From: Thermoleophilia bacterium
Lineage (GTDB): Bacteria; Actinomycetota; Thermoleophilia; Solirubrobacterales; 70-9
Assembly: GCA_016650125.1 (NCBI GenBank)
Contig: JAENWT010000005.1
Coordinates: 1 to 64,000 of the forward strand
Direction of reading: 5' to 3'
DNA: 64,000 bases
This document shows, piece after piece, positions 1 to 64,000 of the stretch. Positions within the stretch are counted from its first letter, which is position 1. The number at the start of each line of letters is the position of its first letter. The notes beneath the pieces were generated by a model, which had not been told where the DNA came from, made no database searches, and was given only the letters and a program-made list of their open reading frames with translations. The translations under genes and the position numbers were made by a program.

Positions 1-364
1 CGAGACCCAGGCAGGACGCCAAATCCGGAACTGGGTCGGCTAGGGACCCAGGCTCAGGTCGTAACCGACCCAGTTCGCAGAAGCTGACCCCTGCGATGTC
101 GCAGGCGACCTGTCACTGCAGCAAACACCGGATTTGCCCGAAGGCAAATTCGGTGCCTAATTCATCTGCGATGTCGCAGAGCACCGCCCACTGCAGCAAA
201 CACAGGTTTTGTCCGAAGACAAAACCTGTGCCTAATTCAAAGCTGTGACGGCGGAGAGAGGGCAAAAACTATGAGCTTGTTCTCCTGGTTCCGATTTTTG
301 CCCGCCCTCGCGGTAGTCCGCACTAGGGGACCCCCACCCCCGCGGTAGACCGGCCCCAGTGCAA
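1..364. other. Non-coding structured intergenic region
   Basis: I find no convincing gene here. The stretch is rich in inverted repeats. An 11-bp pair lies at 29-39 and 65-75, two covarying hairpins lie inside the tandem repeats at 91-240, and a 9-bp pair (GGGCAAAAA and its complement) lies at 260-268 and 295-303. It sits downstream of rpsG, where fusA would be expected in the classic str operon, and it is cut off from rpsG by the terminator at 365-392. It could be a non-coding RNA locus, a REP-like element or terminators of a gene to the left. Confidence 0.5.
91..240. repeat. Two tandem 75-bp repeats with covarying hairpins
   Basis: Unit 1 is 91-165 and unit 2 is 166-240. Each starts with the self-complementary CTGCGATGTCGCAG, continues through ACTGCAGCAAACAC, forms a 13-bp hairpin with a CGAA loop (126-155 and 201-230) and ends with CCTAATTCA. 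The stems differ at three paired positions and every change is compensated: C-G to A-T, A-T to T-A and C-G to T-A. A fourth pair is G-T in unit 1 and G-C in unit 2. Such covariation means that structure, not sequence, is conserved. The strand of function is unknown. Confidence 0.8.
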
Positions 365-392
365 AGAAAAAGGCGCCCGATGGGCGCCTTTC
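365..392 (-). terminator. Rho-independent terminator of rpsL-rpsG
   Basis: On the minus strand a 9-bp stem (370-378 with 382-390, loop of three) is followed by TTTTTCTTT. It lies 22 bases after the rpsG stop. Transcription of the rpsL-rpsG unit therefore probably ends here instead of continuing into fusA. Confidence 0.85.
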
Positions 393-413
393 AAAGTTCG
401 TAAGCCAGAGCGA

Positions 414-884
414 CTACCAGCGGTAGTGCGCGAAGGCTTTATTCGCCTGAGCCATACGGAAGATGTCGTCCTTGCGCTTCCAGGCGGAACCCTGCTGCTT
501 CGTCGCATCTAGGATCTCGTTGGCGAGTCTTTCCGACATCGCGTACTCGTTGCGGTTGCGGGCGAATTCGACAACCCAGCGAACGGCGAGCGTCTTGGCG
601 CGGCGGGCCGGGACTTCGACCGGCACCTGGTAGGTGGCGCCGCCGACTCGGCGGGACCGGACTTCAAGAGCGGGTGTCAACTGCTTAATCGCCTCTTCGA
701 GGGTCTCGACGGCGTCTTCACCGGAGCGCTCGGCGACGATGGCGAGCGCGTCATACGTGATGCGCTCGGCGGTCGACTTCTTGCCGTGGAGCATGACCTT
801 ATTGATCATCTGCTGGACCAGACGGCTGCGGTACTTGGTATCGGCCTCTACCGGCCGAATCGTTGCTGCGGAACGGCGTGCCAT
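414..884 (-). CDS. rpsG: 30S ribosomal protein uS7
   Basis: 156 residues, the usual uS7 length. It nucleates folding of the 3' domain of 16S rRNA and lines the mRNA exit/E-site region of the 30S subunit. The family signature is visible as DTKYRSRLVQQMINKVMLHG near the N-terminus, the RRVGGATYQVPVEV loop near residue 80 and a C-terminal end in AHYRW. The ATG overlaps the rpsL stop by one base (ATGA), so the two are translationally coupled. A strong terminator follows, so fusA is not directly co-transcribed. Confidence 0.98.
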   Translation of the reverse strand: MARRSAATIRPVEADTKYRSRLVQQMINKVMLHGKKSTAERITYDALAIVAERSGEDAVETLEEAIKQLTPALEVRSRRVGGATYQVPVEVPARRAKTLAVRWVVEFARNRNEYAMSERLANEILDATKQQGSAWKRKDDIFRMAQANKAFAHYRW

Positions 885-1279
885 CAGCTCGCCTTGACTC
901 CGTAGCGGGAGCGCGCCTGCTTGCGGTCGGAGACTCCGGCCGCGTCGAGCGTGCCGCGCACGACCTTGTAACGAACACCGGGAAGATCCTTGACTCGACC
1001 GCCCCTGATCAGGACGACGGAGTGCTCCTGGAGATTGTGTCCCTCTCCGGGGATGTAAGCCGTTACTTCCATGCCGTGGGCCAAGCGAACTCGCGCAATC
1101 TTCCGGAGAGCCGAGTTCGGCTTCTTCGGGGTGACGGTCGCAACACGGGTGCAGACGCCACGCCTCTGGGGAGCGGCGACTTTCTTCTTGTTGCCCTGCC
1201 CTGACTTGAGACCAGGGGTAGTGACCTTCTTCTTGGGCCTCTTGCGACCCTTGCGTACAAGTTGATTGGTATTAGGCAC
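884..1279 (-). CDS. rpsL: 30S ribosomal protein uS12
   Basis: 131 residues from a GTG start. uS12 sits at the decoding centre and affects accuracy and streptomycin response. The protein reads [11 protein letters not shown] at the start, then [16 protein letters not shown] and [12 protein letters not shown]. The two lysines that are altered in classical streptomycin-resistant mutants are present. The frame stays open for 19 codons upstream to an ATG at 1336, but alignment to the family start ([12 protein letters not shown] in most bacteria) fixes the GTG at 1279. I see no clear Shine-Dalgarno. The 63-bp gap to the divergent gene at 1343 should hold both promoters. Confidence 0.97.
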
Positions 1280-1342
1280 GGCGGCGAATACTACAGGAAC
1301 TGCCAGGACTCGCTGCCCCGGCCAAATCGAGATCATTACGTG

Positions 1343-1858
1343 ATGGGGAAAAAGCCACTACTCGCCGTCGACGTAGACGGGGTCATCAGCCTTTTTGGCT
1401 TTGAGCAAGCTCCGTCCGGGCCTGGATTCCGGTTTGAGTTGATCGACGGTACTCCGCACTTCATCTCGGTCGAGGCCGGCAAGCGGCTGAACCGGCTCAG
1501 TGACTGCTTCGAGCTGGTCTGGGCGACCGGCTGGCAGGATCGGGCGAACGACCACCTGCCGACGATCACCGGGATCGGCCCGCTGCCCGTGATCGAGTTC
1601 GACCGGGGCGGCCCCGTGCCGGAACGCTTCGGCTCGGCCCACTGGAAGCTGGCGCCGCTCGATGCCTACGCCAATGATCGCGCAATCGCCTGGATCGACG
1701 ATTCCTTCGACGAAAGCTGCCTTGAATGGGCCCGGGTGCGGGAGGCCGCCGGTCACCCCACCCTGCTTGTCCCGACCGAACCGCAGATCGGCCTCGAAGA
1801 AGCGCACGTGGCGACGCTGGAAATCTGGGTTGCGGACCTCGAGGCAAGCTACACTTGA
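1343..1858 (+). CDS. HAD-like hydrolase-fold protein
   Basis: 171 residues. The N-terminus [13 protein letters not shown] carries the HAD motif I (DxDG), and [11 protein letters not shown] is the motif II-like segment, here with T/G instead of a classic serine. [10 protein letters not shown] near residue 115 gives the acidic motif IV. This arrangement resembles the HAD domain attached to 'Swiss Army Knife' RNA-repair proteins and related stand-alone actinobacterial proteins. A phosphohydrolase role is plausible but the substrate is unknown. The ATG at 1343 is preferred over an upstream in-frame start at 1262, which would overlap rpsL. The gene sits alone between rpsL and a small membrane-protein gene four bases downstream. 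Confidence 0.75.
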
Positions 1859-1861
1859 AAC

Positions 1862-2164
1862 GTGGAAGGTTTGTGGCCATTTCTATTTCTGCTGGTCATC
1901 CTGAAGGTTCCGATCATCGGGACGATCTACCTGCTCTGGTGGGCGGCACAGCCGCCCGAGGTCGAGACCGCGGAAGACGAAGGCAGCAGTGACGACCGTG
2001 GACGCCGCCACCCGATGCCGGGATTCCCGAGGGGACCGCGCCGCGATCCGCATGGTGGCGGGGCCAGGCCGGTCGCCGACCCCCCGCACGAGGGCCGGAT
2101 CCGTCAGCCGGAGCCGACGCGCACCTTCGACCGCTCGCGCTCGCGCGACATCGTCCGCAAGTAA
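1862..2164 (+). CDS. Small single-pass membrane protein, unknown
   Basis: 100 residues from a GTG start three bases after the upstream stop, so probably co-transcribed with the HAD gene. Residues 5-28 form one hydrophobic helix (WPFLFLLVILKVPIIGTIYLLWW). The rest is a charged, proline- and arginine-rich tail ending in SRSRDIVRK, without cysteines. I do not recognise a family. Its 3' end overlaps the convergent monooxygenase gene by 61 bases. The coherent membrane segment followed by a basic tail, and the tight spacing, make me believe it is a gene and not a shadow. Confidence 0.6.
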   Translation: MEGLWPFLFLLVILKVPIIGTIYLLWWAAQPPEVETAEDEGSSDDRGRRHPMPGFPRGPRRDPHGGGARPVADPPHEGRIRQPEPTRTFDRSRSRDIVRK

Positions 2165-3438
2165 GGGTCGAAGTCGACTTGAATCGTGTGGCGCTTCGAA
2201 GTGACGTAGCGCCGCTTCATCGCTGACTGTTCCCGGGCGACTTCGCGGGCCATGGTCGCGCGGTCGGGCAATGTGCACTCGTCGTTGATCAGTTCGGCGA
2301 TCCACTCGGACTGAGCCTCAGCCAGCGGCATGATCGCCCCCAGCGGCTGGATCAGCCCGATGAAGTAGAGGCCCGGATGGTCGATCGAGGCGACCCGGTG
2401 GTACAGGTTCACCTGGTTGTCCTGTGTGCTGATCACGTCGTTGTCGAAGAACGGGAAGGTGATGCGGTAGCCGGTGCAGTAGATGACCAGATCGGCCTTT
2501 TCGCGAGTGCCATCGGTGAATACGACCGAATCGCCGTCGAGACGCTCGATGTTCGGCTTGACCTTGATGTCACCGTGTCCGAGGCGGCCGATCAGGTCAC
2601 CGGAGACGGTCGGATGGGCATGCAGCGGCTGGTGGTCGGGTTTCGGCAGTCCGTAGTCCTCGAGCTTGCCGACCGACAGCCGCAGGGCGAGGCGCAGGAA
2701 GGCGCTCTGGACCGCCAGCGGCGCCTTGGTCATGAGCCCGGTGGTCGCCTTGTCGCTGGGGATGCCGCCGAGATACTTGGGCACGATCCAGGCCCCGCGG
2801 CGCATCGCGAGGAAGGTTTTCTCCGCGGTCCGCGACGCCTCGACCGCGATGTCGGTCGCCGAGTTGCCGATGCCGAGCACGACGACCCGCTTGCCCTCCA
2901 AGATCTCCGGAGTCCGGTAGTCGTGGGCGTGCATCTGGGTTCCTTCGAAAGTGTCCGACCCGGGGAAGGCCGGCTCCGGCCAACGGGCGTCCCAATGGTG
3001 GCCGTTGCAGACGAGGACGTCGGTGTAGTCCCGCGTCTCGCTCTTCCCTTTCGCATCGTTGAAGGTGACCTGCCAGCCGCTGCCGGCGACCGGGTCGACG
3101 CTGGTCACTTCGGTGTTGAAGTCGATCCTTTCGCGCAGCCCGAAATGGTCGGCGTAATTATCGAAATACTCGGCGATCTGGAAATGGTCCGGATAGTCCG
3201 GATACTCGTCCGGCATCGGGTACGCGGCGTAGGACATCATCTGCCGCGAAGTGTTGATGTGCAGGGACTTGTACGCCGCCGACATGCCGTTATCGTTCTC
3301 GTAGCGCCAGTTGCCGCCGATCGTCGAGCCCTTTTCGAAGCAGTCGAAATCGATTCCTTTCGCCAGCAGCTTCTGGCAGGCAGTGATGCCCGAAGAGCCC
3401 GCCCCAATCACGCAAACCCGTTTGTCCGCATCGCTCAT
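2104..3438 (-). CDS. Flavin-containing monooxygenase (FMO/BVMO type)
   Basis: 444 residues. The FAD-binding Rossmann motif is GAGSSG (residues 12-17), the FMO fingerprint FPGSDTFEGTQMHAHDYR lies around residue 165, and the NADP-binding motif GIGNSATDIA around residue 193. This fits class B single-component flavoprotein monooxygenases, which oxygenate soft nucleophiles or ketones with NADPH and oxygen in the cytosol. Length and motif order are normal for a microbial FMO. The substrate cannot be read from sequence. It is a lone gene on the minus strand, followed by the convergent small membrane-protein gene, and has no evident link to the neighbouring polysaccharide genes. Confidence 0.9.
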   Translation of the reverse strand: MSDADKRVCVIGAGSSGITACQKLLAKGIDFDCFEKGSTIGGNWRYENDNGMSAAYKSLHINTSRQMMSYAAYPMPDEYPDYPDHFQIAEYFDNYADHFGLRERIDFNTEVTSVDPVAGSGWQVTFNDAKGKSETRDYTDVLVCNGHHWDARWPEPAFPGSDTFEGTQMHAHDYRTPEILEGKRVVVLGIGNSATDIAVEASRTAEKTFLAMRRGAWIVPKYLGGIPSDKATTGLMTKAPLAVQSAFLRLALRLSVGKLEDYGLPKPDHQPLHAHPTVSGDLIGRLGHGDIKVKPNIERLDGDSVVFTDGTREKADLVIYCTGYRITFPFFDNDVISTQDNQVNLYHRVASIDHPGLYFIGLIQPLGAIMPLAEAQSEWIAELINDECTLPDRATMAREVAREQSAMKRRYVTSKRHTIQVDFDPYLRTMSRERERSKVRVGSG

Positions 3439-3498
3439 CGAACGAAGTGTAGTGAGTTTCAGGTCACTTGACTTAATCGCTGGCGGGCGCCGCCTCAG

Positions 3499-3673
3499 TC
3501 ACTTGCCGGGGCGGATCACTTTCACCTTGCGGACCTTCTTGATCGCTGGCTTGCCGGTCCCGGTCAGGCGGAAGGTGACCGGGAAGCGCCCGAACTTCTT
3601 CGCCCCGGCGCGGACCTTCACCCCGAAGATCACGGTGTCGCCGGCGCCCGGCTTGATCGCCGGTTCCGGGCGG
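3499..3673 (-). pseudogene. C-terminal remnant of an unidentified protein
   Basis: On the minus strand a frame different from the FkbM fragment reads AIKPGAGDTVIFGVKV and ends in KVKVIRPGK followed by TGA at 3499-3501. It looks like the end of a beta-rich, Ig-like extracellular domain. It has no start and no N-terminal part; its upstream side is joined directly to the truncated FkbM gene. I read it as the tail of a gene whose front was lost in a deletion. Confidence 0.55.
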
Positions 3674-3875
3674 CAAAAAGCGCAAACTGACCCCGGGAAG
3701 CGCCGACGTCCAGCACCGTCTTGATGTCAGGCCGGAGCGGGATCCGGGAATGCTCGACCGACGCGGCCACTCCCTGGCGGAGTGCCGGCCAGTAGCTCCT
3801 GTCCGAAAGCAACCGGAACAACTTGCGTACACGAACCAGGGTCAGCCGAAACCGCGAGTGAATTTTCTTGACCAA
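3672..3875 (-). pseudogene. Truncated FkbM-family methyltransferase (5' fragment)
   Basis: A TTG start 16 bases after the hydrolase stop, with AGAGG upstream, opens a frame of about 67 residues. It contains YWPALRQGVAASVEHSRIP and VLDVGASRGQFALF, nearly identical to the intact FkbM gene at 22766-23521 (YWPALRRGVAASVEHSRIP, VLDVGASRGQFALF). Similarity stops abruptly after the SAM-binding motif I. All later methyltransferase motifs are missing, so the product cannot be active. In this copy the order is small anchored protein, hydrolase, FkbM on one strand, which may be the ancestral operon. Confidence 0.85.
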
Positions 3876-3890
3876 GTTCTGAAACCTCTG

Positions 3891-5372
3891 TCAGCCGCTG
3901 ACCGGGTCGCCGAACGGACTGACGATGTGATCGCGAACCGGCTTGAGCGAGAACGCCGGTGAGTCGTTGCCCTCGTAGGTGGCCTTCACGAGGCCACGTT
4001 CGTGGCGGCCGAGCCGGGTCTCGATCGAATCGCTGAAGACTCCAGTGCGGTTGGCATTTACGGTGGCGAGCTTCTTCCAGTTCTTGCTGCCGGCCGCGCG
4101 GAAGCTCAGCTTCACCTTGCCCGCGGTGCTGTCCGGAGTGCGTCCCCAGATCGCAATCCCCTTGGGTTTGCTGAACGCGACAAACGGAAAGCTGAACGCC
4201 TTGAGGACCCGCTTGGGCCGGTCCCCGGCAACGGTCGGACCGCGGAAATAGAGCCCCGCGTCGATCGTCTGGCTGTAAGGAAGCCCGGCCGGCCTCTTCC
4301 AGTCCCGCAAGGAGAGCCAGAAGAACTTGCTGACTCCGGCCTGCCACGACCGGAACATCGCTTCCGCTGTCCATCTGGTCAGGAGGCCCATCGGCACTCC
4401 CCCGGGGTCTGGCGGTGCGGAGTCCCAGCTGAATTCCGTGATCCAGAACGGAATCGACTTCTCATGCGTGCGGATGTTGCCGGCTGCGTTCGCCTTCCTG
4501 ATGAGTCTGGCCATTTCGCGGAGATCACCAAGCTGCACGTCGTCGGGGGACACCGACTCATGGGTGGGCCCACCGCTCGTGTACGCACTGTGTGCCCAGA
4601 CGTCGAATCGGGCCGTCTGCGTGCAGCCGGGTATCGGCCGCGGATGGGCCCGGCCCTTCATGCAGAGCAGGCGCCGCGTGAAATCAAGCGGGCTGGGCGA
4701 TCCCGAACCGCCGAGGGGCGCCAGGCCGCCTGCCACGACCACGTTCCCCGGATCGACGCCTTTGACGACATCGGCGAATTGGTTGAGAAGGTTGCGATAG
4801 AGGTCGACTGAAACGGGCTTGCCGCTCTTGCCGTTCCGGTACTGAGGCATGAAATGCATGGCGAGGTTGGGTTCGTTCAGCGGTTCCCAGTACCTGACCC
4901 TGGGGAGGCCGCCGAAGTCACCGCTGTACCGTGCGACCGCCGCAGCGGCGAAGCGGGCGAACTGCTTGGGGTCCGGGTTGCAGACTCCCGCGTTAGGAGT
5001 CCGGCAGCGCTCCGCCCACCGGGGTGCCTTGAAGACCTGGACCAGTGGTTTGAGCCCGGCAGCGACTACCTTCTGGATCGTGGAGTCAGTTGCGGTCCAG
5101 TCGTAATGCGAGTCGCCCGGGTTTGTCGGACTCCATTCGTCCGGTTTCACGTTCGGCGCGACGGAGTCCCAGAAGATCGTCACTCTCGTGAAGGTGGCGC
5201 CAGCTTCCCGTATCCGATCGAATCCCAGCTGCTCTTGGGCGCCTATATCGATAGTAGTCACACCCGTGTCGAGGGGCCGGGCAGCCGAGGCCGTCCCGTT
5301 CAGGATGCCGAAGGCGGCAAGCGAGAGCATCCCCACCAGAATCAGGCTGGCGATCCTGCGGGGGTGGAGCAT
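3891..5372 (-). CDS. Secreted glycoside hydrolase, clan GH-A-like (paralogue 1)
   Basis: 493 residues. A signal peptide (residues 1-30, ending TASA) precedes a TIM-barrel-like domain. WEPLNEPN places the likely acid/base at Glu167 and WITEFSWDS the likely nucleophile at Glu313, the spacing expected of clan GH-A retaining enzymes (GH5/GH39-like). Residues about 390-480 form a small beta-rich C-terminal domain ending in FSLKPVRDHIVSPFG. Two paralogues lie at 15685-17235 and 23518-24993. The ATG follows the stop of the small anchored protein by one base, so they are coupled. The substrate is unknown; the polysaccharide context suggests a cell-surface glycan. Confidence 0.8.
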   Translation of the reverse strand: MLHPRRIASLILVGMLSLAAFGILNGTASAARPLDTGVTTIDIGAQEQLGFDRIREAGATFTRVTIFWDSVAPNVKPDEWSPTNPGDSHYDWTATDSTIQKVVAAGLKPLVQVFKAPRWAERCRTPNAGVCNPDPKQFARFAAAAVARYSGDFGGLPRVRYWEPLNEPNLAMHFMPQYRNGKSGKPVSVDLYRNLLNQFADVVKGVDPGNVVVAGGLAPLGGSGSPSPLDFTRRLLCMKGRAHPRPIPGCTQTARFDVWAHSAYTSGGPTHESVSPDDVQLGDLREMARLIRKANAAGNIRTHEKSIPFWITEFSWDSAPPDPGGVPMGLLTRWTAEAMFRSWQAGVSKFFWLSLRDWKRPAGLPYSQTIDAGLYFRGPTVAGDRPKRVLKAFSFPFVAFSKPKGIAIWGRTPDSTAGKVKLSFRAAGSKNWKKLATVNANRTGVFSDSIETRLGRHERGLVKATYEGNDSPAFSLKPVRDHIVSPFGDPVSG

Positions 5373-5373
5373 G

Positions 5374-5841
5374 TCAGGTGATCCGAGTCTGGTGACTGCG
5401 GCGGCGGGCGAATGCGAATGCGATGGCCGCCCCGGCGACCGCGATCAGCAGCAGGGGAAAGAGCCAGCCCATTCCGTCATCCTCGCTTTCGGGCACTATC
5501 GACTGGGATGCCGAAGACGTTTCAGAGGCATTCGATCCGACCGAGCCGGAATCGTCAGTGCCGGAGCCACCCTGCCCGTTGGAGGAGCCATTGCTCGAGA
5601 CGCCGCCGCTTCCCGCAGAATTCGAGTCGCCCGCGGTTGTCGCAGTCACACCGGCTGCAGTGCCGGAACCTGAAGGGCCGTTCCCCCCGGAGCCTCCGTT
5701 GACCGGCTGTTCGCCGCCTGCCGTGGGTACCTGCTCCGTGTACTGGTCGACGACCGATGGGGCCGCGGAAGCGAAAGCGGTCCCGCCGACGAAGAGCAGC
5801 GAGAAGGCGATCGTGAGGATAGCTGTACGTTTGTGTTTCAT
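5374..5841 (-). CDS. Small secreted, membrane-anchored protein (tag-like, copy 1)
   Basis: 155 residues from ATG 5841. A signal peptide (KHKRTAILTIAFSLLFVGG) is followed by the mature start APSVVDQYTEQVP, then about 75 residues of Gly/Ser/Thr/Asn-rich linker, an acidic stretch, a C-terminal helix (WLFPLLLIAVAGAAIAFAFA) and RRRSHQ. The same plan and the same 13-residue motif occur in 24980-25537. In both cases a glycoside hydrolase gene follows directly. The layout is that of a surface protein held by a C-terminal anchor or sorting signal. No enzymatic domain is visible and the function is unknown. The mRNA carries CCTCCT instead of a Shine-Dalgarno just before the ATG. Confidence 0.75.
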   Translation of the reverse strand: MKHKRTAILTIAFSLLFVGGTAFASAAPSVVDQYTEQVPTAGGEQPVNGGSGGNGPSGSGTAAGVTATTAGDSNSAGSGGVSSNGSSNGQGGSGTDDSGSVGSNASETSSASQSIVPESEDDGMGWLFPLLLIAVAGAAIAFAFARRRSHQTRIT

Positions 5842-5897
5842 AAGGAGGACGCTATGGGTACGACACGCTCCCCGCGTGTTAGTTGCGCTCCCCAAGA

Positions 5898-5925
5898 GAA
5901 AGGGCGCCCGGCCGGGCGCCCTTTC
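5898..5925 (-). terminator. Hairpin terminator after rpoC
   Basis: A perfect 28-bp palindrome (GAAAGGGCGCCC and its complement around GGCC) lies 19 bases beyond the rpoC stop. The following minus-strand bases are only moderately T-rich (TCTTGG), so it may be a weak or bidirectional terminator. The core GGGCGCCC recurs in the rpsG and rplL terminators. Confidence 0.65.
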
Positions 5926-5944
5926 CTCGACATTCAGTTTCGAG

Positions 5945-13499
<7,555 letters not shown>

Positions 13500-13616
13500 G
13501 GTTGGCAACTCCTCAAGGGGTCAGAGATTCACGTGAATGGGCGCGAAAGTGGGCGAAAAAGGCGTACTTGACGCGCAACGACAAATAATAACAGGTGCGA
13601 GAGCCCATGCGAGGAC

Positions 13617-13676
13617 GACCATGCTCATGTCCCCGTTCAACACGTTCCACAGCTGCGGCAGCTCGTCGAGCGACGT
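13617..13676 (-). pseudogene. Relic of a bacterial sugar transferase gene
   Basis: The minus strand encodes TSLDELPQLWNVLNGDMSMV, the core signature of polyprenyl-phosphate sugar transferases (the intact gene at 19627-21237 has SIDEIPQLWNVLVGDMSLV). It has neither start nor the GPRP continuation, and it is flanked by the toxin stop codon on one side and rpoB leader sequence on the other. It is a 60-base fossil of a priming glycosyltransferase gene. Confidence 0.75.
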
Positions 13677-13688
13677 GCTCCTGGTGGC

Positions 13689-13979
13689 TTAGCGCCCGCC
13701 GGTCGCTGCATTGGAGGTGCGAGCGTCGTGGAATGCGACGACAATGACGCGATCGTCTTTCTCGACATAGGTGTAGACGACGATCAGCCAGCCGAACGGT
13801 CCGATGAGGGCACGGCAATCCCTCCAGACACCGGCGAGAAGTTTGCCCGCCTTGGGAAAATCCTCCAGGGTGCGAAGTGAACGTAAAATACGTTCACGGG
13901 CGTCTGCCGGGAGAGAGAGCGTCTCGTAGAGGCGATCCAAGTCCTCCTGCGCCAGACCCGTGAGTTCGACTCTGGCCAC
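13689..13979 (-). CDS. RelE/ParE-family toxin
   Basis: 96 residues with the RelE/ParE fold signature: LTGLAQEDLDRLYETLS at the N-terminus, the RTLEDFPKAGKLLAG helix-turn near residue 40, RALIGPFGWLIVVYTYVEKDD as the central strands and VIVVAFHDAR near the end. Family members either cleave ribosome-bound mRNA (RelE) or inhibit gyrase (ParE). The sequence does not decide between them. The gene starts 3 bases after the antitoxin stop. The pair sits between rplL and rpoB, where no such genes are normally found. Confidence 0.85.
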   Translation of the reverse strand: MARVELTGLAQEDLDRLYETLSLPADARERILRSLRTLEDFPKAGKLLAGVWRDCRALIGPFGWLIVVYTYVEKDDRVIVVAFHDARTSNAATGGR

Positions 13980-13982
13980 GGA

Positions 13983-14240
13983 CTATAAGTCGGAAGGGGG
14001 AACCGTTTCGCCCCGCTTCGCCTGCTTGAGCGATCGCTGCGCGCGCTCCCAGGCTCCGGGGATCCCATCGAGGAGATCGGTGATTTGTCCGGCGTCCGGA
14101 TCTGCCTCGTCGAGCGCACTCGACAGCAGGGAACGCGCCAGTGTCCCCTCTTGGATATGGGTGCGTTCGGCGAGACCAGAAAGCTTGCGAGCGTGTTCGG
14201 GCTCGAGGGTCACGTTGATTCGACGGTTGCGCTCGGTCAT
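13983..14240 (-). CDS. Ribbon-helix-helix antitoxin
   Basis: 85 residues. The N-terminus RNRRINVTLEPEHARKLSGLAERTHIQEGTLARSLL fits a MetJ/Arc-type ribbon-helix-helix DNA-binding domain (strand, then two helices). The acidic and basic C-terminal part (DEADPDAGQITDLLDGIPG) would wrap the toxin. Such antitoxins dimerise, neutralise the toxin and repress their own operon. A GTG at 14243 directly precedes the ATG at 14240; I chose the ATG. The operon's own promoter must lie in 14241-14323, beyond the rplL terminator. Confidence 0.8.
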   Translation of the reverse strand: MTERNRRINVTLEPEHARKLSGLAERTHIQEGTLARSLLSSALDEADPDAGQITDLLDGIPGAWERAQRSLKQAKRGETVPPSDL

Positions 14241-14323
14241 CACCCAAAGACTACACGTGTGGGCACGGCTTGTGTGGACTAGATTGTCGATCCCGAACGG
14301 CGCGACTAGTTCGCCTCCCTTTA

Positions 14324-14357
14324 ACGGACAAGGGCGCCCTGGGGCGCCCTTGTCCGT
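14324..14357 (-). terminator. Long hairpin terminator after rplL
   Basis: A 16-bp perfect inverted repeat (ACGGACAAGGGCGCCC and its complement, two bases between the arms) begins 17 bases downstream of the rplL stop. The minus-strand continuation TTAAAGGG is not a strong T-run, so termination may be partial. It separates rplJ-rplL from the toxin-antitoxin genes and rpoBC. Confidence 0.7.
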
Positions 14358-14374
14358 TCTCGGTTTACGGGCTG

Positions 14375-14758
14375 CTACTTGAGTTCTACGGTGGCGCCGG
14401 CTTCTTCGAGGTCGGCCTTCAGCTTGTCGGCCTCTTCCCTCTCGATGCCTTCCATGACGGGCTTCGGAGCCTCGTCGACCAGAGCCTTGGCTTCCTTCAG
14501 GCCCAGTCCGGTCGCGGCACGCACAACCTTGATGACCGGAACCTTCTTCTCGCCGACCTCCGTGAGGATGACGTCTACGGTCGAGCTCTCTTCCTCGGCA
14601 GCGCCTCCGCCGTCGCCTCCACCGGCGGCCGGTGCGGCTGCGGCTACGGCAGTTGCGGAAACTCCGAACTCCTCTTCGAGCGCCTTGATGCGCTCGGAAA
14701 GCTCGAGTACGGAAATGCCCTTGAGCTCGTCAATCCATTTTTCGGTGGTACTGGCCAT
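14375..14758 (-). CDS. rplL: 50S ribosomal protein bL12 (L7/L12)
   Basis: 127 residues, normal length. The N-terminal dimerisation domain (residues 5-35), an Ala/Gly hinge ([20 protein letters not shown]) and the globular C-terminal domain ([38 protein letters not shown]) are all visible. It forms the flexible stalk that recruits elongation factors. AGGAG lies 7 bases before the ATG. It is co-transcribed with rplJ, 59 bases upstream, and is followed by a long terminator-like hairpin. Confidence 0.98.
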
Positions 14759-14817
14759 GTTGCTGCTCCTGTTCGTTTCTCTTCTAAGTGTGTTCTAGGA
14801 AAATTGATGCGCGGGTG

Positions 14818-15522
14818 TTACTCGTCCGCGGGTGCTTCTTCCGCTGGTGCCTCTTCAGCGGCAGCATCTTCGGCCGGCTCTTCTTCAGCCGGCGCGTCGT
14901 CCGCGGGTGCTTCTTCAGCCGGTGCTTCTTCAGCAGGTGCTTCTTCAGCAGCCGGTTCCTCGGCGGCGGGCGCCTCCTCGGCCGGAGCCTCGGGAGCGGT
15001 TCCGCTGACCAGGCCCTGGTCGGCGATCATCTGGAGCTGACGGGCGATTCCGGAGATCATCGATCCCAGTCCTCGGGTCAGACCGACGATCGGGCTGGCC
15101 ACGACTCCGGCCAGCTGGGCGTTCAGCATGTCGCGCGAAGGAAGCTTGGAGATCGCTGTGAAGCGCTCCGAGTCAAGGACGGTGTCTCCCATGAAGCCGC
15201 CCTTGAACGTCAGGACGTTGGCGTCCTTGTTGAAGGTCGTGATCGCCTTGGCGGCAGCCGCGACGTCGCCACGGACGAAGGTGAGCGCGGTCGGGCCGGT
15301 CAGCACGTCGTCGAGGGCGGTTACTCCGGCCTTGGCGGCGGCGAGCTTGGTCAGGCGGTTCTTGACGACCTTGAACGACGCGTCAGCCTCGCGCAGCTTG
15401 CCGCGGAGTTCGGCCGCCTGGGCGACGGAGATACCGCGGTAGTCGATAGCGAAGACTGATTCCGAAGCCTTGATCTCGACACTGATCTCATCGATCACTG
15501 CTGCTTTTTCTTCTCGGTTCAT
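14818..15522 (-). CDS. rplJ: 50S ribosomal protein uL10 with long acidic tail
   Basis: 234 residues; the usual bacterial length is about 165-180. Residues 1-172 form the uL10 domain (VFAIDYRGISVAQAAELRGKL near residue 25, the VKNRLTKLAA rRNA-binding segment) and the C-terminal helix that carries L12 dimers. The remaining 60 residues are Ala/Glu/Pro repeats of the type APAEE. Such tails occur in some high-GC Actinobacteria. Their role is unknown. The gene is preceded by an attenuator-like leader, and the expected upstream neighbour rplA is 27 kb away. Confidence 0.97.
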   Translation of the reverse strand: MNREEKAAVIDEISVEIKASESVFAIDYRGISVAQAAELRGKLREADASFKVVKNRLTKLAAAKAGVTALDDVLTGPTALTFVRGDVAAAAKAITTFNKDANVLTFKGGFMGDTVLDSERFTAISKLPSRDMLNAQLAGVVASPIVGLTRGLGSMISGIARQLQMIADQGLVSGTAPEAPAEEAPAAEEPAAEEAPAEEAPAEEAPADDAPAEEEPAEDAAAEEAPAEEAPADE

Positions 15523-15660
15523 TTCTTATCTCAAGTTTCGTTCGTTGTCAGGCCTTGCGGCCAATAAAAAAGCCCACTCGCAGGCGGGCAGAAGAAAGTG
15601 TCTCTCCGGCTCCACCTGTCGCTGGATTTGTGGGCTATCACCCAACCAGCGGTCTATGGC
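15523..15660 (-). promoter_or_regulatory. rplJ leader with attenuator-like terminator
   Basis: In the minus-strand leader GCCCGC (15589-15584) pairs with GTGGGC (15577-15572) around a 6-base loop, followed by TTTTTTATT: an intrinsic terminator 50 bases before rplJ. An upstream GCCCAC (15635-15630) is perfectly complementary to the 3' arm GTGGGC, so a mutually exclusive antiterminator can form. This matches the known logic of L10 leader autoregulation, in which the L10-L12 complex binds the nascent leader. Which structure L10 would stabilise is inference. Confidence 0.65.
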
Positions 15661-15684
15661 AGGCGAAGAACCATATCTGATTGC

Positions 15685-17235
15685 TCAACCGAAAGGTGGC
15701 TGGTAACGATCCTTGACCGGACGCAGCGAGAAGGATCGCGATGTCTGGCCGTGGTAGGTCGCGCGGACATCGCCTCGCTTCTTGCGCCCCAGCTTTCGCG
15801 CCAATCTGGTCTTGATGACGGAGCGGAAGATTCCGTTGCGGTCGGCTTTCGCGGTGCCTATTCGCTTCCAGCTTCCACCCGTTCGGAAGCTGAGTGCCAC
15901 CTTGCCGCCAGTGCTCGCGGCGGTCCGTCCCCAGACCGAGATCCCGCTTTCCTTCCCGAAAGCAACGAAGGGAAAGTGAAAGGCCTTGAGAATTCGCTTC
16001 GGCCGATCCTTGGCGAGGGTCGTTCCGCGGAAGTAGAGGCCCGACTCCATGGTTTCGCTGTAGGGCAGCCCCTTGGGACTTGGCCAGTCCCGGAGACTCA
16101 ACCAGAAGAACTTGCTGACGCCGGATTGCCAGGCGCGGAACATCGCTTCGGACGTCCAGCGCGTGAGCAACCCCATCGGGACTCCGCCGGGATCCGGCGG
16201 TTTCGAATCCCAACTGAACTCGGTCACCCAGAGCGGGATCGAGTTTTGCCCCGTCTTGATCTTCCCGGCGGAATTGGCCGCCCGGAGCAGCTTCCCCATC
16301 TCCGGCAGATCGCCCAGCGAGACATCGTCGGGCCCGGCCGATTCGTGGGTGGGACCGCCGGTCGTATACGGATTTACGGCCCAGATGTCGAAACGGGCCC
16401 TGTCGTGGCAACCGCGTTCGGGCTTTGGATGCTTGCGTCCCGTCATGCAGAGCACGCGCCGGGCAAAGTCGAGTGGACCGAGACCTCCCGGGCGCTCCAG
16501 CGGGGCCAGCCCACCGGCGATCACCTTGTTTCCTGCTTTCACCCCCTTGACGGTTCCGGCGAACCGGTTGAGCAGATTCCGGTAGAGAGTCGGGGAAACC
16601 TTCTTGCCATTCTTGTACTGGGGCTTGAAAAAGAGGGGGAGATTCGGCTCGTTCAAGGGTTCCCAATAGCGAACCCGCGGCAATCCACCGTAGGTTCCGC
16701 TGTAACGCTTTGCGGCCGCCTTCGAAAACCGGGCGAAAGCCTTCGGGTTCGGGTTACAGATGCCCGCCGTCGAGCTCTTGCATCGCTCGGCCCATTTCGG
16801 GGCGGAAAAGATCTGCACCATGGGTGTGAGGCCGGCGTTCACAGCCATTCGGAGCTGAGAGTCGAACTCCGCCCAGCTGTAGTGGGAATCACCGGGGTCG
16901 GTGGGATTCCAGGAACCCGGCTTAGCAGCGGGGGCGACCGAACTCCAATAGATGATCACCCGGGTCATCTTCGCTCCGGCTTTCCTGATCCGGTCGAACC
17001 CGAGCTGTTCCTGGGACCCGATATCGGTGGTCGTCACCCCCGTCGTCAACCGTTGATTCGCAGCGTCAGCCGATTCCACAGTTGGGGCGAGGACCATCGC
17101 GATGCCGATCGACGCAAAGGAGACGGCCAGGATCAGCGTCGTGACCAGATAAGTGGGCAAGACGCGACGGCGACGTCCCGGCGACAGTTGGCCTGATACC
17201 GGATTAATCGGAGATGTCAGTTCAGTTGGTCTCAT
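15685..17235 (-). CDS. Membrane-anchored glycoside hydrolase, clan GH-A-like (paralogue 2)
   Basis: 516 residues from ATG 17235 (a TTG at 17244 is also in frame). Unlike its paralogues it has an N-terminal cytosolic arm with RRRR and a signal-anchor helix (YLVTTLILAVSFASIGIAMVL), and no small coupled gene upstream. WEPLNEPN (acid/base Glu) and WVTEFSWDS (nucleophile Glu) are conserved, as are the Cys-containing loop and the C-terminal beta domain ending in SFSLRPVKDRYQPPFG. Strong identity to 3891-5372 and 23518-24993 shows recent family expansion. It is the last island gene before the rplJ leader, on the same strand. Confidence 0.8.
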   Translation of the reverse strand: MRPTELTSPINPVSGQLSPGRRRRVLPTYLVTTLILAVSFASIGIAMVLAPTVESADAANQRLTTGVTTTDIGSQEQLGFDRIRKAGAKMTRVIIYWSSVAPAAKPGSWNPTDPGDSHYSWAEFDSQLRMAVNAGLTPMVQIFSAPKWAERCKSSTAGICNPNPKAFARFSKAAAKRYSGTYGGLPRVRYWEPLNEPNLPLFFKPQYKNGKKVSPTLYRNLLNRFAGTVKGVKAGNKVIAGGLAPLERPGGLGPLDFARRVLCMTGRKHPKPERGCHDRARFDIWAVNPYTTGGPTHESAGPDDVSLGDLPEMGKLLRAANSAGKIKTGQNSIPLWVTEFSWDSKPPDPGGVPMGLLTRWTSEAMFRAWQSGVSKFFWLSLRDWPSPKGLPYSETMESGLYFRGTTLAKDRPKRILKAFHFPFVAFGKESGISVWGRTAASTGGKVALSFRTGGSWKRIGTAKADRNGIFRSVIKTRLARKLGRKKRGDVRATYHGQTSRSFSLRPVKDRYQPPFG

Positions 17236-17472
17236 ATCTGGCAACTACGGTTGGAACACTCCGGGGCGGGTCCCGTTTCGGTCGCCCTGAGAATGTTTCG
17301 GACCGGCTCTGTTGATTCGTACCCGGAAACCCGAAAGGCAACCAATAGTGCAACACGACCAATTGATTCGTTTTGCGGTCTCGGAAATTCGAAAAGTTGA
17401 CTAACATGAATGTGGGTAACGGAGCAGCGTCCGGCCGCCACTCGGGAGAGAGATGCAAGCCGGAGGAGACGA

Positions 17473-19596
17473 GTGCCAAGAATGGACAACCACGCAAATC
17501 TGTGTCTGATCCGCCTACGGACTTTGGTCGCGCTCCTTGTGAGCATCGCCGCCGGTGCGGTAATCACTTCGGACCAGGCTGCGGCGTCCCGCAAGAACGC
17601 GCCGGTGGAAATCACCATCGTGACCATGAATCAGGCAGCCCTTCTTTCGACGAAGAAGCTGAACCTGAACATAAAAACCAGAATTCCGGTTACCGTTCGA
17701 GTCTGGGCCAGCCCCCGCAACCGCTCGAACCACCGGCCAGCCCGGCTAGTCCGCTTCAAAGAGGCAGGGACCAAGAGGGTCTCCTTCTACCTCGGCGGGC
17801 TGGACCGCGCGAGACTCTCCACCTGCGGAGCCAAAACAGTCAAAGTTGCAGCCAGGTACAGGCGCGGTAGCAAGCCACGCAAGGCCACGGCGAAGAAAAC
17901 CTTGGCTCACAGCTCGAAAGAGTGCCCGCCGACCTTCAAGCCCCCGGTCGCGTCCGACGACCTGGCGGCCACCGACGAAGCGTCAGCCGCGCTGATTCCC
18001 GTTCTCGCCAACGACAGCGACCCCGATGGCCGACCCCTGACCATCGTCTCGGTAGACGATTCAGGAACGACGGGGACCGCAACGCTCGTCGGCCAACGGA
18101 TTCACTACGACCCAGACGGCCAGCTTGAAGCTTTGGCCGAAGGTCAGACCGGCTCCGACACCTTCACTTACACGGTCGAAAACGACAAGGGCAAACGCGA
18201 CACCGCGAGGGTTGCCGTCGACATCGAGGGAATCGACGACCCCAGCAGCCTGAGCATGACTCCGGCGCTTTACCCGGAGTACTCCCCGGAGATCAGCGAC
18301 TACGTCACGCGTTGCGGCGGTAGTCCGGTTCAGATTGACGTGGAAGCCGGGCCTGGCAACACGATCGACATCGACGGACAGGGACCTGCGACGGGTAATT
18401 TCTCAACCGAAGTCGAGCTCAGCGCCAATCAAGGATTCACCTTCGTCCGCGGTGCCGGCAGCCAGGAGGCGACCCACCACGTACGCTGCCTTCCCGCTGA
18501 TTTCCCGGAGTGGACTTTTGAGAAGTTCAGCCCAACGGAGCAGCAGTGGTACATGGTTACGCGAGAGGCCTACAGCATCATGTTCGACGGTGACGGCGTT
18601 CCGGTCTGGTGGTTCAACGACCCCACTTTGCCGGGTGACTTCAAGTATCTGGGTGACGGGACCCTCGCTTGGGCGACCGGTGGAACCAACGACGACACCA
18701 GGTACGAGATCCGGGCGTTCGATGCCACATTGCTCAATACCCTCAGGACGACCGGAAACGAGCTGGATGCCCACGACCTTCAGCTGTTGCCCAATGGCAA
18801 CTACATGGTGATGACCTACATGCCTCGAGCGACCACCACTGACATCAGCGCTTACGGCGGGCCCACCGATGCCACGATCCTGGACGCAGAACTTCAGGAG
18901 ATCGAACCTGACGGCACTCTCGTCTGGTCGTGGAACAGTGGCGGCCACGTTGGGTTCGACGAAACTGGCCACTGGTGGGGGGACTTTGTGCTCAACGTCG
19001 GCACGACCAGCGGTACTTATGACGTGGTGCACATGAATTCGGCCCAGGTTGTGGAGGACTCCGTTGTCGTCTCCATGAGACACACCGACGCGATCTACAA
19101 AATTGACCTGAGCACCGGCGACATCGTCTGGAAGCTTGGAGGGACCTCTACTCCGGAAAGTCTCACCGTCCTCGGAGATCCCTTTGGCGCGAACCCGTTA
19201 GGTGGCCAGCACTATGCCCGAATCCTTGCCGACGGCACCCTCACAGCATTCGACAACGGCATGCTAAAGGGTCGACAACCTCGGGCTGTTCAGTACTCAA
19301 TCGACGAAGAATCCGGGACCGCGACCCTCTTGGAATCAGTTGTTGACCCAGATGTTCCTGCCGCAATCTGCTGCGGCTCAGCTCGCCGCTCGGAAACGGG
19401 AAGCTGGCTGATGGCCTGGGGCGGCCCAGGAACGACCGAGTACCCCGTGACCGAATTCGCGGCTGATGGTTCGAGGACATTCAGGCTCGGTTTTCTTCCG
19501 GCTGGGGCCTTCACCTACCGGGTCCACTCGGTGCCGCGAGGCGTGATCGCAGCCACCGAACTGCGGTCCGGGATGGATAGGCAGTTCCCCCGCTAG
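17473..19596 (+). CDS. Secreted arylsulfotransferase with cadherin-like domain
   Basis: 707 residues. GGAGGAG lies 5 bases before a GTG at 17473, which I take as start; an ATG follows at 17482. A hydrophobic signal segment (LVALLVSIAAGAVI) is followed by a basic domain. Next comes a cadherin-like/VCBS unit (VLANDSDPDGRPLTIVSVDD, then GSDTFTYTV). From about residue 350 a beta-propeller of the arylsulfotransferase type starts, with repeated W/D-rich strands, ELDAHDLQLLPNGNYMVM and GGQHYARILADGTL carrying the two histidines expected near the active site. PAPS-independent sulfate transfer between aryl groups is the family reaction; the substrate is unknown. Confidence 0.8.
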   Translation: MPRMDNHANLCLIRLRTLVALLVSIAAGAVITSDQAAASRKNAPVEITIVTMNQAALLSTKKLNLNIKTRIPVTVRVWASPRNRSNHRPARLVRFKEAGTKRVSFYLGGLDRARLSTCGAKTVKVAARYRRGSKPRKATAKKTLAHSSKECPPTFKPPVASDDLAATDEASAALIPVLANDSDPDGRPLTIVSVDDSGTTGTATLVGQRIHYDPDGQLEALAEGQTGSDTFTYTVENDKGKRDTARVAVDIEGIDDPSSLSMTPALYPEYSPEISDYVTRCGGSPVQIDVEAGPGNTIDIDGQGPATGNFSTEVELSANQGFTFVRGAGSQEATHHVRCLPADFPEWTFEKFSPTEQQWYMVTREAYSIMFDGDGVPVWWFNDPTLPGDFKYLGDGTLAWATGGTNDDTRYEIRAFDATLLNTLRTTGNELDAHDLQLLPNGNYMVMTYMPRATTTDISAYGGPTDATILDAELQEIEPDGTLVWSWNSGGHVGFDETGHWWGDFVLNVGTTSGTYDVVHMNSAQVVEDSVVVSMRHTDAIYKIDLSTGDIVWKLGGTSTPESLTVLGDPFGANPLGGQHYARILADGTLTAFDNGMLKGRQPRAVQYSIDEESGTATLLESVVDPDVPAAICCGSARRSETGSWLMAWGGPGTTEYPVTEFAADGSRTFRLGFLPAGAFTYRVHSVPRGVIAATELRSGMDRQFPR

Positions 19597-19626
19597 CTAC
19601 TACTCGCCGCCTACCTAGCTTCGAAC

Positions 19627-21237
19627 TCAGCGGGCGCCCGTGCGCCTGGTTACGGCGGTAATCGTGCGAAGCAGCAGCTTCAGATCCTCGATGAGGGTCC
19701 ATCCGATGACGTAGGTGTAGTCGAGCTTGAGCATGTCGTGCATTGGGATGTCACTCCTGCCCATGACCTGCCAGGGACCGGTTATACCGGGCCTCATCTT
19801 TTCCCTGACCTTGAAATCTTCACTGACCAGGCTCGATTCATCCAGTGGCAGCGGCCTCGGCCCGACCAGGCTCATGTCGCCCACCAGGACGTTCCAGAGC
19901 TGGGGAATCTCGTCGATCGACCAGTTGCGCAGGTAGTTGCCAACCCGGGTAATCCGGGGGTCGCGGTCAATCTTGAGCATGCCGCCGTTGTTGCCGTGCC
20001 CCTGCGACCTGAGTTCGTCCCGCTGCAGATCGGCATCTGCCGCCATCGTGCGCAGTTTCACCACGTCAAACGTCCCGCCGTTCCGTCCGCCTCGTGGCTG
20101 CCGGAAGATGACCGGGCCTGGCGAATCAAGCCGAATCGCCAGGGCAGAGAACATCAGCACCGGGGATGCGACGATCAGGAAGCTCGCGGAGACGAGAATG
20201 TCGAGTGCCCGCTTGAAGCTGGCCGCAAGGGGCTGCTGCCTCGAGGGTCGCATGCTCATGACGGCCATACCTTCGAGATGGTGGAGTGAAGTGCTCGGGT
20301 AGAACGTCTCCGGACCCCCGGCAACGAAGTCGACGATTATCCCGTTCTCGACCAGCTTGCGAACGAGTTTGGAACGCATCGAGAAGCTGCCCGAACCTCC
20401 GGCGATTATCGCCCGCTCGACATCGTTCTCGATCAGGCGGTCGATCATTTCTTCGGTGCTCAGCTTGTGCTGGGACCGCCTGCCGACATCCCCCGCCTCG
20501 TTGGACGAGTAGAGCAGGAAGTTGCCCGAGAGATCCATCTCGAATTCGCATCGGACGTCGAGTGACCACTCCGGATGACGCTCCATCCGCTCCGAAAGGG
20601 CACTCAGGCCGAACGCATCGCCAATTGAAGCGACCGGGCGGAGGTTCCAGCTTCGGCTGCGGGCGGAGGTCCTGAGTACTGCCCGGAAGACCAGGAGCGA
20701 CCCGATCATCAGGATCCACATCAGCATCGGCGCGGTGAACTCATGCGCACCGGGCACCAGCGTCGCGGAGATCAGGACGAAGACCCAGGCCCAGGCCGTG
20801 GCGGAAACCACGATCGGACCGATTTCATCGACGTAGTCCTCGTAGATCCGGCGGTCGACCTGATGGTAAAGACCGCCGGCGTAAGCAATGACGAACCACA
20901 CGGGAATCGATGCGACCAGCGCCGCGGCATATCCAACGGAGTCCGAGGTTGCCTCTCCCCGGTTCGCCACCCCTACCGCAAGAAATGCGGCAACCAGAAT
21001 GGCGACCAGGTCCGAAACCGCGAGCAGGCGGTGGTAGACGTAGCCGGCGCGACCGCCCGGCGAACTGGGCCTGGCGGGTGCCGGCTCTTCCGGTCGTCTC
21101 AAATACGCGTCCGGCTCACGCACCGTCGGGGTTTCGGCAACCAACCCCGTACCAGCGTCACCTTCATGCGACGAATCGGCAGGTCGTTCGTTTCTACGCC
21201 TGTCCTTCAGTTCAGCATCCATGCCTGGAGTTCTCAC
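19627..21237 (-). CDS. Polyprenyl-phosphate sugar phosphotransferase (priming enzyme)
   Basis: 536 residues. A charged N-terminal arm precedes four membrane helices (about 75-205) and a cytosolic domain, then a fifth helix at about 350 (DILVSASFLIVASPVLMFSALAI). The catalytic C-terminal bacterial sugar transferase domain follows (VKLRTM, TRVGNYLRNWSIDEIPQLWN, DMSLVGPRPLPLDE, MRPGITGPWQVMGRSD). It transfers a sugar phosphate from a nucleotide sugar to undecaprenyl phosphate, the first step of glycan assembly. The start is GTG 21237 or ATG 21222; AGGAAAGG fits the latter better. It is divergent from the GT4 gene at 21461; a decayed copy of the same divergent pair lies at 26079-28094. Confidence 0.93.
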   Translation of the reverse strand: MRTPGMDAELKDRRRNERPADSSHEGDAGTGLVAETPTVREPDAYLRRPEEPAPARPSSPGGRAGYVYHRLLAVSDLVAILVAAFLAVGVANRGEATSDSVGYAAALVASIPVWFVIAYAGGLYHQVDRRIYEDYVDEIGPIVVSATAWAWVFVLISATLVPGAHEFTAPMLMWILMIGSLLVFRAVLRTSARSRSWNLRPVASIGDAFGLSALSERMERHPEWSLDVRCEFEMDLSGNFLLYSSNEAGDVGRRSQHKLSTEEMIDRLIENDVERAIIAGGSGSFSMRSKLVRKLVENGIIVDFVAGGPETFYPSTSLHHLEGMAVMSMRPSRQQPLAASFKRALDILVSASFLIVASPVLMFSALAIRLDSPGPVIFRQPRGGRNGGTFDVVKLRTMAADADLQRDELRSQGHGNNGGMLKIDRDPRITRVGNYLRNWSIDEIPQLWNVLVGDMSLVGPRPLPLDESSLVSEDFKVREKMRPGITGPWQVMGRSDIPMHDMLKLDYTYVIGWTLIEDLKLLLRTITAVTRRTGAR

Positions 21238-21460
21238 CTTTCCTGATAACCGAATCTCTTTTCAATGCAACACTTGCCGTTCAACCTTGTTGCGGTCCTC
21301 CAGCTTCATGATTTCACGGTGATCCAGAACCCACCCCTGACTTTTAATTCTGGCCCTGCAAAACAGGAAGTTGATTTCAAGTGTAACGCTTCCAATGGAG
21401 ATCCTGTTGCTAACCTCAACCACTAGTGACCCTGTACCCGGAATCTAAATCGCTACTCAT

Positions 21461-22654
21461 ATGAGGATTCAACTCTGGAGTTGCAACTACGCCCCTGAGC
21501 CGATGGGTATCGCACCGCTAAGTGCCATCTGGGCCCGGGAAATGGCCCGTCGAGGCCACGAAGTCGACGTCGTCGCTGCCCACCCTCACTACCCACAGCC
21601 AGAATGGGGTTCCCGCGTAATGCCCTACCGTGAGGTCCGGGACGGGATACCGGTGACCCGCCTGCCTCTGATCATCGGCCGCAAGCGGAAATCGCAGCGA
21701 CTGGTGCAGGAACTGAGCTTCATGGCCGCGCAGGCGGCCGCTGCGCCGTTCCTCGGTAGTCCCGATGTCCTGATTTCGGTTACGCCCAGTTTTCCGGCAC
21801 TGTTGCCAGGGATGATCAACACCCGCCTGAGGCGGGTCCCGTGGGTGCTCTGGGTCCAGGACATACTTCCCGATGGAGCGGCGACGACCGGTTACGTCGA
21901 AGAAGGTGGGATCGCCTACCTCTTGTCTCGCCGACTCGAGTCGGCATCATACGAAGCCGCCAGCAGCATCATCGTGTTGTCAGAAGGCTTCAGAAGCAAC
22001 CTGGTTGCCAAAGGGGTCCCACCAGAGAAGATCTCGCTTGCCTACAACCCGGCGACGATTGTTGCTGATCCCTCATCCATTGAGCGTGGCAAGATCCCTG
22101 GCCCGCCTCGAGTGCTCTGCATGGGAAACATCGGCAAATCTCAGGGGCTTGCCCGCATCGTCGAGACATTCGAAGCCGACGCACGTTTGACCGAGCTTGG
22201 AGCCGAACTCATCCTGACGGGTGCCGGGGTTGCCGAAGACGAGGTCAGGGCGGCGATCAAAACGGACCGGGTCAAGATGCTGGGAGTCATCGAACTGGCC
22301 GCCCTAAAGTACGAAATTGCCCGCTCACATCTTGGTGCGGTCACCCAGGCTTATTCGGGAGGCGAGTTCAACGTACCCTCGAAACTCATGAACTACATGG
22401 CGGCCGGCCTGCCAGTCGTAGCGTCGGTCAGGCCGGAAAGTGAGGCGGCCCGTATCGTCCAACAGTCCGGAGCTGGCTGGATTTCGGATAGCGCGGACCC
22501 GTCAGGCTTCGTCGAATCGATAGTCGAGGCAATGTCGCGGCCCGACGAACTTACTAGGCGCAGCGAGGCCGGCATTGAGTTCGCCGGTAACAATCTCTCT
22601 ACCGAGGCCCTCGCAGATAGGTTCGACGTGGCACTATTACACGCGACCAGCTGA
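21461..22654 (+). CDS. GT4-family glycosyltransferase, WcaI-like (intact copy)
   Basis: 397 residues with a GT-B fold: the N-terminal domain starts QLWSCNYAPEPMGIAP and contains HEVDVVAAHPHYPQPEW. The linker region WVLWVQDILPDGA is followed by the C-terminal nucleotide-sugar domain (RVLCMGNIGKSQGL, AELILTGAG, YSGGEFNVPSKLMNYMAAGLPVVA with the EX7E-like acidic residue). It presumably adds a sugar to the lipid-linked intermediate. It is divergent from the priming transferase, 223 bases away. A second copy at 26892-28094 is interrupted by a stop codon. Confidence 0.9.
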   Translation: MRIQLWSCNYAPEPMGIAPLSAIWAREMARRGHEVDVVAAHPHYPQPEWGSRVMPYREVRDGIPVTRLPLIIGRKRKSQRLVQELSFMAAQAAAAPFLGSPDVLISVTPSFPALLPGMINTRLRRVPWVLWVQDILPDGAATTGYVEEGGIAYLLSRRLESASYEAASSIIVLSEGFRSNLVAKGVPPEKISLAYNPATIVADPSSIERGKIPGPPRVLCMGNIGKSQGLARIVETFEADARLTELGAELILTGAGVAEDEVRAAIKTDRVKMLGVIELAALKYEIARSHLGAVTQAYSGGEFNVPSKLMNYMAAGLPVVASVRPESEAARIVQQSGAGWISDSADPSGFVESIVEAMSRPDELTRRSEAGIEFAGNNLSTEALADRFDVALLHATS

Positions 22655-22765
22655 TCGTACGTTTCGTCCCAATCGTCGAAAAACGAACACATTGGTATCT
22701 TGCTGCGATGAAACCAACTCCCCCTTGGTCTGACCTCCATTGCCCTGGTTGGCGGCTGCAAAGCT

Positions 22766-23521
22766 TTGTCTGATCCCAGAATCCGGATGGCGTGGGCCAA
22801 GTCTCGCAAGCTAGTTCGCCTTCTCGGGAATCGTGCCTACTGGCCAGCGCTTAGAAGGGGCGTTGCCGCCTCGGTGGAGCATTCTCGGATCCCATTCGGA
22901 GCTGATTTCACGACGGTGCTGGACGTTGGTGCATCACGGGGACAGTTCGCCCTCTTTTCCGTAGAACGCTTTCCGGATGCGAACATAATTTGCTTCGAGC
23001 CGCAGCCCGGGCCAGCTGGTGACTTGCGCAGGGTCCTCGGTGATCGCGTGGAATTGATCGGTACGGCGTTGGGTCCGGAGCCCGGCATGGCGACCATGAA
23101 CATCTCGGCCCAGGACGATTCATCCTCGCTCCTCGCAATAGGGGAGAGGCAGGTGGCCGAGTTCCCGGGGACTGGAACCAATCACACGATCGAAGTGCCC
23201 GTCACTACCCTCGACGATGCGCTTCAGGGGACCATCGCCCGACCATGCCTACTCAAGATCGACGTTCAGGGCTTCGAACTTGGCGTCCTGCGCGGTGCTC
23301 ACAGAGTTCTCCGCGAGGTCGACACCGCCTTCATTGAGTGTTCATTCGTTGAACTCTACGAGGGCCAGGCCCTGGCCGAAGAAGTCGTTTCGTTCATGCA
23401 GGACTCGGGGTTTCGCCTCGCCGGCGTGCATGAGATCGCGTACTCAGCAGATGGCTCGGCTATCCAAGGTGACTTCCTCTTCCGCCGGTCGGAAGTGGAA
23501 AACAACCCAGAAGCTGTTTAA
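22766..23521 (+). CDS. FkbM-family SAM-dependent methyltransferase (intact)
   Basis: 251 residues from a TTG start; an in-frame ATG at 22787 is the alternative. SAM motif I is VLDVGASRGQFALF, followed by IICFEPQPGPAG (the acidic loop binding the ribose), VPVTTLDDAL, and LLKIDVQGFELGVLRG, the FkbM hallmark. These enzymes O-methylate sugar hydroxyls. A truncated near-copy lies at 3672-3875. The stop overlaps the convergent hydrolase stop by 4 bases. Confidence 0.9.
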   Translation: MSDPRIRMAWAKSRKLVRLLGNRAYWPALRRGVAASVEHSRIPFGADFTTVLDVGASRGQFALFSVERFPDANIICFEPQPGPAGDLRRVLGDRVELIGTALGPEPGMATMNISAQDDSSSLLAIGERQVAEFPGTGTNHTIEVPVTTLDDALQGTIARPCLLKIDVQGFELGVLRGAHRVLREVDTAFIECSFVELYEGQALAEEVVSFMQDSGFRLAGVHEIAYSADGSAIQGDFLFRRSEVENNPEAV

Positions 23522-24993
23522 CGGCCGAAAGGTGGCTGTCGAAAGTCCTTAACCGGTCGGAGCGAGAAGGGAAGCGATGAGCCGCCCTTGAACACGGCGC
23601 GTACATCTGCCGAACTTCTCTTACTCAGCCCCCTCGCAACTTTGGTCTTGATCAGAGAGCTGAAGATGCCGTTACTGTCGGCGCTGACCACAGCTAGTTG
23701 TTTCCAGGCCCCCTTGGCCTTATACCTGAGGATGACCCTGCCTGAAGCACTGGTCGGTGTCCGTCCCCAGATCGAGACCCCGGACTTCTTTCCGAAAGCA
23801 ACAAAGGGAAACTGAAAGGCCCTGAGGTTTCGCTTCGGGCGGTCCTCCCCGAGGGTCTCGCCGCGAAAGTAGAGTCCAGACTCGAAGGACTCCCTGAATG
23901 GCGTTCCGGCAGGTCGCGGCCAGTCCCTCAGGCTGAGCCAAAAGAAGTTACTGACTCCGGCCTTCCAGGCACGGAACATCGCCTCAGAGGTCCACCTCGA
24001 AAGGATGCCCATTGGGAGTCCTCCGGGATCTGGGGGCTTTGAGTCCCAGCTGAATTCGGTCACCCAGAATGGGATCGCCTTCTGCTTGGTCCGGATCTTG
24101 CCTGCCGAGTGAGCAGCCCTGAGCAACTTGCCCATCTCAGGCAAATCACCGAGGGAAACATCGTCGGGACCGGCCGACTTATGGGTGGGTCCGCCGGTCG
24201 TAAACGGATTGTTCGCCCAGATGTCGAACGAGGCTTTGTTGCCGCAGCCTGGTATCGGTTTCGGGTTTGCTCGGCCCTTCATACACATCACCCGGCGAGC
24301 AAAGTCCAATGGGCCGAGGCCTCCGGGCCTCTCAATCGGAGCCAGCCCACCAGCAACGATCTGGTTGGACGGGTTAACTCCCTTGACTGCATCGGCGAAA
24401 CTATTCAGAAGATTGCGATAAAGAATCGGCGAGACCTTCTTGCCGTTCTTGTACTGGGGCTCGAAGAAGAGGAAAAGGTTTGGCTCGTTCCATGGTTCCC
24501 AGAAGCGAACCCGCGGTAGTCCGCCAAAGTCCCCGTTGTAGCGAATCGCAGCCGCTTTTGAAAACTCAGCGAAAGCATCCGGGTCGGGGTTGCAGATACC
24601 CGAAGGAGAGATTCCCGAAGTCGGGATATTGCAACGCTCAGCCCATCGAGGTGCGGAGAAAATCTGCACGAGGGGGGTGAGTCCCGAATTGACAGCTCCC
24701 TGGATCTGAGCATCGAAAGAAGCCCAGTCGTAGTTCTGGTCAGAAGGATTCGAGGGATCCCATGAAGACGGCTCGGTGGAAGGAGCTACCTGATCCCAGA
24801 ATATGATCACCCTGGTAGACGTTGCACCCGCATCCCGGATGCGGTCGAAGGCTTCTTGACCCTGGGGCACGACGTCGGGTGTCGTAATCCCGGTCTTCAA
24901 TGGCCTGCTCGCAGAAGCCGAGGCACCGACAAACCAAAAGGTGGCGGCAAGGGCGACTGCGACGACTAGGAAGGAAAACTTAACTGACATCGT
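23518..24993 (-). CDS. Secreted glycoside hydrolase, clan GH-A-like (paralogue 3)
   Basis: 491 residues from ATG 24993; an upstream start at 25038 is in frame but would overlap the preceding gene more. A signal peptide (SFLVVAVALAATFWFVGASASA) is followed by the barrel with WEPWNEPN (acid/base) and WVTEFSWDS (nucleophile), and by the beta domain ending in PFSLRPVKDFRQPPFG. WEPW replaces the WEPL of the other two paralogues. It overlaps the small anchored protein by 14 bases, so translation is coupled, as with copy 1. A surface-glycan-processing role is inferred from the neighbourhood. Confidence 0.8.
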   Translation of the reverse strand, partial: TMSVKFSFLVVAVALAATFWFVGASASASRPLKTGITTPDVVPQGQEAFDRIRDAGATSTRVIIFWDQVAPSTEPSSWDPSNPSDQNYDWASFDAQIQGAVNSGLTPLVQIFSAPRWAERCNIPTSGISPSGICNPDPDAFAEFSKAAAIRYNGDFGGLPRVRFWEPWNEPNLFLFFEPQYKNGKKVSPILYRNLLNSFADAVKGVNPSNQIVAGGLAPIERPGGLGPLDFARRVMCMKGRANPKPIPGCGNKASFDIWANNPFTTGGPTHKSAGPDDVSLGDLPEMGKLLRAAHSAGKIRTKQKAIPFWVTEFSWDSKPPDPGGLPMGILSRWTSEAMFRAWKAGVSNFFWLSLRDWPRPAGTPFRESFESGLYFRGETLGEDRPKRNLRAFQFPFVAFGKKSGVSIWGRTPTSASGRVILRYKAKGAWKQLAVVSADSNGIFSSLIKTKVARGLSKRSSADVRAVFKGGSSLPFSLRPVKDFRQPPFGR

Positions 24994-25537
24994 GCCCCCC
25001 GGTTCGCGCGCGCTGCCTGCGAACGAGGTAGGCACCACAAACCAGAACGACGCTAGCGATCAAAACCAGCGGGAAGAGGGCACCCATGCCAGCGTCATCG
25101 TCATTTTTGAGGCCGTCGACCACAGAAGCCACAGCTGATTTCGAGTCGTTCGACTCGGTATTCGAGGGGCTACGCTGGCTTCCACCACTGGTGGCACCGC
25201 TCCGAGCTGCTGCCGGTCCCGATGATCCACTGGTTTCGGGAGTCCCGCCATCAGTGCTCTGGGGTAACGAGCTGCTGCCGGGGCCACTCGTGGAAGATCC
25301 GGCAGGCGATGCGGTGCCATCGCTCCCTCCGCCAGGCTCGGTGAGGTCTCCCGATTTCTTGTCTCCGCCAGGCGAAGGAACTTGCTCGGTGTACTGGTCG
25401 ACCACAGATGGAGCGGCCAGGACGGTGGAACCGCCAAAAGAAGAGATTCCAACTGCCAGAATCACCACAAGCGTGACGCGGCGAAACGTGCGAAGAATGG
25501 AAAATTCTCGAGTACTACCAGCTTTGGGAAATGTCAT
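24980..25537 (-). CDS. Small secreted, membrane-anchored protein (tag-like, copy 2)
   Basis: 185 residues. A signal peptide (RVTLVVILAVGISSFGG) ends before APSVVDQYTEQVP, the same 13 residues as in copy 1 (5374-5841). Then follow about 90 residues of Ser/Gly/Pro/Thr linker and an acidic DDDAGMG motif (DDGMG in copy 1). A C-terminal helix (LFPLVLIASVVLVCGAYLV) and RRQRAR close the protein. Only the ends are conserved; the linker has diverged in sequence and length. AGGGCAGG lies 8 bases before the ATG. The gene runs directly into the hydrolase. The function is not known; a surface anchor, scaffold or processing substrate is possible. Confidence 0.78.
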   Translation of the reverse strand: MTFPKAGSTREFSILRTFRRVTLVVILAVGISSFGGSTVLAAPSVVDQYTEQVPSPGGDKKSGDLTEPGGGSDGTASPAGSSTSGPGSSSLPQSTDGGTPETSGSSGPAAARSGATSGGSQRSPSNTESNDSKSAVASVVDGLKNDDDAGMGALFPLVLIASVVLVCGAYLVRRQRARTGGHDVS

Positions 25538-25749
25538 AAGTAATCCTGCCCTTCAATCTCTGGATTAAGTCCGTGACGGGAGAATTCAGTGTCGGCAGAG
25601 GTCGTCGACGGAACGCACGGGCTAATTGGACCACAACCTACGCATCTACCCCTTCAAACGGGTGGCCACACCTGATTGAACCCGGAATGGAAGAAAAAGT
25701 ACCGCCCCAAGAATGGCACAGTTGGTTCCAGGACGCTTCTAACGCCAGA

Positions 25750-26084
25750 TCAAGGGCAGGAACCCGCTTTTTTGGCCAGACAGATTGTATTTTCCAATTG
25801 GACACCGTCGAGCGTTGCGTCTCCTAAACGGGCACTTTCAAGGTTGGCGTTCTCGAAATTGGCTCCCTCGAGATTCGCGTTCCTCAGATCGGAGTCTTGC
25901 ATGTTCATGCCCCGCAGGGTGGCGAAAGTTAGGTTGGCCTTCCGTAGATCGGCACCCTTGAGGTTCGCTTTGGCGAGGTTCGTGTTGCCAGGAAGGCGCT
26001 TCCCAGGTTTCCGTCGACGAAGGTCGGCAAAACCAAGGTTAGTCGCTTCAAGCGTGGCTCCGGTGGCAGTCGCCTCTGCGAGGT
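25750..26084 (-). pseudogene. 3' fragment of a pentapeptide-repeat protein gene
   Basis: The minus strand encodes about 105 residues of pentapeptide repeats (ANLKGADLRKANLTFATLRG, SDLRNANLEGANFENANLES) ending in QLENTICLAKKAGSCP. The composition matches the lipoprotein gene at 35987-36742, whose tail is GAQWKGATCPNGKK. Its own 5' end is missing: upstream the sequence changes at about 26080 to a sugar transferase fragment in another frame. Confidence 0.7.
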
Positions 26085-26841
26085 GACGATCAGGAAACCC
26101 GCCGAAAGGGTGATGTCGATGCCACGTTTGATCACCGCGCCAGCAGGTCTCGGGAATGAGGGCCGCGAACTCATCAGGCTCATTCCCTCGAGATGCTGGA
26201 GGATGGCACTGAGTAGAGGGTCTCGGGCCTCCCGAGACATAGTCAACCGCGGTCCCGGAGTTGATCATCGTGCGGACGAGCTCCGCCCGAGAGTTCAGCC
26301 GCTCATCGGGCCGGCGAGCATGACCCGGTTGGTGCCCGTTTCGCCGACGAGTTTCGTCAAGGCGGCCCCGCCGTCACGTTCCGTTCGCGCCGAGCGATAC
26401 CCTGGCGTGATCCGCCAGATCCTCTTTCCTCGAAGGAGATCTGACTTCCCATCCGAGGTCGCCTTCAAGGCGCACCACTGCCAGACCAACGCGAAGTCCC
26501 CACTCCGGAGGGCAGTCGATCCGCTGAGTCATCACCTCGACCATCGGGGCTTCACCGATGAGTGCAATCGACCGGTGAAACCACGGCCGGGAGGGAGCGA
26601 TCGGCTGGAACAAGGCTGTCACCACCGAGGCGATGATGATCCCGGCGAAGTCCGCTGCGAGATGCAGACGATGGTAGGCGTGACCGAACCGGTCCGATCC
26701 GGCCATTTCCTTCGATTTCACTGCTTGCTTTCCGGCGACCGCCGGATCGAAGACCCCTGCGTCCACCCCGATCACCGGTTGCCTGACCTTTCGATCGGCA
26801 ACCGTGGTGGAATCGGGAGCAAATGATTTCTGAAAATACAT
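26079..26841 (-). pseudogene. Degenerate polyprenyl-phosphate sugar transferase
   Basis: From 26841 the minus strand reads FGHAYHRLHLAADFAGIIIA, matching AGYVYHRLLAVSDLVAILVA of the intact gene. A section of roughly 110 residues is then missing and the match resumes at IALIGEAPMVEVMTQRI and PPEWGLRV. After about 26390 the homology continues in other frames (AVDYVSGGPRPST, then LEGMSLMSSRPS and KRGIDITLSAGFLIV) and ends at the pentapeptide junction. The catalytic domain is absent. It is the dead counterpart of 19627-21237, in the same divergent orientation relative to its GT4 neighbour. Confidence 0.85.
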
Positions 26842-26891
26842 AACCCGGTCTAACGTTTCATGAAACCACGGCGAGATTGAGTGGCCGACTG

Positions 26892-28094
26892 ATGCGCGTC
26901 CAGCTCTGGAGTTGCAACTACGCCCCCGAACCGATGGGGATTGCGCCGCTGAGCGCGGCCTGGGCCAGAGAGATGGTCGACCGTGGCCACGAGGTGGATG
27001 TCGTGGCCGCCCATCCCCATTGCCCCCAGCCTGACTGGGGGACGAAACTCCTCCCGTATCGGGATGTCCATAAAGGAGTACCGGTCACCCGACTGACTTT
27101 GATCATCGGCCGGAAGCGCAAGTCGCAACGGCTCGTCCAGGAGCTGAGCTACATGGCCGCACAGACCGCCCCCCTGCCGTTCCTGGGCACACCGGACCTT
27201 CTGGTCTCGGTCACGCCGAGCTTCCCCGCGCTGCTGCCGGGCCTGATGAACTCCCGGTTCAGGAGGATTCCCTGGATCCTGTGGGTCCAGGACATCCTTC
27301 CGGACGGAGCTGCTACGACCGGCTACGTCGAGCGGGGTGGAATCACCTATCGGTAGTCCCGCCGGCTCGAGTCGGCGGCGTATGAAGCCGCGAGCAGCAT
27401 CGTCGTACTCTCCGAGAGTTTTCGGACCAATCTGATTGAAAAGGGCGTACCGTCGGCGAAGATCTCTCTCGCTTACAACCCGGCAACCATGAGCACGGAT
27501 GCCCACCCGGTGGATCGCGGCAAGATTCCCGGCCCTCCCCGCGTGCTGTGTATGGGCAACATCGGCAGGTCTCAGGGTCTTGCCCGCATCGTCGAGACGT
27601 TCGAAACCAACGAGCGCCTGCGCAAACTGGGGGCGGAACTCATTCTCACCGGAGCCGGTGTGGCACAAGACGAGGTCTGGGGCGCGATCAGGACCGAACG
27701 AACGAAGATGCTCGGGGTGATCGAACTGGACGAATTGAAAGCCGAGATGGCCCGGGCTCACCTCGGAGCCGTCACCCAGTCTTACTCGGGAGGTGAGTTC
27801 AACGTGCCGTCCAAGCTCATGAACTACATGGCCGTTGGCCTCCCGGTAGTTGCGTCGGTCAAGCCCGAAAGTGAAACGGCGAGAATCGTGAACCGATCCG
27901 GGGGCGGCTGGGTTTCAGACAGTGCTTCCCCCGAAAGTTTTGCCGATTCAATCCTGGAAGCATTCACGAAGCGTGAAGAACTGACACGACGCGGTCAAGC
28001 TGGGGTGAAATTTGCCGAAAGCAATCTCACGATCGATGTGCTCGCAGACAAATTCGAGCAGACATTCAAAATCGCGACCTCCAGCGAGAAGTAG
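26892..28094 (+). pseudogene. GT4 glycosyltransferase copy with an in-frame amber stop
   Basis: The frame runs as a full-length homologue (QLWSCNYAPEPMGIAPLSA to the end, about 400 codons) of 21461-22654, except for TAG at 27354-27356, where the intact copy has TTG (leucine, in YLLSRRLES). Nothing else is disturbed: the same frame resumes at SRRLESAAYEAASS and continues to the stop at 28092. The mutation is probably recent. A downstream ATG at 27489 could restart a C-terminal domain only. Confidence 0.9.
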
Positions 28095-28112
28095 ACCAGC
28101 TCGAGGCTCGAA

Positions 28113-28913
28113 CTACTTCGGAACGAAAGTCATCCAGCTGTCACCCTTGCTGTGACCGTCGTACACCGTGTATTCGACTTCCTTTTCGGTCCAGCCGGCC
28201 ACTTCAGGGTGGGTCTCCGGAGCAGAAGGTGCGGCGAATATCCTGGTTACGTAGTGGGTAGCTTCGAATCGTCTGGTCAGGACTTCGATGACGTTCGGCC
28301 GAAACTGCTCGTGGGTTTCGACCACCATGGTCGCTTCCTTCAGGTGGGGCACCAGCGCCGGATCGATCAGGTCTTCCTCGAGGCCCTCCACATCAGAGAG
28401 AAGTAGGAGCTTTCCCTCGGGAAGCGAGTTGAGTTCATCCACGTCGGCAAGTCCGCGGGCCTCGAACCGCACACCATTTGCGGAGGCGAGGGTCCTGGCG
28501 AGGTCTCGTTCGAAACGGTTCGTCTCGTAGCCAATTATTCGTAGCGACGCAAGCCGGGCTACACCCACGCAGAAGAATCCGTCACCCGATCCGAGATCAA
28601 CGAACACCTCGGATGAGCTGGCCTTCTCCTTCAAAAAACCAATGACTTCCGGTTCATACACCCCCATCAGCTTGGCCGCAAGATAATTGGTGTGGCCGAG
28701 AGCTTTGGGCGGGTAGACGAGGCTCTGGAATGCGCCTCGTTTGACCTCGAACCCGTGGGACTTCACATATTTGGTAGTCGGCTTGCCGAATGGGCTGCTC
28801 AACCGCCACAGCCACCTCGGCCTCAAGGATCGGTACCAATACATGAGTTCGGAGTAACCGCCGATCCGTTGAATAAATCGCTCTCGGAGCGTCGGCGGCT
28901 TGGGTTCAAACAT
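28113..28913 (-). CDS. SAM-dependent methyltransferase, FkbM-like
   Basis: 266 residues from ATG 28913, which overlaps the upstream stop by 8 bases; the longer frame to 28985 is unlikely. A basic N-terminal part is followed by VFVDLGSGDGFFCVGVARL (SAM motif I), IIGYETNRFERDLART (acidic ribose-binding loop) and LLLLSDVEGLEEDLIDPAL, which resembles the FkbM D-x-E-G motif. It most likely methylates a sugar or an amino-sugar of the surface glycan. It is the last gene of a three-gene minus-strand operon (28113-30741). Confidence 0.75.
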   Translation of the reverse strand: MFEPKPPTLRERFIQRIGGYSELMYWYRSLRPRWLWRLSSPFGKPTTKYVKSHGFEVKRGAFQSLVYPPKALGHTNYLAAKLMGVYEPEVIGFLKEKASSSEVFVDLGSGDGFFCVGVARLASLRIIGYETNRFERDLARTLASANGVRFEARGLADVDELNSLPEGKLLLLSDVEGLEEDLIDPALVPHLKEATMVVETHEQFRPNVIEVLTRRFEATHYVTRIFAAPSAPETHPEVAGWTEKEVEYTVYDGHSKGDSWMTFVPK

Positions 28914-29931
28914 CGTCGGACTCCCCCCGGACGGTTTTCTTCGGGAATAACTCAACTGCCATACGACGGAGAATCTTGAGGGCAACCACTACCTTCGAAT
29001 GCTTCCGGTAGCTACCGGCAAAAGCCCTTTGGTCGAGTTGCGGGTTTTCCGCAATCCGCCTCGGGTGGACAATTTCATGAATCGGACGGACCTCCGCATC
29101 TCCCAAACCTCTGTAGTCGGACCAGCGCCTCGTATGGGTTGAGCCCGTTCCAAAACCGATGTTTTTCACGAGGTTTCGTGTCGGGTAGATCGACAGGCCC
29201 CCGTGCTTCCAGATCGCGTAGTTCCAAGGATAGTCCCAGGTATCGATCCGGCCTGCGAAATAGTCGCTCAACGTCTTGCGCCAGTACGACCTCTCCTCCT
29301 CCGAATCGAACTGCCGGCTGATGGCAGCGAATTCATCTTCGAACGATCCGGTGGTCAGGGAGTACCTCGCCCAGGCATCCCGCCAGGTCGCCCAGCCCCA
29401 AACAGGTGAATACCTCGAAAAAAAGTAGCTCTCGTCCACTTCGAGATTCTTGATGAGGCAACTTCCCCCAACATGCATGACTTTTTCGTTTCCGCGGTAC
29501 TTCTCCAGCAGTTGCTCACAAAAATAGAAGAAGCTCGGGTCGGGAACACAGTCATCTTCCAGGATGATTCCGGACTCTTCGTGCTCGAAGAACCAGGTGA
29601 TTGCTGTACTCACGCCAGCTTTGCAACCCTGATTTCGGTCCTGAAACAGAGTCATTACTTCACATTCCCAGTCCACCTGTGACGTGATGTAGTCACGAAC
29701 TACATCAACGTTGCGTTCATCTTCAGGGTGGTCATCCCGGGGTCCGTCAGCACCGATGTAAAGCCGGGGGGGTTTTGCCGCGCGGATAGATTCGAACACT
29801 TCCCGCGTGGTTTCGGGTCGGTTGAAGACCACGAACAGGACGGGAGCAGTCAGCCTCTCCGAAAAATCTACTTGGATCGCCCGGGATGAGACCTCCCGAG
29901 AGACCTCGCGTCCGGCAGAAGAGGCGTCCAC
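28906..29931 (-). CDS. GT-A-fold glycosyltransferase (HlpA-like)
   Basis: 341 residues from a GTG directly after the upstream TAG. The N-terminal strand PVLFVVFNRPETTREVFESIR and the segment RLYIGADGPR are typical of the nucleotide-diphospho-sugar transferase group often labelled hemolytic protein HlpA-like. GIILEDDCVPDPSFFYFCEQ holds the DxD-type metal site and YFFSRYSPVWGWATWRDAW the acceptor-side WGWATW motif. It is cytosolic or peripheral. Operon partners are two methyltransferases, so a methylated sugar unit is likely. The donor sugar is unknown. Confidence 0.8.
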   Translation of the reverse strand: MDASSAGREVSREVSSRAIQVDFSERLTAPVLFVVFNRPETTREVFESIRAAKPPRLYIGADGPRDDHPEDERNVDVVRDYITSQVDWECEVMTLFQDRNQGCKAGVSTAITWFFEHEESGIILEDDCVPDPSFFYFCEQLLEKYRGNEKVMHVGGSCLIKNLEVDESYFFSRYSPVWGWATWRDAWARYSLTTGSFEDEFAAISRQFDSEEERSYWRKTLSDYFAGRIDTWDYPWNYAIWKHGGLSIYPTRNLVKNIGFGTGSTHTRRWSDYRGLGDAEVRPIHEIVHPRRIAENPQLDQRAFAGSYRKHSKVVVALKILRRMAVELFPKKTVRGESDDV

Positions 29932-30741
29932 CTAGGAAAGTAGCCAGTGGTTGGCACCAATGAGATCGAAGCGATAGTCGGGCAGCAAAGAGCGTCCGCG
30001 TTCCAGTGTCTCCGCGTCCGACATCTCGACGATCACCTTGGTCCCGCCACGGGCGAGTTGCTTGACACCCCCGGCGAGGACTTCTATCTCGACACCTTCC
30101 GCATCGACCTTGATCAAATCCGGCGGTTCGATCTCACCGACAAGATCGTCAATCCGTCGGCAATCCACGGAGATTCCATCATTGTCGCCGCGATCAGAGT
30201 CCAGGGTCCACATGAGGGTCGATCCTCGACTGTCCGTTCCCTTGGCATCGGACTCATCCAACCTGGGCGGATGCAGCATCCGAGTCTCGTTCGTATCACC
30301 CAAGGCATAGTCCTTGACGATCACATTCGTAAATCCATTCAACCGGATCGACTCTGTCAGTCTTGCCCTGCTTTCCGGCATCGGCTCAAAAGCCACCACG
30401 GTCCCGGACTCGCCGACCTGCCGCGCGGCAATGATCGAAATAAACCCGATATGAGCCCCGATGTCCCAAAAGCACATGCCTTCATTGAGCAGGTCGACAA
30501 TCGCGTCCTGAACGTGCCGCTCGTGAGTGCCGGACCAATAGTACTTCTCCGTCTCGGGCATTATTGGCAGAGAAAGGCCCTTGCCGGGTCCGGATCGGAT
30601 GATTACGACGGTTTGACCCTCTGGAACAATGCGATTGAGGATCGGGCGGCTGGCACGGGCTAGAAACGAGTCACTTCGAAAGCCCGCCGCCGCCCAACTA
30701 GGCATATGGTCGATCACCCGCGTTATCCTGTCCCTCAGCAT
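29932..30741 (-). CDS. FkbM-family methyltransferase
   Basis: 269 residues from ATG 30741. The open frame continues to 30831, but TATAAT lies 6 bases upstream of this ATG, which points to a leaderless start here. Motifs are MCFWDIGAHIGFISIIAARQVG (motif I), VVAFEPMPESRARL, VDCRRIDDLV and IKVDAEGVEIEVLAGG, the FkbM signature. It probably O-methylates a glycan sugar. It heads the three-gene operon that continues with the GT-A enzyme and a second methyltransferase. Confidence 0.88.
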   Translation of the reverse strand: MLRDRITRVIDHMPSWAAAGFRSDSFLARASRPILNRIVPEGQTVVIIRSGPGKGLSLPIMPETEKYYWSGTHERHVQDAIVDLLNEGMCFWDIGAHIGFISIIAARQVGESGTVVAFEPMPESRARLTESIRLNGFTNVIVKDYALGDTNETRMLHPPRLDESDAKGTDSRGSTLMWTLDSDRGDNDGISVDCRRIDDLVGEIEPPDLIKVDAEGVEIEVLAGGVKQLARGGTKVIVEMSDAETLERGRSLLPDYRFDLIGANHWLLS

Positions 30742-30747
30742 CCGTCG

Positions 30748-30755
30748 ATTATACT
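30748..30755. promoter_or_regulatory. Bidirectional promoter with overlapping -10 elements
   Basis: The 8 bases contain TATAAT on the minus strand (30753-30748) and TATACT on the plus strand (30750-30755). The minus ATG is 6 bases downstream of its -10 and the plus ATG (30765) is 9 bases downstream, so both transcripts would be leaderless or nearly so. No good -35 box is visible on either side. Confidence 0.6.
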
Positions 30756-30764
30756 GACGCCCGA

Positions 30765-31997
30765 ATGCGCGGGGTCGGCGAAACAAGGTCATCGGGTCCT
30801 CCGCGGTCAAGCAAAGAAGCTGCATGCGCACGAGTTCTCTGGGTGACTCCCACCCTCAGTTCGGCGTTCGGTGGCCCAACATCCACAACCGTGAACGGCT
30901 TGTTGGCGGAACGCAACGCAGGCATTCGGAGCAGCATCATCTCGACCATCTCGGACGGCGACGAGGCCAACGTGACTCCGGCGGTATCCCGGCTTTCTTC
31001 GGCCGGGATCGACGTGAAAATGTTCCCACGGATCAGATTTCTAGCCAAAGCTGAAGCCTGGGGCTTCAGCACCCGAATGATTTTTTGGATGATTCGAAAC
31101 CTGAAGAATTTCGACATCGTTCACTTGCAATACGTATGGTGCATGTCTTCGATTTGCGGGACGCTTGTGGCCCGAATCTACGGGCTTTCCGTGGTGATCA
31201 CCCCTCACGAATCTCTTACTAATTACGATATCGACGTCGCATCCAACAGCGTCCCGAAGCGGCGGCTGAAGATGGCGCTGAAGTGGTTTTATCTCCGAAC
31301 CGCCGATCGCCTCGTCTTCATGTCTGATCTCGAACACAGGGATACTGAGTCAGCCTCAACCCCGTTTGAACTGATTTCGCATGCAGTTCAGGAGTCCGTC
31401 ATCCCGTCCGCGCTTCCCTCAGAACACCAAGTCGATGGTCCTTTCCGGATCGCCTTCCTGGGGCGCAACATCCCCAAGAAGGGGATCGATCTGATCATCA
31501 AAGCCCTCGGGCGCAACCAGGACCGGCCCTGGAAACTCTTCGTCGCGGGCCCCCCCGGCACTCTGGAATTCGCCGCGGAGATTCAGGAACTTGCCGAGAG
31601 TCTCGGTGTTTCCGATGCCGTCAGCTGGGTCGGTTTCCTGAGCAACCGACAGGAACTTTTCGATAACTGTGATGTGTTGGCAATGCCCTCAGCCTACGAA
31701 GGATTCGGCATGGTGGCCGCAGAGGCCATGTGCCGGGGGGTCCCGGTCATCGTTCCGCGTCTAAGCGGTGTCGCGGAAATAGTCTCTGAGTATGAAGCTG
31801 GCATCGTCATGAGCGAGTCGTCTGTCGAATGTCTAGAAGCGGCCCTCCTGACCATGGACGACAATCCCCGAATGCGCCGCGAGTTCGGGGAGAATGGCTT
31901 GCTGGCGGCTAATTCGCGGCTCACCTACGAGGCCTATGCTTCCTCTACATCCGCGCTTTATGCAACCTTGATTTCCGGGTCATCTTCCCGCATGTAA
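30765..31997 (+). CDS. GT4-family glycosyltransferase
   Basis: 410 residues. The N-terminal GT-B domain begins RVLWVTPTLSSAFGGPTSTTVNGLL, followed by DIVHLQYVWCMSSICGTLVA. The C-terminal domain has FRIAFLGRNIPKKGIDLIIKAL, WVGFLSNRQELFDNCDVLAM and the donor-binding PSAYEGFGMVAAEAMCRGVPVI with the EX7E motif. It has no Shine-Dalgarno; a -10 element 9 bases upstream suggests leaderless translation from the ATG at 30765. It is divergent from the FkbM operon and shares its promoter region. Confidence 0.9.
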   Translation: MRGVGETRSSGPPRSSKEAACARVLWVTPTLSSAFGGPTSTTVNGLLAERNAGIRSSIISTISDGDEANVTPAVSRLSSAGIDVKMFPRIRFLAKAEAWGFSTRMIFWMIRNLKNFDIVHLQYVWCMSSICGTLVARIYGLSVVITPHESLTNYDIDVASNSVPKRRLKMALKWFYLRTADRLVFMSDLEHRDTESASTPFELISHAVQESVIPSALPSEHQVDGPFRIAFLGRNIPKKGIDLIIKALGRNQDRPWKLFVAGPPGTLEFAAEIQELAESLGVSDAVSWVGFLSNRQELFDNCDVLAMPSAYEGFGMVAAEAMCRGVPVIVPRLSGVAEIVSEYEAGIVMSESSVECLEAALLTMDDNPRMRREFGENGLLAANSRLTYEAYASSTSALYATLISGSSSRM

Positions 31998-32005
31998 GGA
32001 AATTG

Positions 32006-33016
32006 TCACGACTGGTCGATGCTTTCCAGCCAGGAATCAACCAAAAGCATCTCTTCATCCGGAATGAAACCGTCCGACACGAGCTTGATGTAACACATTC
32101 GCATGTTAGGACCGCTCTCCGAGAGGTCCTCGGACAGTTCAAGCGCGTTCAGCGACTCGACAATACGGCGATTGCCCAAGTATCCAGAGATCTCATCTTC
32201 AAAGTCATCGAGCAATGAATGCTCATTTCTTATCTGGTCGACCGTCGACGAGCGAAATGCCATTGATTGTCCGGCTGCGTGGAGGCATCGCTGGGCGATC
32301 AGACTCCTCCAGATATCAGTCATCCGGAACGCGACATAGCTTGGCAGGTACATGAGCGGATACGCGTCGGGCCACCAAACCGTGTTCTGGGAATTGAAAG
32401 GGCAGAATGCCCCAGGAGGCAGGATTATGTCATCGCCCACGAATTGAGTGCCTTCGGGACGAAGCAGGCGGAAAATTGCGTCCACATCCGGATCTCCATC
32501 GGCAAGATACTGCTGGATGAGACAGTTACTCGAACCGGGTTCCAGGAGGTACTTTTGGGTGAAGCTCTCCCTGATCAATTCGAGGGGAAACCCCCGGGGC
32601 CATATTTCCTCAGTCGAGAACAATCGGTACACGTTTATCCAGCCGGGACTTTGGACTATAGAGCCGTTCACCTCAGATTCCACATCAGCCAGAAAAGTGT
32701 CTTTCGGGAAGTTGTCGTCATCGGTCTCTGCGATACAGGGCGCTCCTGAGTTGATCGCTTTCAAATAACCGACATTTTTTCGACAGTAGTGATCAAGCTT
32801 GAGCCGGGGAGATAGCAAAGGAGCGCTCTCGTGCTGGTCATCAATGTCCAGATAGGTTGCTCCATCCAGATCCCAGGTCGGCGGTGTTTTCCTGTCTCCG
32901 ACCACGAGAACCGTCCAGTCGTCGAGCATGGAAACCAGCTTGCGTACGGCGTCAGTGGGACTCTGGATCGTCGTGATGACGACAAAAGAACTTTCAGGCA
33001 CTTGCGGACATCCCAT
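32006..33016 (-). CDS. STELLO/DUF288-like glycosyltransferase
   Basis: 336 residues from ATG 33016; the frame also opens at 33040. SSFVVITTIQSPTDAVRKLV, WTVLVVGDRKTP, ATYLDIDDQ, YCRKNVGYLKAINSGAPCIA and the metal-site-like ETDDDNFPKD match the STELLO (DUF288) family known from plants and animals, with scattered bacterial members. The plant proteins act in the Golgi in cellulose synthesis. The bacterial role is not established, but a GT-A-type transferase is likely. The start overlaps the end of the upstream GT4 gene, so both are probably co-translated. Confidence 0.7.
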   Translation of the reverse strand: MGCPQVPESSFVVITTIQSPTDAVRKLVSMLDDWTVLVVGDRKTPPTWDLDGATYLDIDDQHESAPLLSPRLKLDHYCRKNVGYLKAINSGAPCIAETDDDNFPKDTFLADVESEVNGSIVQSPGWINVYRLFSTEEIWPRGFPLELIRESFTQKYLLEPGSSNCLIQQYLADGDPDVDAIFRLLRPEGTQFVGDDIILPPGAFCPFNSQNTVWWPDAYPLMYLPSYVAFRMTDIWRSLIAQRCLHAAGQSMAFRSSTVDQIRNEHSLLDDFEDEISGYLGNRRIVESLNALELSEDLSESGPNMRMCYIKLVSDGFIPDEEMLLVDSWLESIDQS

Positions 33017-34163
33017 CTGAGAGGCGTCTGGCTGCCGCATCCCATGTGTAGTGGTCGAGGGCGTACTTCTGACCTACTTCTGCCATTTCTTGCAGTTTGT
33101 TTGGTTCGTTGACGGCAGTGACGATAGCGGAGGCGATTGACCCTGGATCAGGATCATCCAGAATAATTCCGAACTCTCCATCACCAGCAATCTCCGGAAA
33201 CGCGTTCCGCCGAAGGCCGAGAATCGGCGTTCGGCTTGCGAGAGCTTCGAGGTACACAAGTCCCCATGGTTCCAATGTGGCCGGCATCGCGAAGAGCGAA
33301 GCTTTGTGGAACTCTGTCTCCAGTTCCTGCTGTGTCAGGAATCCAAGAACCGTTACGTTGGAAGGAATTTCACCTGCATCCATGTCCTCAGGTCCTCCTA
33401 CGATCGTGAGTCTGACATCGGGGTCGAGATCAGCCACCTGTCTCATCGCTTCGAGAAGCAACATGCCGCCCTTTTGGCGGAAGCGCTGCTTGGCCGCGAA
33501 GAGCACTCGTTTGGTGCTGTAGTCCTTATCGGGATCGTAATTGGCCGCGATGTTCCCCCGTCCGCTTCCGACTGGAGTTATGCGATCAGAAGATATGCCG
33601 TAGCGGTCCTGAAGCTCAGATGCCGTAGACCGGGATAGCGGAAAGAAGTGCCGGACCTGCTGGTAGGCAGAGCGATAGAGCGATTCTATTTCGTCCTGAA
33701 GTTCGGGCGGAAACCGAGAGGGCGGGTCCAAGTGTCGAGCGATACCAAACCAGGTCGAGTCGCACATCAAATGGTGCACTTGCCGAGATTCATCTGGGAT
33801 CGTGGCGGGGGACCCTGCATGCAGGACTGTCTCGATATTCAATCCATCCATGCTCTTGGCCAGCGAGTCCGCGAGGTGACGGTGAGACCTCGAGCCCCAG
33901 CGGTAGTCCGTGCGTTCTTCCGAACCCATGTGGCTGGCAAACGAGGCAAGAGAGGATGGTGTCAGGCGAGTGCGTTTCATCTCGAAACTACAAAAGGCGG
34001 TGGCCTTCTGAATCGAGGTTTGATCCACCTCCACAGGCACTACGCGATGGCCACAGTTCTCAAGCCCCTCCGAGATGTTGAAAGGGGTACCAGACCAAGT
34101 TGCCGGATCGCTGGGATCACCTATCGAGGCAATGGCGATGTCGGGTGGTTGAGGAATGTCTGG
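32994..34163 (-). CDS. GT4 glycosyltransferase with lost or unusual start
   Basis: The first ordinary start in frame is the GTG at 34040, giving 348 residues, but this removes the beginning of the GT-B fold. The frame stays open to a TAG at 34164-34166 and encodes IAIASIGDPSDPATWSGTP and ISEGLENCGHRVVPVEVDQ, a convincing GT4 N-terminus. No ATG, GTG or TTG exists in that part, only ATT/ATC. An ATG frame that would lead in is shifted by one base. The C-terminal donor domain is intact (RVLFAAKQRFRQKGGMLLLEA, PATLEPWGLVYLEALASRTP). Either a rare start codon is used or the gene is a recent pseudogene. Confidence 0.7.
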   Translation of the reverse strand, partial: PDIPQPPDIAIASIGDPSDPATWSGTPFNISEGLENCGHRVVPVEVDQTSIQKATAFCSFEMKRTRLTPSSLASFASHMGSEERTDYRWGSRSHRHLADSLAKSMDGLNIETVLHAGSPATIPDESRQVHHLMCDSTWFGIARHLDPPSRFPPELQDEIESLYRSAYQQVRHFFPLSRSTASELQDRYGISSDRITPVGSGRGNIAANYDPDKDYSTKRVLFAAKQRFRQKGGMLLLEAMRQVADLDPDVRLTIVGGPEDMDAGEIPSNVTVLGFLTQQELETEFHKASLFAMPATLEPWGLVYLEALASRTPILGLRRNAFPEIAGDGEFGIILDDPDPGSIASAIVTAVNEPNKLQEMAEVGQKYALDHYTWDAAARRLSDGMSASA

Positions 34164-34581
34164 CTAGCTTGCGGTTTGAGGCCCGTGCGGTTTCGCTGGC
34201 CAATCATGAATGACAAAACAAAGGCCGAGCAAATCGGGCCTCCGGTCACCCTACTGACCCGGCCCCCAGAGCGCCCTTCTGAACTGACGAGTACTTTGCC
34301 CGAGCCACCCCGGAGACAACTGCTGTCCGAAATCGGTTTCGGTTAGGATGACGGATCCCCTTGACCGGCCGTGTGACTGGTGGGTCGAAGGCGATGCCGC
34401 GCTGCGAAGGGAAATGAAATCAGTCACCAGAAAGCAGAACACAAGCTTGGCGCTTCTCCCCAGATCCCGAATTCCAGGAAGTCGACTCAACTGTCCTGGC
34501 TATCTCTCGGGAGCTGAGCTCCTTCGGTAACAGGATGCGGGTTGTGACTGTCCACCGTCCGATCAGTAGCGAAGCCGCTCA
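34164..34581. other. Divergent intergenic region, no clear gene
   Basis: This stretch separates the damaged GT4 gene from the flippase. A 60-codon plus frame at 34348-34530 and a 79-codon minus frame at 34251-34490 have no recognisable domain and no convincing ribosome-binding site. The minus strand at 34205-34120 holds an ATG frame that would join the GT4 N-terminus after a one-base shift. Promoters of both neighbours should lie here, but I cannot name them. Confidence 0.5.
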
Positions 34582-35913
34582 ATGAAGGTGGGTACCGTGG
34601 GCGATGGTGAGCGACGGAGGCTGACCCGGAACCATCCCATCCTGATCGTCGCGCGCGGCCCTAACGCGCAAACCCTCGGTGTGACAATTGCCGCTCAGGC
34701 GCTGACCCTGATGAGTGGTGTGATCGCGGCGCGGGCTCTTGGCGTAGACGGTCGGGGACAGCTCGCTTTATTGTGGTTATTGCCACTGATTCTGGCTCAG
34801 CTCGGAGGGATCGGCATTCCCCAGGCGACGACTTATTTTGTCGCCCGTGATCCTGGAAACACCGCCGGGATCGTGCGCATGTCGCTTTCTCTGGTGATGA
34901 CACTTGCACTATTGGTGAGTATCGCGTATGCGGTGGGCCTGGTTTTCCTCTCCGACTCGGGCAGATCCTTTTCGACTCTCGACGGCGCGCTCAGCGTCAG
35001 CCTCATACCGTTTCTGCTCTTCCAGGGTATGGGTCCAGCGACACTTCTCGGACTTTCCAACTACACCGCCTTCAACGTGGCTCGAATTGCACCTGCCGCG
35101 CTGTATGCCTTCGGCGCCATAGTCCTTCTCGCGGTTGGCGGAGCTACCCTGACTTCCTTCCTCGCGACATCCCTGACAGCCTGGCTGGTCGGTGGCGTGT
35201 TCGGCTGGTGGCTCCTGCTGAGGCAAATGCCACCGGGGCGAGATGCGACGGAGGCGAACGGCCGGAAGATTCTCGGGTTCGGCGCTCGTGGGGTGATAGG
35301 GGGCTTCTCGGCGATCGACGACGTCAGGCTGGATCAGGTCTTCGTTGGCCTTTGGCTGGACGCCAGATCTCTCGGACTGTATGTGGCTGCCGTCGCCTTC
35401 TGCAATCTGCCCAAGTTCGTTGCTCAGGGCATCGGAGCGGTGGCGTTTCCCAGAGTGGCATCCTCGGCAACGTCACAACAGGCCTGGGCCGAGACCTACC
35501 GCGCCCTAAGGATCGGGGCGACCCTCATAGTGCTATGCGTAACGGGGCTGATCCTCACGCTTCCGTTCCTTCTCCCCTTCATGTTCGGAGAAGATTTCAA
35601 GGATGCGATTCCGATTGGACGAATTCTTCTGCTCGGAGCACTTTTCCTCGCGATCCACCGCCTGCTCAATGAACTGGCTAGAGGCCTCGGCCACCCTGGC
35701 TACGGTTCAATAACTGAACTGGTCAACACCGTGGTGTTCCTGGTTGGCCTGGCTATCTTCGCAACACCGCCCTCCGCCGAGGGCGTGGCATACGCGGTAG
35801 TCGCCGGCGGAGTCGCGAGTTCTTTCCTGCTGGCGTTATTGCTGATACGGCTCAGATCCCGGAGTGACGGGTTTCGCCCTCCAGCCCCGCCCGCCACATC
35901 GGAGGCCCCTTGA
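34582..35913 (+). CDS. Polysaccharide flippase (Wzx/MOP superfamily)
   Basis: 443 residues, almost entirely hydrophobic, with about 12 membrane segments. It starts with GVTIAAQALTLMSGVIAARALGVDGRGQLALLWLLP, the typical first helix pair of the polysaccharide-transporter family. FMFGEDFKDAIPIGRILLLG lies near the last helices. Such proteins flip undecaprenyl-linked glycan units across the inner membrane for polymerisation. The short charged C-terminal tail ends in PPAPPATSEAP. It fits between the assembly transferases and the polymerases of the island. It lacks the C-terminal domain of MviN-type proteins. Confidence 0.85.
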   Translation: MKVGTVGDGERRRLTRNHPILIVARGPNAQTLGVTIAAQALTLMSGVIAARALGVDGRGQLALLWLLPLILAQLGGIGIPQATTYFVARDPGNTAGIVRMSLSLVMTLALLVSIAYAVGLVFLSDSGRSFSTLDGALSVSLIPFLLFQGMGPATLLGLSNYTAFNVARIAPAALYAFGAIVLLAVGGATLTSFLATSLTAWLVGGVFGWWLLLRQMPPGRDATEANGRKILGFGARGVIGGFSAIDDVRLDQVFVGLWLDARSLGLYVAAVAFCNLPKFVAQGIGAVAFPRVASSATSQQAWAETYRALRIGATLIVLCVTGLILTLPFLLPFMFGEDFKDAIPIGRILLLGALFLAIHRLLNELARGLGHPGYGSITELVNTVVFLVGLAIFATPPSAEGVAYAVVAGGVASSFLLALLLIRLRSRSDGFRPPAPPATSEAP

Positions 35914-35986
35914 ATGTCCATTCGAGGAGCCCTGGCCCCGCAATCGCAGTAAATCTAGAGATGATCTGGATCGGTAGGGTGTCTCC

Positions 35987-36742
35987 ATGCTCAACCCCAG
36001 CAGATTTCTGATTTCGGTCGTTCTATCCTTGGGTTTGGTTTTCGCTACGGGGTGCAGCCTCCGGGGTGATGCTGATTTCAGGAAAAGCGGAGGTGACCCA
36101 AGTAACCAACCTTCGTGTTACCCGGCTTGCAGCGATGTTGACCTTTCTGGACAGGACCTCAGCGGGGCATTTCTTCCTTCCGTGGATCTGACGTCGGCAC
36201 AGCTCGCCGGAGCTGACCTCAGTGGGGCAAATCTGAATGAAGCCAAGCTGGGCTTCGCAAACCTCAGCATGGCCAACCTCGAGGGCGCATCCCTGGGTGC
36301 CGCCGGCCTTGAAAATGCATTCCTGCAAGGGGCAACCCTCAAGAGCGCAAACGTATTTGGGGCAAAAATGAACCGGGCCAGCCTAGTGGAAGTCGATGGT
36401 GTGGGCGCGAGCGTCAAAGCGGTCGAATTGAGCTTCGCCGACATGAGAAAGGCCAACTTCAAAAGTGCGACTTTTCAAGGTTCCTTCCTGGGGAACGCGG
36501 ACCTTGAGGGTGCCCTACTGACTGGCGCCGACTTTCGTAAGACCGGCCTTGGCGAAGCAGACTTGACGGATGCAACCCTGGCAAAGGCGAACCTCAGCGG
36601 AGCGGATCTCACGAATGCGAATCTCACGAATGCGAATCTCAGGGGCGCGAACCTGAAGAGCGCCACACTGACTGGCGCGCAGTGGAAGGGCGCCACCTGC
36701 CCGAACGGAAAAAAGGCCGATCCGGACTGCAAGCGCAGCTAG
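35987..36742 (+). CDS. Pentapeptide-repeat lipoprotein
   Basis: 251 residues. A signal peptide with lipobox (LGLVFATGC, Cys at residue 23) is followed by a short linker with CYPAC and then about 35 pentapeptide repeats of the A(D/N)Lxx type (LSGADLTNANLTNANLRGAN near the end), which form a right-handed quadrilateral beta-helix. It ends with a cysteine-containing cap, ATCPNGKKADPDCKRS. It should sit on the outer face of the membrane. Most studied pentapeptide proteins are cytosolic DNA mimics, so a secreted lipoprotein is a different use, possibly structural or glycan-binding. A 3' relic of a relative lies at 25750-26084. Confidence 0.85.
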   Translation: MLNPSRFLISVVLSLGLVFATGCSLRGDADFRKSGGDPSNQPSCYPACSDVDLSGQDLSGAFLPSVDLTSAQLAGADLSGANLNEAKLGFANLSMANLEGASLGAAGLENAFLQGATLKSANVFGAKMNRASLVEVDGVGASVKAVELSFADMRKANFKSATFQGSFLGNADLEGALLTGADFRKTGLGEADLTDATLAKANLSGADLTNANLTNANLRGANLKSATLTGAQWKGATCPNGKKADPDCKRS

Positions 36743-36769
36743 CCAAGTAGGCCGGTTAACCGCTGTGCT

Positions 36770-38170
36770 CTAATCCTCCTTGGTGGAGGAAAGGGATAGT
36801 TCCCTCGCCTGAGCGAGCAAGAACATTCCCATAATCAGCGCCGGCGGGATGTAGACGTGCCTGTCAACTATCTGATTGTTGACCATACCCATGACCAGAT
36901 ACAGGACCAGCGAGATCATTAGACCGATGCAGGTAAACCTGAGATCAATGGGCACTATTGACCGGAGGCGAAACACCATTTTCAGGTAGCCGGCCATTGC
37001 CAGTCCGAATGCGATCAAGGCGATAAGACCCCCCGCGAGAAGCAGCTGCAGGTAAATGTTGTGCGAAGCCTCGACCCACTCGTAGCCGTAGCCCAGAACC
37101 GGGCGCTCCTTGATGAACCCGACCGAATTTTCGATCCAGGCCCCCCGCTCAGAGTCCGCGTATTCGGACGACTCTGCCCCTGGATGAAGCGCCCTGCTCA
37201 AACTAACCGGAATTAGTTTGCCAATATCACTTTCCGGGGAAGCGTATGCGCCAAGTCCGACGAGCCCAACCACGACGAGGGCGCACGCGGCGATCGCCAG
37301 AACCGTCCGCCGGGGGAGAGTCTTGACTTTCTCGCGGAACCTCCCATCCATACCGATGGTCAGGCCGATGGAAAGTACGAGACCAACGGCTGCGGCTCGG
37401 GAACCGCTGACAAGAATGGCATATGCCAACAGGGCCAGCACTGGTCCGTACCTGATTACTCCTTGCCGCGTCTTCATTCTCGCCAGAACCAGGGGGCTGA
37501 CCAGCATCGCCGTCAGACCTAGAGTATTCGGGTGGTCAGTAAGACCAACCTGTCTGTCAAGAATCACGAGGTAGCGATTGAGGGTTTCCGGATCGTAAGT
37601 GACTGCCTTCTGTATCCCGAGGCCCAACACGACGTCAAGCAAAGCCACGGCGCAGCTAATCGAAACTCCAACGATCCAGAAGTCAACCAGTAGCTTGATC
37701 GTGGACCAGCGGTCGATGGCAATCCCGACCGCAATGGGGAAAGCGACCAACGCGAAGATCAGCCGGAACCCCATCACGACCGAAGATCCATCGCCTATTC
37801 CGTCAATGACGAGTGCATTCAGAAGGCGCTCGGGATCGAGCGGTGGCAGGATAGCGATCAGTCCAATGCTCAGGAGTATCAGCGCCGCCGCAACCCAGAG
37901 CCACTTTGGAAAGCGGCCCACCTTTCCCTGGAGGATGAAGAGGATGAACGAGACAGGCAGAAGCAGTGCGATCAGAAAGTCCGCCAAGGCGACATCGGCG
38001 GTTGGCCGCAGGGAGTTCATCGGCAGAGTCAGAAACACGGCCACGAGGATCCATTTCCCCGCGGTGAACAGAGGAGCCCTGATCCCGGCCTGGTCAAGCG
38101 AAGGCTCGCTCGGATTGGCAAGCATTGACGTCTTGATCGACTCCGTGATCTTTTTTCCCTTGAGATACAT
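36770..38170 (-). CDS. O-antigen polymerase/ligase-like membrane protein 1
   Basis: 466 residues with 10-12 membrane helices. The Wzy_C region shows ILVSGSRAAAVGLVLSIG and, in the large periplasmic loop, ERGAWIENSVGFIKERPVLGYG with SHNIYLQLLLAGGLIALI, the usual R...H pattern of O-antigen ligases and polymerases. It would polymerise or ligate flipped glycan units. A perfect 8-bp hairpin 5 bases before the ATG contains the Shine-Dalgarno (see 38176-38194). It follows the GDP-fucose genes on the same strand. Confidence 0.85.
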   Translation of the reverse strand: MYLKGKKITESIKTSMLANPSEPSLDQAGIRAPLFTAGKWILVAVFLTLPMNSLRPTADVALADFLIALLLPVSFILFILQGKVGRFPKWLWVAAALILLSIGLIAILPPLDPERLLNALVIDGIGDGSSVVMGFRLIFALVAFPIAVGIAIDRWSTIKLLVDFWIVGVSISCAVALLDVVLGLGIQKAVTYDPETLNRYLVILDRQVGLTDHPNTLGLTAMLVSPLVLARMKTRQGVIRYGPVLALLAYAILVSGSRAAAVGLVLSIGLTIGMDGRFREKVKTLPRRTVLAIAACALVVVGLVGLGAYASPESDIGKLIPVSLSRALHPGAESSEYADSERGAWIENSVGFIKERPVLGYGYEWVEASHNIYLQLLLAGGLIALIAFGLAMAGYLKMVFRLRSIVPIDLRFTCIGLMISLVLYLVMGMVNNQIVDRHVYIPPALIMGMFLLAQARELSLSSTKED

Positions 38171-38175
38171 CTCAA

Positions 38176-38194
38176 ATCATCCTACGAGGATGAT
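38176..38194 (-). promoter_or_regulatory. Hairpin sequestering the ribosome-binding site of 36770-38170
   Basis: On the minus strand ATCATCCT, loop CGT, AGGATGAT forms a perfect 8-bp stem. The AGGA in its 3' arm is the only Shine-Dalgarno, 9 bases before the ATG at 38170. Folding would hide it. No T-run follows, so it does not look like a terminator. Confidence 0.6.
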
Positions 38195-38240
38195 TGGCAG
38201 GCCAGCCCACCGCTTCGACCTGCCATAGCCTGCCCGGCAT

Positions 38241-39212
38241 TCAGCCCGCGCCGGTCTGCTCGGTCCAGCTGTCCCGAAAGCTCGTGACCGTCCTCTCGAT
38301 TCCCTCGACCAGGGATACACGTGACTCGAATCCGATCAATTCGTGGGCGCGAGAGACGTCGAGGTATCTCACCGGCTGCCCATCGGGCCGGGAGGTATCC
38401 CAGCGGGTCGCCCCCCCGTAGCCAACTGCGTTCGAGACCGTTTCCGCGAGGCCTTTGATCTTCGTCTCAATGCCGGTGCCAACGTTGAAGGGTTCCGAAG
38501 TCTGGGCGTACTCAGCCGACAAAACAACGGCTCTGGCCGCATCGTCCACGTACAGAAACTCGCGGGATGGCGATCCGGTGCCCCAAAGCACTACTTCATC
38601 CTCGCGTCGTTCTTCTGCGGCTACGTACTTGTGGATCATGGCCGGGATTACATGGGAATCTTCGAGGTCGAAGTTGTCGCCGGGCCCGTAGAGATTGGCC
38701 AGAATGGGCACGCAGGAATCGAGCCCGTACTGGCGACGGTACGTGTCTGACAGAACCACCATCATTTTCTTCGCCAGTCCATACGGCGCGTTCGTCTCTT
38801 CCGGGTAGCCGTTCCAGATGTCATCTTCTTTGAACGGCACATCCAGAAACTTCGGGTAGGCACAGACAGTGCAGACTGAGACCAGCCGCTTCGTCTGGAG
38901 CTCACGCGCTGCTTCGAATACGTTCAGTCCCATTGCCATGTTGTCGCGAATCAAAGGGGCCGGATGACGCCTGTTGAACCCGATGCCTCCCACGTTCGCA
39001 GCGAGATGAATCACTATCTCTGCTCCCTGGAGAGCCTCAAGCGCGGCCCCGGGTTCCGTCAAGTCGTAGTCGGCGGAACGCGGCACCGTGACTTCCGCGC
39101 CGAGCTCTTCGAGCCGGCGAACCGTAGGCTGGCCGAGGAAGCCGGCGCCACCAGTGACAGTGACTGCCTTTCCTTCCCAGTAAGAGGGGCTTGGCTCCTT
39201 GATTTCAGTCAC
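38241..39212 (-). CDS. fcl: GDP-L-fucose synthase
   Basis: 323 residues, extended SDR fold. [12 protein letters not shown] is the NADP-binding Rossmann motif, [10 protein letters not shown] the serine region, and YGLAKKMM the YxxxK catalytic pair. [21 protein letters not shown] is diagnostic for GDP-fucose synthases (epimerase-reductase converting GDP-4-keto-6-deoxymannose to GDP-L-fucose). It overlaps gmd by 4 bases. The two make the cytosolic GDP-L-fucose precursor for the glycan assembled by the island. The usual SGSV motif reads SVCTVC here, so a related NDP-sugar epimerase cannot be fully excluded. Confidence 0.88.
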
Positions 39213-40228
39213 CGTCCCACCTTGCCTGAAAGCTTGTCATCCAGCAGCTGGATGTCTGCGTCTACCATGAGTTCCATCAGTTCCTTGAAGTGGACCTTCG
39301 GCTCCCAACCGAGCTTTCCCCGAGCTTTGGAGGCGTCACCGCGCAACGAGTCGACTTCGGTGGGACGGTAGTACCGCGGATCAATTTCGATGTATTCATC
39401 CGGATCCAGATCTGCGTGCTCAAACGCCACCTGCACCGCTTCGCGGACCGAATGCTTTTCGCCAGTTGCGATGACGAAATCCTCCGGTTCGTCCACTTGA
39501 AGCATCAGCCACATTGCCTCCACGAAGTCCGGGGCGTATCCCCAGTCACGCTCAGCATCGAGATTGCCCATGAACAGCTTGTCCTGCAGCCCCGCGCGAA
39601 TCCGGGCCACTGCCCTGGTGATCTTTCGGGTAACAAAGGTCTCACCGCGGCGAGGCGACTCGTGATTAAAAAGTATCCCGTTGACCGCAAACAGGTCATA
39701 GGCTTCGCGGTAGTTGATCGTCGTCCAGTAGGCGGCGACCTTTGCAATGGCATATGGGCTGCGGGGGTGAAACGGCGTCATTTCATCTTGAGGAGGCGGA
39801 GTCGATCCGAACATTTCCGAAGATGACGCTTGGTAAAAACGGGTACTGACCCCGACTTCACGGATCGCCTCCAGCAGCCTCAAGGTACCGAGTCCAGTTA
39901 CGTCGACTGTATATTCGGGAATATCGAAAGACACTCGGACATGACTTTGCGCGCCCAGGTGGTAAATCTCGTCCGGCTGCAACTTGTAGATCAAGCGGCT
40001 GAGGACGACCGGATCGGCGAGATCCCCGAAGTGGGTGAAGAACTTGGTGCCCTCTTCGTGAGGATCGTGGTAGAGGTGCTCCACACGGCCCGTGTTGAAG
40101 CTCGATGAGCGTCGGATGATGCCATGAACTTCGTAACCTTTCTCGAGCAAGAGCTCGGCCAGATAAGAACCGTCTTGGCCGGTGACACCTGTCAAGAGGG
40201 CACGCTTCGAAGTTGAGGTTTCAGTCAT
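39209..40228 (-). CDS. gmd: GDP-mannose 4,6-dehydratase
   Basis: 339 residues, the usual length. [22 protein letters not shown] is the NADP site and [18 protein letters not shown] the Gmd signature. ASSSEMFGS with [10 protein letters not shown] provides the Ser/Glu-Tyr-Lys catalytic set, and [20 protein letters not shown] is nearly invariant in the family. It converts GDP-mannose to GDP-4-keto-6-deoxymannose, which the overlapping downstream gene (fcl) reduces to GDP-fucose. Confidence 0.97.
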
Positions 40229-40317
40229 ACCGTGAGTCTTTCAGGTAGTTTCGCGTCGTGCCCGTGGGCAGCGCCGAGTCAACAATTGAGACGACAAGCC
40301 AGCGGTCGGATCACTCG

Positions 40318-42273
40318 TCATTCGATGGTAAAGAGCACCGATTTGGGATTCAGGCTACGGGCCTTTTCAAATGCCTTCCGGGATTGTTCTTTTGACTTCA
40401 TTTCTAGGAGGTGGGACAGGACATACCAGTTCCGCCAGTTGCCTGTTTCATCTTCGGTCGCCTCGCGGGCGAGTTTTATGGCCTCCTGATCCCGATCCAG
40501 GAGTTCAAGCACTTGTGCCACCTGAATCTTGGCTGAAGCCGAATACGGCTGGATATCTACCGCGTCGGTGGCCTGATCGAGCGCATTTGTCAGGTTGCCC
40601 GAACGAACCGATTCCTGGCTTGAACGGTAAGCCATCGTTGCCGCCAGTGGAACCGCAATCAGAGCAATCATGGCCAGAGCCACGATGCCGACGGGAACCC
40701 TGACCGCCCAGCTGGGCGGGGCGACTCGGGTCGGAGCAGGCTCCTCCTCGTCGTCCTGGGCGAAAACGCCGACCACCCCAGCAGTGAGTACGAAAAACAT
40801 GACCGGGAGAATTGTGAGCTCCCAGGCCCAGTCGATCCCCGCACCTACGGCAAAAGCGGCCATCCCGGCCCCAGCCGCAGCGATCAGGCCGCGCCTCTCG
40901 TCAAGACCGCGCCGGAGTGCGAGAGCGATGGCAATCCCAAGCGGCCCCAGGATGAGCGCGACGGTCAGGATGATCCCGAGCAGTCCCATCTCCGCGAATC
41001 CCTCCAGATATATGCTGTGGCCGTCTCGGACGAACTGCACGCCCTCGCCCTCGCGTGCCCAGAAGTATTCGAATGCCCCGGGCCCGATGCCGGTCACTGG
41101 CTCCGACTTGCCGGCGTCGACGTCGGCCTTCCAGATCAGGTACCTCTCTCCGCTATTCACATTGGCGAGTCGACTCACGGTCCCGGAAGCCGTGGGTACC
41201 TTGAATTCCGACCACTTGTCCCCGACGAATCCGCTCGAGACGGCTAATAGTAGTACGAGAACGGTTGCGATGCCCGCTGTGATTCCGGCAGCCTGCGCCC
41301 CAGCGCGGCTTCCTCTGGGCGCCTTCCAGCCGAATCTTTTTGCGACCAGCAATGCACACGCCTGAATTGCCACACAGACAGCGAATACACCAAGGGTCAG
41401 CCAGAGCATCTGGGTTCCTTGGGTCTTAGTCACATTTCCAGGAGCGAGGTCCCGCAACTCGGGGCGCTTGTTCACCAGGACGACGAGCAGAATTGATCCC
41501 ACCGCCGGGACGACCATGCTCAGAATGAGCTGGATCCGCCTCGGGAACAAAACCAGCATGGCCACCAGGACGGCCGCGCCTTCGATCACGCCACCACGCG
41601 AAGCGGTCAGGTAACCGGCGAGTACCAGGAGCGGCAACGCCCCAGCCGCGGCCGCCCTGCCTGCGACCGTCCGGCCGGTAGCGCCTATCCATAGCATGGG
41701 CCCGGCGCCCATGGCGACGAAGATCGCAAGCCCGTTCCAGTATTCAAGGGGATAGTTGAGCCTCGCCCGCGGGTAATCGGCGGGGAAGGCGTAGTCGGTC
41801 CCGAAAGGCAGCAGGTCGGGTTCGAATCGATCGAACAGGGCGATCACCGAGACGATCGCAACGGCGGCGGCTATTGCGGCCACCGCGTACCTAAGACCAT
41901 CCCTTCCCTGGATCAGGATCATCAGCAAGAAGACGCCGGACAGAGTCGCGACCCGGCTTAACTCGATGACGCTGCGCTCGGTGCTTTCGGTCCAGAAGAG
42001 CGTGCCAGCGAGGGTCCAGACGAACAGCGCGCCCACGATGGCCAACACGATGCGCCCGGCTGTAGTAATCCGCGCAGCCGGAAGTACGCCGACGACGATC
42101 CCGAGCAGAACCGCCCACCAGACGATGATTCCGACCTGGCTTCTGGACACAAGTTCGTATCCCCCCGACGCAAAGGCCAGGTACAGGACCAGGAGGAATG
42201 GAATCCCGAATCCGGATGCGAAACGGAGTCCGTCAGGAAGCCGTTCACTCTTGGGCATGGCCATCTGACTCAT
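40318..42273 (-). CDS. O-antigen polymerase/ligase-like membrane protein 2 with TPR tail
   Basis: 651 residues. About 12-14 membrane helices precede the Wzy_C-type loop (SGERYLIWKADVDAGKSEPV, IGPGAFEYFWAREG, DGHSIYLEGFAEMGLLGIIL), which has the arginine and histidine pattern of ligases. After the last helix (near residue 540) a cytosolic or periplasmic TPR-like region follows (NLTNALDQATDAVDIQPYSA, LDRDQEAIKLAREATE, KARSLNPKSVLFTIE). TPR-containing ligases are known for teichoic-acid-like and pilin glycans. A 17-bp palindrome lies 2 bases before the ATG. It is a second polymerase or ligase beside 36770-38170, perhaps with a different substrate. Confidence 0.82.
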   Translation of the reverse strand: MSQMAMPKSERLPDGLRFASGFGIPFLLVLYLAFASGGYELVSRSQVGIIVWWAVLLGIVVGVLPAARITTAGRIVLAIVGALFVWTLAGTLFWTESTERSVIELSRVATLSGVFLLMILIQGRDGLRYAVAAIAAAVAIVSVIALFDRFEPDLLPFGTDYAFPADYPRARLNYPLEYWNGLAIFVAMGAGPMLWIGATGRTVAGRAAAAGALPLLVLAGYLTASRGGVIEGAAVLVAMLVLFPRRIQLILSMVVPAVGSILLVVLVNKRPELRDLAPGNVTKTQGTQMLWLTLGVFAVCVAIQACALLVAKRFGWKAPRGSRAGAQAAGITAGIATVLVLLLAVSSGFVGDKWSEFKVPTASGTVSRLANVNSGERYLIWKADVDAGKSEPVTGIGPGAFEYFWAREGEGVQFVRDGHSIYLEGFAEMGLLGIILTVALILGPLGIAIALALRRGLDERRGLIAAAGAGMAAFAVGAGIDWAWELTILPVMFFVLTAGVVGVFAQDDEEEPAPTRVAPPSWAVRVPVGIVALAMIALIAVPLAATMAYRSSQESVRSGNLTNALDQATDAVDIQPYSASAKIQVAQVLELLDRDQEAIKLAREATEDETGNWRNWYVLSHLLEMKSKEQSRKAFEKARSLNPKSVLFTIE

Positions 42274-42275
42274 TG

Positions 42276-42292
42276 TGCCAGTTCAACTGGCA
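42276..42292. promoter_or_regulatory. Palindrome touching the start of 40318-42273
   Basis: TGCCAGTT, central base, AACTGGCA is a perfect 8-bp dyad ending 2 bases before the minus-strand ATG. It occupies the place of the ribosome-binding site and lacks a Shine-Dalgarno. It could be an operator or a translational hairpin. Confidence 0.45.
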
Positions 42293-42336
42293 GTAAACGG
42301 TCTCGTCTAGGCCTTGATCTTTTCGGTGGCTGCTGT

Positions 42337-42362
42337 CAGTTCGCGCAGGCGCTATCGAACTG
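42337..42362 (-). terminator. Hairpin downstream of rplA
   Basis: CAGTTCG and CGAACTG (7 bp, 12-base loop) begin 5 bases after the rplA stop. No T-run follows, so it is at best a weak terminator, or a processing or stability hairpin at the edge of the polysaccharide island. Confidence 0.4.
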
Positions 42363-42367
42363 ATGCT

Positions 42368-43099
42368 TCAGGCGACGGCGGCTTCGGCGCGATCGGGGAA
42401 GATGTCCTTCTCGGTCGCCTTGGCCGGATCGGCCGAGATTCCCGGGCCCATCGTGGTCGAGATCGAGATTGAGATGATGTAGCGGCCCTTGGTCGAGGCC
42501 GGCTTCGCCTTGGAGATCTCTTCCATCACGGCGGCGTAGTTGTCGAGCAGCTTGTCGCCGTCGAAGGAAGCCTTGCCGATGGCGAGGTGGACGATCGCCT
42601 GGCGATCGGTCCGGTACTCGACCTTGCCGGCCTTCGACTCGGAGACAGCCTTCGTGACGTCGTCGGTCACCGTTCCCACCTTCGGGTTCGGCATCTTGCC
42701 CGACGGGCCGAGGACCCGTCCGAGCTTGCCGACCGTCGGCATCATGTCCGGGGTGGCGATGACCACGTCAAACTCGTCGAAGCCTTCTTCGATCTTGGTG
42801 GCGAGGTCGTCGGCACCGACGATGTCGGCTCCGGCGGACTCGGCGTCACGCGCCTTGTCGCCCTGGGCGAACACGGCGACACGCACGTCCTTGCCGAGGC
42901 CGTGAGGCAGTGCCAGGGTTCCGCGCAGCTGCTCCTCGGCGTGGCGCACGTTTACTCCGAGACGGATGTGGAGCTCGACAGTCTCGTCGAAGGAAGTAGA
43001 AGCGGTTTCCTTGATCAGGCCGATCGCCTCGGCGGGCGGGTAAACGTGGTCGTTCTGGACCTTTTCGCGCTGCTGGCGGTAACGCTTTCCGTGTGCCAT
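42368..43099 (-). CDS. rplA: 50S ribosomal protein uL1
   Basis: 243 residues. It binds the L1 stalk of 23S rRNA and helps release deacylated tRNA. Family features are HGKRYRQQREKV at the N-terminus, SFDETVELHIRLGVNVRHAE, LPHGLGKDVRVAVFAQGDKA and VGKLGRVLGPSGKMPNPKVG. The ATG lies 2 bases after the rplK stop. In most bacteria rplJ follows; here the next ribosomal gene on this strand, rplJ, is 26.8 kb away. Confidence 0.98.
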   Translation of the reverse strand: MAHGKRYRQQREKVQNDHVYPPAEAIGLIKETASTSFDETVELHIRLGVNVRHAEEQLRGTLALPHGLGKDVRVAVFAQGDKARDAESAGADIVGADDLATKIEEGFDEFDVVIATPDMMPTVGKLGRVLGPSGKMPNPKVGTVTDDVTKAVSESKAGKVEYRTDRQAIVHLAIGKASFDGDKLLDNYAAVMEEISKAKPASTKGRYIISISISTTMGPGISADPAKATEKDIFPDRAEAAVA

Positions 43100-43101
43100 G
43101 A

Positions 43102-43524
43102 CTATTTGACCTCCACGCCCATCGAACGGGCCGTGCCCTTGATGATATTTGCGGCGGCATCGATGTCGTTGGCATTCAGGTCGGGCATCTTGCGCTCGGC
43201 AATCTGCCTGATCTGGGCCTCGGTGATGGTGCCCACCTTGTCCACATGCGGTTCGCCGGAACCCTTCTTGAGGCCGATCGCTTCCTTGATCAGGACTGCC
43301 GCGGGCGGCGTCTTGGTGATGAAGGTGAAGCTGCGGTCCTCGAAGACCGTGATCTCGACCGGGATGATCGTGCCGGAGTCCTGCTGCGTCTCGGCGTTGA
43401 ACGCCTTGCAGAAGTCCATGATGTTGACGCCGTGCTGACCGAGCGCAGGGCCGACCGGAGGAGCCGGGTTGGCGGCGCCTGCGGGGATCTGCAGCTTGAT
43501 GAGTGTCATTACTTTTTTAGCCAT
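43102..43524 (-). CDS. rplK: 50S ribosomal protein uL11
   Basis: 140 residues from ATG 43524; a longer open frame upstream overlaps nusG and has no family similarity. [37 protein letters not shown] and [20 protein letters not shown] are the uL11 hallmarks. The first carries the proline-rich thiostrepton-contact region. It binds the GTPase-associated centre of 23S rRNA. It sits between nusG and rplA in the standard order. Confidence 0.98.
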
Positions 43525-43553
43525 GAGCCTGAATGCCTTAAAGAGTTTGGGGG

Positions 43554-44075
43554 TTAGAGCTTCTTGACCTGTTCGTAGCCGACCTCGGATGGGGTCTCGC
43601 GGCCGAAGATGGAGACGAGAACCTTGAGCTTGGACTGATCCTCGTTGATTTCGGCGATTTCGCCGGAAAAGTCTGAAAGCGGGCCGTTGATGATCTTGAC
43701 AGTCTCGCCGATCTCGAACTGGGCCTGGGTGCGCGGGCGCTCCGCGGTCTCGCGGTGGAGCAGGCGGTCGATCTCGGCCTTGGTCAGCGGTACCGGGGTG
43801 TCCCGGGGGCCGACGAAGCCGGTGACGCCGGGAGTGTTCTTGACCAGCATCCAGGCGTTGTCGGTCATGTCCATCTGGACCAGGACGTAGCCGGGCATGG
43901 TGCGTTTCTCGACCTGGATCTTCTGGCCGTCCTTGATCTCGGAGACCTGTTCGGTCGGAACGATCACGCTGCGCACGCGGTGCCCCTGCCCCATGGTTTC
44001 CACCCGGTGCTCGAGGTTGTGCTTGACCTTGTTTTCGTGACCTGAATAGGTGTTTATGACGTACCAGCGATACAT
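43554..44075 (-). CDS. nusG: Transcription elongation/antitermination factor NusG
   Basis: 173 residues. The NGN domain starts [20 protein letters not shown] and includes [18 protein letters not shown] and [14 protein letters not shown]. The KOW domain is [20 protein letters not shown] to the C-terminus. It binds RNA polymerase and couples to NusE/ribosome or Rho. The N-terminal acidic extension found in many actinobacterial NusG proteins is absent. It lies 12 bases after secE. Confidence 0.98.
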
Positions 44076-44087
44076 AAAAGTCTTTCC

Positions 44088-44600
44088 TTAGAGAATTCTC
44101 TGGACGACCCAGTTGACGATGAGGTCGATCACACCGAGGTAAACAGCCGCGACGAAGACGAAGACGACGACGACCGCGGTGGCCTGGAGCAGGGTGTCCC
44201 GGTCCGGCCACTGAACCCGCTTGAGTTCGGCGACGCAGGAAGCCAGGAATCCGATGACTCCGCCGCGCTTCCGCTGCTGGGCCGTCGCCTGTTTCTTGCG
44301 TTTGGTGAGCTGCTGATCTTCACGTTTCTTCTGTTCGGCCTTCTGATTCCGTTCGGACTGTTTCTGTTTGCGCTTCTCTTCCTTCGAACTCAGACCCTTG
44401 GGCGCGTCGGGAGTCTCGAGATCCCCTTCGGGTGCTCCGGCGGCCATGCCGGCCTCAACCGCTTCGATCTCAGCTATGTCCCCGGACTTCGGCACCTGGG
44501 TGTCGTGCTGAGCCTGACTTTCGCCCTGCTCGCCCTTCGCCCGTGCCTCAGCCTCACGCGCCCGGCGCTCGGCCTTGCGCTGTGCCCGGGATTTAGCCAC
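44088..44600 (-). CDS. secE: Preprotein translocase subunit SecE with long charged N-terminus
   Basis: 170 residues from GTG 44600, whose G is shared with the rpmG stop (TAGTG); AAGGA lies 9 bases upstream. Only the last 60 residues are the SecE domain ([20 protein letters not shown], then one membrane helix with [14 protein letters not shown]). The first 110 residues are a Lys/Glu/Arg/Gln-rich, probably coiled-coil cytosolic extension. SecE clamps SecY in the membrane channel. Extended N-termini occur in Actinobacteria, but this one is long. Confidence 0.95.
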
Positions 44601-44764
44601 TAGCGTGTTTCCTTGTGCGCCTGGTGCTTTTCGCACCAGCGACAGTACTTGCGCATCTCAATCCGGTCCGGCGTATTCCGCTTGGACTTGTTGGTCTGAT
44701 AGTTACGACGCTTGCAGGTTTCGCAGGCAAGTGTCACCGCAATGCGGACATCTCCGCGGGCCAT
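44600..44764 (-). CDS. rpmG: 50S ribosomal protein bL33, zinc-binding type
   Basis: 54 residues, beginning with [21 protein letters not shown] and containing [11 protein letters not shown]. The two CxxC pairs make this the C+ (zinc-containing) form of bL33. It starts at ATG 44764, with GAGGAA about 5 bases upstream, and its stop overlaps the secE start. Position directly before secE-nusG is the common actinobacterial order. No tRNA gene is found in the 250 bases upstream, although tRNA-Met or tRNA-Trp genes are often near in relatives. Confidence 0.95.
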
Positions 44765-45015
44765 ATTTCCTCATCACTTCTTGCAGGTTTGGGTCAAAAA
44801 AATAAACCCCGGCCGAGGCACAGGGCGACGGCATAGGTTACCGATCTTGCGCCGGGTTTGATGACTGGCACTCCAAACCCGGGTCAGGCGAGTGAAACTG
44901 CCGTCCGAAAGCTGTGGCACGTGGCCTCCGGAGGGCAGTCCTCCTTGAGATGCCTGAGTCTGAGTTTGATCGGTCGCTTTCACCGATAATATCAAATTTG
45001 TTCTAGACTTTGCCC

Positions 45016-45372
45016 ATGCCCAGAGCTACACAACCTTCGATCCGCTGTGGTGCCCTGGTCCGAGCGACCAGGATTCGCCGTGGTCTGAGCCAGGAAGAGC
45101 TGGGGCACCGGCTCGGCATGGCTCAGTCAGCGATCAGCAGAATCGAGCGTGATCTTCACTCACCTAGCCTGGACACCGTCGGGCAGATCCTCGGAGCCAT
45201 GGGCGCGACACTTTCACTCAGGGCCGTGTCGCTGAACGAACCCCTGCCGGCTGCCGGAAATCAGACCATCGCAGAACTTCGCCGCGCCGGGCGGCTCAGC
45301 GCCGAAGAGCGCATGCTGGAGGCAGTCGAGCTGAGTGAGACCGCCACCAGGCTGGTAGGTGATGCCGGCTGA
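45016..45372 (+). CDS. XRE-family transcriptional regulator (antitoxin-like)
   Basis: 118 residues. A helix-turn-helix domain (CGALVRATRIRRGLSQEELG, RLGMAQSAISRIERDLHSPS) fills the first 75 residues. The C-terminal half contains ELRRAGRLSAEERMLEAVEL, a helical region likely to contact the partner. The stop overlaps the start of the nucleotidyltransferase gene (ATGA), the arrangement of antitoxin-toxin pairs. TTGATC and an AT-rich ATATCA element 17 bases apart, at 44968-44996, could be its promoter. The ATG at 45016 is preferred to the TTG at 45010. Confidence 0.8.
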   Translation: MPRATQPSIRCGALVRATRIRRGLSQEELGHRLGMAQSAISRIERDLHSPSLDTVGQILGAMGATLSLRAVSLNEPLPAAGNQTIAELRRAGRLSAEERMLEAVELSETATRLVGDAG

Positions 45373-45914
45373 TGAGCGATCGACCTGGAAACGATCCGGG
45401 CTTCGAAGATCGTGAAACTCAAGTGCTTCCCTTGAAGATGAAAGAGCTGATCGGGGCACTGGAGAAACACGAAGTCAGGTACCTGATTGTCGGCGGCTGG
45501 GCCGTTGTGGCCCACGGCCTTGTGAGGGCCACCAAGGATGTGGACATCTGTCCCCAGCCATCCGATGAGAACTATGAACGCCTGCTGCTCGCTCTGACGG
45601 AAATCAAGGCGAAACCGATACTGGGCGATCTCGACGAAGACCATGATGTCCAGCTGGACATGGACGGCCTGCGCCACGGTGGCAACTGGCTGCTGTTCAC
45701 CGAATACGGGCGCCTCGACCTGATGCAGTACCTCTCCGGGCCCGAGGATCAGGAGTGGGGCTGGGTGGAGCTAAGCAAGCATTCGATAGTCAAAAGCTTG
45801 CTCGGATACGAGTGCAGGTTCTGCGGCTATGAAGATCTGCTGGCAATGAAAAGTGCCGCCGGTAGGCCGCAGGACCTGATCGATATCGAAGGGCTCCAGC
45901 AGGCTCGGCACTGA
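45372..45914 (+). CDS. Nucleotidyltransferase-fold protein (AbiEii/MenT-like toxin candidate)
   Basis: 180 residues. VRYLIVGGWAVVAHGLVRATKDVDICP shows the GG...DxD pattern of the DNA polymerase beta-type nucleotidyltransferase fold, and RLDLMQYL provides the third acidic position. Proteins of this type, encoded with an XRE partner, act as toxins that modify tRNA or other targets by nucleotide transfer (AbiEii, MenT). Others are antibiotic or unknown nucleotidyltransferases. The tight coupling with an XRE gene favours a toxin. The target cannot be inferred. Confidence 0.7.
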   Translation: MSDRPGNDPGFEDRETQVLPLKMKELIGALEKHEVRYLIVGGWAVVAHGLVRATKDVDICPQPSDENYERLLLALTEIKAKPILGDLDEDHDVQLDMDGLRHGGNWLLFTEYGRLDLMQYLSGPEDQEWGWVELSKHSIVKSLLGYECRFCGYEDLLAMKSAAGRPQDLIDIEGLQQARH

Positions 45915-45972
45915 CCGCGGTATGTGGCTTCCGGACAATCGTTCCTGACAGACACCATGCATGGCGTGTGTC

Positions 45973-48432
45973 TCAGCGCAGGGCTTCGATCCAGTCGAGG
46001 CGCTGCCCGCAGAGCTGGGCCGCCTGACTGGCCGGCAGGGAAGTCACCTGCGTGCGGTTCTGGACCGGTGAAACGATGATCGGCCCGAGGCCGAACGGGT
46101 AGCCGCCCGTGGCCGGTCGCAGCGGCCCCCCCTGCTCGTACTGGAGCACCGCCTGCTGCGGACCCGCGCCAAGGTCGAACTTGCCGAACTCGATGTACTG
46201 CGCGTTGTTGTTCAGGCGATTGCGGATCGATCCCATCGGAATCCCGCCGATCGTAAGTGCGACCTTGCCGCGAGCCGAGCCGCCGACGAAGACGTCGTAC
46301 TCGCCACTCGCGGGAATCTCGATGTCGGCCGTCGCGGTGCCGTCCGAGGTCGGGGTGACCGTGCCGCCGGCCGGGTCCGGAACCCAGCCGTCCGGGTAGG
46401 AGGTGAAGTCACCGATCCCGTTCGGAGCCCGGGTGGCCGCGGCCACCCGGCCCCCGGCGCCGGCCCGGGCCGCGACCGCCTTGACCTTGGCGCAGGTGGG
46501 CACCTCGGCCGGATCGAGCGCGTTGCCCAAAGGCACGTGAGCGATGATCCCGGAGGCATCGAACTCCTCCGGCCGCTGCCAGACTTCGTAATAGTCGCCG
46601 CGCTCGACCAGCTCGTAAGGCGAGGGCGGCCGGCTCTGCCCGGGGGTCCGCCGGAGGACCAGCGTGCGGTAGGTCAGCAGGCCTTCGAGTTCGGGGCTTA
46701 GTTCGAGCTCGTCGGTGTCCGCCCAGGCGCCCTTTTCGGCCTCGGTCCCGTCCCGCCTCGGGATCTGGCGGCGGCGCAACTCGGACGAGCCTTCGGCGTC
46801 GGTCAGCCGCAGGAAATGGCGAACGCCATATGCCTGATACTCGGTCATCAGGGTCGGCCCCTGGCCGGCGAAATCCTGGCCGATCTGCGAGAGCTCGGCG
46901 AGCTGGTCATGCGGCGCGAGATAGCTCTCGTGGTACTGCAGAGCCGTCGATGCGAGCACCCCGACGGGCACAATCAGCAGCACGACTCCGGCCGCGCGGA
47001 AGGCGTTTTTGAAGGAATTCGAATCGTGGCCCGACAGCCACTGGCGTCCGGTCAGCAAGGCCGCGATGCCGGCCATGGCGATGATCAGGAAGGAGGCCGT
47101 ACCCGTGGCCAGTGCCTTGCCCTGGATCCAGGGCGAGCCGACGTACCAGACGAGGAACGAGCCCAGACCACAGCCGCCGGCGAAGAGCAGAAGCCCCCAG
47201 GCGCGGCTCTTGACCGAAGCCCAGATCCCGAAGGTCCAGGCGATGACCGTCGCTCCGACCAGGAGGGCGGTGAGGAATCCGGATCCGGGATCAATACGGA
47301 AGTCACCGACCGGCCAGGGACCGGCGAACTGGGCCAGGCTGAGCACCTTGATCAGGTTGCCCATCTCGGTCGTATTGGTGAGCGGACCCTGGTTGGGGGA
47401 GAACAACTCGCCCGCCGCGAAGATCGTCGGCAGCCCGATCAGGGCGACGCCCAGCGTGACCACGCCGGCCCGCGCCAGGTACGACTTGACCAGCTCGCCG
47501 TCGATCCCTTCCGGCCGCCGCGATTGCCAGACCAGCCTGGCGGCCATCAGCAGCACAACCCCGAGGATCACGGCGGCCAGCCAGGGGGCGCCGCCCGCAC
47601 CCATCACGCCGATCAGAGCCGCCCCGGAAACGATCACGCCGGGGGTCGTCCAACGGACCGAACGCCAGCCGCCGGGACCGATCAGCCAGATTGCGGTGGC
47701 GGCCAGGACCGCGACGACCAGCGCGGTCGCGACCTCCTTGATCCCGCCCCAAAGCGAATAGCCGACGAGCAGGGCCGGCTGGGCGGCGATGAAGACGGCG
47801 GCCGAGCGGACCCGGACGTCGGCAACCACCGGTTTGACCAGTTCGAAGAAGACCAGCGACATCATCGCCGCCATCAAGGCCAGGTAGGGCTGGAACAGCC
47901 AGGCCGAATCCTGGCCGGTCATTTCATGGCCGACCGCCAGGGGGATGAAGGAGCCGAGCGGGTATCCGGCCGAGAGGTTGATCTGGACCGTTGCCTCGTA
48001 ACTCGACGGAGGGATGCCGGCGGTCGAGTGGCCGTAGGTCAGGACGTGGTCGGTGAAGGCGAGCCAGGTCGAGGTGTCGTCGAGCTTCACGTAACCGGCG
48101 AAGGTCGCGTCCCCGGAGAGGATCACCGGGGCGCCGTAGACGAAGAAGACTGCCGCAGCCCCGATCACGGGCCAGACCGAAAACGCCCTGCCCTTCCACG
48201 GCCAGGTCGTGACGAAGCCCGCCACGGCGAGCGCCGCGATCACCGCGGTCGTGAAATGGGCGAGGTCGGTGAAGCAGGTGATCAGGCCTCCGATCGCGAT
48301 CATCGCGACGAAGCCCACCGCGGGCAGCAGCGGGCCCGGCATGCGGCGACCCATGATCCTTTCGAGCAGCAGGTCGAGGCCGACGCTGAGCGCGACCAGG
48401 ACGAGCGGGAAGATTAACCAGGCGAGGATCAG
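45973..48432 (-). CDS. Large multi-pass membrane protein, GT-C-like
   Basis: 819 residues if translation starts at a CTG (48432) that overlaps the upstream TGA as CTGA; the first ATG is 48354. The CTG start adds AWLIFPLVLVALSVGLDLLL, a complete first membrane helix that the ATG start would lose. About 13 helices occupy the first 530 residues, with DDTSTWLAFTDHVLTYG as the first extracytoplasmic loop. The C-terminal 270 residues form an extracytoplasmic region with a beta-sandwich-like end. Helix layout and loop suggest a GT-C glycosyltransferase using lipid-linked sugars. No family name is certain. Confidence 0.65.
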   Translation of the reverse strand: MILAWLIFPLVLVALSVGLDLLLERIMGRRMPGPLLPAVGFVAMIAIGGLITCFTDLAHFTTAVIAALAVAGFVTTWPWKGRAFSVWPVIGAAAVFFVYGAPVILSGDATFAGYVKLDDTSTWLAFTDHVLTYGHSTAGIPPSSYEATVQINLSAGYPLGSFIPLAVGHEMTGQDSAWLFQPYLALMAAMMSLVFFELVKPVVADVRVRSAAVFIAAQPALLVGYSLWGGIKEVATALVVAVLAATAIWLIGPGGWRSVRWTTPGVIVSGAALIGVMGAGGAPWLAAVILGVVLLMAARLVWQSRRPEGIDGELVKSYLARAGVVTLGVALIGLPTIFAAGELFSPNQGPLTNTTEMGNLIKVLSLAQFAGPWPVGDFRIDPGSGFLTALLVGATVIAWTFGIWASVKSRAWGLLLFAGGCGLGSFLVWYVGSPWIQGKALATGTASFLIIAMAGIAALLTGRQWLSGHDSNSFKNAFRAAGVVLLIVPVGVLASTALQYHESYLAPHDQLAELSQIGQDFAGQGPTLMTEYQAYGVRHFLRLTDAEGSSELRRRQIPRRDGTEAEKGAWADTDELELSPELEGLLTYRTLVLRRTPGQSRPPSPYELVERGDYYEVWQRPEEFDASGIIAHVPLGNALDPAEVPTCAKVKAVAARAGAGGRVAAATRAPNGIGDFTSYPDGWVPDPAGGTVTPTSDGTATADIEIPASGEYDVFVGGSARGKVALTIGGIPMGSIRNRLNNNAQYIEFGKFDLGAGPQQAVLQYEQGGPLRPATGGYPFGLGPIIVSPVQNRTQVTSLPASQAAQLCGQRLDWIEALR

Positions 48433-49016
48433 GGCAAGGGCACGATATCGCCACTGTGAACGGTATCGAGCGCCGCGTTCTTTTCCGGGTGGTAGACCTC
48501 GATCTGGAGGTCGGGCTCATCCGGGAACGCGAGGATCACGCTGTAAGGGTTCTTCGGGTCGTAGAACCCGATGCCGTCGTCACCGACATTGACCGGGGTG
48601 AGCTTCGCCTGGCCCGCCAGATTCTTTGTCGTCTCGTAGGCGCCCTCGAACGGATAGGTGCCGATGTCGAGGAAAGTCTGCTCGGTGGTGCCGGCTTCCG
48701 CGTCGCCGGTCAGGTACCGCACGTGGACGTTGCCGGACTCGTCGTCGCTGAGCTCGATCTCGGAGTCGGGCTGCTCGCCGGCCCAGAAGACGTCGTGTCC
48801 GACTTCTCCGGGGATGCCGTCGACGTCCGCGACCGGAACGATGTGGGCACCGTCGGCCGGGCCGACCATCACGTCATTGCCGCCGTCCCGGTTGCAACCG
48901 GTCAGGAACCAGATGGAAATTCCGGCGAGGAGAGCGACAACAATGACGATCAAGACCCTGGGGCCGGGACCGAGATTGGGATCACTGGGAGCTAGTGTCG
49001 AATCGGTTCCAGTCAC
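48429..49016 (-). CDS. Membrane-anchored extracytoplasmic protein, unknown
   Basis: 195 residues. After a short polar N-terminus there is one helix (VLIVIVVALLAGISIWFLTG) directly followed by CNRDGG, so it is either a signal anchor or a lipoprotein signal with Cys41. The rest is an acidic soluble domain with VFWAGEQPDSEIELSDDE and VRYLTGDAEAG, ending EVYHPEKNAALDTV. I do not recognise the family. The stop overlaps the CTG start of the large membrane protein, so the two should be partners. Confidence 0.65.
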   Translation of the reverse strand: MTGTDSTLAPSDPNLGPGPRVLIVIVVALLAGISIWFLTGCNRDGGNDVMVGPADGAHIVPVADVDGIPGEVGHDVFWAGEQPDSEIELSDDESGNVHVRYLTGDAEAGTTEQTFLDIGTYPFEGAYETTKNLAGQAKLTPVNVGDDGIGFYDPKNPYSVILAFPDEPDLQIEVYHPEKNAALDTVHSGDIVPLP

Positions 49017-49074
49017 GGCAGTGAAGGGCAGACTCTAGTTTCGCTTTCTTTAGGGAACCTCAAGGCGAGGCAAA

Positions 49075-49146
<72 letters not shown>

Positions 49147-49187
49147 GAAGGAGGGCAGATTACCGAAGCCCGTCTTTTCAGTATGGA

Positions 49188-50459
49188 CTAGGTGTGGGAA
49201 TCCAGGAATGCGAATGGGTTCAGAAACTGACGATTCCAAAGCCCCGAGCGTTCCGCTGGTGTGAGCATCGCTTCTTCGCACAGGTCTTGCCAATGGGCGT
49301 TGATGACATGAACCTGGTTGTCAACGATCTCGTGAGCCTCCGCCGAGCTGAGGTGATAGATCTCCGAGCGGGCGACACATCCGGCAAGTTGACTGAAGCG
49401 CCAGCCATCATTTCCGATCGCCATGGCCTGCTTGGTCTCTTGCCCTGAGCGTGGTTGCGGGCAGACGTCGTAGGCGGGCGTCAGCGACAGATATTTGCCG
49501 TCCCAGAATGCAGCCTGGTTGCGAGCGTGATCATCCGTGTTCGAGGTGAGGATGTTGAAAGTTATGCGGGAGAAAAGCTCCCGAAGCATGGCGTCGGGAT
49601 TCGAAAACCTGTGACGGATGATCTCCGCGAGCTTCGCGTAGCTTGCGTAACGGGCTCCGATCTCATCGAGTCCGAGGATCGTCAGGGCTGACACCATCGC
49701 TCGACGACTACCGTCAGATTGGCGATCGAACCGATCCACCAACAGGACTTTTTTGTCCATGACCTCAACGATTTCGACATTGGACACATCGATCCCCGCC
49801 AACTTGGCGAGTCTCATCGCAACGAACTCCGCCTGAACCGTGGGGAAGGTTTCACCCAATGAACTGAACTTGGCGATCAGGTGACGCTCTCCATCGTCAA
49901 CAAGGGACTTGGGTCGGGCACCTCCAACTGACGTCCCGCGCAGAAGGGCATCCTCCAGGTCTGGAGGAAGAGGCACTCCCGCCTCAACACTCTCCGCTGC
50001 GGTCAGGAGATCCGAAAGTGAGGATGTGTCGAATTCTCGAGCCACATATTCAGTTGAAGACTTCTGAAAATCGAGAGCTCCAATCCGATCGGAGCCGGCA
50101 GACATCAGGTATGTCAACTCCCGCAGGTCTGAGGTGTCGTGATTGCCATCTCCAAATCGACGGTGAAGGATCGCTCGCTTACCCCAGGAGTCGGGTCCGG
50201 CGTCGGAAAGACAGCCGTGGACAGTCCCGATCTCGGGCACATATTCTCGATCATCCAACGGAAGCTCCGGGTCGTAGATCGCAATGCTGTCTTTGTTTGC
50301 CAAATACGACTTTCCGTATCTAAAGACAAGAGTTTCACCTTGCTGATCCACGCGCCCCGCCACGACCGGTTGGGTTGCGCCGGGCAGCCATATCCATACG
50401 AAGCCCGTGTCCGGCTGGCCTTCTGCGAACTCCATGGCTTCAGAAGTCATTTCCGCCAT
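49188..50459 (-). CDS. hipA: HipA-family kinase toxin (module 1)
   Basis: 423 residues. An N-terminal subdomain (AGRVDQQGETLVFRYGKSYL, ELPLDDREY) is followed by the glycine-rich loop RGTSVGGARPKSLV, whose serine is the usual autophosphorylation site. NILTSNTDDHARNQAAF is the catalytic loop and LTPAYDVCPQ the metal-binding (DFG-like) aspartate. HipA kinases phosphorylate aminoacyl-tRNA synthetases and slow growth. The start overlaps the hipB stop by 20 bases. Beyond its stop lies tRNA-Thr. Confidence 0.92.
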   Translation of the reverse strand: MAEMTSEAMEFAEGQPDTGFVWIWLPGATQPVVAGRVDQQGETLVFRYGKSYLANKDSIAIYDPELPLDDREYVPEIGTVHGCLSDAGPDSWGKRAILHRRFGDGNHDTSDLRELTYLMSAGSDRIGALDFQKSSTEYVAREFDTSSLSDLLTAAESVEAGVPLPPDLEDALLRGTSVGGARPKSLVDDGERHLIAKFSSLGETFPTVQAEFVAMRLAKLAGIDVSNVEIVEVMDKKVLLVDRFDRQSDGSRRAMVSALTILGLDEIGARYASYAKLAEIIRHRFSNPDAMLRELFSRITFNILTSNTDDHARNQAAFWDGKYLSLTPAYDVCPQPRSGQETKQAMAIGNDGWRFSQLAGCVARSEIYHLSSAEAHEIVDNQVHVINAHWQDLCEEAMLTPAERSGLWNRQFLNPFAFLDSHT

Positions 50460-50772
50460 CTTTCATGGGTCTCCGCGCGTACTTCGGTAGCAATGCAAGA
50501 CGGTTCTCTACATCGCTCGCTTCCAGGCGTCGCCGCTCGGGATCGGCGTGGAACAGGGGAACGCCGACGAGCACCGCGGCTTCGAAGGCAGGGCCTACTC
50601 CGACGGTCAAGTCTCCGCGTTCAACCTTGCGCATGGTGACGTGATTGATACCGGTCCGTTCAGCGAGTTCTTTAAGCGTCCAACGACGCCCCAGTCGCGC
50701 TTCGCGGATACGTTCACCAAGCAGACGCGCGGCCTCCTCAGCTTGTGGAGAATAGGTGCGAGGCTTCTTCAT
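50440..50772 (-). CDS. hipB: HipB-like XRE antitoxin (module 1)
   Basis: 110 residues. The helix-turn-helix region covers ARLLGERIREARLGRRWTLK and RTGINHVTMRKVERGDLTVG. The C-terminal tail (NRLALLPKYARRPMKDGGNDF) is basic and probably flexible. HipB binds operators ahead of the operon and blocks HipA. The very AT-rich palindromic region just upstream (50774-50820) is the likely operator. Confidence 0.88.
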   Translation of the reverse strand: MKKPRTYSPQAEEAARLLGERIREARLGRRWTLKELAERTGINHVTMRKVERGDLTVGVGPAFEAAVLVGVPLFHADPERRRLEASDVENRLALLPKYARRPMKDGGNDF

Positions 50773-50773
50773 A

Positions 50774-50820
50774 GGGATAATATACTATACATATAGACTC
50801 TATAGAGATATTATACTATC
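50774..50820 (-). promoter_or_regulatory. Promoter/operator region of hipBA module 1
   Basis: An unusually AT-rich stretch in otherwise GC-rich DNA. It contains CTCTATAGAG (50798-50807, a perfect palindrome), CTATA-CA-TATAG (50785-50796) and two TATACTAT copies (50781-50788 and 50812-50819). Spacing and position directly before hipB fit HipB operators overlapping a promoter. Confidence 0.65.
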
Positions 50821-50833
50821 GTTTCTCGCCCTT

Positions 50834-51628
50834 TCAGGCCAGATCGGGATCCCCGGCCTTGCTGATGTCACGGCGGATGCCTTCGCTGATCGCCCGCTCG
50901 GAGCCTTCTTCCATCGCGATCTGGAACGAAGCGACGAAAGCGTCGGAAGCAAGCGGGCGCAGCCTGGTCAGGGCCTCCTGCACCCGGGGCCACTCATCCC
51001 GCGGCCGGCCGGCCCGGTCGAAGGGCTTCCAGATCTGCTCGACGAAGATCTCGATGAAGACGTCGGCGACCGCGGCCGAGCGGACCTTCAGCCGCTCCAT
51101 CGCTTCGAGCGCCTCCCCGGGCGGCACGCCGAACTCGGCCAGTTCGACCCCCGCCGCGTAGATCGTCGGGCTCAGTACCTCGTAGCGGCCGCCGCCGACC
51201 GGGCGCATCAGGCCGATCTGCTCGACCCGCTTCATCTGCTCGCTGTCGAGGACCGCCTCTCCCCACGGCGCGGCGATCTCGGCCGCCTCGAGAATCTCCG
51301 GCTGTTCGCTCTCGTAAGGCGCCCGGGCGGTCCGGGTGAAGTCGAGCAGGTCGCCGGAGGAGCCGTGCGCCGAGTCGATGATGCGCCGGATCGCCTCGAG
51401 GTTGAAACCCTCCCCCTGGAGCTCGCGGATCAGGGCGATCCGGCCGATGTGCTCCTCGTCGTAGAAACCGGTGCGGCCGACGACCTCGGGCGGATCGAGC
51501 AGGCCACGCGACTGGTGCGCCCGGATGTTGCGCACGGTCATGCCGGTGCGCAGGGCGAGATCCTCGATCGTGATGCCCCCTGATCCGGTCTCGGGTTCAG
51601 TTTCGGGTTCTGTGTCGGTCTGGGACAT
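50834..51628 (-). CDS. MerR-family transcriptional regulator
   Basis: 264 residues from ATG 51628. After an acidic N-terminal run (TDTEPETEPETG) comes the MerR winged helix (TIEDLALRTGMTVRNIRAHQ, SRGLLDPPEVVGRTGFYDEE, RIALIRELQGEGFNLEAIRR). The C-terminal 170 residues are helical and without a metal-binding cysteine set; they end in GDPDLA. Effector and targets are unknown. It is a single gene flanked by hipB on one side and the PspC/LuxR chimera on the other. Confidence 0.85.
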   Translation of the reverse strand: MSQTDTEPETEPETGSGGITIEDLALRTGMTVRNIRAHQSRGLLDPPEVVGRTGFYDEEHIGRIALIRELQGEGFNLEAIRRIIDSAHGSSGDLLDFTRTARAPYESEQPEILEAAEIAAPWGEAVLDSEQMKRVEQIGLMRPVGGGRYEVLSPTIYAAGVELAEFGVPPGEALEAMERLKVRSAAVADVFIEIFVEQIWKPFDRAGRPRDEWPRVQEALTRLRPLASDAFVASFQIAMEEGSERAISEGIRRDISKAGDPDLA

Positions 51629-51717
51629 CGGGTGAGATGATCGTAAGGGGTGACCCCCGGGCCCGGTAAGGGTCATTCCCAATAGACAGGAACCGCCCTA
51701 CCCCTAACCCTTGCCCC

Positions 51718-51921
51718 ATGAACTCAAACACAAAAGACAAAAGGCTCACCAGATCCCGTGACGACCGCTTCATCGGCGGCGTCGCGGCGGGCATCGCCCG
51801 GCGGCTCGGCATCTCGATCAAGACGGTCGAGGCCCACGCCAGCTCGGTGCTGCGGAAGCTCCAGCTCTCGACCCGCCACGAGCTCAGCCGATGGGCAGCG
51901 GAGCGCGACCTGATCGACTAG
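51718..51921 (+). CDS. Chimeric mini-protein: PspC start joined to LuxR helix-turn-helix end
   Basis: 67 residues. Residues 9-32 (RLTRSRDDRFIGGVAAGIAR) match the N-terminus of PspC domains. From residue 32 the text is SIKTVEAHASSVLRKLQLST and RHELSRWAAERDLID, the recognition helix and end of a LuxR/NarL regulator. Membrane helices of PspC and the receiver domain of the regulator are absent. The join is in frame. PspC sensor kinases and LuxR regulators are often neighbours, so an internal deletion in such an operon would create it. It may be expressed, but I cannot say whether it works. Confidence 0.6.
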   Translation: MNSNTKDKRLTRSRDDRFIGGVAAGIARRLGISIKTVEAHASSVLRKLQLSTRHELSRWAAERDLID

Positions 51922-52964
51922 GCCAATACGGCGCGGAGTTCCGTGACCAGCCGGTCGACGTCTTCGATCTCCGTGTCCCACGAGGCAACCAGCCTGATCA
52001 GACCGACGTCGCCGAGTTCGAACACCAGCGGCTGGTGCGGGAGGCACCGTCGCGCAAAGACCCTCGCTTTTTCAAGTTCGATTGCGATGAAGACGAGGTT
52101 GGCCTCTGTCGGCTGGGCGAGCTCGACCCCGTCGATCCAGGCGACCGCCTCCGAAAGCGCGGCGGCCATGTGGTTCGCGTTGCCGGCGAGCTCCCTCCAC
52201 AGCTCGCCTTCGAGCAGGGCGTTCAGCTGGGCCGAGACAAAACGCATCTTCGAAGCGAGCTGGAGCGAGCCCTTGCGCAGTACTTCGAAGCCTTCGGCCA
52301 GCCCCGGTTCGCGGAAGACCACCGCTTCCCCGAAGAGCGCGCCGTTTTTGTTGGCCCCGAAGCAGAGTACGTCGACCCCGCACTCGAGACTGATTTCGTT
52401 CAAGCCGAGATCGAGCGAGGCGGCAGCGTTCGCCAGCCGGGAGCCGTCCATGTGGAGAAGCATCCCGTTCTCGTGCGCGAAGTCGGCCAGCGCACCGACC
52501 TCCGCAGGTGTATAGACCGTGCCGAGCTCGGTCGCCTGGGTGATCGAGACCACGGCCGGCCAGGCGGCGTGCGGCAGGTCGGCGCGGTCGGCCAGCTTTG
52601 TCGCGGCGATTTCGGGGGTGAGCTTGCCGTCCGGGGTGGGCGCGCCCAGCAGCTTGAGGCCGGCGATCGCCTCCGGCGCCGCGGTCTCGTCGATCGCCAG
52701 GTGGGCGGTCTCGGCGCAGATCACGGCCTGGTGCGGCCGGGCCATCGCCCGCAGGGCGGCGACGTTGGAGCCGGTCCCGTTCATCATCGGGAAGATCACC
52801 GAACCGCCGCCGAATTCGGCTTGGCTCGCCTCCGCGAGGCGGGCCGTCTCGGGATCGCCCCCGTACGAGGTGACGTGCCCCTGGTTGGCTTCCGCGATTG
52901 CCGCGAGGATCGCCGGGTGTGCCCCCGAGGAGTTGTCCGAAGCGAATCCGCGCGAGGTGCTCAT
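51918..52964 (-). CDS. L-threonine aldolase (low-specificity type)
   Basis: 348 residues from ATG 52964. It is a PLP fold-type I enzyme: FASDNSSGAHPAILAAI near the start, GGGSVIFPMMNGTGSNVAAL, HMDGSRLANAA with the PLP-binding Asp/Arg region, and the Schiff-base lysine in CFGANKNGALFGEAVVF. It cleaves threonine and allo-threonine to glycine and acetaldehyde. Length and motifs are normal. Its last 4 bases overlap the convergent chimera gene. It is followed on the other strand by tRNA-Tyr. Confidence 0.92.
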   Translation of the reverse strand: MSTSRGFASDNSSGAHPAILAAIAEANQGHVTSYGGDPETARLAEASQAEFGGGSVIFPMMNGTGSNVAALRAMARPHQAVICAETAHLAIDETAAPEAIAGLKLLGAPTPDGKLTPEIAATKLADRADLPHAAWPAVVSITQATELGTVYTPAEVGALADFAHENGMLLHMDGSRLANAAASLDLGLNEISLECGVDVLCFGANKNGALFGEAVVFREPGLAEGFEVLRKGSLQLASKMRFVSAQLNALLEGELWRELAGNANHMAAALSEAVAWIDGVELAQPTEANLVFIAIELEKARVFARRCLPHQPLVFELGDVGLIRLVASWDTEIEDVDRLVTELRAVLA

Positions 52965-53036
52965 CGCACCAGAGTATTCCGCCACCCACGGCCGGAGTCC
53001 TTTCGGTAACCCATCCAATAAACTGCGCCCCCAGCT

Positions 53037-53118
53037 GGCGGAGTGTCCGAGTGGTTAAAGGAGACCGGCTGTAAACCGGTTGGCTCAGCCTACGTAGGTT
53101 CGAATCCTACCTCCGCCA
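53037..53118 (+). tRNA. tRNA-Tyr (anticodon GUA)
   Basis: Class II tRNA with a long variable arm. Acceptor GGCGGAG pairs with CTCCGCC, the anticodon arm is ACCGG-CTGTAAA-CCGGT with GTA, and the T-arm is GTAGG-TTCGAAT-CCTAC. CCA is not encoded. It lies between threonine aldolase and the second hipBA module. Confidence 0.96.
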
Positions 53119-53240
53119 CTTTCAGTTCCCGCGCCCCGGATCGCCCGGCCGGGCGGTCGGTCAGCCGCCTCGTCTCGAGCACGAAGCTCCGGTCAAGGCA
53201 TTGCGGACCGGGTCAATGCCTGGCAGTTGAGCCATTTCAC

Positions 53241-53278
53241 CTATAAGGTCCGACTTATAGGACGTTATCGGCTATAAT
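53241..53278 (+). promoter_or_regulatory. Promoter/operator of hipBA module 2
   Basis: CTATAAG (53241-53247) and CTTATAG (53254-53260) form a perfect 7-bp dyad with a 6-base spacer. TATAAT (53273-53278) is a consensus -10 box 22 bases before the hipB ATG. The dyad overlaps the -35 zone, as expected of an autorepression operator. Confidence 0.65.
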
Positions 53279-53299
53279 GTCCTTTGAAAGGGACTTTAT

Positions 53300-53632
53300 A
53301 TGAGAACCTCAACCTCACCCACACCAATTCCGATAAGACGTGCTCTCCGCGACATCGGCAACAACCTTCAGGCCTGGAGGAAGCTCCGCGGCCTGACCCA
53401 GAGCCAGCTCGCCGATCGAGCCGCGGTCGCAAGGACGACAGTCATCCGGCTCGAGCAGGACAACGGCAATGTGAGTCTGGAGAACACTTTGCGAGTCCTA
53501 AACGCACTCGGCATCCTGGAAAACCTGCCGAGTGCCGTTGACCCATACGAAACGGACCTCGGTCGCCTCCGGGCAGACGAACAGCTTCCGGTACGAGTTC
53601 GACCCCGAAGCTTTGGCAGCGACGATGCCTGA
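53300..53632 (+). CDS. HipB-like XRE antitoxin (module 2)
   Basis: 110 residues. ALRDIGNNLQAWRKLRGLTQ, QLADRAAVARTTVIRLEQDN and NVSLENTLRVLNALGI form a classical XRE domain with an extra helix. The C-terminus has SAVDPYETDLGRLRADEQLP. It shows no close similarity to the hipB of module 1. GGGAC lies 8-12 bases before the ATG. Overlap with hipA is 8 bases. Confidence 0.88.
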   Translation: MRTSTSPTPIPIRRALRDIGNNLQAWRKLRGLTQSQLADRAAVARTTVIRLEQDNGNVSLENTLRVLNALGILENLPSAVDPYETDLGRLRADEQLPVRVRPRSFGSDDA

Positions 53633-54881
53633 CCGCGAAATCGAAGTAGTCGTCTGTCTCGGACGAGACGAAGTCCTGGCGGGCAAGCTCTGGTCCCACC
53701 GGCGACGTGGCATCGAGTCGATGACCTTCAGCTACGACGCCGGCTACATCGAATTGCCAGACGCATATGAGCTCGACCCGAGCCTGCCCTTGTTCACAGG
53801 GGGTCACCAGACTCCGACCGGGCGCGAGATTTTTGGTGCTTTTTCTGATTCCGTTCCAGACCGCTGGGGACGCCGCCTCATCGCGAGAACGGAAACCAAG
53901 CGCTCCAAGCGCGACGGAACGGCTCAAAGAAGCTTTGGCGAAATCGACTACCTTCTCGGTGTCCGCGATGACCTGCGTCAGGGTGCGTTGCGTTTTCGTG
54001 AGCCAGGAATTGACGATTTCCTGGCTTCGGAAAGTACGGGCGTGCCGGCCTTCGTGGGACTTCCGAAACTGCTGAGTGCCGCAGAACACCTGGAGCAAGG
54101 TGAAGAAAACGAGGAAGATCTTGCTCTTTTGCTCCGCGGCGGAAGTTCGCTCGGTGGCGCCAGGCCCAAGGCCCACGTGATCGGCCAGGGAGGGCGAATA
54201 GCAATCGCCAAGTTTCCGAGCCCCGGGGCGGACGAATGGGATGTGATGCGGTGGGAGTACGTCGCCCTTCAGCTCGCCAGAGAGTCTGGAATCAAGGTTC
54301 CCGACTTCGAGCTGCAGGAAGTTGATGGCAAACCGGTGTTGGTCGTCTATCGATTCGACCGCGCGGCTGACCTGCGAATCGGGTACGCAAGCGCGATGAC
54401 GATGCTCGGGTTGCGAGATGACGATCGGGCGAGCTACCTCGACATCGGCGAAGTAATCAGCAACGAGTCGCCACATGCGACCGATGACTTACATGAACTC
54501 TGGCGCAGAATGGCGTTCTCGGTCGTGATCTCGAATTTCGACGACCACCTGCGCAACCACGCGTTTCTTCGCAAAACCAGTGCCGGGTGGTCACTTTCGC
54601 CGGCCTTCGACATGAATCCGGATCCGGGGCCGGGCGAGCGCCACCTGCACACCGCAATCGACCACGAAGACACGAGCGCGAGTGTGGATCTCCTAATTGA
54701 TGTGGCGGCAGAGTTTCGGCTGACTGAAGAGGCAGCGCTCAGAGTTCTCGGTGAAGTCAGTGCGGCAACCTCACGCTGGCGCCAGGTCGCGGAGCCGGTG
54801 GGCCTCGAGAGAGAGATCGACTTGATGGAACCGGCGTTTGAGCACGAAGCGGCGATCCGCGCGAGAGATCTGGCCGCCTGA
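53625..54881 (+). CDS. HipA-family kinase toxin (module 2)
   Basis: 418 residues from ATG 53625, inside the last codons of hipB; the frame also opens at 53532 but that would overlap far more. GGSSLGGARPKAHVI is the serine-containing glycine-rich loop, VISNFDDHLRNHAFL the catalytic loop and LSPAFDMNPDP the metal-binding segment. It differs clearly from module 1 (IDYLLGVRDDLRQGALRF versus LTYLMSAGSDRIGALDF), so the two modules were acquired separately or diverged long ago. Confidence 0.9.
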   Translation: MPDREIEVVVCLGRDEVLAGKLWSHRRRGIESMTFSYDAGYIELPDAYELDPSLPLFTGGHQTPTGREIFGAFSDSVPDRWGRRLIARTETKRSKRDGTAQRSFGEIDYLLGVRDDLRQGALRFREPGIDDFLASESTGVPAFVGLPKLLSAAEHLEQGEENEEDLALLLRGGSSLGGARPKAHVIGQGGRIAIAKFPSPGADEWDVMRWEYVALQLARESGIKVPDFELQEVDGKPVLVVYRFDRAADLRIGYASAMTMLGLRDDDRASYLDIGEVISNESPHATDDLHELWRRMAFSVVISNFDDHLRNHAFLRKTSAGWSLSPAFDMNPDPGPGERHLHTAIDHEDTSASVDLLIDVAAEFRLTEEAALRVLGEVSAATSRWRQVAEPVGLEREIDLMEPAFEHEAAIRARDLAA

Positions 54882-54896
54882 AACAGGCTTGGCTTT

Positions 54897-55967
54897 TCAG
54901 CCGCCTTCGCGCAGGCCCTGGGCTTCAGGCAGGCTCTTGATCTTCCGCAGGGTGCTGGTCTCGATCTGGCGCACGCGCTCGCGGGTGACGCCGAAGGCCT
55001 CGCCGCATTCCTCGAGGGTGCGCGGGTTGAGGCCGCCGAGGCCGTACCGCATGACGAGAACCTGCCGTTCGCGCTCGGAGAGTCCGTCGAGGACCTTGCG
55101 CACGCCTTCGCTCCGCATGTTGAGCGAGGCTTCGTCGAAGGGCTCCATCGCGTTCTCGTCGCGCACCAGGTCGACCAGCTCGGTCTCTTCCCCGTCGCCG
55201 ACCGGCTTCTCCAGGGAGATCGGCGCCTGGGAGACGCGCCAGACGTCCCTCACCTCCTGCACGGTCCAGCCGAGCTCGTCGGCGATCTCGAACGGCTCCG
55301 GCTCGCGGCCGAGGTCCTGGACCAGCTGGCGCTCGACGAAGTGAACCCGGTTGAGCTTCTCGACCATGTGGACCGGGATCCGGATCGACCGTGACTTGTC
55401 GGCGACCGCGCGGGTCACCGCCTGGCGGATCCACCAGGTGGCGTAAGTCGAAAATTTGTAACCACGGCGGTAGTCGAACTTCTCAACTGCACGGATCAGG
55501 CCGAGTGAGCCTTCCTGGATCAGGTCGAGGAAGCTCAGGCCGCGGCCGAGATAGCTCTTCGCGATCGAGACCACCAGGCGCAGGTTGGCCTCGACCATCT
55601 GGCGCTTGGCCTCCATGTCGCCGCGTTCGATGCGCTTGGCGAGCTCGACCTCCTGGGCGGCGTTCAGCAGGTCGACCTGACCGATCGAACGCAGGTAGAG
55701 CCGCAGCGAATCGAGATTGGCCTCGGTGCCGGCGTCGGCAACCGGGGGCGGCGGTGCGGCGACTTCCTCGACCGGACTGCGCGAGGTCGCGTCTTCCTTG
55801 GTGATGACTTCAATGCCCTGTTCGGTCAGGTGGGCGTGCAGTTCCTCGATCTGTTCGCGATTGACGTCGAGGTCGGAAACGGCCTTGGCGATAGCTTCGT
55901 AAGTCAGGTACCCCTGCTTACGACCAGCCGCGATCATCACTCGCAGCTCTTCGCTATCCACTTCCAT
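54897..55967 (-). CDS. RNA polymerase primary-type sigma factor (SigA/RpoD-like)
   Basis: 356 residues. Region 1.1-like N-terminus ([20 protein letters not shown]), region 1.2 ([20 protein letters not shown]), region 2 ([40 protein letters not shown]), region 3 and region 4.2 ([20 protein letters not shown]) are all present. This is the full set of a housekeeping sigma-70, with a short N-terminus and no long acidic insertion. TATAAT lies 59 bases before the ATG. It may be the primary sigma or a close group 2 paralogue; the window does not decide. Confidence 0.93.
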
Positions 55968-56007
55968 TGACGCCCCCGTGCCTGGGTTTTCGGTGTTCAG
56001 ACAATCT

Positions 56008-56031
56008 GTTTTCCCCAGGCGGGGAATTATA
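56008..56031 (-). promoter_or_regulatory. Promoter -10 and leader hairpin of the sigma-factor gene
   Basis: TATAAT at 56031-56026 on the minus strand is followed immediately by a stem (TTCCCC, loop GCCT, GGGGAA, 56025-56010) at the start of the leader. No clear TTGACA-like -35 is seen. The divergent folE2 gene starts 100 bases to the right. Confidence 0.5.
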
Positions 56032-56130
56032 GGACAGCAGCGTCTTCCGACCGATTCCGCGCCCCCGGACGCCTCGGACGGTTAGGCTTCGATACCTGAC
56101 AACGTGCGATCCCAGGTTTAGGAACCGAAC

Positions 56131-57117
56131 ATGATCAATCCAGAAATAACAGCTTCCCCGAAGGGGATCGACGCACAGGCATCCGCCCCGGCCACCCGCG
56201 TGAGCCTCTCGCGGGTCGGCGTGACCGGCGTCGAGAAGGTGATCAGCCTCGGTGAGGCGGGTCACTACCACGCCGAGCTCGAATGCTTCGTCGATCTCGG
56301 CCCCGACCAGGCCGGCGTCCACATGTCTCGCTTCGAGGAGAACGTCGCCGAAGCGATCGAAGAGGTGATCGCCTCGGAATCGATGCGAGCCGAGAAGCTT
56401 GCCGCCCGGATCGCCGAACTCGTACGGGATCGCCAGGGCGGCATCCGGGCCGAAGTCTCGATCAAGGCGAACTACGCCGAGACCGTGCCCGCACCGGTCT
56501 CCGGCATCGCCAACCAGCAGATCTACACCCTGCTCGGCACCGCGGTCGCCTCAGCCGAAGCTACCCGCACGGTGACGGGAGTCCAGGCCCAGGGCATGAC
56601 CGCCTGCCCGTGCGCCCAGGGCATGGTTGCCGACCTCTCCCGCGAACGGCTCGAAGCGCGCGGGTACACCGAGGGTCAGATCGACGAGATCATCGACACC
56701 GTGCCGATCGCCACCCACAACCAGCGCGGAATCGGCACCCTCCACATCGGCTGCGCCGAAGGCTCGGCCACCGACATCGACGCGCGGGACCTGCTGCGCC
56801 TGGTCGAGAGCTCGATGAGTTCCGAGATCTACGAACTGATGAAACGCCCGGACGAGCTGGCCGTGGTCGCCAAGGCCCATTCCCAGCCCCGCTTCGTCGA
56901 GGACTGCGTGCGCGAGATGCTGCGCCAGGTGGTCGAGAACTATTCCGGGCTCTCGGCGAACGCCTTCATCATGGCCCGCCAGGAGAACCTCGAGACGATC
57001 CACCGGCACAACGTGGTCGCCGAGCGGTTCGGACTGCTCGGGGACCTGCAGGACGAGATGGCCAGCGACCGCCATACCCGGCGTCACGTCTCGATGCGGG
57101 AGTGGCTCGAAAGCTGA
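56131..57117 (+). CDS. folE2: GTP cyclohydrolase FolE2 (type IB)
   Basis: 328 residues, longer than the average FolE2 and close to archaeal MptA in motif style. VSLSRVGVTGVEKVI, HMSRFEENVAEAIEEV, and the catalytic-cysteine region GMTACPCAQGM are the family hallmarks; HIGCAEG and SQPRFVEDCVREML follow. It converts GTP to 7,8-dihydroneopterin triphosphate (or a cyclic phosphate in MptA) for folate synthesis. FolE2 does not need zinc and often replaces FolE. It is divergent from the sigma factor and convergent with pgsA. Confidence 0.93.
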   Translation: MINPEITASPKGIDAQASAPATRVSLSRVGVTGVEKVISLGEAGHYHAELECFVDLGPDQAGVHMSRFEENVAEAIEEVIASESMRAEKLAARIAELVRDRQGGIRAEVSIKANYAETVPAPVSGIANQQIYTLLGTAVASAEATRTVTGVQAQGMTACPCAQGMVADLSRERLEARGYTEGQIDEIIDTVPIATHNQRGIGTLHIGCAEGSATDIDARDLLRLVESSMSSEIYELMKRPDELAVVAKAHSQPRFVEDCVREMLRQVVENYSGLSANAFIMARQENLETIHRHNVVAERFGLLGDLQDEMASDRHTRRHVSMREWLES

Positions 57118-57126
57118 GTGCCCGGC

Positions 57127-57702
57127 TCAGCCGAGCAGGTCCTGGTCGGGCCGATGCTCCTCGTGGCGACGCTGTTCCGCGATCCGCTTGCGCAGGCCGA
57201 AGAAGTAATCCAGGCCGCTGACCACGGTTGCGACCACCGCGACATAGACCAGCACGTCGACCCAGACCGGAGCCGGGTTAAAGGTGATCAGCGCGAACAC
57301 CGCGCCGATCTGCAGCACCGTCTTGACCTTGCCCATCCAGCTGGCGGCAATGACCACGCCGCGCTCGGCGGCGATCGAGCGCAGTCCGGTGACCGCGAAC
57401 TCCCGGGCGATGATGACCATCGCCACCCAGGCCGGCAGCCGGTTAAGCGAGACCAGAGAGACCAGCGCGGCAGTAATCAGCAGCTTGTCGGCCAACGGGT
57501 CCATCAGCTTGCCGAAGGTGGTGATCGAATCCCGGGAGCGGGCGATGTAACCGTCGAGCCCGTCGGTCATCGCGGCGAGGGCGAAGACGATCGCGGCCAG
57601 GGTGTCGCCGTTCGGCGTACCGTCGAGCAGGGCCACGACCACGACCGGCACCGCGAGGATCCGCAGGAGCGTCAGGGCGTTCGGAATGTTCAGTGGTACC
57701 AA
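57127..57702 (-). CDS. pgsA: CDP-diacylglycerol-glycerol-3-phosphate 3-phosphatidyltransferase
   Basis: 191 residues from a TTG start with AGAGG 8 bases upstream. The CDP-alcohol phosphotransferase motif (D-G-x2-A-R-x8-G-x3-D-x3-D) is visible in TDGLDGYIARS followed by FGKLMDPLADKL. Membrane helices lie before and after it. It makes phosphatidylglycerol phosphate in the membrane. The ATG of a usual start is absent, but NIPNALTLLRILAVPVVVVA is the standard N-terminus. tatA precedes it on the same strand. Confidence 0.92.
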   Translation of the reverse strand: MVPLNIPNALTLLRILAVPVVVVALLDGTPNGDTLAAIVFALAAMTDGLDGYIARSRDSITTFGKLMDPLADKLLITAALVSLVSLNRLPAWVAMVIIAREFAVTGLRSIAAERGVVIAASWMGKVKTVLQIGAVFALITFNPAPVWVDVLVYVAVVATVVSGLDYFFGLRKRIAEQRRHEEHRPDQDLLG

Positions 57703-57736
57703 GTCGGGTCCTCTGAAACACCGCCGCCGGGCAGTA

Positions 57737-57979
57737 TCAGCTCTCTGTCTTGCTCTTCTCGGACGGCTTCGACGTGGCCGGGTCGGAAGCCTCGGCCTTG
57801 GTCAGCTCGTCCGGGTCATCGTCTTCGGGGCGATCGATGCTGCCCTTGAAATTGCGGAAGCCCTGACCGACCGCGCGGGCCGCCTGCGGGATGCGTTTGG
57901 GCCCGAGGATGATGATCACGATCACCAGGAGGATGCCGAGTTCGAGCGGGCCGATATTTGGAAGAAAGCCGATTGGCAT
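57737..57979 (-). CDS. tatA: Twin-arginine translocase subunit TatA
   Basis: 80 residues. A short N-terminal helix (IGPLELGILLVIVIIILGPK) is followed by the amphipathic helix RIPQAARAVGQGFRNFKGSI and an acidic, lysine-rich tail. The phenylalanine-glycine hinge of standard TatA reads ILGPKRIPQ here, the actinobacterial/TatB-like form, so TatB is an alternative. It forms the pore ring of the Tat export system. It stands upstream of pgsA with a 34-base gap. Confidence 0.88.
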   Translation of the reverse strand: MPIGFLPNIGPLELGILLVIVIIILGPKRIPQAARAVGQGFRNFKGSIDRPEDDDPDELTKAEASDPATSKPSEKSKTES

Positions 57980-58039
57980 AGGGACCTAGTCTAAGGCCAG
58001 ATGCCCCGGCTCCTTGCGCCGGCGTGTAAGAATGGGGTT

Positions 58040-58603
58040 ATGGAGGGAGCAGGCAGGGAAGATCAGGGATCGGATGGCCGCAGGCTGAGGGTCCGCTTCG
58101 GCGTCATCGCGGGCTTGATCGCGCTGGGACTGGTCTTCGGTGTGGCTCCGACCGTCGGCGACGGCCTGAACCGCCAGGCTGAGATCGCCCCCGCCCCGGC
58201 CGTCGGCACGGTGCCCGCGACCGAGGCCCAGGTCGTGGCCGGAAACATCGCCGCCAACGGCGCCGTGCTCTCCGCCGCGAAGAAGAAGCAGAGCAAGGTC
58301 AAGCTGATCACGATCCAGTCCCGCATCACCGATTCCGAAACGCCGATCCTGACCGAAGAAGGCAAGGGCAGCTACGTCAGGCTGGTCTGCCCGGACGGAG
58401 CGGTCGCCGTTTCCGGCGGCATGCTGACCAGCTTCATCAATCTGGTGATCTCTTCCTCCGGTCCGAACAATCCGATTTCCGGCGCCTACACGCCGCGCAC
58501 CTGGTGGGTCACCGCGGTCAACTCCAACGTCGACGGCCAGGGCGGCACGCTCGGCTGGCGCGGCATCGTCAACTGCATGTCGCCGGTCAAGCTCAAGAAG
58601 TAG
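58040..58603 (+). CDS. Secreted protein of unknown function
   Basis: 187 residues from ATG 58040. RRLRVRFGVIAGLIALGLVFGVAPTVG is an N-terminal signal anchor. The mature part has a KKKQSKVKLI patch, then VRLVCPDGAVAVSGGML, RTWWVTAVNSNVDGQGG and two cysteines (VCPDG and VNCMSP) that could form a disulfide across a small beta domain. No family is recognised. It is convergent with the GT39-like gene and overlaps it by 11 bases. Confidence 0.65.
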   Translation: MEGAGREDQGSDGRRLRVRFGVIAGLIALGLVFGVAPTVGDGLNRQAEIAPAPAVGTVPATEAQVVAGNIAANGAVLSAAKKKQSKVKLITIQSRITDSETPILTEEGKGSYVRLVCPDGAVAVSGGMLTSFINLVISSSGPNNPISGAYTPRTWWVTAVNSNVDGQGGTLGWRGIVNCMSPVKLKK

Positions 58604-60656
58604 CCCTGAGCGCGCCGGCATCTCCGGCGCAGTCGTAGAGATCGTCCTCACCGGACACCGGCGTGCAGGCTGATTCGACGGCACTCATGACCGAGTCGGA
58701 CCCGGTGCGTCCGTCGGCGGGTGAACCGCCCGGCCCAGCCTGCTCGCCGGCCAGCACCCAGCGGATTTCGCCGGCCGCGACGCGCCCGGCCAGCCAGTCG
58801 GCGCTGACCTCGCTTTCGCGTCCGGAGAAACCACCGATCGCGACGATCTCGACTTCGGAGGTCTCGGCCTGGCTCAGGATCGAAGAACCGGCACTCTGCT
58901 GGCTCGTGACCGCAAGGTTGCCGCCGCCGTTCTCCTCGATCGTCGCGATCACCGAGGTCAGGTCGGCGCCGCCGGGCATGCCGCCGATGGCGGTGCCGGG
59001 AACGCCCGGCACCTGCGTGCCGTCGCCGGTTGAGGGGGCGCCGGGGAAGGAACCACCGGCCGGTGGGGTCATCCCCACGGGCGGGGTCATTCCGGCCGGA
59101 GGTGTCATGCCACCGGGCATGCCGCCACCGGGCCCGCTCTGGCCTCCGGGGCCCCCGCCGGGCCCGCCCATGCCCTGGCTGTCGGGGCCGCCGGCCGGGA
59201 AGGTCGCGCTGGCCGGGTGGCCGAGGGTCTGAACCGACCAGGCAGCCGACGGGACCATCATCGCCACGAGGACCGCGCCGAGCGCCGCCAGGCGCCACCG
59301 GCGGCCGGGCCGGTAGATCAAGACCACGGCGGCGGCCACCATGACCACACCCAGGACCGGGACCAGCCAGCCGTAGCCGGCGTCGAGGTTGTCGATCACG
59401 ATGATCTCGGCGACCCCGGCGAGCGCCAGCACCGGCGCCGCGGCGTACCGGGCCAGTCGATCCTTCTTCAGCAGCTCGCCGAATCCGGCGCCGATGATTG
59501 CGGCAACGAACGGGGCGAGCAGCGAGACGTAGTACGGGTGGAAGATTCCGCTGGCGAAACTGAAGGCGACTCCAGCCGTGGCGAGCGCGCCGCCGACCGC
59601 GATGATCCAGCCGGTGCGCGGGTCGATCCGGCGAAGCCTCGAGGAGAGCGCGACCAGGATGCCGCCTCCGGCCGCAAAGCCCAGCAGCCAGCCGATCTGT
59701 CCGCCGAGGCTCGCTCCGAGCAGGCGCAGCGGCCCGGTCGAGCCACCGAAGACACTGCCCATGCCACCACCGCCGGGCATGCCGCCGCCGGGACCGCCGG
59801 CCTGGCCGTCGAGCCGTCCGAGGCCGTTGTAACCGGTGATCAGGGACCAGATGCTGTTGTCGGAGGTGCCGGAGATCCAGGGACGGTTGTCGGCCGGGGT
59901 GAGCGCCATCAGCAGCGGCCAGGCGAGGGCGACCGCGAACATCACGGCGCCGGCGATCAGCAGCTGGACGATCGCCCGGCCGCGACCGGCCGGTGCGACC
60001 CAGAACCAGGCCAGGGCCAATCCCGGCAGCACGAGCAGGGCGGCGCCCATCTTGGTCTCGAACCCGAGGCCCACACACACGGCGGCGAAGACGAGCCACC
60101 TGGTCCGGCCGTCTTCGAGCCCGCGCACGACGAACCAGACCGCCGCGAGGGAAAGCAGGAGCAGGAGCGCGTCGGGGTTGTTGTGGCGGAAGATCGCGAC
60201 GGTGATCGGGGTCAGCGCGAAGACCAGTCCGGCGACGGTGCCGCTGATCCGGCCGAAGACGCGCCGGGTCAGGTCGTAGACGAGCACCGTCGAGACGACC
60301 CCCATCAATGCCTGTGGCAGAAGGATGGCCCAGCTGCTGAAGCCGAAGGCCCGCACCGAGAGCGCCTGGACCCAGATCGCGAGCGGCGGCTTGTCGAAGG
60401 TCATCACGCCGGCCGCGTCGAAGGATCCGTAGAAGAAGTTGTGCCAGGAACCGCTCATCGACCGGACCGCGGCGCTGTAGTACTCGTTGGCCCAGCCGTT
60501 CTGGTCGAGCGCCCAGATGTTGAGCACCGCCGCGAGCAGGATCAGCAACGGGATCTCGGGCCGGCTCCGCAAAGCCTTCAGGGCCTTACCGAGAAGGGCC
60601 GGAGCTTCCGGCCGGGTGGTCAGGTGCGCCGGGGTGGTGGTGATCGTCTCAGTCAT
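58593..60656 (-). CDS. GT39/ArnT-like membrane glycosyltransferase
   Basis: 687 residues. The first half is a multi-helix GT-C enzyme: ALDQNGWANEYYSAAVRSM and FDKPPLAIWVQALSVRAFG carry the acidic loop residues, and RHNNPDALLLLLSLAAVWF is typical. It transfers a sugar from polyprenyl phosphate to an extracytoplasmic acceptor. Two Gly/Pro/Met-rich low-complexity stretches occur, one near residue 290 (GGPGGGMPGGGGMG) and one near residue 510 with three TPPAGM-like repeats. The soluble C-terminal domain contains VIATIEENGGGNLAVTSQQS. It is divergent from the two-component system, which may control it. Confidence 0.85.
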   Translation of the reverse strand: MTETITTTPAHLTTRPEAPALLGKALKALRSRPEIPLLILLAAVLNIWALDQNGWANEYYSAAVRSMSGSWHNFFYGSFDAAGVMTFDKPPLAIWVQALSVRAFGFSSWAILLPQALMGVVSTVLVYDLTRRVFGRISGTVAGLVFALTPITVAIFRHNNPDALLLLLSLAAVWFVVRGLEDGRTRWLVFAAVCVGLGFETKMGAALLVLPGLALAWFWVAPAGRGRAIVQLLIAGAVMFAVALAWPLLMALTPADNRPWISGTSDNSIWSLITGYNGLGRLDGQAGGPGGGMPGGGGMGSVFGGSTGPLRLLGASLGGQIGWLLGFAAGGGILVALSSRLRRIDPRTGWIIAVGGALATAGVAFSFASGIFHPYYVSLLAPFVAAIIGAGFGELLKKDRLARYAAAPVLALAGVAEIIVIDNLDAGYGWLVPVLGVVMVAAAVVLIYRPGRRWRLAALGAVLVAMMVPSAAWSVQTLGHPASATFPAGGPDSQGMGGPGGGPGGQSGPGGGMPGGMTPPAGMTPPVGMTPPAGGSFPGAPSTGDGTQVPGVPGTAIGGMPGGADLTSVIATIEENGGGNLAVTSQQSAGSSILSQAETSEVEIVAIGGFSGRESEVSADWLAGRVAAGEIRWVLAGEQAGPGGSPADGRTGSDSVMSAVESACTPVSGEDDLYDCAGDAGALRATS

Positions 60657-60692
60657 GACGGGCAGACTGGCTGACCGCGCTGTGAGCGCTGC

Positions 60693-60744
60693 GAGACGAG
60701 TCTGGGAAAAGTCTGAGAAGGTGCTTTCTCAGGAAACACACAGG
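60693..60744. promoter_or_regulatory. Repeated sites between GT39-like gene and response regulator
   Basis: Direct repeats GTCTGGGAAAA and GTCTGAGAAGG follow each other (from about 60699). CTGAGAA and TTCTCAG form a dyad around GGTGCT. The 17-base element at 60728-60744 (CTCAGGAAACACACAGG) resembles 62987-63003 upstream of the GT2 gene. These are candidate binding sites of the OmpR-type regulator. Confidence 0.45.
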
Positions 60745-60767
60745 AAAAGACGCAAAGATCAACCCTC

Positions 60768-61478
60768 ATGAGCCTCACGCCGGACACTCCCGACCGCCGC
60801 ATCCTGGTCGTCGACGACGAGCCGAACATCGTCGACGTCATCACCATGGCGCTGCGCTTCCACGAGTTCGAGGTGGAGTCGGCCGCCGATGGCAAGGAGG
60901 CCCTCGAAAAGGTCACGCGGTTCCGGCCCGACCTGATCGTGCTTGACGTGATGATGCCCGGTCTCGACGGCTTCGAGGTCGCCAAGCGACTGGGCGAGCT
61001 GCGAACCGGCACACCGATCCTCTTCCTGACCGCCCGCGACACGACCGACGACAAGGTCCGGGGCCTGACGATTGGAGGGGACGATTATATGACCAAGCCG
61101 TTCTCGATCGAAGAGCTGCTTGCCCGGATCAGGGTGATCCTCAAGCGAACCGCCGAGCAGGGCGACGAAGATCAAGGGCCGCTGCATTTCCTCGATCTCG
61201 AGCTCGACGACGAGACGCGCGAAGTCTTCCGTGACTCGAATCCGATCGACCTGACCGACACTGAATTCCGGCTGCTCCGTTACCTGATGAGCAACCCGCG
61301 CCGGGCCCTCACCCGCAGCCAGATCCTCGACCACGTCTGGGACTACGACTTTGCCGGCGACGCCCGGGTGCTCGAGACCTACGTCAGCTACCTGCGGAAG
61401 AAGCTCGACGCCTTCGGCCCCGGCCTGATCTTCACCGTGCGCGGCGTCGGTTACGCCTTGCGGGAACCGAGGGGCTGA
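60768..61478 (+). CDS. OmpR/PhoB-family response regulator
   Basis: 236 residues. Receiver domain: acidic pair Asp16/Asp17 in VVDDEPN, phosphoacceptor Asp60 in IVLDVMMPGLDG, conserved Thr in FLTARDTTDD and Lys in YMTKPFS. The winged-helix DNA-binding domain follows (LTDTEFRLLRYLMSNPRRAL, RVLETYVSYLRKKLD, FTVRGVGYALR). It resembles MprA/TcrX-type regulators of Actinobacteria. It is 3 bases upstream of its kinase. Confidence 0.95.
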   Translation: MSLTPDTPDRRILVVDDEPNIVDVITMALRFHEFEVESAADGKEALEKVTRFRPDLIVLDVMMPGLDGFEVAKRLGELRTGTPILFLTARDTTDDKVRGLTIGGDDYMTKPFSIEELLARIRVILKRTAEQGDEDQGPLHFLDLELDDETREVFRDSNPIDLTDTEFRLLRYLMSNPRRALTRSQILDHVWDYDFAGDARVLETYVSYLRKKLDAFGPGLIFTVRGVGYALREPRG

Positions 61479-61481
61479 ACC

Positions 61482-62978
61482 GTGTCGCTCCGCCTGCGAC
61501 TGCTGTTCGGCATTCTGGCCCTGTCGGCGGTCGGCCTGTTGACGCTCGACGTCGTCTCGTACCGGGTGCTCGAAGACCACCTCGGTGACCGGACCGACCA
61601 GCAGGTCGAATCCGCGTCACGGCCGCTCGCGGCCGTGCTGCGCGACAAGGCCGGCCTCGACTCCGGACTCTTTGGCGGCGGCAACGCGGGCGGCGACGAG
61701 CTACCGCCGCCGGTCGCCGGGATCGGTGAGCCGGGCCCGTCCGGCGGTGCCACGGGGGGCGGACAGCGTGACGGCCCGCCTGAGGAACTGCCCCCGGGCA
61801 CTTACGGCCAGTTGCGCTCTCCAGAAGGGAAGGTGCTGGCTACGGTCAGCTTCGACTACGGCGACGATGGCGCCTCACGCCCCGACCTGAGCGGCGACAT
61901 TCCGGTCTCCCGGTTCAATGAACCACCGCAGCAGTTCACGGTCGACGCAAAGGAAGGCGACGGCCAGTTCCGCGCGGCCGCCACTTCAGGCCCGGACGCA
62001 CTGGTCACGATCGCCGCCGTCCCCCTGAACGACAACGAAGAGACGCTCGAGAAGCTCGCCCTGATCGAAGCGATCGTCACCGCTTCTGTCCTGATCGCGA
62101 TCGCGCTGCTCGGCTGGTTCGTGATCGGCATCGGCCTGCGCCCGCTGCGGAGGATGGGCGAGACCGCCGACGAGATCGCCCGGGGAGACCTTTCGCGGCG
62201 GGTCGAGGACACCAATCCGAAGACCGAGGTCGGGCGACTCGGAATCGCGCTCAACGCGATGCTCGGCCAGATCGAGGAGTCCTTCCAGAAACGCAAGGAG
62301 TCCGAGGAGAAGATGCGACGCTTCCTGGCCGACGCCTCGCACGAACTGCGCACCCCGCTCGCTTCGATCCGCGGCTACTCCGAGCTGTTCCGCCTGGGCG
62401 CGATGGCCGACCCGGAAGAGACCACCCGGGCGATGACCCGAATCGAGACCGAGTCGCAGCGAATGGGCGAGCTGGTCGACGACCTGCTCGCCCTGGCCCG
62501 GCTCGACGAGATGCCGGAGAGGAAGAAGGAGCTGGTCATGCTCGGCCCACTGATCGAGGAGTCGGTCGGCGATTTCCGGGTCACCAGCTCCGACCGGGAG
62601 TTCACCTTCGAACCCGGTGGCGATCTGCGACTGAATGGTGACGCCGACCAGCTGCGGCGCGCGATCAACAACCTGCTGCGGAACGCTGTCGTCCACACCC
62701 CGGCCGGCAGCCCGATCGACGTGACCGCGGTTCGGGAGGACGGCGAGATCGCCGTTGTGATCCGGGACCACGGCGACGGCCTGCCACCCGGGGCCGAAGA
62801 CGCGGTCTTCGACCGCTTCTGGCGCGACAGCAAGTCGCGCAGCCGCGACGGCGGCGGGGCCGGCATCGGCCTGGCGATCGTCGCCGCGGTGGCTGAGAGC
62901 CACGGCGGATCCGCCGTAGCCGGGAATGCGCCTGAGGGCGGTGCCGCTTTCACCCTCAGGCTGCCGGCCGCGCCTTGA
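61482..62978 (+). CDS. Sensor histidine kinase
   Basis: 498 residues from a GTG. Helix 1 is residues 5-25, then comes an extracytoplasmic sensor of about 170 residues with a Gly/Pro-rich stretch (GEPGPSGGATGGGQRDGPPE), helix 2 is residues 195-217 and HAMP runs to about 270. The H-box is SHELRTPLASIRGYSELF with His287. The ATPase domain has the N-box (INNLLRNAVVHTP) and G-boxes (DHGDGLPPG, GGGAGIGLAIV). The signal is unknown. The pair adjoins two glycosyltransferase genes, suggesting envelope stress or envelope remodelling. Confidence 0.95.
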   Translation: MSLRLRLLFGILALSAVGLLTLDVVSYRVLEDHLGDRTDQQVESASRPLAAVLRDKAGLDSGLFGGGNAGGDELPPPVAGIGEPGPSGGATGGGQRDGPPEELPPGTYGQLRSPEGKVLATVSFDYGDDGASRPDLSGDIPVSRFNEPPQQFTVDAKEGDGQFRAAATSGPDALVTIAAVPLNDNEETLEKLALIEAIVTASVLIAIALLGWFVIGIGLRPLRRMGETADEIARGDLSRRVEDTNPKTEVGRLGIALNAMLGQIEESFQKRKESEEKMRRFLADASHELRTPLASIRGYSELFRLGAMADPEETTRAMTRIETESQRMGELVDDLLALARLDEMPERKKELVMLGPLIEESVGDFRVTSSDREFTFEPGGDLRLNGDADQLRRAINNLLRNAVVHTPAGSPIDVTAVREDGEIAVVIRDHGDGLPPGAEDAVFDRFWRDSKSRSRDGGGAGIGLAIVAAVAESHGGSAVAGNAPEGGAAFTLRLPAAP

Positions 62979-62986
62979 TCCAGGCT

Positions 62987-63003
62987 CCCAGAGGATTCAC
63001 AGG
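62987..63003 (+). promoter_or_regulatory. Candidate response-regulator site before the GT2 gene
   Basis: CCCAGAGGATTCACAGG agrees with 60728-60744 at 11 of 17 positions, including CAG and CACAGG. It begins 9 bases after the kinase stop and ends 45 bases before the GT2 start, where a promoter would lie. Confidence 0.4.
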
Positions 63004-63048
63004 CTGCTCTTGGTTCAGCCTCAGCGAGGGCCTTCAGTCTTCGCTTCA

Positions 63049-64000
63049 TGGACTACGGAACCTCGACCAAACACCGCGAAGACGAGACTGATGCGCCGAC
63101 TCCTCCGGCCGTCGAGATCGTCATCCCGGTCTACAACGAGGCCTTGGTCCTGGCCGATTCGATCCGTGAACTCGACGGTTACCTGAACCAGGAGTTCCCC
63201 TTGAGCTACTCGATCACGATCGCCGACAACGCCAGTCGCGACGACACTCCCCTCATCAGTCGCGCCCTGGCCGACGACCTCGAATCGGTCAAGTATTTGC
63301 GGCTGGAAGAGAAGGGACGCGGCCGGGCCCTGCGGGCAGCCTGGACGGCGAGCCCCTCCCCGGTCGCCTGTTACATGGACGTCGACCTCTCGACCGACCT
63401 CAAGGCGCTGCTGCCGCTGGTCGCACCGCTGCTTTCCGGGCACAGCGACATCGCGATCGGCAGCCGTCTCGCCGAGGGCTCGAACGTCGTCCGTGGCCCC
63501 AAGCGCGAGTTCATCTCCCACGGTTACAACCGGATCCTGCGCACCGTGCTGCGGGCGAAGTTCAGCGATGCCCAGTGCGGCTTCAAGGCGATCCGGACCG
63601 AGGCAGTCCACGAGCTCCTCGACGACGTCAGTGACCAGGGCTGGTTCTTCGACACCGAGCTCCTGGTCGGCGCCCAGCGCCGCGGCCTCCGGGTCCACGA
63701 GGTGCCGGTCGACTGGGTCGACGACCCCGATTCCCGCGTTGACATCATGAACACGGCCTGGACCGACCTTCAGGGAGTCGGTCGGCTGCTGGCCGCCAGT
63801 TCGATTGCCCGCTTCGCCCTGATCGGCCTCTGCTCGACGATCGCCTACGCCCTGCTGTTCCTCGCCCTGCGCGACCCGGTCGGACCGGGCGCCGCCAACG
63901 CGATCGCGCTCGCCCTGACCGCCGTCGCCAACACTGCCGCGAACCGCCGGTGGACCTTCCGCCTGCGCGGGCCGGAGAGGTTGCTCCGCCAGTACGCGAT
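63049..64000 (+). CDS. GT2 glycosyltransferase fused to GtrA-like domain (partial)
   Basis: The gene runs off the window after 317 codons. VEIVIPVYNEALVLADSIRE starts the GT2 domain, the metal-binding DxD is CYMDVDLSTD, and AQCGFKAIRTEAVHELLDD is the DPM1/polyisoprenyl-phosphate sugar synthase signature. From residue 250 a GtrA-like membrane domain starts (ARFALIGLCSTIAYALLFLA, ALTAVANTAANRRWTF). Such fusions make and flip a polyprenyl-phosphate sugar, the donor for GT-C enzymes such as 58593-60656. A candidate regulator site lies upstream. Confidence 0.9.

Follow-up and report, generated by a model that had tools for sequence, protein, structure and literature searches.

A probable lineage-specific family of REP/BIME-like extragenic hairpins, associated with IS30 elements, in a Thermoleophilia genome

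Two tandem 75-bp units at the start of a Thermoleophilia contig are most probably members of a lineage-specific, REP/BIME-like family of extragenic hairpins that has no recognisable RAYT and that has been recombined at short blocks. Copies are dispersed in the genome, mosaic in structure and extragenic; their stems covary and they are associated with IS30 elements. The literature searched contains no report of REP/BIME-like repeats in this lineage, to which such a system is added here. As the system appears to be without the enzyme thought to make such repeats, REP-like spread in the absence of a RAYT becomes a testable question. The window analysed is positions 1 to 64,000 (64,000 nt) of contig JAENWT010000005.1.

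The tandem units and their surroundings

Two 75-bp units, each keeping a 13-bp hairpin with a CGAA loop, had been described from the sequence of the window. TRF finds a tandem repeat at 91-239 (period 75, two copies), and folding and the arm coordinates bear out the description, with arms at 126-138/143-155 in unit 1 and, perfectly matched, at 201-213/218-230 in unit 2. The three stem pairs said to have changed on both sides are confirmed: C-G at 129/152 in unit 1 versus A-T at 204/227 in unit 2, A-T at 132/149 versus T-A at 207/224, and C-G at 137/144 versus T-A at 212/219. A fourth pair, not mentioned earlier, is a G.T wobble at 131/150 in unit 1 and G-C at 206/225 in unit 2. The flanking blocks are also identical in both units, as stated: CTGCGATGTCGCAG (91-104, 166-179), ACTGCAGCAAAC (115-126, 190-201) and CCTAATTCA (156-164, 231-239).

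The fold z-scores of the two units are -4.8 and -5.3, with none of 200 shuffles as good, and that of 20-260 is -8.3. Chance hairpins are ruled out by these z-scores against shuffles and by covariation across copies. The array lies downstream of the stop codon of a gene that we take, from its sequence, to be rpsG, encoding ribosomal protein S7, and beyond an ordinary GC hairpin near 369-391 (Table 1). Window position 1 is also the first base of the contig, which thus starts within the repeat.

The two window hairpins represent two alleles, of classes a and d, in a family found across the genome, and the three changes therefore need not have arisen at this locus. The unit 2 hairpin is identical to one at C8:132664-132693 (C denotes contigs of the same genome).

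Table 1. Features of the array at the start of the window and related features elsewhere in the genome
Feature	Position	Strand	Details
Module X hairpin	28..76	+	15-bp arms, 19-nt loop; one of eight copies in intergenic parts of fetched stretches
Unit 1	91..165	+	head A 91-104; spacer with CACTGCAGCAAAC 114-126; class-a hairpin 126-155; tail CCTAATTCA 156-164
Unit 2	166..240	+	head A 166-179; spacer with CACTGCAGCAAAC 189-201; class-d hairpin 201-230; tail 231-239
Junction J1	241..259	+	AGCTGTGACGGCGGAGAGA
Hairpin Q	260..303	+	GGGCAAAAA...TTTTTGCCC
End motif	304..316	+	GCCCTCGCGGTAG; closes full elements of 164-171 bp
Solitary second end-motif copy	336..351	+	CGCGGTAG at 341-348
Flanking gene	414..884	-	presumably ribosomal protein S7
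IS30 element	L246 1461-2764 (C2)		in loop of 15-bp X hairpin
Contig ends in or near hairpin arrays or their IS30 copies	window 1; C1, C6, C8, C13, C16, C17, C20, C26, C27, C37		

No known RNA family had come to mind for the units, and Rfam agrees: positions 1-3000 of the window give only sub-threshold matches and ten fetched stretches none, so membership of an Rfam family is excluded for want of a match above the gathering score. One sub-threshold match (26.4 of 50 bits, 361-393) falls at the GC hairpin downstream of rpsG, which is taken as a terminator. The hairpins of the units themselves are not intrinsic terminators; neither is followed by a T-run, both units ending in CCTAATTCA, and a terminator scan of 1-900 returned a single terminator-like match, at chance level. 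A relation to attC-like sites was also rejected, as the units do not fit the R-box motifs (compared by eye).

Copies and modular anatomy

A lack of further copies would have told against the original prediction, and copies are many. A blastn search with 91-240 gives 38 matches in the genome at E up to 1, and a covariance model built from 29 units, leaving out one further nhmmer match to a broken unit, gives 54 at E up to 0.1. In 52 fetched stretches of the genome there are 43 covariance-model matches at E up to 1e-4; subtraction of two reverse-strand echoes leaves 41 units, among which 34 distinct hairpin sequences occur.

Nineteen full elements of 164-171 bp can be aligned, three further candidates, tandem or shortened, having been excluded. 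Each begins with a head palindrome, A (TGCGATGTCGCAG) or B (GTACCGCTCACGGGTAGG), which is followed by a spacer, the main hairpin and CCTTATGCA, then by a junction (J1 or J2), hairpin Q and finally CGCGGTAG. Consensus folding of the 19-element alignment with RNAalifold keeps Q and, in part, the main hairpin.

The kit from which the elements are assembled has two types each of head, spacer and junction, at least five hairpin classes and the second hairpin, and its parts occur in many combinations. Head A is present in 17 of the 41 units, head B in 19 and neither in five. With module classes assigned by simple rules, which leave two units without a hairpin class, classes a, b and d occur with head A and classes a, b, c, d and e with head B. 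Similar blocks are found at unrelated loci, e.g. one of 231 bp (95% identity) and one of 208 bp (96%). Between the genes of the fetched stretches there are 73 hairpins, in eleven families of two or more plus 10 singletons, compared with one hairpin in mononucleotide shuffles, a density biased by the choice of stretches that hold repeats. Another of the genome's hairpin families, that of TTCTTTGCCGCG, has TATAT-like loops.

Stem pairing across copies

In a MAFFT alignment of 29 units made without reference to structure, 96.2% of stem cells are paired and double changes are seen in 8 of the 13 pairs. There are 43 double-changed cells against 14.1 in shuffles, a number reached by none of 500 shuffles; eight double-changed pairs were reached by 13 of 500. 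In a structure-fitted alignment of the 43 matches, 97.4% of the 536 cells pair, 10 of the 13 pairs show double changes and 91 cells are double-changed, against 25.1 in shuffles, which ignore relatedness and of which 0 of 500 were as high. When the partner column is slid by one to three positions, pairing falls to 57% or less in both alignments.

The three pairs that distinguish the window units are not coupled: one unit combines A-T at both the first and the second with T-A at the third, and two units have C-G at the first together with T-A at the third. The pairs occur in separate combinations and thus changed as separate events.

Non-standard cells on the unit strand comprise 26 G.T/T.G versus five A.C/C.A and nine other, which are too few independent events; 10 of the 26 wobbles lie at one column pair, mostly as a single inherited G.T, and class e, whose hairpins fit the model register poorly, accounts for seven. 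The excess weakly favours pairing as a single strand, on one strand, and is only suggestive. The original prediction invoked selection on RNA or on a DNA cruciform; selection for stem pairing is supported by the paired fraction and the double changes, and as between the two structures the wobbles lean weakly towards a single strand.

Position relative to genes

With genes called by a simple home-made gene finder, 33 of the 41 units have a gene on both sides and are spread over 30 gaps, of which 16 are tandem, 11 convergent and three divergent; for the other eight a gene is missing on one side within the stretch. Background gaps in a 400-kb sample are 65 tandem, 25 convergent and 30 divergent (30/120), and the shortage of divergent gaps and the surplus of convergent ones both fall short of significance (Fisher p = 0.09 each). 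Overlap with a predicted gene is confined to three units, at or near the gene end. Units occur in both orientations relative to flanking genes. Adjacent units have the same orientation on C5, C8, C26 and C32, and units of opposite orientation share a single gap, on C4.

Of the 82 contig ends, at least 11 fall within or close to a hairpin array or one of its IS30 copies, and the repeats seem to break the assembly. For genome work, they would explain assembly breaks at such places.

IS30 elements and mobilisation enzymes

The genome has five matches to an IS30 transposase (family NF033563, E 6.6e-69; Pfam rve), and all five are next to or inside hairpin modules. Contig ends truncate several of the IS copies, leaving only one side visible. 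Three copies, on C8, C26 and C1, border on Q at an identical position, GAGAGA/GGGCAAAA, and the same IS end, likewise abutting Q, is found at the start of C17 and C27. The 3′ border of J1, GAGAGA/GGG, is the IS30 insertion point in other copies, and a 29-bp piece at C1:219,444 matches the joint. The C2 copy (67% identical, with one stop) is in the loop of an X hairpin, and when one of two GTT copies is removed, an X hairpin of roughly normal size is restored. On one side this X hairpin is followed by eight T, and is terminator-like. On C13 the copy (57%) separates the foot of a class-b hairpin from the rest of the tail and Q. The best reading is that IS30 elements use hairpin modules as target sites; such use of REP-like hairpins by IS30 is what these copies display.

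A search for a RAYT-type transposase elsewhere in the genome had been proposed. Run with the Y1 transposase model (PF01797), it gave no match in the draft, which is 95.4% complete. The same model matches at E <= 0.001 in 6 of 41 genomes, and in 1 of 17 congeners.

Origin and maintenance of the repeats

In the proposed scheme, copies and pieces would have spread through intergenic regions, and recombination at short conserved blocks would have led to tandem units such as 91-240 and to chains with other hairpin modules. Stem pairing may be kept because recognition or use of the hairpin takes place on its folded single strand, most likely when it is copied or mobilised, as in REPs; secondarily, hairpins may be tolerated or used in 3′-untranslated RNA. 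Against this scheme, the Y1 transposase, the known REP mobiliser, is missing from the draft, the 3′ bias is not significant, and ordinary recombination without mobilisation could yield the mosaic structure; in addition, the alignment giving double changes in 10 of 13 pairs was fitted to structure and judged by shuffles that take no account of relatedness. It is unlikely, but worth considering, that the hairpins are spread and shuffled at conserved joints by non-HUH/RAYT machinery, comprise several distinct hairpin families in one genome, and have different IS30s specialised to the base of Q, the loop of X and the foot of the class-b hairpin.

The hairpins could instead act in transcripts, as 3′ UTR stabilisers, terminators or processing sites, with pairing kept by selection on RNA. 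We consider this unlikely. The wobble excess is what is expected of a structure read on the unit strand, folding is strong, and divergent gaps are few (3/30 against a background of 30/120). However, the wobbles are concentrated at one largely inherited column pair and in the poorly fitting class e, and the same bias would come from recognition of single-stranded DNA; units are oriented both ways relative to genes, and the T-runs and terminator signal of a terminator are wanting. It is improbable that mutational upkeep alone, by template switching or inter-arm conversion, keeps the palindromes perfect without selection. Many arms are indeed perfect, and relatives frequently carry unrelated long hairpins, but class a retains a G.T wobble (found at that pair in 10 of 41 units), class b retains bulges, and mismatches also remain, all of which would have been corrected, and short blocks outside the arms are conserved too. 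Very improbable is a MITE origin, i.e. non-autonomous relatives of the resident IS30 elements moved by their transposase. IS30 is the transposase seen with the modules in 5/5 matches; yet, by eye, IS30 ends (GGTGG...CAACGCAACA) differ from repeat ends, at Q and X the IS sits inside the repeat, the 3-bp GTT duplication at X being of the kind made at target sites, and most repeats have no IS sequence.

Comparison with known repeat systems

The comparisons here rest on excerpts of the cited papers. The REP/BIME-like family resembles REPs, BIMEs and REPINs in its short extragenic palindromes, numerous here at 41 units, in mosaic and tandem clusters and in species-specific sets (PMC2817692, PMC3733652, PMC3116915). 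Compensatory stem changes and tandem clusters are described for REPINs (PMC3116915), REPs lie mostly between unidirectional and convergent genes (PMC3733652), and the present repeats likewise have compensatory changes, are mostly outside divergent gaps and are insertion-sequence targets. As in BIMEs, repeat modules form a mosaic of combinatorial parts and shared blocks. The repeat differs from REP/BIME in being a composite of ~165 bp made of several different hairpins, and from BIMEs in that tandem units point the same way and do not alternate. GTAG, the tag at the foot of the REP palindrome, occurs, by eye, in head B and the end motif and not directly before the main hairpin, which may be a further difference.

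RAYTs are regarded as REP mobilisers (PMC2817692) and TnpA-REP recognises REPs (PMC8266576), whereas no RAYT was found in this draft genome. CGTC-REPs (PMC3733652) are likewise REP-like and without a dedicated transposase, but the composite structure sets the present repeats apart. The REP-targeting ISs listed in the excerpt of PMC1525189 are from the IS3, IS110, IS4, IS256 and IS5 families, IS30 not being among them; the likeness is that every detectable IS copy is in a repeat, with repeated insertion at an exact point, the base of Q. The best reading is that the system would work like REP/BIME. Membership of the RAYT-mobilised REPs is not claimed, because a search for their transposase gave no match and the units do not alternate in orientation as in BIMEs.

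Distribution and other hairpins

The family has so far been found only in this genome, weak partial matches aside. Among 41 genomes (this one and 40 relatives, 17 of them congeneric) this one has 46 matches, and G033 is the sole relative with any, three weak ones to the hairpin only. Order-wide, in 232 genomes including this one and under stricter filters, there is one other weak match, in G111; in both G033 and G111 the hairpin has unrelated flanks. The element is absent from relatives' rpsG loci, of which one showed 114 bases and another a single base downstream. A contig pattern scan for spread to other genomes, which may omit the genome's own record, gave two matches, after neither of which such a hairpin follows, as judged by eye, and a phage or plasmid origin was rejected as there was no blastn match.

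Long hairpins per 400 kb number 23 in this genome, 21 in G009, 13 in G020 and 34 in G028, with 1-3 in shuffles. Hairpin richness as such is thus shared with relatives; what sets this genome apart is the sequences of its repeats. Some relatives' rpsG loci carry other long hairpins, and these unrelated intergenic hairpins downstream of rpsG (loci L140, L143, L138 and L141) include several with TATAT-like loops. A TGGGTCGG...CCGACCCA-like hairpin, comparable to that at window 28-76, recurs in the congener G009 (L188, L185), and the X module may therefore be older than the units.

What the first reader, a model, noticed from the sequence alone, without database searches (positions are those of the whole stretch)
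5374..5841. Conserved pair: small APSVVDQYTEQVP anchored protein coupled to a secreted hydrolase
Two loci (5374-5841 with 3891-5372; 24980-25537 with 23518-24993) show the same design: signal peptide, invariant 13-residue mature N-terminus, variable Ser/Gly linker, acidic patch, C-terminal helix and basic tail, then a hydrolase gene overlapping or 1 base away. Only the ends are conserved, which suggests that the N-terminal peptide is recognised by a partner and that the C-terminus is an anchor or sorting signal. I know of no described system of this form; that is inference.
Basis: partly seen in the sequence, partly recalled or inferred. Interest (0 to 1): 0.78.

Follow-up and report, generated by a model that had tools for sequence, protein, structure and literature searches.

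The report
Tyrosine-tagged anchor protein beside a ligase
Two small surface-anchored proteins in this soil-bacterium genome belong to an undescribed family that almost always sits beside a sugar-chain ligase gene and keeps one tyrosine without exception, so they are probably the protein hooks onto which the cell ties its outer polysaccharide.

Summary
Both loci carry a small protein (signal peptide, APSVVDQYTEQVP, low-complexity linker, C-terminal transmembrane helix, basic tail) followed within a base or overlapping by a glycoside hydrolase. The hydrolase is not the general partner. Across 354 genomes of the class (Thermoleophilia), 71 of 88 tabulated small-protein genes lie within 600 bp of a ~650-residue membrane protein with a Wzy_C/WaaL O-ligase domain and a C-terminal TPR domain. 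Only 32 of 88 lie beside the hydrolase, usually directly downstream. In 91 non-redundant members the motif tyrosine is invariant (91/91), while the Q, E and GG that were invariant in the seed drift. No member was found in ~350 genomes outside the class. The ligase model has the WaaL fold and a TPR predicted to face outside. The hydrolase model is closest to PslG, an endoglycosidase of an exopolysaccharide cluster. Some relatives replace the membrane anchor by an LPXTG signal but keep the QY. Best reading: the small protein is the dedicated, surface-anchored acceptor of a Wzy_C-TPR oligosaccharyltransferase, with the tyrosine as probable attachment site, as in the Wzy_C-TPR protein WsfB of Paenibacillus alvei. 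Glycan attachment itself is inferred, not shown.

The parts
5374..5841 (-). small anchored protein A (155 aa): signal peptide, AAPSVVDQYTEQVP, Gly/Ser linker, acidic patch, C-terminal TM, RRR tail
   Evidence: (profile E 2.3e-33)
5725..5763 (-). conserved N-terminal peptide APSVVDQYTEQVP of protein A; the invariant Tyr codon is 5740-5742
5407..5469 (-). approximate C-terminal transmembrane segment and start of the basic tail of protein A
3891..5372 (-). secreted PslG-like / GH39-like glycoside hydrolase A (493 aa), 1 base downstream of protein A
24980..25537 (-). small anchored protein B (185 aa), same design
   Evidence: profile E 3.7e-28
25376..25414 (-). APSVVDQYTEQVP of protein B; the invariant Tyr codon is 25391-25393
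23518..24990 (-). glycoside hydrolase B, overlapping the end of protein B; 58% identical to hydrolase A
15685..17244 (-). third hydrolase of the same family, solo, no small protein beside it (start uncertain)
40318..42273 (-). Wzy_C-TPR ligase (651 aa): WaaL-fold membrane domain plus C-terminal TPR; family partner of the small protein in most relatives
36770..38170 (-). second Wzy_C protein without TPR (466 aa), probable polysaccharide polymerase
34582..35913 (+). Wzx-type flippase (polysaccharide biosynthesis protein)
19627..21237 (-). undecaprenyl-phosphate sugar transferase (Bac_transf)
38241..40228 (-). GDP-mannose 4,6-dehydratase (39209-40228) and an NAD-dependent epimerase/dehydratase, probably GDP-fucose synthase type (38241-39212)

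Best explanation
The small protein is a dedicated acceptor and surface tether for a cell-surface polysaccharide. It is secreted by Sec, held in the membrane by its C-terminal helix with the basic tail inside, and displays a flexible linker with a conserved peptide at its free N-terminus. The Wzy_C-TPR protein is a WaaL-fold oligosaccharyltransferase. Its outward-facing TPR domain would bind the small protein, and its membrane domain would move the lipid-linked polysaccharide made by the neighbouring Wzx/Wzy pathway onto it, most probably onto the invariant tyrosine of [Q/E]-Y-x-E-x-x-P. The PslG-like hydrolase, often in the same operon, would trim or release the polymer at the surface. Shown: the family, its gene linkage to the ligase, the invariant Tyr, the anchor, the two folds (predicted models) and the pathway genes. 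Inferred: peptide-TPR binding, glycan transfer, Tyr as the site, and the role of the hydrolase.
For: Gene linkage: 71 of 88 small-protein hits lie within 600 bp of a Wzy_C-TPR gene (49 divergent), against well under 1 expected for about 3 scored ligase hits in a 3-Mb genome (arithmetic estimate). Seen from the ligase side in named genomes, nearly all close ligase loci have the small protein beside them, distant Wzy_C proteins mostly do not, and reversed-sequence controls give none. Ligase: Wzy_C above the Pfam cut-off plus TPR, catalytic-type Arg and His invariant, WaaL fold Z 22.3 over 378 residues. Charge bias around the last helix puts the TPR outside (mean net +3.0 before, -0.2 after). The genome has no lipid A gene lpxC, so the ligase has no LPS acceptor, and a separate Wzy polymerase is present. 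Tyr: 91/91 non-redundant members, and 74/74 members not in the seed against Q 59, E 61 and the first G 32 of 74; only 32 other Tyr in 8,396 residues between motif and TM. In 22 of 24 Cys-bearing members exactly two Cys lie close to the Tyr, at differing offsets. Anchor: 84 of 86 have a C-terminal TM, 81 a basic tail. Beside more distant ligases the anchor is LPXTG-type but a QY (or GY) remains. Precedents: the predicted transferase WsfB of P. alvei is Wzy_C plus C-terminal TPR and its S-layer glycan is Tyr-linked (PMC2943079); PglL, PilO, TfpM and PglS genes often lie beside their acceptor genes (PMC3643930, PMC12645811).
Against: There is no direct evidence of glycosylation. PglL-specific domains are absent, so the enzyme is not a plain PglL. 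In this window the ligase is not adjacent to either small protein. Invariance of the Tyr would also fit a binding hot-spot. The linkers are rich in Ser/Thr, which could be the real sites. The profile is anchored on the motif, so members without Tyr could be missed; a motif-independent scan of ligase neighbours still found a Tyr in every plausible small protein, but that scan is small.
Confidence: 0.58

Rival explanations
1. The small protein is a non-substrate partner of the Wzy_C-TPR protein: a subunit that activates, positions or sets chain length of a polymerase or ligase, with the Tyr peptide as a docking element for the TPR domain.
For: Same linkage and conservation data. TPR domains commonly bind peptides, and the predicted TPR matches peptide-binding TPRs.
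Against: The protein is a flexible low-complexity tether with one invariant residue, unlike known polysaccharide co-polymerases. Swapping of the anchor to LPXTG in some lineages would detach the protein from a membrane enzyme. The Q and E around the Tyr drift while the Tyr does not, which favours a chemical over a purely docking role.
Confidence: 0.22
2. One reading: the N-terminal peptide is a docking tag that holds the secreted hydrolase at the surface.
For: Overlap or one-base spacing of the two genes in the window; 28 of 88 members have a hydrolase directly downstream on the same strand.
Against: 56 of 88 members have no hydrolase within 600 bp. Close hydrolase homologues in the same genus lack the small protein, and a third hydrolase in the window stands alone. 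The ligase association is far stronger.
Confidence: 0.08
3. The small protein is a glycoprotein of the envelope modified on its many Ser/Thr residues by the ligase or another enzyme; the Tyr peptide is only the recognition signal.
For: Ser/Gly/Thr-rich linkers in many members; PglL-type enzymes prefer disordered regions (PMC12645811).
Against: Linker composition and length vary widely and no Ser/Thr position is invariant, whereas the Tyr is.
Confidence: 0.12

Closest known systems
WsfB / SpaA of Paenibacillus alvei (tyrosine-linked S-layer glycoprotein system)
   Same: Predicted transferase WsfB has Wzy_C plus a C-terminal TPR domain; a lipid-carried polysaccharide ends up on specific tyrosines of a surface protein (PMC2943079).
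   Different: The acceptor there is a large S-layer protein not described as paired with the ligase gene. Here it is a small tether with a single conserved Tyr, in Actinomycetota. No direct sequence comparison with WsfB was made here.
PglL / PilO (TfpO) / TfpM / PglS O-oligosaccharyltransferases with neighbouring acceptor genes
   Same: WaaL-type enzyme with Wzy_C domain, gene often next to its acceptor protein (PMC3643930, PMC12645811). The PglS glycotag is a Cys-flanked loop; some members here have Cys pairs near the Tyr.
   Different: Known acceptors are mainly type IV pilins glycosylated on Ser/Thr in Gram-negatives. PglL_A and Wzy_C_2 domains were not found here.
LcpA / GspA of Actinomyces oris
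   Same: Actinobacterial surface protein that carries an attached glycopolymer (PMC6381275).
   Different: The enzyme is an LCP phosphotransferase and GspA is cell-wall anchored. The window genome has no sortase match; LPXTG forms appear only in other lineages.
PslG of Pseudomonas aeruginosa
   Same: Best fold match of the hydrolase (Z 26.7, 336 residues); encoded in an exopolysaccharide gene cluster (PMC11912335).
   Different: About 20% identity; substrate unknown; sits next to the small anchored protein.

Membership tests
Wzy_C / WaaL-type O-ligase (partner protein 40318-42273) | Pfam PF04932 above the curated cut-off | tested here: met
   44.2 bits against 31.7; relatives 50.9-62.9
Wzy_C / WaaL-type O-ligase (partner protein 40318-42273) | WaaL fold | tested here: met
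   AlphaFold2 model pLDDT 88; 7tpg_B is the top match, Z 22.3, 378 residues, rmsd 4.5
Wzy_C / WaaL-type O-ligase (partner protein 40318-42273) | conserved catalytic-type Arg and His in the Wzy_C region | tested here: met
   R390 and H434 (L065 numbering) invariant in 28 sequences; mapping to the functional Arg and His of WaaL is inferred
PglL/PglS class of O-oligosaccharyltransferase | PglL_A (PF15864) or Wzy_C_2 domain | tested here: not met
   Neither appears in Pfam scans of four members at E <= 0.01
WsfB-like Wzy_C-TPR protein transferase | Wzy_C domain followed by C-terminal TPR | tested here: met
WsfB-like Wzy_C-TPR protein transferase | transfer of a glycan to protein tyrosine | not testable with these tools
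   needs glycoproteomics
Dedicated acceptor of an O-oligosaccharyltransferase (small protein) | acceptor gene adjacent to the transferase gene | tested here: met
   71 of 88 within 600 bp, though not in the window itself
Dedicated acceptor of an O-oligosaccharyltransferase (small protein) | invariant hydroxyl residue in an exported segment | tested here: met
   Tyr 91/91 non-redundant; 74/74 outside the seed
Dedicated acceptor of an O-oligosaccharyltransferase (small protein) | covalently bound glycan | not testable with these tools
   none available
Sortase (LPXTG) surface protein | LPXTG-type motif before the C-terminal helix, and a sortase in the genome | tested here: not met
   No such motif in the window proteins; no PF04203 match in the genome, controls positive. 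Motif met only for relatives such as L247, L257, L263, L264
GH39 / PslG-like hydrolase (3891-5372) | clan GH-A barrel with PslG/GH39 as closest solved structures | tested here: met
   model pLDDT 85; PslG Z 26.7 and other GH39 at Z 24-26
GH39 / PslG-like hydrolase (3891-5372) | conserved acid/base and nucleophile Glu pair | tested here: met
   E167 and E313 invariant in 13 sequences; catalytic role inferred
GH39 / PslG-like hydrolase (3891-5372) | match to a Pfam glycosyl hydrolase model | tested here: not met
   no Pfam family for P0003; sub-threshold GH5 for P0004

The most novel reading that the evidence does not exclude
A class-wide system in Thermoleophilia in which surface polysaccharide is tied to the cell through a tyrosine near the free N-terminus of a dedicated tether protein, by a WaaL-fold ligase with an external peptide-binding TPR domain, with the tether held by a membrane helix in some lineages and by a sortase signal in others.
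Probability: 0.45. Interest if true: 0.85.

Novelty: new variant of a known kind. Interest (0 to 1): 0.72.

Why it matters
How cells without lipopolysaccharide keep long surface polysaccharides attached is known for few lineages. This family gives a concrete, testable answer for a large and poorly studied class of soil Actinomycetota: one small protein, one predicted site, one predicted enzyme. If the tyrosine is the site, it would suggest a sequence rule, roughly [QE]YxExxP, for bacterial tyrosine O-glycosylation by a Wzy_C-TPR enzyme, with possible use in glycoconjugate engineering. These are inferences from the data above.

Tried and rejected
Pfam and NCBIfam scans of the small proteins gave only sub-threshold, compositional hits. 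A single-sequence search with P0002 gave mostly low-complexity noise beyond a few true relatives; the motif pattern and the 18-sequence profile solved this. A sortase-signal reading of the window proteins was rejected: no LPXTG and no sortase in the genome. A hydrolase-docking role as the general function was rejected on neighbourhood counts. An alignment of 28 ligases was too diverse for the search for related loci; 12 worked. In the phylum-wide search, weak hits outside the class covered only the C-terminal half of the profile and were judged chance. The original paper on P. alvei tyrosine glycosylation (PMC4397588) is not held, so the sites there could not be compared with the QYxExxP motif.

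Full report
What was checked. The shared stretch AAPSVVDQYTEQVP is identical in both; its DNA pattern occurs twice in the window against 0.01 expected, and the wider VDQYxExxxP pattern occurs twice in the whole 2.83-Mb genome, both times in these genes. The hydrolases are 58% identical to each other; the small proteins are alike mainly at their ends. A third hydrolase copy at 15685-17244 has no small protein.

The family. A DNA pattern for QYxExxPxxGG gave 20 matches in 354 genomes of the same class and none for the reversed control pattern. Nearly all sit in the same kind of protein: signal peptide, often APPGNSAxxQYxExVPxAGG, low-complexity linker, C-terminal helix and Arg-rich tail. An alignment of 18 members (A1) has six invariant residues: Q, Y, E, P, G, G. 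It also shows a middle block that the two window proteins lack. A profile from A1 found matches in about a third of the genomes, the strong ones in many genera. In 396 genomes spread over the phylum, hits outside the class matched only the C-terminal half of the profile, so no member was found there. Named relatives are Thermoleophilia, chiefly Solirubrobacterales.

The real partner. Clustering the genes around 19 relatives and the window showed one ~660-residue family in 15 of 20 regions: a Wzy_C (O-antigen ligase) domain plus C-terminal TPR repeats. Over the class, 71 of 88 tabulated small-protein hits lie within 600 bp of such a gene, 49 of them divergent; 32 of 88 lie within 600 bp of the hydrolase, 28 of these directly downstream on the same strand; 25 have both. 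The table holds nearly all hits at E below 1e-5 plus a few weaker ones that cover the N-terminus; among those at E below 1e-8 I count 57 of 73 beside the ligase, and most of the eight without any ligase on the contig lie at a contig end. A hydrolase-free state is common, and same-genus genomes carry close hydrolase relatives without the small protein. Starting from the ligase in a named collection, close relatives nearly all have the small protein beside them, distant Wzy_C proteins mostly do not, and reversed-sequence controls give none. In the window the ligase (40318-42273) is not adjacent but belongs to the same polysaccharide region, which has a sugar transferase, glycosyltransferases, a Wzx flippase, a second Wzy_C protein without TPR, and GDP-mannose dehydratase and epimerase genes.

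The tyrosine. In 91 members below 80% identity the motif Tyr is invariant. In the 74 members not used for the profile it is kept 74 of 74 times, while the other five residues that were invariant in the seed are kept 59 (Q), 61 (E), 72 (P), 32 (G) and 68 (G) times. Tyrosine is otherwise nearly absent between motif and membrane helix (32 in 8,396 residues; 65 of 93 proteins have none). Cysteines near the motif occur in 24 members and are exactly two in 22, at different offsets (mostly -12/+1, also -11/+1, -8/+3, -7/-2, -6/-3, -8/-2), which suggests a disulphide close to the Tyr in several lineages (disulphide is inference). A scan of ligase neighbours that used only signal-peptide and anchor features, not the motif, found small proteins with QY or GY even beside distant ligases; in four of those (L247, L257, L263, L264) the C-terminus is an LPXTG-type sortase signal. 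So the linker and the anchor can change while the tyrosine stays.

Structures. The ligase model (pLDDT 88) has the WaaL fold (7tpg, Z 22.3 over 378 residues) and a TPR domain like peptide-binding TPRs. Positive charge before the last membrane helix (mean net +3.0 before, -0.2 after, 28 proteins) puts the TPR outside (inference by the positive-inside rule; the window protein itself is an exception to the charge pattern). The hydrolase model (pLDDT 85) is closest to PslG (Z 26.7) and other GH39 enzymes, with the two catalytic-type Glu invariant. PslG is the endoglycosidase encoded in the Psl exopolysaccharide cluster (PMC11912335).

Interpretation. The genome has no lpxC, so a WaaL-like ligase there is unlikely to be adding O-antigen to lipid A; it needs another acceptor. 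The Wzy_C-TPR architecture is that of WsfB, the predicted transferase of the tyrosine-linked S-layer glycan of P. alvei (PMC2943079). O-oligosaccharyltransferases of the PglL, PilO, TfpM and PglS kinds are often encoded beside their acceptors (PMC3643930; PMC12645811). A secreted, flexible, surface-anchored protein with one invariant tyrosine, encoded beside such an enzyme, fits the acceptor role best. LcpA/GspA of Actinomyces oris shows that an actinobacterial surface protein can carry a glycopolymer, though through another enzyme class (PMC6381275). The hydrolase would then act on the polymer, as PslG does on Psl. Peptide binding, glycan transfer and the exact site are inferred; the sequence data alone cannot prove them. 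The strongest alternative is a non-substrate subunit of the ligase.

Limits. The 88-hit table was compiled by hand; those lists are truncated and score only the best few candidates per genome, so adjacency counts are lower bounds. The profile is anchored on the motif, which could hide members without the Tyr; one search is only a partial check. Most genomes are incomplete metagenome assemblies.

Noticed in passing
L247:8031, L257:7994, L263:3288, L264:7532 (C-termini): Beside distant Wzy_C-TPR ligases the neighbouring small secreted protein ends in an LPXTG-type sortase signal instead of a plain membrane anchor, but keeps QY (or GY) soon after the signal peptide.
   Followed up: partly
N-terminal motifs of L077, L145-L147, L153, L163, L165, L181, L192 and others: Cys pairs lie close to the invariant Tyr at different offsets in different lineages, suggesting a disulphide-constrained display of the Tyr that arose more than once.
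   Followed up: partly
window 25600-28100: Broken ORFs resembling the sugar transferase (25929-26841) and glycosyltransferase (26877-27356, 27489-28094) at 19627-22654, so the region looks like a decayed duplicate of that block.
   Followed up: no
window 400-44600: The polysaccharide locus is interspersed with housekeeping genes (rpsG, rpsL, rpoC, rpoB, rplL, rplJ, rplA, nusG, secE); in relative L070 the small protein also lies next to nusG/secE.
   Followed up: no
window 17410-19596: Arylsulfotransferase-like protein with a bacterial Ig (Big_9) domain beside the solo hydrolase; might modify the polymer.
   Followed up: no
L065:7357-7905, L066:4756-5316, L070:10664-11197, L076:799-1320: A sigma-70 family factor (ECF-like; Pfam checked for L065 only, the others by BLAST clustering) lies near the ligase/small-protein pair in four relatives, with a further small ~90-residue protein in three of them; possible dedicated regulation.
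   Followed up: no
window 35987-36742 and 25750-26268: Proteins that look like pentapeptide-repeat proteins inside the polysaccharide locus (judged by eye from the translations).
   Followed up: no
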